NCBI GenBank assembly: GCA_947165345.1
Contig: CAMVAA010000010.1
Location: 1 to 32,798, forward strand
Length of the DNA: 32,798 nucleotides
DNA from: an uncultured Bacteroidales bacterium
GTDB lineage: Bacteria > Bacteroidota > Bacteroidia > Bacteroidales > P3
Direction: 5' to 3'
A program made the position numbers and the translations under genes. A model generated the notes under the pieces. The model was not told where the DNA came from and did no database searches. It saw nothing but the letters and a program-made list of their open reading frames with translations. Of this stretch, positions 1 through 32,798 are shown in pieces (within the stretch, counting starts at the first letter, position 1; each line of letters begins with the position of its first letter).

Positions 1-475
1 GTGGTTCACCGTCAAGGTGAGTGTCACGGTGCTGTCGCAGCCCGCGGCGTTGGTCATGAGATAGGTGGGCTCGGCGGAAGCGGTATAGGTTGTGCCGTGC
101 CACTCAAACTCGTCGCAGGCTGTCATTGTCACAGATCCAGTATTGCTGCGGTTGACTATCAGGTTGAGGGTGATGACACTGTCGCAACCCGCGGCCGTAA
201 GGAGTTCGTGCGTCGGGGTGGAAGTCGATGCAGTGTAGGTAATGCCATCCTGCCAGGTGAGGCTGTCGCAGACCACTTGATTGTCGGTGAGGTGGTAGAC
301 GGGGTTCACGCGCAGGCTGAGGGAGACGACAGAGTCGCACCCCATCACGGTGTGCAACGAATCGACGTATGTATCCTGCACGGTCAGGGTGCGGCTGCCG
401 AAGGTGTAGCTGTCGCCAGCGCAGATGACACCAGAGAGTGTTGTAGAGACCGAGAAGTTTTCCTGTATCTTGTTC
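1..475 (-). repeat. Three 51-residue 'GCDS' repeats near the C-terminus of the giant protein
   Basis: The first Cys of each unit falls at residues 5654, 5705 and 5756, an exact 51-residue period. Units share the pattern C-x-D/S-x-[FW]-x(3)-T/RxYT ... GCDSxVxLxLxVN. They are diverged in sequence, so this is an old protein repeat and not a recent DNA duplication. Such repeats commonly sit just before a C-terminal sorting domain in Bacteroidota secreted proteins, which suggests the protein ends not far outside the window, although further copies are likely. Confidence 0.85.
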
Positions 476-3400
476 AGCACAAAACTCTTTTCGAAGGAGA
501 GCCCAGTGATGTCGGTGGTGCGCACTCGGACAGCGTACTGGCTGCGGCCGTCGCAGTTGTAGAGGCTAGTGGTGACAAGACGGCCATCGGCAATGGCAAA
601 CATACCGTTGTCAGCGTCACCGTCGCCCTCGACCAGTTCGTAAGAGAACGGCAAGGTGATGTCGTTGTCAATCGTGGTGAGGCGACCGATGACGGTTGCA
701 GGTTGAGCGTTTTCGCGGAAGCTGGAGGCCGTCAGCAGGATATCGGTCGGTGCCGTGTTGTTGTTAATCACCGTATCGGGCACAGCCTTGAGTTCCTCGC
801 GGTTGCCTACATGGTCTACCGCCACAGAGGCGAAGCGGTAGAGGATGCCGTCAACAAGCGTGAAACGCAGACTGCTGTCGGCAGGAACAGAAGTGAAGTA
901 CTCGTAGTTGCCTTCGTTCTGTGAAACATAGAGTTCGACGTGGTCGACACCCGATCCGCCATTATCGTCGGTAGCGCTAAAGGAGAAGAAGCAGTAGTTG
1001 GAGTCTGTGGGCGAGAGGGAAGCCTGCAGAGTCGAGGTGGGAGCCACAGCATCGAAGGTGTTCTTCCACTTGTTGGTAGCAATAGGTGCATTGTCATCGA
1101 AGACGATGGTGGCGTCCACCACAACGGTGTCGCCGGTGGTGCGGCCTGTCTTGGGTTCAATGAGGAAGCTGACGTAACCTTCACCACGCCCCAGCGAATC
1201 GTTGACTGGCAGGAAGCCCATCTGAGAACTGGCGGGCTCAAAACCCGTGGCTGGGTCAATGCTCTGGAATATCCATGTGACACGGTTGTTTTGATAGTCG
1301 ATACCTGCCGTGACATCCACCCAAATGCCCAGGTCGCTGCTAACGTCAAGCCGCTTGGAGTAGGTGGTGCTGTTGGCGGGCACCGAGAAGACATGGTCGC
1401 CGAAGCCGAAGTCGGAGAGGCGGACGCTTGCGATGTTCTGTCCGTCAGGTATAGGATAGACAATAGATACGCGCGTGGCAGGTGCCGTTGCAAAGTCGGG
1501 GTCGTTCTCGAAGCCGATGGTGTAATTCATCTTCTCGGTGGCGGCCACATAGCGTACATCCTCGTTGTAGCCTTCGGGGCCCTTAATCTCGTTGGGATCT
1601 TGCGAGCACTCGAGACCCTTCAGGTAGAGTTCTTTCGTGCCATATGCCACCCGGCCTTCGGCATCGACGACGCGACAGACAATGCTGTAGCGGCCGGAAC
1701 CTGTGACCGTGTAGAGACGGTTGGGCCAACTGTAGGTGTAGGGGGCTGTGCCACCCGTAGCGGTAGCATAGCTCTCAACAGAAGGAGTGCTGCAGACATC
1801 TGTGTGGCAGATACTGCTGATACTGACGCGGAGACGTTCGCAGGTGTCAATCTTGTCGATGTAGACGTAGTCCTCGTACACATTCACGTTGGTGTCGGCA
1901 GCCTCCATCACGCGGACACGGTATCCACCAGATGCCAGGCCTGTAGCTGTGCAGTTGGTGTCGACCAACACTCCGCTGACCGTCGTCCAACGGAAGCGAT
2001 AGTCGGAAGCGGACAATTCTATCGGGAATTCGACCGTGGCAATGCCGTCGTTTCCAACGACGCAGCCCTCAGCCTGTCGGGCAACAGCCGTTATTTCAGT
2101 GTAACGCACTGCGGGTGCCGTGGGCTGGACGGTTTCGGCGACTTCGTCGCGCGAGACGCTGAATGTCAGGTTGTCGGTCGTATTTACATATACATTGACA
2201 TAACCGGAAACACCTGGGCGGATCACTCCGACCATATCGTCAGATACCTGCAACGGTATATTCAACAAGGTGTTATTGTCTGACAAGCCCGAGGTGGTGA
2301 GCGAGATGGGTGTGTTGGCTATACTGCTGATGGTGACCACAGGATCGACAATATCTGTATTGCCAGTGTTGCCGTATTCAAGCATTGCCACCACCACGCG
2401 GTTAGGACGCGGCGATTGCGGGAAGATAAGGTTGGTGTAAAGGTTCTCGGGCGTGCCCGTCACAATACGGAAGCCATCGTGCAGGGAGGCCGTATCCTCA
2501 CCCGACTTGACCACATGGACATCATAGAGGCCAACCGCCTGACCCGTCAGGTCGAAGGTGGCATAGGCTTTATAGTAGCTATCGTAAGTGAAGGTTGCGG
2601 GCCGGATTGTAGCACCTGCGGCATTGGTGAGAGACACCTCCATATCAGGCGTGAAGCGCGAACCCGTGAGCATCAGCGTCACGCGGCCGGTATTACCACC
2701 CTGTTGGGGACTGACCTCCCGGAGTTCGAAAGGCAGAATGTCGGCACGGATAACCACCTGCTGGCTGGCAGCTGTGGGAGTAGCGCCTTGGAGATTAACA
2801 CCATAGTAACCGGCCTCGGTGGCGGGGATATAGAGTTCGGGGTTGTGTGTAAGCTGATCAACAGAAGCGAAATCATATCCAAGAGAACTGCCAATCGTGT
2901 TGTGGGTCACATACAGCATATTGACGGCACCGCTGGTTTCATCTGCCGACTGGAGATGGATGCGGACGGTTTCATCAGTATTGGTGTCGACGTTAAGTTT
3001 ATAATCGTTCACCAAGTTATTGTAGAGCACATCGTTCACCGGGGTGTTGAACGGCAGATTACGCACGGTCAGCGTGAACGGATAGGCCGAGCAGGTAGTG
3101 TTGTTGTCATCGTTGACCTCATTGAACACGTTGCTCACATCAGTCTTGACAATGACGTAGTACTCCCCTTCCGGCAAACCAGAGACGCGGGCCGACAGAT
3201 GCTGCTCAATATCGTCACCCGGGATGATATTGATATAGTTGCTGCCGACACTGCCCAACAGGCGGTCGTTGGCATCGAACACCATGTTGGACGAGAGGTA
3301 GACCAGGCTGCGCAGACCATTGCCCGAGAGAGTATTGCTACCAATATTCTTCACAGACCATGACACCTGCAACGTATCGCCAGAAATCATATTGCCATCC

Positions 3401-6400
3401 ATTGCAATATCGCTGACAATGAGGTCACCAGGCTGTGGCAAGGTAACGACGCACTCCTGGGCACTGATATTGTTGTCCGTGTTGCTCTCGTAGAAACTGT
3501 TGCCACTGTTGGCACGCACTATGAGATAGACTTTGCCGTTCTGCGGCAGAGGCACCCGGAAGAGGGCGGTATCCGTATAGGTCGCATTGGGGGCAAGCGT
3601 CATGCCACGCTTTGTGGTGGTACCCACCTCCACATCCGAAGCCTCATATATGTTGTTCGAAGAGAGGAACACCTTGTCGGTCCACGAGGCATTTTCTATG
3701 GCCTGTTCGCTGACATTGGTGATGGTGTAGGCTATGCGGGCATCCTGGCCGCTGAACACCTGCTCGTCAAGCAGGGCAACGCTGGTCACCGCCAGGTCGG
3801 CTGTAGGCACACTATTGACCGCCACCGGCTGCACCAAGATATTGTTTGCACTGTTGATATCCGGGTTGTTGCCATTGGCATCAGCGAGGGCGATGAGATA
3901 GGCCGGAGAGGTGTAGCCATAGGGCATTTTGAACATGAAACTGACCGTATAGCTGCTGTCTCCCGGCACCACCGTCTGACGCACTACATTGCTCAATCTG
4001 ACATCCGAAGTCTGCAAGACGTCATCCTGCGAAAGGAACACTTGATCAGACCAGTAGTTGGCCAACGTGGGCACTTGCGACAGGTTTTTCACCTGCACGT
4101 CGACAGTGTAGGTGCCACCCCAATCCAACACATCGCTGGTTTCCACGGCATACACCGCCAGGTCGAGCGGGTAGACATTGACCATTATCTGCTGGCTATG
4201 GGTAGTGTTGTTGTTTTCGTAGACATATTCATAGACATTGTCCGTAGCATCCACGACAGCATAGATGTAGTAGAGTCCGCTGGTGACCGTCGTCGGGATT
4301 CTGACTGGCGCGCTATAGTTTGCCTCGTCGCCAGTGGCAATCGTCATGCGGGCATTGTCATCGCCGATAAGCGTTGCAGTGTTCAGACTAAAGGTGGTGT
4401 AGCGTGAGGCATAGAAGCGCGTAACGACAGCCTTATTGACGAGATTGCCGGTGCCTTGGTTGGAGACAGCGTAGTTGATGGTGAAGGACTCACCAATATT
4501 GAGCGACGAGGGGACGTCGATATCGCTGACCACCAGGTCGGGATAGGGCGAAAGCATTATCTCGCTCACGCCGGATACTGCGCGGTTGGAAGCCTCATTA
4601 ACACCTTCGCAGACGTCGCCGTCGGCATTGACAATCTGATGCACATAGTATTGTCCCTGAACACCGTTGGGGATTGCGATGTCGAACGTTTCGACAATGC
4701 TTTGGCCCGCAGCCAGCGTCACCTGACGGGTAACGTAGCACATACTGTCGGCTGCATTGTAGCTATTGGCATTACCCAGATAGAAACGGTCTGTGACCAC
4801 TGCGTCGACATCGGCCTGACCGCTATTGGTCAGGGTCCAGGAAGCTGTTGCGGTGGTGCCGCTCCACAGGGTGTCAAGAATAGTAAGATTGCTGGCGCTG
4901 AGGTCGGGACTGAGGACGGTCAGGTCATAGCCGGTACTGTTATTTTCGTTGGTCTCATAAACCGAGTAATTCATGTCGGCCTTAGCATAGACGGTGACAG
5001 CATCAGCATTACGGCAGGGCAGCGTAAGGGTGTCTGTGTACTCGACATACTCGCCGGCATCAAGCGTGAGATATTCATTATGCTGAACAAGGGTCTGTCC
5101 ATAGAAAGTCAATCCACTGTTGACCCTTCTGCCATTGAGTCTACCCTGACCAACATTCTGCACACGCCACACCAATGTAATGGGCTGGTTGGCGACGACC
5201 TCCTGCAGGGTACTGACCCATACCGTCTGGAGGTCGGGCAACGAGATCTGCAGCGGCGTAGCCTTGCGGAGCACGTTGTTGTCCTCATTAGTGTACTCAA
5301 AGACATCATCGTCGGCATCCGTCATAATGTAGAGGTAACGCGCATCATTGATGCTGTCGGGAATAGTGATGGTCATCGTCTCAGTGTAACTCTCATCAAT
5401 ACCGAGACTGCGTCCGTAGATGTAGCGGCTGCCGATGCGGCATGCATTCTGCAGGTTGAACTGAGGATCAGCCGAGAGGTAGGCCAGGTCGCGCCAGTGG
5501 CCATTGCTGATGGCTCGTGCACCGACGTTTATCACCTCATAGGTTACAGTATAGGTAGCCTTGGCGGAGACCAGATCGGTATCCATCATAATGGTCATCA
5601 CCTCAAGGTCGGCGGGAGGCGACATGATAACATTGATAGTCTGGGCTGATTCTTCGACATTGTCAGCCTCGTAGATACTTTCGTAGACGCTATTCTGGAT
5701 GTCGGTGCTGACAAACACATGATAGGTGCCGCCAAGCTGCAAGGGAAGCACAGCACGGATGGAATCGGAATAGTTGGATTCCATGTTGAGGGTACCGTCG
5801 TGATAAGAAGTACCCATCAGTATGGCTGTGCTATAGTCCAGTTCTTCCTCTTCCGAGAGATACACAGCGTCAGACCAACTGCCCAAGGCGGCGGCATCCC
5901 CCTCGTTGGTCACCTGCCACAGAATGGTGATTGTGTCACCTGAGTAGGCATTGAGAGGATGTCCCACATTGGTTACATGCAGGTTGGGTGTCGGCGGAGG
6001 CAGTATGGTCTTCTGTATATAGAAGAAGTTATCCGTTTCAACAGTCTCTTCCATTTGGCTGTGGACATACCAGGACGGGTAACTTGTATTCTGCGACTGC
6101 AGATAGGGGTAAGGAGAGCCTGTATTGCTGGGAGTGTAAGGCAAGGCCATCACGGTATCACCGGTCGGAGCATAGTTGATATTGTTGGCAGAATACTGGT
6201 CGGCGAAGACGAAGAAGTAATAGCCTCCGATATAGTCTTGCGGCAACTGCACATTGACACTGTTGGTGTAGCTCTCTCCCGGAGCGAGCGACTGTAGATT
6301 AGGCACTGTCGCCAAAAGTTGCTCGTCTACATCGTACAGGAAACCTCCACCCACTCCGTTGTGACCGGTGACCCAGATATAGTCGTTCCAAGTGGCACCC

Positions 6401-9400
6401 GGAGGCGTGCTACCCTGGCCGTCGTTGACCACCGTCCACTCGACGGTGATGGTCTGGTTGGCAGCCACACGATCGGGAACGGTGAAGCCGCTGACATGCA
6501 GATTGGGCAGCGGTGCTTCCTGCAGGGTCATGACGTCGCTGGTGCGGCTGATGCACTCATTCCATGCCACTACCTTCCAGTAGAAGTACGAGCCATGATT
6601 GTTTGCAAACGAAGGAACATTGTATCCGCTAACACCCGCCGTGGTAAGGCCACGAAGTGTCGGCGTTGTGGGCTCGCTATCTCCTGCCTTCCAGAAGTAG
6701 AAGTCATAGGATGTAGCCATCGGCATCGATGTCCATGCGAAATCGAGCGCCTGTGTGTAGAACTGTGTGTTGTTCTCGGGCATCATCGAGGCGAATTCAT
6801 CCAGCGGGGTGAGCAACGACTCGTCACAATCGGTGGTGAAATTCACCGGGATGGAATAGAGGCTGACGCCGCCGCTATCGCACAAGGCACGCACGTATAC
6901 GGTATATGTGCGGTTGAGTAGCAGGCCGTCGAACACCACAACAGTGTCTGTGGCAGTGAAGGTTGAATCAAGGTCGCTCTCATCCTGGAGCACCCTGACA
7001 CTCCACGAACTTTCCTCGCCCATCGGCTTCCAGCTGACAGTAGCCGTGCTGCTGGTGACATTGTTAGCCGCAACACCCACGACCGAGGGGCACGAGGTAT
7101 TGACATCGGTCTCATAAGCGCCGAGGTCGACCACCCCTACCATACGAGGATTGCCAGCAAGGTCTGTCGCCGGCAGGTAATAACTCATCAGGCTGTCACC
7201 ATAGTTGATACACGGAGAAGTGACATGGAGCGTGTAGTCGCCATGCTGGGGATCGTTGAAGCGGACATAGAACTTGCTCATGTCGATGCCGTCATTGGAA
7301 GACTCGACGTTGATTACCAACAGACTGTCGGTGATGCCGCCTTCCACAGCATTGTGGCCATACTTGCAGCTGCCGTAAACATTGTTCACATAGTAGCCTT
7401 TCTTGTTCCCCCACACCACACTGTTGGCAAGCATGCTGTAACTGCTACTGCCATAGAATCCACCACCATTGCTGTTCTGTGAGGTGTTGGCCACGATGGT
7501 GGCATTGACCACATGTCCGTAGCTGGTTGTGTAGATACCGCCACCGGAGTAATACGAAGTGTTGTTGGCAACCAAACAGTTGCTCACCAGAGCACTGCTG
7601 AGGTATACACCGCCACCGTAACTGGTTGCGTTGTTGTCCACAATCTTGCAATTCTCAAGGCGGGAATAGAAAATATAGTACTTCTTTCCGGAAATAGTCT
7701 CACTGCTGTATGAACCGGCAATATATACACCACCGCCGCTTACGGCCGTGTTGCCAGACACCACACAATTGACAAGGCGTATACCCCGTCGCAGGTAGGC
7801 GCCACCGCCATTGGTTCCGTTAGAAGCATTGGTTGCGTTACCATTGCGAAGGGTAAATCCGTTCCACTCCACATACTGGTTCGTATTGGTGATATCGCTT
7901 GCCTGATACAGTACGCGGTACATATTGCCACCGTCAAGGATAGTGGCATGGTTTTCGAGGTCGCGGAGCAAGAGGTCGTAGTCCTCGGCTTCGTTGCCTT
8001 CGAATCCACCATACACATTGACAGAAGGAACAACCTTGAAAACGCCCTGGTTGGCGTCCGGAGAGCCATAATAGATACCCTCCGCCACCCATACCGTCCT
8101 GATGTTGGTCATGGCAGCCACACGTTGAGCCATGTTGATGTCATCCATAGCATTGTCCCATGAGGTGCCGTCGCCAGTACCGGTAGCCTGTGCCTTGACA
8201 TAGATGATAGTGCCATACTGCGGCATCTGGATACCCTCGTAAGAAGTTTCGTAGCAGCCCATATCCACGGTGTCTTGCTGCACGCGTGTGTTGCCATCCA
8301 AATCGGCGACCTCATTCACCGTGCCGGCATTGCCTCGGTTGATGCAGAACGAACCCTGTTGCAGGTGCCAGTCACCGCCGCTATAGGCACAGCCGGCGCC
8401 CTCTGTCGGAGCGACAAACTTCGGGCCAAACACACCTTCGTTCTCTGCATTCAACAGGTAGTTGCCAGCAGTATTGGCTGTAGCAAGGCCTTCGATGGCG
8501 CAATTGTAATAGTAGGCACCGGTATTTGTCTGGTCCGGACCATAGTTGTTCCGGTTGCCCCACAAGATACTGTTGTAGATATAGTTGCTGTATGTACTGC
8601 TGATATAGATACCTCCTTGGTTGGAACTTGTCGTATAGGCATAGTTGTTCACCACGGTGACATTTCTCAAGTTGCAGTTAGATTGCAAATAGATACCACC
8701 ACCACTGCCGCGGCTGGCGTTATTGCTTACCAGGACATTGTCCATGTCTGTACGGGTGGCATAGATACCGCCGCCGTTACTGGTAGCGCTGTCGCCTGTG
8801 ACAATCGTATTGGTGATGCTTGCAGAAACATTGTTAGCACACGCGTAAATACCGCCACCAGTTTGTGCAACGCAGTTCATTACCTTGAAGTTGTTGACCT
8901 TCATGCCATCCCTCATCAAGATGCCACCGCCGTTGCCGGTGCTTCTGCCATTACGGACCGTGAAGCCATCCCACAAGGCTGTCCCGTGGGTGAATGCGGC
9001 GCTTTGTGTGATGACTGTGCGCTCGTTCTGGCCGTCGAGGATGGTGGCATGGGCAGTGACGTTGCGCTGATCCGGGTTGTAGTTCTCCGGCTCGTTGCCG
9101 GCAAATCCGCCATAGACATCAACATATTCCTTGACGGTGAAGCCGCCATAATAGGTACCTTCGGCCACCCAAACCTCAAGGGGCGTGTGGTATATATTGT
9201 AGTTGGCTTCTGCCGTGGCAAGCACCCAATTAAGGTCGCTGGATGCGTTGCTCCACGAAGAGCCGTCGCCCGTGCCCTGGGAGGTCACATAGTAGCGACT
9301 CAGTCGCTTGGGCAGTGTAGTGAAGCTGACGGAACGCCACAACGAGGTGTCGCCGGCGCCACAGATGGCACGGGTGCGCACCGTATAAGTGGTGTTCTGG

Positions 9401-12400
9401 CGCAGGTTGGCCAACAGCTGGTTCGTCAGCAGCGGGAGCGAAGTATATTCGGCATCGCCAGCTTCCTTGTACTGCAATTCCACCTGAGAAGCGGCACCGG
9501 TCTGGCACAAAACCGTAGCTGACGAATCGGTCACATTGTCTACCACCAACAGCGGCCGGCTGCAGCCGGTATTGCCACAGTGCTTGTTGAAGACAACAAC
9601 ATTCCTGCTACTGGAGGTATTATAGGAATTGTTCTTTGACAGCTGGATAATCTGGCCATCAGTATAGTTATACAACGTCCGGCTAACACTTTCATCGGTC
9701 ACATAATAATTGGAACTACTTGTATAGGAGCCAGTCGAGTCAAGTACGGTAAGCACAAGGTTGTTGCTTCCATTATAGTCGAACGGATTCTGCAGCGGTA
9801 TCGTCAGCCATCCGTCGACAGGCTGGTTAAGAGCGATTGTGCCGTCAAACACCAGACTCATCTCAGACGGGAGAATCACCGTGCCACTGCCCGAACCGAA
9901 GTAGGAGAGCGCCGTGTGACCCAGATAAATCTTGACATTTCGGTTGTCATCCATAGTCGAGCTTTGTTGGAAACGGATGGTGTCAATCAGGCCGCCGTCG
10001 CCCATCTCTCCTTGCAAGAATATCTGCTGGGAGAACGAATACATGTAATAACTATTGAGCGGGAGAGAGCTGTTTGTATTGCTGTGTGCCGCCGAGTCGC
10101 CGATGACCACTGGGTTGCCGCCCTCGGAGCATTCGGTCATGAACTGCTGCACAGCCGTAAAGCTGCTGACAGCCTCTTCGTCACAATAGGCCTTCATCCG
10201 ATAGTAGTAGAGTGTTTGAGGCTGCAGGCCTTCAATCATGTAGCTGCTCCCCGTCAGGTTGGCGACCGACGTCCACTCGTCGGTGTCGTCGGCGCGATAG
10301 TCGAGTTGCACATTGATGGCGCCGCGCGGGGTACCCCAGCTGATGACGGCAGCCGTGCTGCTCGTCTGGGCGCTCAGGCTGAAGGGATAGACACAGATCA
10401 GGGTGCCGTCGTTCTCCAAGCATCCCATGTCGGTGCGGCCGCCATAGATTCTGATGTTGCCAGCCGCATCCTTGCTGCTACGCATCACCACGTCGTCGGT
10501 GCCGGCATCGATGCAGGGCGAATCCTCCATCAGACGGAAGTCGCCGTCCACGGGCGAAGCGAACAACGGATAGACAAGGAGATCGTTGCTGCCGTCGTTT
10601 TCGGAGGCAAGGTCGATATTGTTGCTGCCAGCATAGCCGCCTTCCACGGCACAGTATCGCATCGAGTCGAGATCCGCTTGCGCCGCCGTGGGGCTGGTCA
10701 AGCTTCTGTTGCCCCAGATGATGCTATTGACGATGGTGTTGTAGTTGTCGTAAGTGCCGTTTTTGCCAATACCGACGACCTCTGTGCTGCCGGTCGTCGT
10801 GTTGTTCACGATGTCGCAGCCGATGAAGGTCGACCTGTAAGTACTCACAGCCCCCGAGGTTGTCGTCGTATTGTTCCACACCATGCAGCTCTCAAAATAG
10901 GAATAGTAGCCATATACCGCAGCCATATAGCCCGAGTCACCCACAAAGAGGCAACGCAGCACGGTGTCGTTCTGGGAATAGAGACCGGAGCCCAGAGCGC
11001 CGCTGTAGAGCGTCTTGTTATAGGAGGCCTCCGTGTTCTCCATACGAATGCCGTTGGAGTAGATACCGCCACCGTAATAGTCGGCCTGGCAATGCGAGAC
11101 CACCGTATTCTCGATGACGGCGCCGTGGTTGGCATAGATACCGCCACCCGAGCTGGCCTTGCTGTTCTCAACGGTGAAGTGGTTGATGCGCAAGCCGCTG
11201 CCCATATAGACACCACCGCCATTTGTGTTGTTTGTACCCTGCACGTTGCCGTTGCGCAGCGTGAAGCCGTCCCAGAGCGTGGCAGTATTGAACTCGCTGC
11301 TTGCCTGCATCAGCACACGCATGCTGTCCTTACCGTCGAGGATGGTGGCATGCTGCACAAAGTCGCGCTGGCTGAGGTCGTAGTCCGCGGCTTCGTTGCC
11401 CGCGAAGCCACCGTAGACATTGATGCCCTCGAAGGCCGTGAACCCACCGTAGTAGGTGCCCTGAGCCACCCAAACCTCCACCGGCTGACGGTAGAAGCTG
11501 CTCGAAGCGGCAGCGGCATCCAGAGCCCATGCGATGCTGCCGGCGGCATCCTCCCACGAGGTGCCGTTGCCGGTGCCATTGGCTGCCACATAGTAGCGGC
11601 TCTGCTGGCGCGGCAGGGTGGTGAACTTCACCGTGCGCCAACGCGACGTGTCGCCCTCGCCGCAGATGCTGCGGGTACGCACCGTATAGGCGGTATTCTG
11701 ACGCAGGCCGGCAAGCGTCTGGCGTTGCTGCAGCTGCATCGAGGTATACTCTTGGTCACCTTCGGCCTTGTATTGCAGCTCCACCGCTTGCCCCGCATTG
11801 GTCTGGCAGACCACCACGGCCGACGAGTCGTTGACGTCGCTCACCGAGAGCAGCGGACGCGCACAACCGGTATTGCCGCAAGTCTTGCTGAAGAGCACCA
11901 CATTGCGATAGCTATTGATGTTGAAATAGTATTCGTTGCTGACAGTTATTTGGCTATAGCCATTGGTATACAAACTCTTGTTATCATTTGTATATTCGAC
12001 ATAGAAACTTGGGGTGTTGTAGTAATAATACGACGGCGAGCTGTCCACAACCGAAAGTACGAGGTTGTCGCTGCCGTTATAGTCGTAGGCCTCCTGAAGG
12101 GGGATGGTCAGCCAGCCGTCTTCGCCGGTGAAGTTCACCAGGCTGTCGTAGACCAGCTCCTGCTCGCCCAGCAAGATAGCCTCATTGCCGTTGGAGTAGC
12201 TGCTGCGGCTGGTGGTGCCCATATAGATTTTCAACCACCGGTTGGCATCCAGCCCGCTGGCGAGCTGGAAGCGCAGTGTGTCAATGATGCCGCCGTTGCC
12301 CAACTCATCTTTCAGGAACAGCTGCTGTGAGAAAGCATAATAGGAATATCTGATATATGTAGGCAGATTCGAGGTTGTGTTGCTTTTGACACTTGTATCG

Positions 12401-15400
12401 CCAACAGCCACCACGCTGCTGCCTTCGGAGCATTCCGTCATAAAGGTCTTCACTGCCGAGTAGCTGCTGAGGTTGTCTTCGCACACGCTCTTCATGCGGA
12501 CCTGATAGGTGGTCTGAGGCTGGAGGTTCTCCAGCATGAGGCTGGTGGCGACGAGGTCTTCGACGACAGTCCACTCGTTAGCACCCTCGGCGCGGTATTC
12601 CAGCTGCGCTTCGGTGGTGTTTGCCGTCATTCCCCATTCGATGTAGGCACCTGTGCCGGCAGCCGTGACATTCAGGCTGTAGGGCGGCACGCAGAAGGTC
12701 TCGCCTTGATTTTCGTAGCATCCGATGTCTTGGTGTTCACCATAGACACGCGGGCTGCCCGCGATGTCCACCATACTGCGCGAGGCGGTGTCGTTGGCGG
12801 CATCGATGCAGGATGACTCGCCCATCAGACGGAAGTCGGCGTCCTCGGGAGACACAAAGTAGGGATAGTTGTATGCGGCATTCGAACCAGCATTCTCAGC
12901 GTGCAGACTGATGTTGCCCTCGCCTTCATAGCCGCCTTCGATGGCGCACCATGTCGCCGTGGCATAGTCTACCTGTTGCGCCGTGCCGGTGCGCGAACGG
13001 TTGCCCCACACGATGGTATTGGTCAGCCTGCCGCTGCCGATAAAGATGACATTGCCCTGACGGGCGGTGTTCATCACCACATCGCAACCCACATACGTGG
13101 CGTTGTTCATCGACAGGGGAGACGAATAGTAGCTGTGGTTGTCGTAGAAGAGGCAGTTCTCCAGATAACTGGACTCGCCGTTCAAGCTGCCATAGGTGGC
13201 GGTGTCGTGCATGATGCGGCACCCGACAATCGTATCCCTAATGCTATAGACCACTCCGTTGTAAGTCACCCTGTTGTTGTTCCACTCCGAGGGGTAGCCG
13301 CAATGGATGAAGTCGCAATTGTAGAAGCGGTTTTCGCTGGAGTAGAGGGCGGCACCGATGTATGACGTGCAGCTGTCGATGACGGTGTTCTTCATCGTCG
13401 AGCCGTTGGAGTTGAAGTACACACCGGCACCGTAAGTGTAGCTGTTGTTTGGATTGCCATAGCAGTTCTCGATACGGCAGTTGTCTATCAGCACCTGGTA
13501 GTTTACATAGATACCTGCACCTTGATAGTTCATACCGTTGCGCAGGGTGAAGCCATCAAAGGCCGCTATCGAGTCTGACCAAGCATTATCGCGGTGGCTA
13601 AGGACCACCACGCGGCGCTGGTGCTGACCGTCAAGGATGGTGGCGTTCTGCACGAAGTTGCGCTGGCTGAGGTCGAAGGAGTCGGGCTCGTTGCCGGCAA
13701 AGCCACCGTAGATATTGACAGGATAACCGATGTAGTAGGCGTTCTCGGCGCTGGTGGTGTCGCCATAGTAGGTGCCGGCGGCCACGCGAATATCGGGGAA
13801 GTAGCCATAGGTTTCATAGGTGGCCGCAGCCATCTCCACAGCGGGGTTGATGTCGGTGAAGGCATCCTCCCACGTGGCACCGTTGCCTTCGCCCGTTGCG
13901 TCGGCTTTGACGTAGATATGCTGGTAGCGTATCGGGGCGGTGGTGAAACTGAGGTAGGTGTACTCTGAGGAGTCCTCTTCGCTGCAGAGGCAGTGCAGAC
14001 GGAGTTGATAGGTGTGGCTGCCCTGCAGGCCAACCAAATTATAGCGCGTAGTGGTGTCTTCAATTCCTGCCAACGGGTGGTAGGTGGCGCCGCCGTCACC
14101 ACTGATTTCGAGCACCGGTGTGCCGTTCAGGCGGCTCAGTTCAATGGCGACGGTATCTTCGCCCGTATAAACCATGAGCATGCGCGGTCTCGGGCAGCTG
14201 CTGAGGTCGCAGTCGCCGTTGAGATAAATCGAAGGACGGTTGGTGGTGGTATAGGGGCCGTAGATGTTGGAATAGTCGGAGCCATAGAAGTAGAGGGTGT
14301 TGAAGTCCATCTGTTGCGTGCGGAAATAGCGATAGCCGCTGGCGGTGTAATCGCTGGAGTCCATCATCACGAGCAACAGGTTCGAATGGCCGTCGTAGTT
14401 GTAGGAAGTCTGCAGGGGTATTTTGACCAAGCCGTAGCTATAGAGCGTGACAGTGCCGTCGAACAGCTCATAGACCTCACCATTCTCCATCGATGTCAGG
14501 CTGTCGACCGTGATGTTGTCCCACTGCGTGGGCATCAGCGCCAACATCCAGTGGCGCGTTTCCTGCGTACCGCTGGTGTAGTAGAAGCCGATGGTGTCGA
14601 TCGAGCGGGCCATACCGCCCATCTCTTCGGCTTTGATGAGCATATAGGATGCCGACACCAGGTAGCGCATATTGATCGGCACCTGCGACCAAGAGCTGGT
14701 ATTCTGGTCGCCGAGGGTCAGCGGCTCGATGGGGTAACGGCAGCCGCTGTTGAACTGCAGCGTGTCGCTGTAGTTGGTAGGCATGCCGCCGCATATTGCG
14801 CGCACACGAATCAAATAATTGGTATATTCGGGCAAGCCGCTGACTTGGTATTCGCTGGTATGTATATCGCTGATGGTTGTCCAGTCCTCGCTGTCGAGGG
14901 TTCTATAACTCAGTTCGTAGGAGTCAACCAACGCTGCCGTCCACGAAGTGTGCACCGTGCCCGGCTCCACCGTCGCCTGGACCATGAAGTTGCTCGGGGT
15001 GAGGCATATCAGCGAGCCGTCGTTCTCGTAGCATCCCATGTCGGGGGCGTCGCCATAGAGACGGGCATTGCCCGCGATGTCGGTGGCAGAGAAGCCGGCG
15101 ATGGAGGTGGCGGCATCGATACAGGCAGAACCGAGGTTGAGGCGGAAGTCGCTATTATCGACATTGACGAAGTTCAGGTAGTTGTGCATGGCATCGTTGC
15201 CGGCATTAAGGGTATCGACGCTGATGTTGCCGGTGCCACTGACCGCGCCGTTGAGGGCGGTGTAGCTGACGCCATTGAACGTGTTTACAAGGTTGGCCGT
15301 CATATAACCGGTCTCGCCGGTGCCGGTATTCCTCAACTCGTTCTGAGCCACAATGCTGTTCACCACTGTGGCGTCAGCAGCGGAAAGCTTGACCGCATTG

Positions 15401-17382
15401 ATATTGCCATAGTCGAACAAGTAGTTGGAAATCACATCGCAGTGGCGCAAGGCACCGCCGTTGCCCAACTCGACCACCGCCGAAGCTGTGGTGTTGAAGT
15501 AGATGAGGCTGTTGTCCATGCGGGCATTCTCCAGATAGATGACGCTTTGGTGGCTGACGCCATACTGGAAGATGCAGTTTTCGACGACGGTCATGACGTT
15601 ATCGGGATCACCCACGACACTCAGCAGGGCATGCCCCGACATGCTGCTATTGACACGGCTGTTTTCGATGACGCAGTTGCGCAGCGTGGTGTAGGCCATC
15701 AGGCTGACGCCGGCGGTGCTTTCCTGAGACTGGCCACCGCCGATGAGGAAGCCGTCGAACGATGATGCCGTGGCGGCGGTGAAGGGCTCGTTCTGCACGA
15801 GGCAGGCACCGTTCCAGCTGCCGTCGAGGATGGAGTAGTGGGCCTGCCAGTCGCGTTGCGAGATGTCATAGTTGGCAGGCTCGTTGCCCACGAAGCCTCC
15901 GTAGAGGTGCTGCGAGGGGTAGACGGTGTAGTTGTCGTAGTAGGTGCCTTCGGCCACCCAGATGTCGGGGTGGTTGTTGTAGAGACGCCCTTGCTCATCG
16001 GCGCATTGCTGGGCCTCTGACACCGAGTGGAAAGCCGTAGCCCACGAGCGGCCGTCGATGGTGTCGCTTTTGGACTGGTTGACATATATCCTGTCCATGA
16101 GGCCGCGGGCGGGCGTGAACATGATTTCGCGGAAGACCGAGGTGTCCTCGCCTTCGCAGAGGCCGCCCACATGGGCTTCATATATCGTTCCGTTGACAAG
16201 GTTATTGATTACCAAGAAGTTATCGGTGGTGGCCACCCGTGTCGCCGAGTTGTCGCCGTAGCCCTGCTGGCCGTACTCGATGAGGTACTGGACGGCACCG
16301 GTGCTGTTCCACGAGAGGCGCACAGTGGTTGAATCCAGCGCTTCGGCCACCGGCATCGGGGCGAGGCAGGTGGGGCAGTGGAAATAGATGCTGTCGAAGA
16401 ATTCGCTGGAGAGGTCCACCTCGCTGAAATTGCGCCACAGCACCGTGTCGCCATCGGCGTCGAGGATGGTCAGGTCGAGTGCGCCGTACCACAAGTTGGT
16501 GTTGCCTTGCAACACCTTGAGGTACATCTTCTGCGGGGAATGGGTCACCTCCTGATAGTGCAACTGGTAGTTGGTGGGCAAGTCGGGGAAGGCGATGGTG
16601 TCCATCGCCACGCCGGACTCATGGCACAGCAGGATTTTCCAGCCACCGAAAGCATTATTGTTCTGGTCGCGCAGGACGAAATACCAGGTGCAACCCGCGG
16701 CGGTGTCGGGCGTGAGGAAGCTGCGCATGATGTGGCGGCTCGTGTCGCCCTCGCCGCAGACGGCGCGCAGATAGACATCGTAGGGCGTGTTGGCCGACAG
16801 ATTACTCAGGCTGAGCGTGTTGCCGCTTTGCACAGTGGCGGCATCCACTGTTGGTTCGAATCCATGGGGTCCCCAGAGTGTCTGCCACTGCACGCTGTCA
16901 CGCTGGTTCCACACCACGTCGAGGCCACTCGCCGTGGCCGCTGCCAAGCGCAACCCTGTGGGCTTGAGGCACGAGGGGCAGTTGCTGACAAAGGAGCCGA
17001 GTTCCATCGTCTGGCCTTGGTCACTATAGGAGTACCCCAAATCGCCCGCATTGATGGCGTAGAGCACATTGTCGTCGTCGTCGGTGATGGTGAACGAGCA
17101 CTCGTCGTCGTAGTAACCCTTCGTCCACACCAAGCGCACCGAGTCGGCGGCCAGATGCATGGTATCCACGCCAGCGGAGCCACTGCCGAGCGAGATGTTG
17201 GCCACCAGCGCGTCGTACTGGTAGACCGACAGCACGGCGTTGTTCCATCCGTCGCCGTACTGGTCTTGCATCGTGATGGTTACGCGGCAGGAAGGCGGCG
17301 TGTTCTGCGCCCTCAGGGGCACCAAAGCAAACATCATGGTCATCAACATGATGACAGCGAAGAGGGAATACTTCTGTTTCAT
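1..17382 (-). CDS. Giant modular secreted surface protein (probable T9SS cargo), C-terminus outside the window
   Basis: The ATG at 17380-17382 opens a frame that stays open to base 1 (at least 5,794 codons); spot checks near 13000, 12000, 8500, 5700 and 3000 keep the same frame. Residues 1-25 are a signal peptide ending LVPLRAQ. Approximate order after that: a YGDGWN-type domain (30-137); FN3 (139-230); a second similar domain; FN3 (339-422); beta-helix 1 (428-784); three FN3/jelly-roll/FN3/beta-helix units (793-3039); beta-helix 5 (3059-3421); two FN3-like domains; nine CARDB-like domains (3624-4773); PPC-like and TIG/IPT-like domains; a SprB-like stretch with GGTAPYTYSW (about 5190); a DUF7619-like domain beginning SQDPNEIKGPEGY (about 5260); Ig-like and cadherin-like domains; and 51-residue repeats to the edge. 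Beta-helix modules end in SPCIDAG...DMGCYE motifs typical of choice-of-anchor Q domains. An adhesin or matrix role is inferred. No catalytic motif is visible. The C-terminal sorting signal lies outside the window. Confidence 0.9.
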   Translation of the reverse strand, partial: MKQKYSLFAVIMLMTMMFALVPLRAQNTPPSCRVTITMQDQYGDGWNNAVLSVYQYDALVANISLGSGSAGVDTMHLAADSVRLVWTKGYYDDECSFTITDDDDNVLYAINAGDLGYSYSDQGQTMELGSFVSNCPSCLKPTGLRLAAATASGLDVVWNQRDSVQWQTLWGPHGFEPTVDAATVQSGNTLSLSNLSANTPYDVYLRAVCGEGDTSRHIMRSFLTPDTAAGCTWYFVLRDQNNNAFGGWKILLCHESGVAMDTIAFPDLPTNYQLHYQEVTHSPQKMYLKVLQGNTNLWYGALDLTILDADGDTVLWRNFSEVDLSSEFFDSIYFHCPTCLAPMPVAEALDSTTVRLSWNSTGAVQYLIEYGQQGYGDNSATRVATTDNFLVINNLVNGTIYEAHVGGLCEGEDTSVFREIMFTPARGLMDRIYVNQSKSDTIDGRSWATAFHSVSEAQQCADEQGRLYNNHPDIWVAEGTYYDNYTVYPSQHLYGGFVGNEPANYDISQRDWQAHYSILDGSWNGACLVQNEPFTAATASSFDGFLIGGGQSQESTAGVSLMAYTTLRNCVIENSRVNSSMSGHALLSVVGDPDNVMTVVENCIFQYGVSHQSVIYLENARMDNSLIYFNTTASAVVELGNGGALRHCDVISNYLFDYGNINAVKLSAADATVVNSIVAQNELRNTGTGETGYMTANLVNTFNGVSYTALNGAVSGTGNISVDTLNAGNDAMHNYLNFVNVDNSDFRLNLGSACIDAATSIAGFSATDIAGNARLYGDAPDMGCYENDGSLICLTPSNFMVQATVEPGTVHTSWTAALVDSYELSYRTLDSEDWTTISDIHTSEYQVSGLPEYTNYLIRVRAICGGMPTNYSDTLQFNSGCRYPIEPLTLGDQNTSSWSQVPINMRYLVSASYMLIKAEEMGGMARSIDTIGFYYTSGTQETRHWMLALMPTQWDNITVDSLTSMENGEVYELFDGTVTLYSYGLVKIPLQTSYNYDGHSNLLLVMMDSSDYTASGYRYFRTQQMDFNTLYFYGSDYSNIYGPYTTTNRPSIYLNGDCDLSSCPRPRMLMVYTGEDTVAIELSRLNGTPVLEISGDGGATYHPLAGIEDTTTRYNLVGLQGSHTYQLRLHCLCSEEDSSEYTYLSFTTAPIRYQHIYVKADATGEGNGATWEDAFTDINPAVEMAAATYETYGYFPDIRVAAGTYYGDTTSAENAYYIGYPVNIYGGFAGNEPDSFDLSQRNFVQNATILDGQHQRRVVVLSHRDNAWSDSIAAFDGFTLRNGMNYQGAGIYVNYQVLIDNCRIENCYGNPNNSYTYGAGVYFNSNGSTMKNTVIDSCTSYIGAALYSSENRFYNCDFIHCGYPSEWNNNRVTYNGVVYSIRDTIVGCRIMHDTATYGSLNGESSYLENCLFYDNHSYYSSPLSMNNATYVGCDVVMNTARQGNVIFIGSGRLTNTIVWGNRSRTGTAQQVDYATATWCAIEGGYEGEGNISLHAENAGSNAAYNYPYFVSPEDADFRLMGESSCIDAANDTASRSMVDIAGSPRVYGEHQDIGCYENQGETFCVPPYSLNVTAAGTGAYIEWGMTANTTEAQLEYRAEGANEWTVVEDLVATSLMLENLQPQTTYQVRMKSVCEDNLSSYSAVKTFMTECSEGSSVVAVGDTSVKSNTTSNLPTYIRYSYYAFSQQLFLKDELGNGGIIDTLRFQLASGLDANRWLKIYMGTTSRSSYSNGNEAILLGEQELVYDSLVNFTGEDGWLTIPLQEAYDYNGSDNLVLSVVDSSPSYYYYNTPSFYVEYTNDNKSLYTNGYSQITVSNEYYFNINSYRNVVLFSKTCGNTGCARPLLSVSDVNDSSAVVVCQTNAGQAVELQYKAEGDQEYTSMQLQQRQTLAGLRQNTAYTVRTRSICGEGDTSRWRTVKFTTLPRQQSRYYVAANGTGNGTSWEDAAGSIAWALDAAAASSSFYRQPVEVWVAQGTYYGGFTAFEGINVYGGFAGNEAADYDLSQRDFVQHATILDGKDSMRVLMQASSEFNTATLWDGFTLRNGNVQGTNNTNGGGVYMGSGLRINHFTVENSKASSGGGIYANHGAVIENTVVSHCQADYYGGGIYSNGIRMENTEASYNKTLYSGALGSGLYSQNDTVLRCLFVGDSGYMAAVYGYYSYFESCMVWNNTTTTSGAVSTYRSTFIGCDIVNNTTTGSTEVVGIGKNGTYDNYNTIVNSIIWGNRSLTSPTAAQADLDSMRYCAVEGGYAGSNNIDLASENDGSNDLLVYPLFASPVDGDFRLMEDSPCIDAGTDDVVMRSSKDAAGNIRIYGGRTDMGCLENDGTLICVYPFSLSAQTSSTAAVISWGTPRGAINVQLDYRADDTDEWTSVANLTGSSYMIEGLQPQTLYYYRMKAYCDEEAVSSFTAVQQFMTECSEGGNPVVIGDSAAHSNTNSSLPLNSYYMYSFSQQIFLQGEMGDGGLIDTIRFQQSSTMDDNRNVKIYLGHTALSYFGSGSGTVILPSEMSLVFDGTIALNQPVDGWLTIPLQNPFDYNGSNNLVLTVLDSTGSYTSSSNYYVTDESVSRTLYNYTDGQIIQLSKNNSYNTSSSRNVVVFNKHCGNTGCSRPLLVVDNVTDSSATVLCQTGAASQVELQYKEAGDAEYTSLPLLTNQLLANLRQNTTYTVRTRAICGAGDTSLWRSVSFTTLPKRLSRYYVTSQGTGDGSSWSNASSDLNWVLATAEANYNIYHTPLEVWVAEGTYYGGFTVKEYVDVYGGFAGNEPENYNPDQRNVTAHATILDGQNERTVITQSAAFTHGTALWDGFTVRNGRSTGNGGGILMRDGMKVNNFKVMNCVAQTGGGIYACANNVSASITNTIVTGDSATSNGGGIYATRTDMDNVLVSNNASRGSGGGIYLQSNCNLRNVTVVNNYAYTTSSNQGGIYISSTYSNYIYNSILWGNRNNYGPDQTNTGAYYYNCAIEGLATANTAGNYLLNAENEGVFGPKFVAPTEGAGCAYSGGDWHLQQGSFCINRGNAGTVNEVADLDGNTRVQQDTVDMGCYETSYEGIQMPQYGTIIYVKAQATGTGDGTSWDNAMDDINMAQRVAAMTNIRTVWVAEGIYYGSPDANQGVFKVVPSVNVYGGFEGNEAEDYDLLLRDLENHATILDGGNMYRVLYQASDITNTNQYVEWNGFTLRNGNATNASNGTNGGGAYLRRGIRLVNCVVSGNTAVSGGGVYIAGSYSSETISGKKYYIFYSRLENCKIVDNNATSYGGGVYLSSALVSNCLVANNTSYYSGGGIYTTSYGHVVNATIVANTSQNSNGGGFYGSSSYSMLANSVVWGNKKGYYVNNVYGSCKYGHNAVEGGITDSLLVINVESSNDGIDMSKFYVRFNDPQHGDYTLHVTSPCINYGDSLMSYYLPATDLAGNPRMVGVVDLGAYETDVNTSCPSVVGVAANNVTSSTATVSWKPMGEESSWSVRVLQDESDLDSTFTATDTVVVFDGLLLNRTYTVYVRALCDSGGVSLYSIPVNFTTDCDESLLTPLDEFASMMPENNTQFYTQALDFAWTSMPMATSYDFYFWKAGDSEPTTPTLRGLTTAGVSGYNVPSFANNHGSYFYWKVVAWNECISRTSDVMTLQEAPLPNLHVSGFTVPDRVAANQTITVEWTVVNDGQGSTPPGATWNDYIWVTGHNGVGGGFLYDVDEQLLATVPNLQSLAPGESYTNSVNVQLPQDYIGGYYFFVFADQYSANNINYAPTGDTVMALPYTPSNTGSPYPYLQSQNTSYPSWYVHSQMEETVETDNFFYIQKTILPPPTPNLHVTNVGHPLNAYSGDTITILWQVTNEGDAAALGSWSDAVYLSEEEELDYSTAILMGTSYHDGTLNMESNYSDSIRAVLPLQLGGTYHVFVSTDIQNSVYESIYEADNVEESAQTINVIMSPPADLEVMTIMMDTDLVSAKATYTVTYEVINVGARAISNGHWRDLAYLSADPQFNLQNACRIGSRYIYGRSLGIDESYTETMTITIPDSINDARYLYIMTDADDDVFEYTNEDNNVLRKATPLQISLPDLQTVWVSTLQEVVANQPITLVWRVQNVGQGRLNGRRVNSGLTFYGQTLVQHNEYLTLDAGEYVEYTDTLTLPCRNADAVTVYAKADMNYSVYETNENNSTGYDLTVLSPDLSASNLTILDTLWSGTTATASWTLTNSGQADVDAVVTDRFYLGNANSYNAADSMCYVTRQVTLAAGQSIVETFDIAIPNGVQGQYYVHQIVNADGDVCEGVNEASNRAVSGVSEIMLSPYPDLVVSDIDVPSSLNIGESFTINYAVSNQGTGNLVNKAVVTRFYASRYTTFSLNTATLIGDDNARMTIATGDEANYSAPVRIPTTVTSGLYYIYAVVDATDNVYEYVYENNNTTHSQQIMVNVYPLDLAVYAVETSDVLDWGGTYTVDVQVKNLSQVPTLANYWSDQVFLSQDDVLQTSDVRLSNVVRQTVVPGDSSYTVSFMFKMPYGYTSPAYLIALADANGNNPDINSANNILVQPVAVNSVPTADLAVTSVALLDEQVFSGQDARIAYTITNVSEQAIENASWTDKVFLSSNNIYEASDVEVGTTTKRGMTLAPNATYTDTALFRVPLPQNGKVYLIVRANSGNSFYESNTDNNISAQECVVTLPQPGDLIVSDIAMDGNMISGDTLQVSWSVKNIGSNTLSGNGLRSLVYLSSNMVFDANDRLLGSVGSNYINIIPGDDIEQHLSARVSGLPEGEYYVIVKTDVSNVFNEVNDDNNTTCSAYPFTLTVRNLPFNTPVNDVLYNNLVNDYKLNVDTNTDETVRIHLQSADETSGAVNMLYVTHNTIGSSLGYDFASVDQLTHNPELYIPATEAGYYGVNLQGATPTAASQQVVIRADILPFELREVSPQQGGNTGRVTLMLTGSRFTPDMEVSLTNAAGATIRPATFTYDSYYKAYATFDLTGQAVGLYDVHVVKSGEDTASLHDGFRIVTGTPENLYTNLIFPQSPRPNRVVVAMLEYGNTGNTDIVDPVVTISSIANTPISLTTSGLSDNNTLLNIPLQVSDDMVGVIRPGVSGYVNVYVNTTDNLTFSVSRDEVAETVQPTAPAVRYTEITAVARQAEGCVVGNDGIATVEFPIELSASDYRFRWTTVSGVLVDTNCTATGLASGGYRVRVMEAADTNVNVYEDYVYIDKIDTCERLRVSISSICHTDVCSTPSVESYATATGGTAPYTYSWPNRLYTVTGSGRYSIVCRVVDAEGRVAYGTKELYLKGLECSQDPNEIKGPEGYNEDVRYVAATEKMNYTIGFENDPDFATAPATRVSIVYPIPDGQNIASVRLSDFGFGDHVFSVPANSTTYSKRLDVSSDLGIWVDVTAGIDYQNNRVTWIFQSIDPATGFEPASSQMGFLPVNDSLGRGEGYVSFLIEPKTGRTTGDTVVVDATIVFDDNAPIATNKWKNTFDAVAPTSTLQASLSPTDSNYCFFSFSATDDNGGSGVDHVELYVSQNEGNYEYFTSVPADSSLRFTLVDGILYRFASVAVDHVGNREELKAVPDTVINNNTAPTDILLTASSFRENAQPATVIGRLTTIDNDITLPFSYELVEGDGDADNGMFAIADGRLVTTSLYNCDGRSQYAVRVRTTDITGLSFEKSFVLNKIQENFSVSTTLSGVICAGDSYTFGSRTLTVQDTYVDSLHTVMGCDSVVSLSLRVNPVYHLTDNQVVCDSLTWQDGITYTASTSTPTHELLTAAGCDSVITLNLIVNRSNTGSVTMTACDEFEWHGTTYTASAEPTYLMTNAAGCDSTVTLTLTVNH
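3065..6510 (-). repeat. Array of nine CARDB-like Ig-fold domains in the giant protein
   Basis: Nine successive units of about 110-160 residues (roughly residues 3624-4773) each open with a (P)DL-x-V-x(2)-V motif (examples: PNLHVTNVG, PADLEVMTI, YPDLVVSDI, TADLAVTSV, PGDLIVSDI). Each continues with a W-x-V-x-N-x-G strand pair and a V-x-LS 'fLS' strand, and closes with a (V/Y)-x-E-x(4)-NN turn. This is the pattern of CARDB domains, all-beta cell-adhesion-related modules that usually form extended stalks. The units are clearly related but not near-identical. Confidence 0.8.
8265..15006 (-). repeat. Three ~770-residue super-repeats: FN3 / jelly-roll / FN3 / beta-helix
   Basis: Homologous Cys residues that start each unit lie at residues 793 (CLTPSNF), 1564 (CVPPYSL) and 2330 (CVYPFSL), giving periods of 771 and 766 residues (about 2.3 kb). 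Each unit runs FN3, a roughly 190-residue all-beta domain with a YNYDG/YDYNG-S-NL motif, a second FN3 with an ICGxGDTS-type motif, and a beta-helix beginning near the GTG-x-G-x-SW motif and containing VWVAxGTYYGG and VYGGFAGNE. Units 2 and 3 are closest to each other. The third unit is followed directly by a fifth beta-helix without intervening FN3 domains. Confidence 0.85.
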
Positions 17383-17551
17383 GGTTATTGTGTGTTTATT
17401 ATACTTGTTTTTCTTCTTCGTTTTTGCTCGCGCGAGGGGGTGAAAAGATAGTAAACGCCATTCGGAATACATGGATATTCAGCACCATAATACTCCTCAG
17501 AAAACTATATTTCAATAGATTAACACCCAGTCGACCGCTCGCTTCCAGTTA

Positions 17552-17583
17552 CAAAGGTAAGCATATTATTTGGAACGGCAAAA
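17552..17583 (-). promoter_or_regulatory. Bacteroidetes-type promoter of the giant gene
   Basis: On the minus strand TTTTG (17583-17579) is followed after exactly 19 bp by TACCTTTG (17559-17552), matching the Bacteroidetes primary sigma consensus (TTG ... 19-21 bp ... TAnnTTTG). The start of transcription would be near 17545, leaving a leader of about 160 nt. A small dyad (CAACA-CAT-TGTTG, 17590-17602) sits just upstream of the -33 element and could be an operator; that is inference. Confidence 0.7.
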
Positions 17584-17673
17584 TTTTTTCAACACATTGT
17601 TGATAAACTTTCCTCGCCACCCCAACATCCTCGCCGACAGCCCTGCGGGTCCCCGACGCTCCACCTCCGCAAA

Positions 17674-17706
17674 CCATCGGACCACCATCGGACCATCCTC
17701 GGACCA
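17674..17706. repeat. 11-bp tandem repeat, three copies
   Basis: CCATCGGACCA occurs twice head to tail (17674-17684, 17685-17695) and is followed by a diverged third copy, TCCTCGGACCA (17696-17706). It lies between the tRNA terminator and the promoter of the giant gene. No function can be assigned. The copies are contiguous, which excludes a CRISPR array. Confidence 0.8.
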
Positions 17707-17727
17707 AGAGCTTAGGATAAGCAAAAG

Positions 17728-17761
17728 AAAAAGTGCCGCAGGGCAAAAAATCTACGGCACT
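17728..17761 (-). terminator. Rho-independent terminator of the tRNA-Ser gene
   Basis: Reading the minus strand, AGTGCCG (17761-17755) pairs with CGGCACT (17738-17732) around a 16-nt loop and is followed by a T-rich stretch (TTTTCTTTT). It starts 8 nt past the 3' end of the tRNA. Confidence 0.7.
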
Positions 17762-17769
17762 CACGTTTG

Positions 17770-17857
17770 CGGAAAGGAGGGGATTCGAACCCCTGAAGCG
17801 CTTTTAACGCTTACTCGCTTTCCAGGCGGGCCTCTTCAACCACTCGAGCACCTTTCC
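17770..17857 (-). tRNA. tRNA-Ser(GGA)
   Basis: The 88-nt gene folds as a class II tRNA: acceptor GGAAAGG/CCTTTCC with discriminator G, D stem CTC/GAG, anticodon loop CTGGAAA (anticodon GGA, reading UCC/UCU), a long variable arm (AAGCG/CGCTT) and T arm AGGGG/CCCCT with loop TTCGAAT. The 3' CCA is not encoded (the next bases are CAA). The anticodon stem CCCGC/GCGAG has a C-A mismatch at 28-42. An upstream promoter and a downstream terminator indicate that it is transcribed alone. Confidence 0.97.
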
Positions 17858-17910
17858 GTGAATGATTTTCGCTTCTCTCTCCACCACTTTCTACCTCACA
17901 AAAGCGGCTG

Positions 17911-17940
17911 CAAAATTACAACTTTTTTCAAATATGACAA
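17911..17940 (-). promoter_or_regulatory. Promoter of tRNA-Ser
   Basis: Minus-strand TTG (17940-17938) is spaced 19 bp from TAATTTTG (17918-17911), a close match to the Bacteroidetes consensus. It lies about 55 bp before the tRNA 5' end. Confidence 0.7.
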
Positions 17941-17956
17941 AAAAAATGTATATTTG
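17927..17956 (+). promoter_or_regulatory. Probable promoter of the rightward gene run
   Basis: TATATTTG at 17949-17956 matches the -7 consensus TAnnTTTG. At the expected 19-bp distance upstream the sequence is TTC (17927-17929) within a T tract instead of TTG, so the -33 element is weak. Transcription would begin near 17963, about 36 nt before the first start codon. The element interleaves with the divergent tRNA promoter. Confidence 0.55.
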
Positions 17957-17998
17957 CATTTTGACATATTAGAACTAAAAACCTAAAAAATATTATCA

Positions 17999-19636
17999 AT
18001 GAAAAAGTTAACCGTATTTGCTATGGCAGCAGCTCTGTTTATGGCCGCGGGGTGCAAAGGCAAGAAAGCCGACGAAAACACCTCCGAAATCCAACAAAAA
18101 GTGAACGAATACGCAGTGTTCGAACTGAAGTCGGACCTCGTGCAGAACCTCAGTGCCAACGAAAAAGAGCTGGTAAAGATCTTCATCGAAATTGGCAAGG
18201 TGATGGACGACATCTACTGGGACGAATACTTCGGCTATGCCAACCGCGCAAGCCTTGACACTCTCTCCGACCCCGCCATGCAGGCCTTCGCTCGCATCCA
18301 GTACGGCGCCTGGGACCGTCTCGACTCCGAGCGTCCCTTCCTGCCCGGCTACGGCGAGCGCCCCGCCGGCTGCAACTTCTACCCCACTGACATGACCCGC
18401 GAGGAGTTCGACGCCCTCGAAGACCCCCTCAAAGACAGCCAGTACAGCGTCATCCGCCGCGATGCTGAAGGCAAGCTCTACGTCCTCCCCTACCACGAGG
18501 CCTACAAAGAGGAGCTCGCCAAGGTCGACGCCCTCCTCGAGAAAGCCATCTCCCTCGCCGACAACGCCGGTCTGAAGAAATACCTCGAGGCTCGCCGCGA
18601 AGCCTTCCGCACCGACGACTACTTCAACAGCGACATGGTCTGGATGGACATGAAAGACAGCAAGCTCGACTTCGTCGTCGGCCCCATCGAGAACTACGAC
18701 GACGGCATCAACGGTCTGAAATGCTCACACGAGGCCTTCGTGCTCGTCAAAGACGAGGAGTGGAGCAACGACCTCAGCAAGTTCGCAGCCATGCTGCCCG
18801 AAATGCAGAAGCTGCTCCCCTGCGACGAGAAGTACAAGAAAGAGGTGCCCGGCACCGACTGCGACATCAACGTCTACGACGTCGTCTACTACGCCGGCGA
18901 CTGCAACGCTGGCTCCAAGACCATCGCCATCAACCTGCCCAACGACGAGCGCGTGCAGCTCGCCAAAGGCAGCCGTCGTCTCCAGCTCAAGAACGCCATG
19001 CAGGCCAAGTTTGACAACATCATGGTGCCTATCGCCAAGCTGATGGTCTGCCCCGAACAGGTGGACAGCGTGACCTTCAACGCCTTCTTCGGCAACACCT
19101 GCTACCACGAAGTGGCTCACGGTCTGGGCATTAAGAACACCGTAACCACCGGCATCCCCTGCCGTCAGGCACTCGGCGCACAGTACAGCGCTTGGGAGGA
19201 AGCCAAAGCCGACGTCTGCGGCCTCTTCCTCACCGAACAGCTCATCGAGCGCGGCGAAATCACAAACACCACCGTCGCCCAGAACTACATCACCTTCATA
19301 GCCGGCATCTTGCGCTCGGTGCGTTTCGGCGCCACCGAAGCCCACGGCGTAGCCAACATCATGTGCTACAACTACTTCCTCGAGCACGGCGCCTTCAGCC
19401 GCAATGCCGATGGCAAATATGTAATCGACGTGGACAAGGCACGCGAGGCTGCTCGCGGCTGGGCCGCCATCATCATAGCTATGGAAGGCGAGGGCGACAT
19501 GGCCGCCGCCAAGGCTTACAGCGACCGCAACGGCAAAATCAGCGCCGACCTGCAGCGCGACCTCGACGCCATCCGCGACGCCAACATTCCGCGCGACATA
19601 GTGTACAAGCAGGGAGCCGACGTGCTCGGCCTCTGA
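17999..19636 (+). CDS. DPP III (M49)-like zinc metallopeptidase lipoprotein
   Basis: The 545-residue product begins with a lipoprotein signal (MKKLTVFAMAAALFMAAGCK, lipidated Cys 19). A zinc site is visible: HEVAH at residues 370-374 within NTCYHEVAHGLG, followed 26 residues later by EEAKAD (400-405), the arrangement of dipeptidyl peptidase III relatives. Classical M49 enzymes carry HExxGH with one extra residue, so this belongs to the shorter-motif HExxH branch. The length is somewhat below classical DPP III (about 650-750 residues). The likely role is removal of dipeptides from peptides at the outer membrane or in the periplasm; the substrate is unknown. It starts 43 nt after a TAnnTTTG box and is followed after 6 bp by the epimerase gene, so they are probably co-transcribed. 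Confidence 0.8.
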   Translation: MKKLTVFAMAAALFMAAGCKGKKADENTSEIQQKVNEYAVFELKSDLVQNLSANEKELVKIFIEIGKVMDDIYWDEYFGYANRASLDTLSDPAMQAFARIQYGAWDRLDSERPFLPGYGERPAGCNFYPTDMTREEFDALEDPLKDSQYSVIRRDAEGKLYVLPYHEAYKEELAKVDALLEKAISLADNAGLKKYLEARREAFRTDDYFNSDMVWMDMKDSKLDFVVGPIENYDDGINGLKCSHEAFVLVKDEEWSNDLSKFAAMLPEMQKLLPCDEKYKKEVPGTDCDINVYDVVYYAGDCNAGSKTIAINLPNDERVQLAKGSRRLQLKNAMQAKFDNIMVPIAKLMVCPEQVDSVTFNAFFGNTCYHEVAHGLGIKNTVTTGIPCRQALGAQYSAWEEAKADVCGLFLTEQLIERGEITNTTVAQNYITFIAGILRSVRFGATEAHGVANIMCYNYFLEHGAFSRNADGKYVIDVDKAREAARGWAAIIIAMEGEGDMAAAKAYSDRNGKISADLQRDLDAIRDANIPRDIVYKQGADVLGL

Positions 19637-19642
19637 TAGCCT

Positions 19643-20620
19643 ATGAAGGTGCTGCTGCTCGGGGCCACGGGCCTGCTGGGGCACAACGTGCTGCGGCGTC
19701 TCGCGGCCGAAGGTCACTCGACGACGGCGATAGTGCGCCGCCGCGAGGGGTTGCGGACCTTGCCGGACGCAACCTCCGTCGTGGTCGGCAATCCGCTGGA
19801 CCACTCCGTACTGTGCAGCGCCGCGGCAGGTTGCGAGGCCATTGTGAACTGCGCCGGTGCTACGGACATGAGCATGCTGCACCGCAGCGACTACGACCCC
19901 GCCAACCGCAACCTCTGCCGCGCCGTGGTGGAAGTCATGGAGCAGCAAGGCATTAAACGGCTGGTACACACCTCGACGGCCAACACCATAGGCTACGGCT
20001 CCGCCACTGAACCAGCCGACGAGGAGGCCCCGATGGAGCCGCCGTTCACCGCCAGCCTCTACGCCACCAGCAAACGTGCCGGCGAAGAGGTGGCCATCGA
20101 AGCCGCTCGGCGGCACCCCGACTGGCACGTCGTGGTCTTGAACCCCGGCTTCATGCTCGGCGCGTGGGATGTGAAGCCCTCCTCGGGCAGGATGCTCTTG
20201 GCCGCCTACCGTCGCCGCCTGATGGCGGCACCACCGGGCGGCAAGGCATTCGTGGCGGTCGACGACGTGGCGGCGGCAGCGGTCAACGCTCTGACAAAAG
20301 GCCGAAGCGGCGAACGTTACATCGTGGCCTGCCACAACCTGACCGTCAAGGCGCTGTACGAGTTGCAGGCCGCAACGATGGGCTACCGCCAGCGGGTGCT
20401 GACGCTCCCCGCCTGGCTCGTGGCAGCTGCCGGTGCACTGGGCAGCGTGGCGCGAAGCCTCGGCATTCGCACCGAGCTGAGCCTGAACAACACCCGGCAG
20501 CTGTGCGTGAAAGAGTACTACGACGGAAGCCGGGCCGAGAGAGAACTGGATATAAGATACACACCGATAGAACAACCCATAAAAGAGTTTCACCAATGGA
20601 GAGAACAACAAAAGCGATAG
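19643..20620 (+). CDS. NAD(P)-dependent epimerase/dehydratase (extended SDR)
   Basis: The 325-residue product has the Rossmann motif GATGLLG at residues 7-13, an acidic/aromatic NCAGATD segment, a catalytic Ser/Thr in VHTSTANTIG (about 110-112) and the Tyr-x3-Lys pair in LYATSKRAGE (Tyr 140, Lys 144). These are features of extended short-chain dehydrogenases of the dihydroflavonol-reductase / nucleotide-sugar epimerase type. LNPGFMLGAWD, after the active site, resembles the substrate-binding region of the hopanoid-associated epimerase group. The substrate cannot be read from the sequence. The 3' end overlaps the next gene by 25 bp, which suggests translational coupling. Confidence 0.85.
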   Translation: MKVLLLGATGLLGHNVLRRLAAEGHSTTAIVRRREGLRTLPDATSVVVGNPLDHSVLCSAAAGCEAIVNCAGATDMSMLHRSDYDPANRNLCRAVVEVMEQQGIKRLVHTSTANTIGYGSATEPADEEAPMEPPFTASLYATSKRAGEEVAIEAARRHPDWHVVVLNPGFMLGAWDVKPSSGRMLLAAYRRRLMAAPPGGKAFVAVDDVAAAAVNALTKGRSGERYIVACHNLTVKALYELQAATMGYRQRVLTLPAWLVAAAGALGSVARSLGIRTELSLNNTRQLCVKEYYDGSRAERELDIRYTPIEQPIKEFHQWREQQKR

Positions 20621-21612
20621 CCGCACTGCTGATAGCAGTGGCATCCACCCTATTGTGTTGCTGCAACAGCCCAGAGACCAAGGCCTTGGGCAAGCGCAGT
20701 TCGAGTGGCAAGACTTGCGAGGTGATGGTGGTGGCCGACCGCGACGTATATGTCGGCGACACCAAAGCCCTGATAGACTCGCTGCTCCACGAACCACAGG
20801 AAGGTCTGCCGCAACCCGAGCCCCGATTCTCAACCATCAACGTGCCGGTGAGTTCGCTCCACAACACTCAGATGTTCCAGATGCACCGCAACATCATAGT
20901 CTGCGACATCAAACCCGACAATCCGGACAAGATGTATGTGAACCACAACCAGTGGGCCGAACCGCAGGTGGTGATTGACCTGGCCGCCAAAAGCCAGGCC
21001 TCGCTCCACGCCATGCTGCGCGCCCACGCCGACCGCATTCTGGAGGAGCTCTACGAGAAGGAGTACGAGCGCATGGACCGTGCTTTTTTCAAAGACCGCA
21101 ACGTGGACCTCATGAAGCGGGTGGAGAAGAAGTACGGTTTCAGCCTGACTCTCCCCAAGGAGTATATCTGGGCCAACGAGGACGGCGACTTCACTTGGCT
21201 GCGCAAAGAGACCAAAGACTTCGGCCTCGGCGTCATGGTGAACGTGATGCCTTACCGCAACGAGCAGCAGTTCGACACAACCAAGATATGGAACCGCCTG
21301 GACACCACCATGCGACGCGAGGTGCAAGGACCGTCCGAAGGCAGCTATATGGGCACCGAGCGGCGTGTGCCGCTCACAAGCCGCAAGGTCGACTTCAAGG
21401 GCTCCAGCTACTGCATAGAGACTCGTGGCCTGTGGCGCCTCTTCGGCGACTTCATGGGTGGCCCGTTCGTGTCCTACACCCTGCTCTCGCCCGACGGCAC
21501 TCAAATCGTGGAACTGACCGGTTACGTCTACTGCCCTCGCTTCGAGAAGCGCGACTACCTGATGCAGGTCGACGGCATCTGTCGCTCAATAAAATGGCCC
21601 ACGGGTGAATAG
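20596..21612 (+). CDS. DUF4837-like lipoprotein
   Basis: I chose the ATG at 20596 (MERTTKAIAALLIAV) because it gives a clean lipoprotein signal ending LLCCCNS, with the lipidated Cys in the triple-Cys run at about residues 22-24. The same frame is open upstream into the epimerase gene, but that part is shadow. The 338-residue product has motifs such as DRDVYVGD near residue 50, VPKEYIW-like LPKEYIWANEDGDFTWLR in the middle and GFYCIETRG-like SSYCIETRGLWR near 275. These match the Bacteroidota-specific DUF4837 family of unknown function. It overlaps the previous gene by 25 bp and the next by 8 bp. Confidence 0.7.
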   Translation: MERTTKAIAALLIAVASTLLCCCNSPETKALGKRSSSGKTCEVMVVADRDVYVGDTKALIDSLLHEPQEGLPQPEPRFSTINVPVSSLHNTQMFQMHRNIIVCDIKPDNPDKMYVNHNQWAEPQVVIDLAAKSQASLHAMLRAHADRILEELYEKEYERMDRAFFKDRNVDLMKRVEKKYGFSLTLPKEYIWANEDGDFTWLRKETKDFGLGVMVNVMPYRNEQQFDTTKIWNRLDTTMRREVQGPSEGSYMGTERRVPLTSRKVDFKGSSYCIETRGLWRLFGDFMGGPFVSYTLLSPDGTQIVELTGYVYCPRFEKRDYLMQVDGICRSIKWPTGE

Positions 21613-22468
21613 ACACTGGCTCATAGCATTGCTCCTGACGGCCATCTGTGCAGGTGTGTCGGCACAGCGCACCGACTTCCTCGGCCGCAGCCACCTGCTG
21701 CTGGGCGGCGACGCCACTTTCTACATCGGCGACCTCAACAACCAGAGCGCCCTCTCGGTGCCACGTTGGGGCGTCAGCGCAGGTCTGCACACTCGGCTCG
21801 ACAACCGGTGGTCGGTACGCGTCGAACTGAGCTACGGGAAGCTGGAATGCACACAAGACTACATCGTTCGTCGTAATCTGAGCTTCCGCAGCTCCCTCAT
21901 GGAGGGGGCCGCCGTGGTGGAGTTCGACTTCCGCCCCTACGGCCCCGGGGCCACCGAAAGCCGCTGGACTCCCTACATCTTCGGCGGCCTCGGGGTGTAC
22001 CATTTCTCGCCTGAGGCCCTCTACACCGAGGCCGACGGCAGCAGCCGGTGGGTGGCACTGCGGGAACTGCACACCGAAGGTCAGGGCACATCGGCCTACC
22101 CCGAACGGCGCCCCTACCAGCTCACTCAGCTCTGTCTGCCCTTCGGCGTGGGCTTCCGCTGCAGACTCGGCAAGAGTGTGTCGCTCAGTGCCGAGTATGG
22201 ATTCCGCAAGACCTGGACCGACTACATCGACGACGTAAGCACCACCTACGTCGGCTCCGCCCTGCTCAGCGCCGAGGTGGAAAACGGGGGCTTGGCCAGC
22301 ATAATGGCCGACCGCAGCGGCGAGGTGGAGGAGGGGTATGTGAACGCGGCCGGTATTAAACGTGGCGACGACTCGCTGAACGACTGGTACTCGTTCTTCA
22401 CCATTCGCGTGGGCTTCAGCCTCGAAACACTGCTCGGATGGACTCGATCAAAAAGATGCAAACTGTAA
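21605..22468 (+). CDS. DUF6089-like outer-membrane beta-barrel protein
   Basis: The start is a GTG at 21605 that overlaps the stop of the preceding gene; it gives a signal peptide MNRHWLIALLLTAICAGVSAQ. The 287-residue product then shows alternating strands, LLGGDATFYIGDLN, YIFGGLGVYHFSP, LCLPFGVGFRCRL and SLSAEYGFRKTWTDYIDDVSTTYV, typical of small outer-membrane porin-like barrels of the DUF6089 type. In many Bacteroidota such a gene sits immediately before uppS and bamA, as here. Function is unknown; context suggests cell-envelope assembly. It ends 4 bp before uppS. Confidence 0.75.
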   Translation: MNRHWLIALLLTAICAGVSAQRTDFLGRSHLLLGGDATFYIGDLNNQSALSVPRWGVSAGLHTRLDNRWSVRVELSYGKLECTQDYIVRRNLSFRSSLMEGAAVVEFDFRPYGPGATESRWTPYIFGGLGVYHFSPEALYTEADGSSRWVALRELHTEGQGTSAYPERRPYQLTQLCLPFGVGFRCRLGKSVSLSAEYGFRKTWTDYIDDVSTTYVGSALLSAEVENGGLASIMADRSGEVEEGYVNAAGIKRGDDSLNDWYSFFTIRVGFSLETLLGWTRSKRCKL

Positions 22469-22472
22469 GACA

Positions 22473-23210
22473 ATGGCAACAATAGAACAAATAGACCGCA
22501 ACCGCGTGCCCAGACACGTGGCTATCATCATGGACGGCAACGGCCGCTGGGCCATGCAACGCAAACACGAACGCCTCTTCGGGCACCAAAGCGCCATGGA
22601 TGCCGTGCGCGCCGCCGTCGAAGCCGCCGTCGCTCTGGGGGTGGAATACCTTACGCTCTACACCTTCAGCACCGAGAACTGGAACCGCCCACAAGCCGAA
22701 GTCGACGGACTGATGGAACTGCTTGTCAAAGCCGTCCACAGCGAAACCAAGACCCTGATGGACAACAACGTGCGCCTGCAGACCATTGGCGACACCAGCC
22801 GCATACCCGAACGCTCGCGTAAAGTACTGGAAGGGTGTATCAAGCAGACCGCCGCCAACACCTCCACCACCCTTGCTCTTGCCTTGAGCTACAGCTCGCG
22901 CTGGGAGATAGCAGAGGCTCTGAAGCAGATATGCCGCGACGGTCTGAAAGCCGACGACATCGACGAAGAGACACTGCGTCGCTACCTGACCACGGCGGAT
23001 TACCCCGACCCCGACCTGCTAATCAGAACCGGCGGCGAGCTCAGGGTGAGCAACTTCCTGCTGTGGCAAATGGCATACACCGAGTTCTATTTCACAGACC
23101 TGCTGTGGCCCGACTTCCGCCACGAACACTTCTACGACGCCGTTCTCGACTATCAGCAGCGCCAACGGCGCTTCGGAAAGACTGAGGCTCAGGTGGAGAA
23201 TGAAAAATAA
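22473..23210 (+). CDS. uppS: Undecaprenyl diphosphate synthase (isoprenyl transferase)
   Basis: The 245-residue protein has the full cis-prenyltransferase signature: MDGNGRWA with catalytic Asp 21, GH at 42-43 region, TLYTFSTENWNRP, DLLIRTGGELRVSNFLLWQ and FTDLLWPDF near the C-terminus. It condenses eight isopentenyl diphosphates onto farnesyl diphosphate to make the C55 lipid carrier for peptidoglycan and surface polysaccharides. Length and motifs are standard for the family. It sits 4 bp after the DUF6089-like gene and 71 bp before bamA. Confidence 0.96.
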   Translation: MATIEQIDRNRVPRHVAIIMDGNGRWAMQRKHERLFGHQSAMDAVRAAVEAAVALGVEYLTLYTFSTENWNRPQAEVDGLMELLVKAVHSETKTLMDNNVRLQTIGDTSRIPERSRKVLEGCIKQTAANTSTTLALALSYSSRWEIAEALKQICRDGLKADDIDEETLRRYLTTADYPDPDLLIRTGGELRVSNFLLWQMAYTEFYFTDLLWPDFRHEHFYDAVLDYQQRQRRFGKTEAQVENEK

Positions 23211-23226
23211 CCAAAAAAGATACGCG

Positions 23227-23266
23227 ACTATATAATAAAACGACAACATCAAAGTTATTATATAGT
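23227..23266 (+). promoter_or_regulatory. Perfect 12-bp inverted repeat upstream of bamA
   Basis: ACTATATAATAA (23227-23238) and TTATTATATAGT (23255-23266) are exact reverse complements separated by 16 nt, in the only sizeable gap (71 bp) inside the envelope gene run. The repeat ends 15 bp before the bamA start codon, where it could form an AU-rich hairpin near the ribosome binding region or be an operator. No T tract follows, so it is not a typical terminator. Confidence 0.6.
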
Positions 23267-23281
23267 TAAGTGCAAGAATAA

Positions 23282-25858
23282 ATGATACAGACCAGACGAG
23301 CGCTGCTACTGACAGCAATCCTGATACTCAGCACCCTCGCCGCCCAATCTCAGACAGTCATTGGCGGCGGGGTGGAATACGACTTTGATTACCTGACTCC
23401 AAAAACCTACGAGATAGGCGGCATCAGCTACGAGGGGGCCGAGAACTTCGACACCCGCGTGGTGCAGCTGGTGGCCGGTCTGCAGGTAGGCGACAAGGTG
23501 AAGATACCCGGCGACAAGCTTTCGGCCGCCATCGAAAACCTCTGGAAACAGGGCATGTTCGAAGACGTGCAGATACGAGTAACCCGTCTGCAGGGCAACA
23601 TTGCATTCCTGAAAATCGTTCTCAAAGAACGCCCTCGTATGGAGAAATACGCCTTTACCGGGGTGCGCAAAGGCGAGGCCGACAAACTGAAAGACGAGTT
23701 AAACATTGGCTCCGGCGAGGTGGTCACAGAGAACATGCTGCGCACGTCAGTGAACAAAATCAAAGGGTATTATATCGGGAAAGGATACACTCAAGTACAG
23801 GTAACACCCACCACCGAGACCGACACCTCGGGCCGTGTGACTATCACATTCAACGTGGACCGCGGCAAAAAGGTGAAAATCGACTCTCTGATATTCACCG
23901 GCAACGAGCAGATTCCGTCCACCGTGCTGCAAAGCAAGATGGAGAAGACGCACGATGTACACTACCGCAAACGCCTCTGGTCCTCGGCCAAAGAATTCTG
24001 GAAGCTCCGTATCTTCACCAAACCGTTCTGGAAAAAGAGCCGCTACATAGAAAACGACTTCCGCGACGACCTCAAGGGCATCATCGACTACTATAACGAA
24101 CAGGGTTACCGCGACGCCAAGATAGTGAGCGACACAGTATGGGAAGTGCCGCAGAACGAGCTGAACATGAGTGCCAAGAAACAGGCCAAGCAGGACAGGC
24201 TGAAGGTGCGTGTCAACGTGTACGAGGGACACCGGTTCTTCTTCCGTAACATCACCTTTAGCGGAAACACTATATACTCCGACGAGACATTGCGGCGGGC
24301 CCTGCGCATTGAGAAAGGCGACCCCTATAACCGCTCAACACTACAGGAGAACCTGACCTACAACCCCTCCGGCACAGACATCACGTCGCTCTACATGGAC
24401 AACGGATATCTCTTCTTCCACGCCACACCGGTAGAGGTGGCCGTGGACGGCGACTCTATAGACATCGAAATACGCATCGAGGAAGGCAAACAAGCCCGTA
24501 TACGCAACGTAAGCATCGAAGGCAACACCATCACCAACGACAAAATCGTGATGCGTGAGCTCCACACTCGCCCCGGCGACCTCTTCAGCCGCGACGCCGT
24601 CATACGTAGCCAGCGCGAGCTCGTCACCCTCGGATACTTCAAGCAGGAAAGCATCAAACCTGAACCCAAGCCCAACGAAAACGACGGCACAGTGGACATC
24701 GTGTACCAGGTGGAAGAGGGAAGCACCAGCCAGCTCAACCTGCAGGGTGGCTACGGCGGAAGTATGATTATTGGACAGATTGGTATCCAGCTGAACAACT
24801 TCAGCGTCCGCAACATCTTCAACAAGAAAGCATGGGCGCCGCTGCCGGCCGGCGACGGACAGAAACTGAGCCTCAACGCCGTCACCAACGGAACGTACTA
24901 CTATGCCCTCAACGCCTCGTTCACCGAACCGTGGCTCGGTGGCCGCAGGGCACAGTCGCTTACAGGCTCCGTATACCACAATCTGTACAGCAACGGACTA
25001 TCCGCATACCGCGGCACCGACGAGTACCGCAGCCTGATGATCACCGGCGCCGGCGTGAGCTTCTCAAAACGTTTGAAGTGGCCCGACGACTACTTCATCA
25101 TCAGCCACAGCATAAGCTATAAGCACTACGTGCTGGACAACTACACCCTCAACTCCAACATCTTTACTGACGGCAAGGCCAACGACCTGAGCTACGGCTT
25201 CACCATCAGCCGCAACTCGCTCGACTCTCCCATCTATGCCCGTAGCGGCTCGGAAGTCAGCATGGCTATCTACGTCACCCCTCCCTATTCGCTCATCGGC
25301 GGCAAAGACTACTCCAATGCCACAGCCCAAGAGAAATACCGCTGGGTGGAATACTACAAGATGAACCTGCGCGGTTCATGGATGCTTAACCTGGTAGGCA
25401 ACCTGGTGCTTAACACCCGCTTCCGGTTCGGCTTCATGAGCTACTACGACAAGAACATCGGTCTCTCGCCTTTCGGCCGCTACTTCCTCGGCGGCGACGG
25501 TCTCTCGTCCTGGATGCTCGACGGCAAGGAGGTGATACCCCTGCGCGGCTACGAGAACAACAGCCTCAGCCCTGCCAATGGTGCCTCTGTATTCGACCGC
25601 TTCACCCTCGAGCTGCGCCACCCCATCATCGAAAGCCCCAACGCCACCTTCTGGGTAGCTGCTTTCCTCGAAGGCGGCAACAGCTGGGCCAGCATGGATG
25701 AGTTCCAGCCGTTCAAGATGCACAACTCAGCCGGTATTGGCGTACGACTCTTCATGCCGATATTCGGTCTGATAGGCATCGACTGGGGTTACGGCTTCAG
25801 CAACGATACATACGGCGGCAGCCACTTCCACTTCTCCATCGGCCAAAGCCTCGACTAA
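23282..25858 (+). CDS. bamA: Outer-membrane protein assembly factor BamA
   Basis: The 858-residue product has a signal peptide (residues 1-24), five POTRA-like domains (about 43-117, 118-195, 196-325, 326-405, 406-490; for example IRNVSIEGNTITNDKIVMRE) and a C-terminal 16-strand-type barrel (about 495-858). The conserved loop-6 motif appears as PLRGYENNSLSP, the equivalent of the VRGF motif. It inserts beta-barrel proteins into the outer membrane. The third POTRA carries an insertion rich in Lys and aromatic residues (RKRLWSSAKEFWKLRIF), seen in Bacteroidota homologues. The final residues read FSIGQSLD, without the usual terminal aromatic residue. The ompH genes that follow encode its periplasmic client-delivery partners. 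Confidence 0.95.
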   Translation: MIQTRRALLLTAILILSTLAAQSQTVIGGGVEYDFDYLTPKTYEIGGISYEGAENFDTRVVQLVAGLQVGDKVKIPGDKLSAAIENLWKQGMFEDVQIRVTRLQGNIAFLKIVLKERPRMEKYAFTGVRKGEADKLKDELNIGSGEVVTENMLRTSVNKIKGYYIGKGYTQVQVTPTTETDTSGRVTITFNVDRGKKVKIDSLIFTGNEQIPSTVLQSKMEKTHDVHYRKRLWSSAKEFWKLRIFTKPFWKKSRYIENDFRDDLKGIIDYYNEQGYRDAKIVSDTVWEVPQNELNMSAKKQAKQDRLKVRVNVYEGHRFFFRNITFSGNTIYSDETLRRALRIEKGDPYNRSTLQENLTYNPSGTDITSLYMDNGYLFFHATPVEVAVDGDSIDIEIRIEEGKQARIRNVSIEGNTITNDKIVMRELHTRPGDLFSRDAVIRSQRELVTLGYFKQESIKPEPKPNENDGTVDIVYQVEEGSTSQLNLQGGYGGSMIIGQIGIQLNNFSVRNIFNKKAWAPLPAGDGQKLSLNAVTNGTYYYALNASFTEPWLGGRRAQSLTGSVYHNLYSNGLSAYRGTDEYRSLMITGAGVSFSKRLKWPDDYFIISHSISYKHYVLDNYTLNSNIFTDGKANDLSYGFTISRNSLDSPIYARSGSEVSMAIYVTPPYSLIGGKDYSNATAQEKYRWVEYYKMNLRGSWMLNLVGNLVLNTRFRFGFMSYYDKNIGLSPFGRYFLGGDGLSSWMLDGKEVIPLRGYENNSLSPANGASVFDRFTLELRHPIIESPNATFWVAAFLEGGNSWASMDEFQPFKMHNSAGIGVRLFMPIFGLIGIDWGYGFSNDTYGGSHFHFSIGQSLD

Positions 25859-25869
25859 ACAACAGCGTA

Positions 25870-26595
25870 ATGAAACCAATGCGACATAGAAGGTACATTG
25901 TGAAAGCCGTGCTCTGCATAGGCATGGCTCTCGCTCTCCAATTCTCGACACCAGAATACACTCATGCCCAAAAATACGCCTGTGTGAATACCGACTATGT
26001 GCTGCGCAACATACCCGACTTCGCCAGCGCACAGAAAAGAATTGACCGTTATGTCGCCGACTGGCAGAAAGAGTTGTCCGACAAAGCAGGCGAAATAGAA
26101 GAACTGCGGGCCAGCTACGAACAAGAGAATTTCCTGCTGCCCGACAATCTGAAGAAACGTCGCCAGGAAGAGATAGCCACAAAAGAGAAGGAGCTCAGAG
26201 ACCTGCAGCAGCAGTATTTCGGTGCCGGAGGCGACCTCGACAAGCGTCGCGCCGAACTCCTGAAACCCATTCAGGACCGCGTATACAGCACCATAGAGAA
26301 AGTCGCCCACGAGAAGAACTATGCCTTCGTCTTCGACAGGGCCGGCAGCGCCACCCTACTGTTCGTGAACAAGAAATACGACATCAGCGACGAAGTCCTC
26401 GAACTGTTGGGCTACAAACCAAACAAGTCCGACGCCACACCCGACACCAAAGCCGAGGGTAAAGACAGCAGAAAAAACCAAAAGCCTACCAACCCCGAAA
26501 TGAGAACCCGACAGGGCTCTCAACGAACCAACACACGCAACAGCCTCCCCCCACTGGGTAGCTCGTCGCAACCATTAATGAACAAAACAAAATAA
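25870..26595 (+). CDS. OmpH/Skp-like periplasmic chaperone, long form
   Basis: The 241-residue product has an N-terminal signal (to about residue 34, ending THAQ), the short strand KYACVNTDYVLRNIPDF, a long charged helical region (about 55-140) and the closing motif RVYSTIEKVAHEKNYAFVFDR of the OmpH family. A basic, Asn/Gln/Pro-rich tail of about 60 residues follows and is absent from the next paralogue. Skp-type chaperones hold unfolded outer-membrane proteins for BamA. It starts 11 bp after bamA and ends 13 bp before the second copy. Confidence 0.9.
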   Translation: MKPMRHRRYIVKAVLCIGMALALQFSTPEYTHAQKYACVNTDYVLRNIPDFASAQKRIDRYVADWQKELSDKAGEIEELRASYEQENFLLPDNLKKRRQEEIATKEKELRDLQQQYFGAGGDLDKRRAELLKPIQDRVYSTIEKVAHEKNYAFVFDRAGSATLLFVNKKYDISDEVLELLGYKPNKSDATPDTKAEGKDSRKNQKPTNPEMRTRQGSQRTNTRNSLPPLGSSSQPLMNKTK

Positions 26596-26608
26596 TAGAT
26601 ACAGAAAG

Positions 26609-27121
26609 ATGAAAAAGACATTTATCGCAATGATGATTTGCCTTGTCGCCATGGGCGGCACGGCAATGGCACAGAAGAACATCAAACTCGGACACATCAA
26701 CTCGAACGACCTGATGCAGGTTATGCCTGGCCGCGACTCTGCCCAGACTATTCTGCAAGGCGAGGTGAGCGAACTGGAGGAGACCCTGAAGTCTATGCAG
26801 GCCGAAGCCGAGAAGCGTTACAACGACTACGTTGCCAACCAGGCTGGCTGGACCGACCTTATCCGCCAGACAAAACAACGCGAGATTCAGGACATGGCAT
26901 CGCGCATCGAGGAATTCCAGCAGAATGCACAGAAACAGCTGCAGGAGCGCGAAACCGAGCTACTGAAGCCTATCATAGACCGGGCTAAGAAAGCAATCGA
27001 AGAAGTGGCCAAAGAAGGTGGCTACACCTATATCTTCGATGCCGGTACGGCAGCCCTGCTCTACTCGCAGGACAGCGACGACATTATGCCCCAAGTGAAG
27101 AAGAAACTCGGCCTCAAATAA
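26609..27121 (+). CDS. OmpH/Skp-like periplasmic chaperone, short form
   Basis: The 170-residue product has a signal peptide (MKKTFIAMMICLVAMGGTAMAQ), the strand KLGHINSNDLMQVMPGRDSA, a long helical arm rich in Glu, Gln and Lys (about 50-125) and the family ending AIEEVAKEGGYTYIFDAG. It is a tandem paralogue of the preceding gene. It is the last gene of the run and is followed by a strong terminator hairpin. Confidence 0.92.
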   Translation: MKKTFIAMMICLVAMGGTAMAQKNIKLGHINSNDLMQVMPGRDSAQTILQGEVSELEETLKSMQAEAEKRYNDYVANQAGWTDLIRQTKQREIQDMASRIEEFQQNAQKQLQERETELLKPIIDRAKKAIEEVAKEGGYTYIFDAGTAALLYSQDSDDIMPQVKKKLGLK

Positions 27122-27152
27122 ACCTGTCCACTACCGTAGACAATAAGAACCC

Positions 27153-27190
27153 CAAAGGGGCGTCAGACTGGTCTGACGCCCCTTTGAATT
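27153..27190 (+). terminator. Terminator at the end of the uppS-bamA-ompH run, possibly bidirectional
   Basis: A 15-bp stem (27153-27167 with 27172-27186) carries GGGGCGTCAGA and its complement around a 4-nt loop, 31 bp after the ompH stop, followed by AATTTTG. The two flanking operons converge, and the stem is symmetric enough to serve both, though T-rich sequence is clearer on the plus side. Confidence 0.8.
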
Positions 27191-27479
27191 TTGCAGTACT
27201 CGGGCTTTTGTATAACACATAAGGCGCCTGAACCGCAGGTGATACAACTCTACACAAAAAAGTAAGAGCGACACTTGGTTGGTATCCATCGTGTCGCCCC
27301 TACGGGATTTGTCATTGTTCTTGTCTTCTGTCCGCAGGCTCCCCGCCCACGGATGTCTTCTATCGTCCCCACTGGGGACTTCTCTCTCTTTTGTCTTTTG
27401 TCAGGCACACACTCTCGCCTGGCAGTCCAACGCCACTCTACGTGGCTTTTGGCTTGTTATTTCGTCCCGATTAGTGTGG
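27191..27479. other. Convergent intergenic region with several small hairpins, no gene seen
   Basis: About 290 bp between two convergent operons. It holds GCGACAC/GTGTCGC (27268-27274 and 27291-27297), GTCCCC-ACT-GGGGAC (27365-27379, followed on the plus strand by a pyrimidine tract) and GCCAC-TCTAC-GTGGC-TTTT (27432-27450). Open frames here are short and have no recognisable product. The region could hold an intergenic repeat element or a small RNA, but nothing decides this. Confidence 0.4.
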
Positions 27480-29285
27480 TCAGTCGACCAACACAACCTG
27501 CAGGCGGTTGCCCAACTTGACCATATATGCACCTTTGGCGACAATGAAGTTGTCTTTGCCGCTCGATACAGTAGTCAATACCTCATTACCATTTGCATCG
27601 AGAATCTGTATGGGGTCGCCTTCGGTGGCAACAACCACAATACGGCCGTCCTCGACATAGATAGCACCGAGAGTCTTCGAGTCCTCGCCTTGGTCCTCTA
27701 TGGTATCTGTACTTTGATCCTCTGTAGCGTCAGGTGTATCCGCCTTTTGGGTCTCTGTAGCGCTCGGTGTATCCTCTTTCTGCTTATCCGGGTCAACAAA
27801 AGTGCCTACGTTGCGTGACTCAAAGGCTCCGTTGATTCCAGAACTGCCGGTTCTAAGCCAACGCTCCACAATCTCCTCTGTCTCGGGAGTACGCAGAATG
27901 AGCATGCCCATTCGGTTATTCTCCTGCGGCTCGTAGTCCGTAATGCCGCCCAACGGCCTTACAAGGAGTCGTTTAGCATTGACGCCGTACTGTTTGACAA
28001 TCCTGTTGTATACCGCATTGCAACGCTGCTCGGAGAGCCATATATTGTGTTTTACGGTACCCGTAGCCGAGTCGGCAGCACCAAGCAGGAAGAACTCGAG
28101 CGAGTCGTCGAGGCGGTTGACCTCGCGAGCGAAACTCTGCAAACGACGGTCAGCATTGTAGTCTATCTCGTACCGGTCAAGCTGGAAGTATACCACCACA
28201 GCCGGCAGACCGTGCGACTCATTGAAGTCAAGCAACTCGGCCAACATGTTCTCAGGCTGTCTGTAGTTCTTCATGTTGCGGTTGATGTCGTCCAACAAGT
28301 TGGCCAGACTGTCATACTTACGCATAAGGTCCTCGCGGTTGCCGTTCTTCTCCACTATGAGGTCCACCAGCGAATCCTGGGCTTGCGCAAGACGCTTCAC
28401 TTCGACCTCGCGGTTTTCCAGCTGCATCTGCGAGCCTACCGTCTGGAACTCATGGAAGGTCTTCACCCTTCTCGACTCGCGAGCATGCATATTATACTTG
28501 GTAATCTCGTTTATGAAGTTGACCTTCAAACATACAGAAAACGAGGGAATCAAGTCAAAAATTGAGCGGGCATTGTTGTACGGCGACCAGTCCCATGTCG
28601 ACTCCGATCCGAAAAGCTCGGCCGCAGCGTTGACGGTGAAATACTCCGAGAAAACATACTCCAATCCCAACCCACCGCTGAAGGCAAGTTCGCGGTTGTA
28701 TCGCATAGTGCCAACCTCGTATGTGTCGGTAAATGGATTTCGCTGTTCGCCATACAGGACCGACATGCCAAGACCCAGCGGCATAAAGACATGCCACCTG
28801 TTATGCTTGCCCCTCTCATATCCGCCAAGGAAGTTGGTCCAGTCGAAAATCACAAAGCCCATTGCCGAAAACGCATGGGCATGGTACAAATAGTAATAGT
28901 CGTTGCTCGACTGGTCCCAAACACCGGTCGGCGTATCATCTGCCTTATTGATGAACGGCTGCTTGCCGTAAGTGGAGTGACCGTCGACATTGAAAAGCGA
29001 AAACCTCAGCGAGATAGCCACATCAGGAATAATCCATTTGCCGATTTCAACTCGCCCATTGAAGTTCAACTTATTGCGTCTTGCGTCAGACTCCAACTCA
29101 TTACCAATAAACGTCTGAATACCACCGCCGACATTGAGATACCAGTTGTCAAAAGGCGATGCTATAAGATATAGCAGCGTGTCTCTGTCTACACCAAGGG
29201 CAAAGCCGCGTCTCTGGAAGTTCTGTGCCGTCACCGTCATTCCTGATGCCAGCAGCAATAGCAGTACCAATAATTTCCTCTTCAC
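27480..29285 (-). CDS. OmpA-family outer-membrane protein with T9SS-sorting-like C-terminal module
   Basis: The start is GTG at 29285, giving a signal peptide (MKRKLLVLLLLLASGMTVTAQ). The 601-residue product has a probable barrel (22-258; for example NWYLNVGGGIQTFIGNE), a charged helical section (268-350), an OmpA-like peptidoglycan-binding domain (360-468; GAADSATGTVKHN, LSEQRCNAVYNRIV, ENNRMGMLIL), a Thr/Asp/Glu-rich linker (about 495-540) and a 60-residue beta module (541-601; PIQILDANGNEVL, GAYMVKLGN). That last module matches the pattern of T9SS type A sorting domains or the related DUF6383. It lies 21 bp after the tyrosine kinase gene, so it is probably co-transcribed with the polysaccharide export genes and may link the export machinery or outer membrane to the cell wall. 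Confidence 0.85.
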   Translation of the reverse strand: MKRKLLVLLLLLASGMTVTAQNFQRRGFALGVDRDTLLYLIASPFDNWYLNVGGGIQTFIGNELESDARRNKLNFNGRVEIGKWIIPDVAISLRFSLFNVDGHSTYGKQPFINKADDTPTGVWDQSSNDYYYLYHAHAFSAMGFVIFDWTNFLGGYERGKHNRWHVFMPLGLGMSVLYGEQRNPFTDTYEVGTMRYNRELAFSGGLGLEYVFSEYFTVNAAAELFGSESTWDWSPYNNARSIFDLIPSFSVCLKVNFINEITKYNMHARESRRVKTFHEFQTVGSQMQLENREVEVKRLAQAQDSLVDLIVEKNGNREDLMRKYDSLANLLDDINRNMKNYRQPENMLAELLDFNESHGLPAVVVYFQLDRYEIDYNADRRLQSFAREVNRLDDSLEFFLLGAADSATGTVKHNIWLSEQRCNAVYNRIVKQYGVNAKRLLVRPLGGITDYEPQENNRMGMLILRTPETEEIVERWLRTGSSGINGAFESRNVGTFVDPDKQKEDTPSATETQKADTPDATEDQSTDTIEDQGEDSKTLGAIYVEDGRIVVVATEGDPIQILDANGNEVLTTVSSGKDNFIVAKGAYMVKLGNRLQVVLVD

Positions 29286-29306
29286 TTTCTTCTTTTATTA
29301 TTAAAG

Positions 29307-31784
29307 TTATCGTTGTTTGTTGTTTCTTTTCGTTTTGTCGTCATCTTGCTCCGGCTTATCGTCACCATAGCCATAACCGTAGCCGTAGCCATAACCATAG
29401 CCGTAGCCATAACCGTAGCCATAGCCGTATCCGTACCCATAGCCATAGCCGTATCCGTATTTACGCTCAAGCGGCATAAGCTTGCGATAATGGACGTCGT
29501 TAAGTAGCAGCGCCATGTTGGGATAGGTATGCTGCTGGTACATCTCCTCAATGTTGGCAAGCATACGCTTGTCGACCTTACCATAGCGGATAACGAAGAT
29601 AGTATTGTCAACCAAGTGCTTTATCACGTCGGTATCGACCACGAGGCCCGACGGCGCGGTGTCGAAAATGATATAATCATAATGTTCGCGCAGTCGCGCA
29701 ACCAGTTCGTCGAGACGTCCATTGCCGAGCAACTCAGTCGGGTTGGGCGGTAACGGGCCGGTGAAGATGCTGTCCACTCCACGGCTCACAATGTCGTGCT
29801 TGACAATCGACTCCCAGTCCTCTACCTTGCCAACAAGATAGTTGGAAAGGCCGACATGGCGACGCGAGTAGAAACGTCGTGTCAGCGAACCACGTCTCAA
29901 GTCGAGGTCGAGCAGAATAACCCGTTTACCCGCAATACCAAGGCTGGCCGCGAGGTTGGACGATATGAACGTCTTACCCATGCCTGCCATGAGCGACGTA
30001 ATCATATAAACCTTCGCAACGCCTTCGCCAGCGTCGCCTCCAAGGAAGTCAACTTTGGCCCTCAGCAGACGGAACGACTCTGTCATCGTATCGTTGTCGC
30101 TGCCGGACACCACTATGTTGCTGTCGTCATCCTTGCGCCGTGCAGGTATCTCACACAGGAACGGGGCCGTGGTGCCGCGCATGACATCGTTATGGTATTT
30201 CACCTTCGTGTCAAAGAGCCTACGCAAGAAGAACACAGCTACCGGCACCAGCAGACCGAATATCAGGCCCATGGCGGTAGTGCGATTCTCGTCCGGCGCT
30301 ATAGGATTGCGGTTTATGCGGGCCGGATCCAAAATCTTGCCGTTGGGCTCTATAGAAGGCTGGCTTATCAGTAGCTCCTCGCGACGGCTCAGCAGGTGGA
30401 GGTACAGCTCCTCCTTGATTTTCTGCAGTCGTTCAATGTTTTCAATATACAACTGCTGCTGCGGCACCTGACTCATCTTGTTGGCGGCCGTGTTGGCGGC
30501 CGAACTGACACTGGAGATTCTCTCCTGCAGAACACCGACATATACCCCAAGCAGGGTGTTCATGTCGCGCCTGAGCTTGGCAAGCTCGCCTTTCTTTTGC
30601 CTCACCATGGGATTGTTTTGGTTCTGGTAGTTGCCGAGTTCAAGAACTAAGTCATTGTGGGTGGCTATAAGGCGCGAGATGTGCTCGTCGTCAATGCCCA
30701 CGTTGCCGGGTATGATGTGCGCATCCTGCCCATCCTCGTTGACCTGCATCAGGTAGCGGGCTGTGGAAAGCTGCTTGTTGAGGCGCTCAATCTCCTCCGA
30801 CGACTGAATACTGGCGGCCAGGTAGCTCTGACCGAACGACGAGATGTCAAGCAGGTTGTTCCTCCGCTTGAAGTCGGCCAAGGCGTTCTCCTGTATGCCA
30901 AGGTCCGAATGCAGAAGAGACAGACGTTCGTTGATGTAGTCGTAAGTCTCCGCTATGATGCGCCTCTTGTCCCTGATGGCGTCTTCGTTGTATATTCTTA
31001 TCGCTTCGTTGATAACTTCGGCGGCACGTATGGGCGACGCATCGTGAATCGCAATGTTGACGATGGTATTGAAGTCGTCATTGCGCGTAACAACCATGGC
31101 GGAGCGATAGTAGTCGGCCGTAGCATTGAGGCTGCGGCGCGAGACGTGAATCGGGGTGCCATAATACGACGGGGTCAAGAACCACGTCTTGTGGGCCACC
31201 ACACGGCCAAAGGGCATGGCCACCGTATCTTCAAACTCCGCCGTCACCGGCTCATATCCATCCACGGTCAGCGTAATCCGGTTGTCGTCCACTACTGAAG
31301 CGTCGAATTCCACCGGCTTCTCGTCGCCTTCGTCGACAAACTCCATCTTGAACGGGGACTCGCCATAGAGGTCTTTCACTCGGTTCACCAGTCGGGTCTT
31401 TGTGGTATAATCCACATTGAGGTCGAGGTTCTTGGCCACTTCTAACATGGCCGACTTCGAACTCAGTATCATCATCTCGTTGTTGATCGAGCTGTTGTAG
31501 AGCGACTTGTTGGCAAACATGCTCTTGATTGACGCCTCGCGCATCGTGCTGCCGTCGCTGCCGCTACCGGTTGACGAACCCTTGATGAGCAGACGGGCAC
31601 TGCTCTCGTAGACGCGGTTCTGGTGCCGCACCCAGTAGCCGGACACCAGCGCTCCTATGGCTCCACACAGCAGCAGCCAATGCAGGTTACGCATCACGAT
31701 AACTAACACGTCCTTTACGTGAACCTTCGGTCCGGTCTTCTGGTCCAAGAAGGAGGTCTCTGAGTTTTTAGTCTCTTCTGCCAT
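29307..31784 (-). CDS. Wzc-like polysaccharide co-polymerase / tyrosine autokinase
   Basis: The 825-residue protein has a Wzz-type periplasmic region between membrane segments at about 35-52 and 504-521. A coiled-coil GNVR-like part (about 285-475) precedes the second segment. The C-terminal BY-kinase domain has Walker A SLMAGMGKTF (597-606), Walker A' VILLDLDLRRG (622-632) and Walker B YIIFDTAP (704-711). The kinase autophosphorylates a C-terminal Tyr cluster to control chain length and export of capsule or exopolysaccharide. Here that cluster is a (Tyr-Gly)16 tract (776-807) followed by an 18-residue charged tail. It is downstream of the Wza-like gene (36-bp gap). Confidence 0.95.
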   Translation of the reverse strand: MAEETKNSETSFLDQKTGPKVHVKDVLVIVMRNLHWLLLCGAIGALVSGYWVRHQNRVYESSARLLIKGSSTGSGSDGSTMREASIKSMFANKSLYNSSINNEMMILSSKSAMLEVAKNLDLNVDYTTKTRLVNRVKDLYGESPFKMEFVDEGDEKPVEFDASVVDDNRITLTVDGYEPVTAEFEDTVAMPFGRVVAHKTWFLTPSYYGTPIHVSRRSLNATADYYRSAMVVTRNDDFNTIVNIAIHDASPIRAAEVINEAIRIYNEDAIRDKRRIIAETYDYINERLSLLHSDLGIQENALADFKRRNNLLDISSFGQSYLAASIQSSEEIERLNKQLSTARYLMQVNEDGQDAHIIPGNVGIDDEHISRLIATHNDLVLELGNYQNQNNPMVRQKKGELAKLRRDMNTLLGVYVGVLQERISSVSSAANTAANKMSQVPQQQLYIENIERLQKIKEELYLHLLSRREELLISQPSIEPNGKILDPARINRNPIAPDENRTTAMGLIFGLLVPVAVFFLRRLFDTKVKYHNDVMRGTTAPFLCEIPARRKDDDSNIVVSGSDNDTMTESFRLLRAKVDFLGGDAGEGVAKVYMITSLMAGMGKTFISSNLAASLGIAGKRVILLDLDLRRGSLTRRFYSRRHVGLSNYLVGKVEDWESIVKHDIVSRGVDSIFTGPLPPNPTELLGNGRLDELVARLREHYDYIIFDTAPSGLVVDTDVIKHLVDNTIFVIRYGKVDKRMLANIEEMYQQHTYPNMALLLNDVHYRKLMPLERKYGYGYGYGYGYGYGYGYGYGYGYGYGYGYGYGDDKPEQDDDKTKRNNKQR
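29364..29459 (-). repeat. (Tyr-Gly)16 coding repeat in the kinase tail
   Basis: Sixteen consecutive Tyr-Gly dipeptides cover 96 bp (residues 776-807), flanked by Lys 775 and Asp 808. The codons vary: Tyr is TAT 8 times and TAC 8 times; Gly is GGC 9, GGT 4, GGA 2 and GGG 1. The DNA is therefore an imperfect 6-bp repeat encoding a perfect peptide repeat. Confidence 0.97.
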
Positions 31785-31820
31785 ATCGCGTTGTGTGGTT
31801 ATGTGTTGTGTACTTGTTGC

Positions 31821-32573
31821 CTATTTGTTCTTGAGGTACGTGCCCAGTGTGAGTATCAGCGTTGCCGACGAAACCAGCGTCGACAAGAAAGTCGCCCAGT
31901 AGGTAACCTCCTGACGCATCGTGCCGCCGTTCACACCGTCGAGTATGATGAAGTCGTTCTGCTGCATCATGAAAAAGGGGTCGTTGAATACAGCACTTGA
32001 CCGCGGGTCAAGGTAGCGCATCACCATGCGCCCGTTCACCTCGCGCATCACCGCTATCCGGTCGCGTCTGGTGTAGTTGTCCAGACCGCCCATCAACGCC
32101 AAAGCCTCAAGGAAAGTGCATCGCTCATTGGCCACGTTAATCACCTTGCCTCCCCCGTTGCCGAGCACGAATATCTTGAACGTCTTGAACCTCACCATGA
32201 CATACGGGTCATCAAGATAGTCGCCCTGCTCCAGCATACGCTTCAGGATTTCCTGAACACGCATCCTCGTGAATCCCGCCACATGCAACTTGCCAACCAC
32301 CGGAAACTCAATGTCGCCGTTGACGTCCACCAGATACACGTTGCCTTCAAGCCCCACATTGAACGGCGCCGCCATCTCCTGATTGGGCTGCGACGACGAG
32401 ACTCTGATTATCAGTTCATCATAGGGAGCAATGCGCGCCTCAAAACGGTCCTCCAGCTCTATCTGGCTCCCCTGTGTCATGTCCTGCAGGTAGTCAACCC
32501 TACGGCTCGTGACACACGACGTGGCAAGCAGCGCAAAAAGCACTATTGTCAGTATGTTCGGTTTGATGCCCAT
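31821..32573 (-). CDS. Wza-like outer-membrane polysaccharide export lipoprotein
   Basis: The 250-residue product is a lipoprotein (signal MGIKPNILTIVLFALLATSC, lipidated Cys 20). The poly-export domain (about 40-125) includes RIAPYDELIIRVSS and YLVDVNGDIEFPVVGKL-type strands; a SLBB-like segment follows (about 133-215; FVLGNGGGKVINV, TFLEALALMGG). A C-terminal hydrophobic segment (about 229-247) is the usual end of short Bacteroidota homologues. It forms the outer-membrane channel for capsule or exopolysaccharide and partners with the Wzc-like kinase encoded next. It is the first gene of the operon. I could not find a convincing TAnnTTTG promoter; the best candidate (TAAATATG, 32618-32611) has one mismatch. 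Confidence 0.92.
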   Translation of the reverse strand: MGIKPNILTIVLFALLATSCVTSRRVDYLQDMTQGSQIELEDRFEARIAPYDELIIRVSSSQPNQEMAAPFNVGLEGNVYLVDVNGDIEFPVVGKLHVAGFTRMRVQEILKRMLEQGDYLDDPYVMVRFKTFKIFVLGNGGGKVINVANERCTFLEALALMGGLDNYTRRDRIAVMREVNGRMVMRYLDPRSSAVFNDPFFMMQQNDFIILDGVNGGTMRQEVTYWATFLSTLVSSATLILTLGTYLKNK

Positions 32574-32630
32574 CTTTGTCCCTTTATTATAAAATAATTT
32601 ATTCTAACGCCATATTTATCCATTTATTGC

Positions 32631-32645
32631 GGGGGGGGGGGGGGG
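32631..32645. repeat. G15 homopolymer upstream of the polysaccharide export operon
   Basis: Fifteen consecutive G on the plus strand (C15 in the direction of the operon) lie 57-72 bp before the Wza-like start codon. The tract covers the place where a -33 element would be for a -7-like box at 32618-32611. Homopolymers this long are prone to slippage. Confidence 0.85.
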
Positions 32646-32649
32646 ATTT

Positions 32650-32666
32650 GTGTTAAATAGTGTTAA
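32650..32666. repeat. Direct repeat GTGTTAA spaced by 10 bp
   Basis: GTGTTAA occurs at 32650-32656 and 32660-32666, one helical turn apart, directly upstream of the homopolymer with respect to the export operon. It could be a binding site for a dimeric regulator; nothing confirms this. Confidence 0.4.
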
Positions 32667-32758
32667 GATTTTTCATTAGGCAAGCCCTCAGTCCATATAA
32701 CGATAGACTCAAAATCAAGCCACCTGCAAAAGCCTCTCTGCAAGCACCCTCTCTACCC

Positions 32759-32798
32759 CCTCTCTGGGTCCTCTCTGGGTCCTCTCTGGGTCCTCTCT
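32759..32798. repeat. 11-bp tandem repeat reaching the window edge
   Basis: The unit CCTCTCTGGGT is repeated about 3.6 times head to tail up to the last base, so the true copy number is unknown. Partial look-alikes (CCTCTCTGCA, CCCTCTCTAC) lie just upstream at 32733-32756. No open frame of note covers it. Confidence 0.85.

Follow-up and report, generated by a model that had tools for sequence, protein, structure and literature searches.

The window, the whole 32,798-nucleotide stretch of uncultured Bacteroidales DNA analysed here, encodes on its minus strand an 825-residue protein whose C-terminal end reads RK-(YG)16-DDKPEQDDDKTKRNNKQR. This raises the question of what sixteen tyrosines in strict alternation with glycine do at the end of this protein, and how such a repeat is kept. 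Upon recomputation, the perfect (Tyr-Gly)16 tract was placed at 29364..29459 on the minus strand, corresponding to residues 776-807; it is the longest YG run and comprises exactly 16 units, in agreement with the earlier note on this DNA.

The ladder and its kinase

Both Tyr codons and all four Gly codons are in use in the tract, as had been noted before (TAC 8, TAT 8; GGC 9, GGT 4, GGA 2, GGG 1), and their proportions are close to those in the rest of the gene (TAT 15, TAC 14; GGC 25, GGT 10, GGA 7, GGG 2). The C-terminal tyrosine cluster of the protein is constituted by the 16 tyrosines of residues 776-807, which are 16 of the 22 found beyond residue 700. The ladder is followed by a charged end, acidic first (residues 808-825, DDKPEQDDDKTKRNNKQR; 29310..29363, minus strand, from the translation). 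Among 84 tracts of at least 8 units, the 8 residues right after the ladder had a mean net charge of -2.2, ranging from -6 to +5.

The ladder-bearing open reading frame (29307..31784, minus strand) is a Wzc-type BY-kinase (PCP-2a), a polysaccharide co-polymerase, as supported by sequence, motifs, fold, architecture and neighbouring genes. Its earlier designation as a BY-kinase was borne out by Pfam, NCBIfam, PDB sequence matching, Walker motifs and Foldseek alike. Pfam analysis revealed GNVR (PF13807, 34.8 bits, cut-off 27.7) and AAA_31, both above cut-off, with the Wzz domain remaining sub-threshold (20.4 versus 25.5 bits). The NCBIfam model TIGR01007 (eps_fam; polysaccharide biosynthesis tyrosine autokinase) was matched with 133.9 bits at a cut-off of 108.05; for the narrower equivalog models, including PRK11519 (Wzc), the scores were far under the respective cut-offs. 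The closest solved sequence in the PDB comparison was E. coli Wzc (7nhr, E 3.2e-39). The hydropathy profile peaks at residues 26 and 502, consistent with two predicted membrane helices flanking the periplasmic part, and the kinase domain lies on one chain with this large, GNVR-bearing part. Residues 541-825 were modelled with AlphaFold from an alignment with 13 unaltered relatives; the mean pLDDT was 69.7, with the kinase folded and residues 766-825 below pLDDT 50. Using the kinase model, Foldseek returned Wzc 9exo as best match (E 7.5e-15), besides Etk 3cio (E 9.1e-15).

Conservation of the motifs, all on the minus strand, was followed in an alignment of 190 rows, composed of 24 genus-A rows (including the window copy, L001), 7 genus-B rows, 89 from the order, 34 from the class and 36 from other classes. 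Walker A (SLMAGMGKT, residues 597-605; 29970..29996) contains the catalytic Lys604, Walker A' (VILLDLDLRR, residues 622-631; 29892..29921) contains Asp628, and Walker B (YDYIIFDTAP, residues 702-711; 29652..29681) contains Asp708; each of these three residues is kept in 190/190 rows. Asp626 of Walker A' is present in 24/24 genus-A and 7/7 genus-B rows, whereas rows from the remainder of the order and class mostly have Gly at this position. ESFRLLR (residues 569-575; 30060..30080) was taken as the ExxRxxR motif, presumably with a role in oligomerisation, and its E, R and R are found in 24/24 genus-A rows. The second Arg of the motif, retained in all 24 genus-A rows, gives way to His or Gln in 7/7 paralogues of genus B (L002, L027-L032), a sequence change by which the two groups of paralogues may differ in assembly.

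Directly upstream of the kinase lies the first gene of the putative operon, encoding a Wza-like polysaccharide export protein (31821..32573, minus strand; PF02563, 53.8 bits). An OmpA-like protein is encoded 21 bp beyond the kinase (27480..29285, minus strand), with PF00691 at 24.6 bits just below the cut-off of 27.2 and further OmpA/Pal models matching, every one below its cut-off. The same gene order was found around the relative L037, with a Wza-like gene and, after the kinase, an OmpA-domain gene above cut-off; in L045, which is more distant, Pfam matches nothing in the gene following the kinase. The window's own genome gave three PF02563 matches, one close to each of two kinases. The second kinase, a paralogue of 32% identity on contig C29 (L002) with a Wza-like gene nearby, has a tail of eleven YG units. 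A single LMW-PTP gene is present on another contig (G000:C53), unlinked to the ladder kinase.

The likeness to E. coli Wzc thus covers the domain order, two predicted membrane helices, the Walker A, A' and B motifs, ExxRxxR, the Wza-like neighbour gene, a C-terminal tyrosine tail with YxY spacing, and the best Foldseek match (9exo). The K-12 protein differs in that its C-terminus, YQDYGYYEYEYKSDAK, has an unbroken YxY run of at most three tyrosines, compared to sixteen in the window kinase, and in that wzb adjoins the kinase gene, whereas the LMW-PTP gene of the window genome lies elsewhere. Within the portion of PMC4082711 drawn on here, fragment 541-821 of Porphyromonas gingivalis Ptk1 is described to autophosphorylate. 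Staphylococcus aureus CapB/CapA and similar two-part BY-kinases, of which 2ved, 3bfv and 4jmp are solved relatives, have the kinase fold in common and a tail in the neighbour's active site. CapB and CapA are separate polypeptides, whereas the window kinase is a single chain, and their tyrosine tail is shorter according to the consulted part of PMC8285477.

Tyrosine ladders among relatives

The host is probably a gut bacterium; its named relatives are uncultured Bacteroidales or Bacteroidetes (sheep rectum, goat reticulum, horse faeces) and one Candidatus Colimorpha. A kinase match was obtained in 89 of 99 genus genomes. Part of these matches was taken, and after duplicates and unusable tails had been dropped, 53 same-family and 34 more distant tails were left. 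(YG)8 or longer was present in 82 of the 87 distinct genus tails, spread over two diverged kinase groups. Within the same family, 52/53 tails carried it, with a median of 14 units and a range of 4 to 24, and 46/53 had 11 to 16 units. Of the more distant tails, 30/34 carried it, with a median of 13 units; L272, L274, L275 and L277 were the exceptions and showed irregular tyrosine clusters. Close homologues with ordinary short clusters, together with signs of an artefact, had been named earlier as the finding that would count against the tract, and the 52 of 53 same-family ladders speak otherwise. The recurrence of such tracts in numerous separately assembled relatives shows that the tract is not a chance product.

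Outside the genus, the order was represented by one tail per genome (the best match, except in G156), covering 89 of the 98 other matching genomes among 119 searched. (YG)4 or longer was found in 54 and (YG)8 or longer in 38 of these 89 tails; a tyrosine ladder of at least 4, that is, a run of at least four tyrosines, one at every second residue, was seen in 76 and a shorter one in 13. All 34 matching genomes from the rest of the class were included, with (YG)4 or longer in 20 tails, a tyrosine ladder of at least 4 in 25 and a shorter one in 9. The other classes of the phylum were covered by 36 of 68 matching genomes, a non-random choice of the 29 best-scoring and 7 hand-picked ones, and yielded (YG)4 or longer in one tail and a tyrosine ladder of at least 4 in 20. 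One tail set, in which clusters were ended at the last tyrosine, undercounts YG, and the YG counts given here come from other analyses. The YG ladder is the usual tail in the genus, not the oddity of a single genome, and it is spread through the class. The view that it had replaced the usual tyrosine tail of these kinases has to be dropped, the ladder being the ordinary tail in the genus and in much of the order.

The spacing of the tyrosines was also evident where YG itself is scarce. In 49 Bacteroidia tails having at most (YG)3, 229 tyrosine pairs at lag 2 were counted versus 163.5 ± 7.5 after shuffling within the same clusters, with related sequences counted as if independent, and 0/1000 shuffles reached 229. 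In the same tails, pairs were depleted at lag 1 (57 versus 174.8) and at lag 3 (74 versus 152.6). The 36 tails from other classes revealed no enrichment at lag 2 (160 versus 165.4 expected), so that BY-kinases do not as a rule place a tyrosine at every second residue.

Within ladders, YxYx?xYxY had Tyr at its centre in 865/883 cases (18 breaks), and YxY?YxY had Gly there in 935/1007 (72 breaks). With flanks defined by Gly, the Tyr phase was broken in 15/913 and the Gly phase in 22/815 cases. Under both flank definitions, Tyr is somewhat better kept than Gly, where the sequences are related and the draws not independent. Residues other than Gly between ladder tyrosines are chiefly Ser, Lys, Asn and Arg. 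What Bacteroidia tails keep most constantly is a tyrosine at every second residue.

A candidate phosphorylation ratchet

A working model for such spacing is available from E. coli K30 Wzc. As far as the cited portions of PMC11986026 and PMC8285477 extend, a subunit inserts its tail into the active site of its neighbour, where the tyrosine at i-2 waits in a pocket; phosphorylation runs from the C-terminus inward, and the octamer falls apart past the fourth phosphate. In the same portions, the sole YxY gap (N711) is reported to leave the tail disordered until a tyrosine is inserted, and according to PMC11986026, N711Y in the 3YE mutant adds the missing rung and restores capsule. No single tyrosine is described as essential or sufficient (PMC8285477, as excerpted). 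A review, cited for these statements only, describes the number and arrangement of tail tyrosines as poorly conserved across species, and a phosphorylation threshold and dwell times as determining chain length (PMC12220298).

Judged by analogy with this system, perfect (YG)n is a gap-free extension of the E. coli YxY pattern, and the window tract has tyrosine at both i and i-2 across successive steps. We consider it rather probable that the tract serves this Wzc-type autokinase as the tail that accepts phosphate, with a long YxY ladder working as an extended phosphorylation ratchet. The stepping itself we infer, because two residues of the E. coli tyrosine pocket differ, though the catalytic motifs and the fold agree. 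Glu675 aligns with Met741, which is Met or Leu in 22/24 genus-A rows, in a column that is mostly hydrophobic in the class; Pro536 aligns with Ala600 in the window in the sequence alignment, with Pro in 20/24 genus-A rows. With both E. coli residues replaced in the window kinase, a pocket, if present, must have other chemistry.

According to the ratchet reading, eight kinase subunits would form a ring as in E. coli Wzc, each tail sitting in the active site of the neighbouring subunit. One tyrosine would be phosphorylated while the tyrosine two residues earlier waits in the pocket, upon which the tail would move by two residues, starting at the C-terminus and proceeding inward. As tyrosine and glycine alternate throughout, every step would find a waiting tyrosine, giving about 16 steps compared to about 4; Gly, as the smallest residue, should ease sliding of the tail. 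The ring would dissociate only after many steps, so that the number of rungs would set the duration of the polymerising state and hence the chain length, and a phosphatase, for which the LMW-PTP encoded elsewhere in the genome is a candidate, would reset the tail. Bacteroidia would have lengthened the ladder and thereby gained more steps before release. Given that the E. coli ring fails at four phosphates, the sixteen tyrosines may, by analogy, also provide more acceptors than are used.

It appears unlikely that the tail is instead an acceptor reservoir without stepping, in which total charge grades the stability of the ring and YG is merely a flexible, exposed display of tyrosines. Such a reservoir would be in line with the E. 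coli data, where the extent of phosphorylation counts and not any single tyrosine (PMC11986026, PMC8285477, in the parts cited), with the lack of conservation of the pocket residue Glu675, with a unit count that differs between close species, and with the other classes of the phylum, which have Tyr-rich tails without the every-second-residue spacing. It needs no spacing of two, however, and lag 2 is enriched in the Bacteroidia tails lacking YG ladders, with lags 1 and 3 depleted. The every-second-residue spacing is better accounted for by a YxY ratchet than by the mere number of sites.

Less probable still is a self-associating tail, where Tyr/Gly alternation would cluster export complexes reversibly in a sticker-and-spacer or amyloid-like manner and phosphorylation would switch the association off. 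The tail is predicted to be unstructured, and synthetic GYGYGYG, prepared at 500 µM, yields amyloid-like fibrils in the cited part of PMC10510724, which, however, ranks its critical concentration as the higher one among the peptides compared. Self-association further demands aromatic composition and not spacing, and it leaves the Lys, Arg, Asn and Glu spacers of some ladders unexplained.

Codon scrambling and ladder length

In addition to the peptide, the codons underlying it were compared. Between the window and its closest relative found (L004), 15/28 aligned codons were the same, and 13 when aligned from the other end, with a shuffled value of 13.3. Of nine pairs of relatives, six deviated from the shuffled value by no more than 2.5 codons and three were clearly more alike; the strings of L021 and L022 are nearly identical (23/24). 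Adjacent identical hexamers were found at 0/15 positions of the window tract (expected 2.4). In 82 genus tracts, they numbered 99 versus 222.7 ± 12.4 expected, with 0/500 shuffles as low; individually, 74 of these tracts were below their own expectation and 7 above.

Codon-pair bias as a source of the scrambling was ruled out by a shuffle preserving codon pairs within each tract, under which identical neighbours numbered 49 versus 101.5 ± 7.9 in 38 genus tracts and 60 versus 82.3 ± 6.7 in 47 tracts outside the genus (0/400 as low in either set). The least favourable null, a pooled first-order Markov model of the codons, gave a weaker result for the latter 47 tracts (60 versus 71.4 ± 7.6). Inside the tract, z values for neighbour avoidance were -10.2 (Gly) and -7.7 (Tyr); outside the tract, Gly and Tyr codons revealed no avoidance (z -1.0 to 1.5), the extremes over six amino acids being -1.8 and 1.6. 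General codon alternation was likewise ruled out, as it is absent from ten coding stretches of the window and from 87 kinase domains preceding the tract.

Recent slippage was excluded as the origin of the present tract by the 0/15 identical neighbours, which are rare in the relatives too. Codon identity in the tract was about 0.50-0.52 end to end and 0.67 at the best offset, compared to 0.64 for Tyr and Gly codons outside (60 pairs); this only weakly suggests that silent changes turn over faster within the tract than outside it, and the comparison is confounded by length changes. Identical hexamers were in excess at lags 3 and 6, which may stem from duplication of 18-bp blocks or be a consequence of the avoidance at lag 1. 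The codon pattern is caused either by selection for repeat-breaking codons or by an instability that removes tracts with identical neighbours; in either case, the peptide is upheld against slippage, not by slippage. Codon choice under selection for DNA stability is known for mononucleotide runs (PMC1378130, as excerpted). With scrambled codons and avoided identical hexamers, the earlier proposal that the tract is kept by selection on the peptide, not by recent slippage, is strengthened. Judging from these codon strings, the ladder looks like a maintained working part, the peptide being kept while its codons change.

The length comparison is based on one genome per species and hence applies between species only. 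L260 and L254, whose kinases are 98% identical, have 14 and 16 units, respectively, which implies that the exact number of rungs may not matter. The longest ladder is the (YG)24 of L231 (G334), whose codon string shows, by eye, an exact nine-unit (54-bp) tandem duplication, possibly a matter of assembly. The isolated (YG)15 tail of L204 (G202), from another class of the phylum, has far less scrambled codons with a long TATGGA run and may be a recent expansion. As to length variation in 6-bp steps, which the earlier note had raised, whole YG units do differ between species, and the scrambling opposes simple slippage as the means of tuning.

A hypermutable contingency tract, whose length would be altered by slippage so as to diversify capsule output, is very improbable. 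The spread of lengths in the main genus family, from 4 up to 24 units, and the exact duplication in L231 would suit it, yet identical adjacent hexamers are avoided in 82 genus and 47 wider tracts, leaving the DNA repeat broken up, and 46/53 main-family tails stay within 11 to 16 units. An assembly artefact or neutral low-complexity drift has next to no probability, the artefact being ruled out, even for a draft genome of 124 contigs and 74% completeness, by similar tracts in the second paralogue and in dozens of genomes assembled separately, with codon strings that mostly differ.

The codon scrambling independently points to a protected ladder length. An extension of the ratchet reading that we put forward tentatively, and hold to be somewhat doubtful, is a many-rung counter, in which the YxY rung number dictates how many steps the ring survives and thus how long the polymer becomes, with alternating synonymous codons guarding the count. 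How bacteria measure the length of an exported polysaccharide is an old question, and the ratchet idea suggests that the number of rungs matters. The E. coli tails in the cited papers have few rungs; Bacteroidia offer a natural series from 2 (L055) to 24 (L231) on one kind of scaffold, including a genus with idealised (YG)n as its usual form. Because the ladder can be shortened, the counting idea is directly testable. The tract is also a clear case of a repeat in a coding sequence that is disrupted at the DNA level. No earlier description of YG ladders in BY-kinases was found by title or abstract in the open-licence literature, which as evidence of absence is weak; what is new is that an extreme, uninterrupted ladder is the norm in a genus, that it is spread through the class, and that its codons are scrambled.

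Three further observations were made in the window. A C15 run on the minus strand (32631-32645), 58-72 bp upstream of the Wza-like start, is the sole homopolymer of at least 8 G/C or at least 9 A/T in the window. G/C runs of at least 8 occur in 5/46 upstream stretches (the window, L037, L013 and L009/L038, the last two apparently one genome), and the C15 run is possibly a length-variable switch for the export operon. Also upstream of this operon, at the extreme end of the contig (32748-32798), lies a tandem repeat of 3.6 copies with the 11-bp unit CCTCTCTGGGT. At the opposite end, an open reading frame of at least 5824 amino acids (1-17472, minus strand) runs off the contig; with repeated blocks visible by eye, it looks like a giant surface protein.
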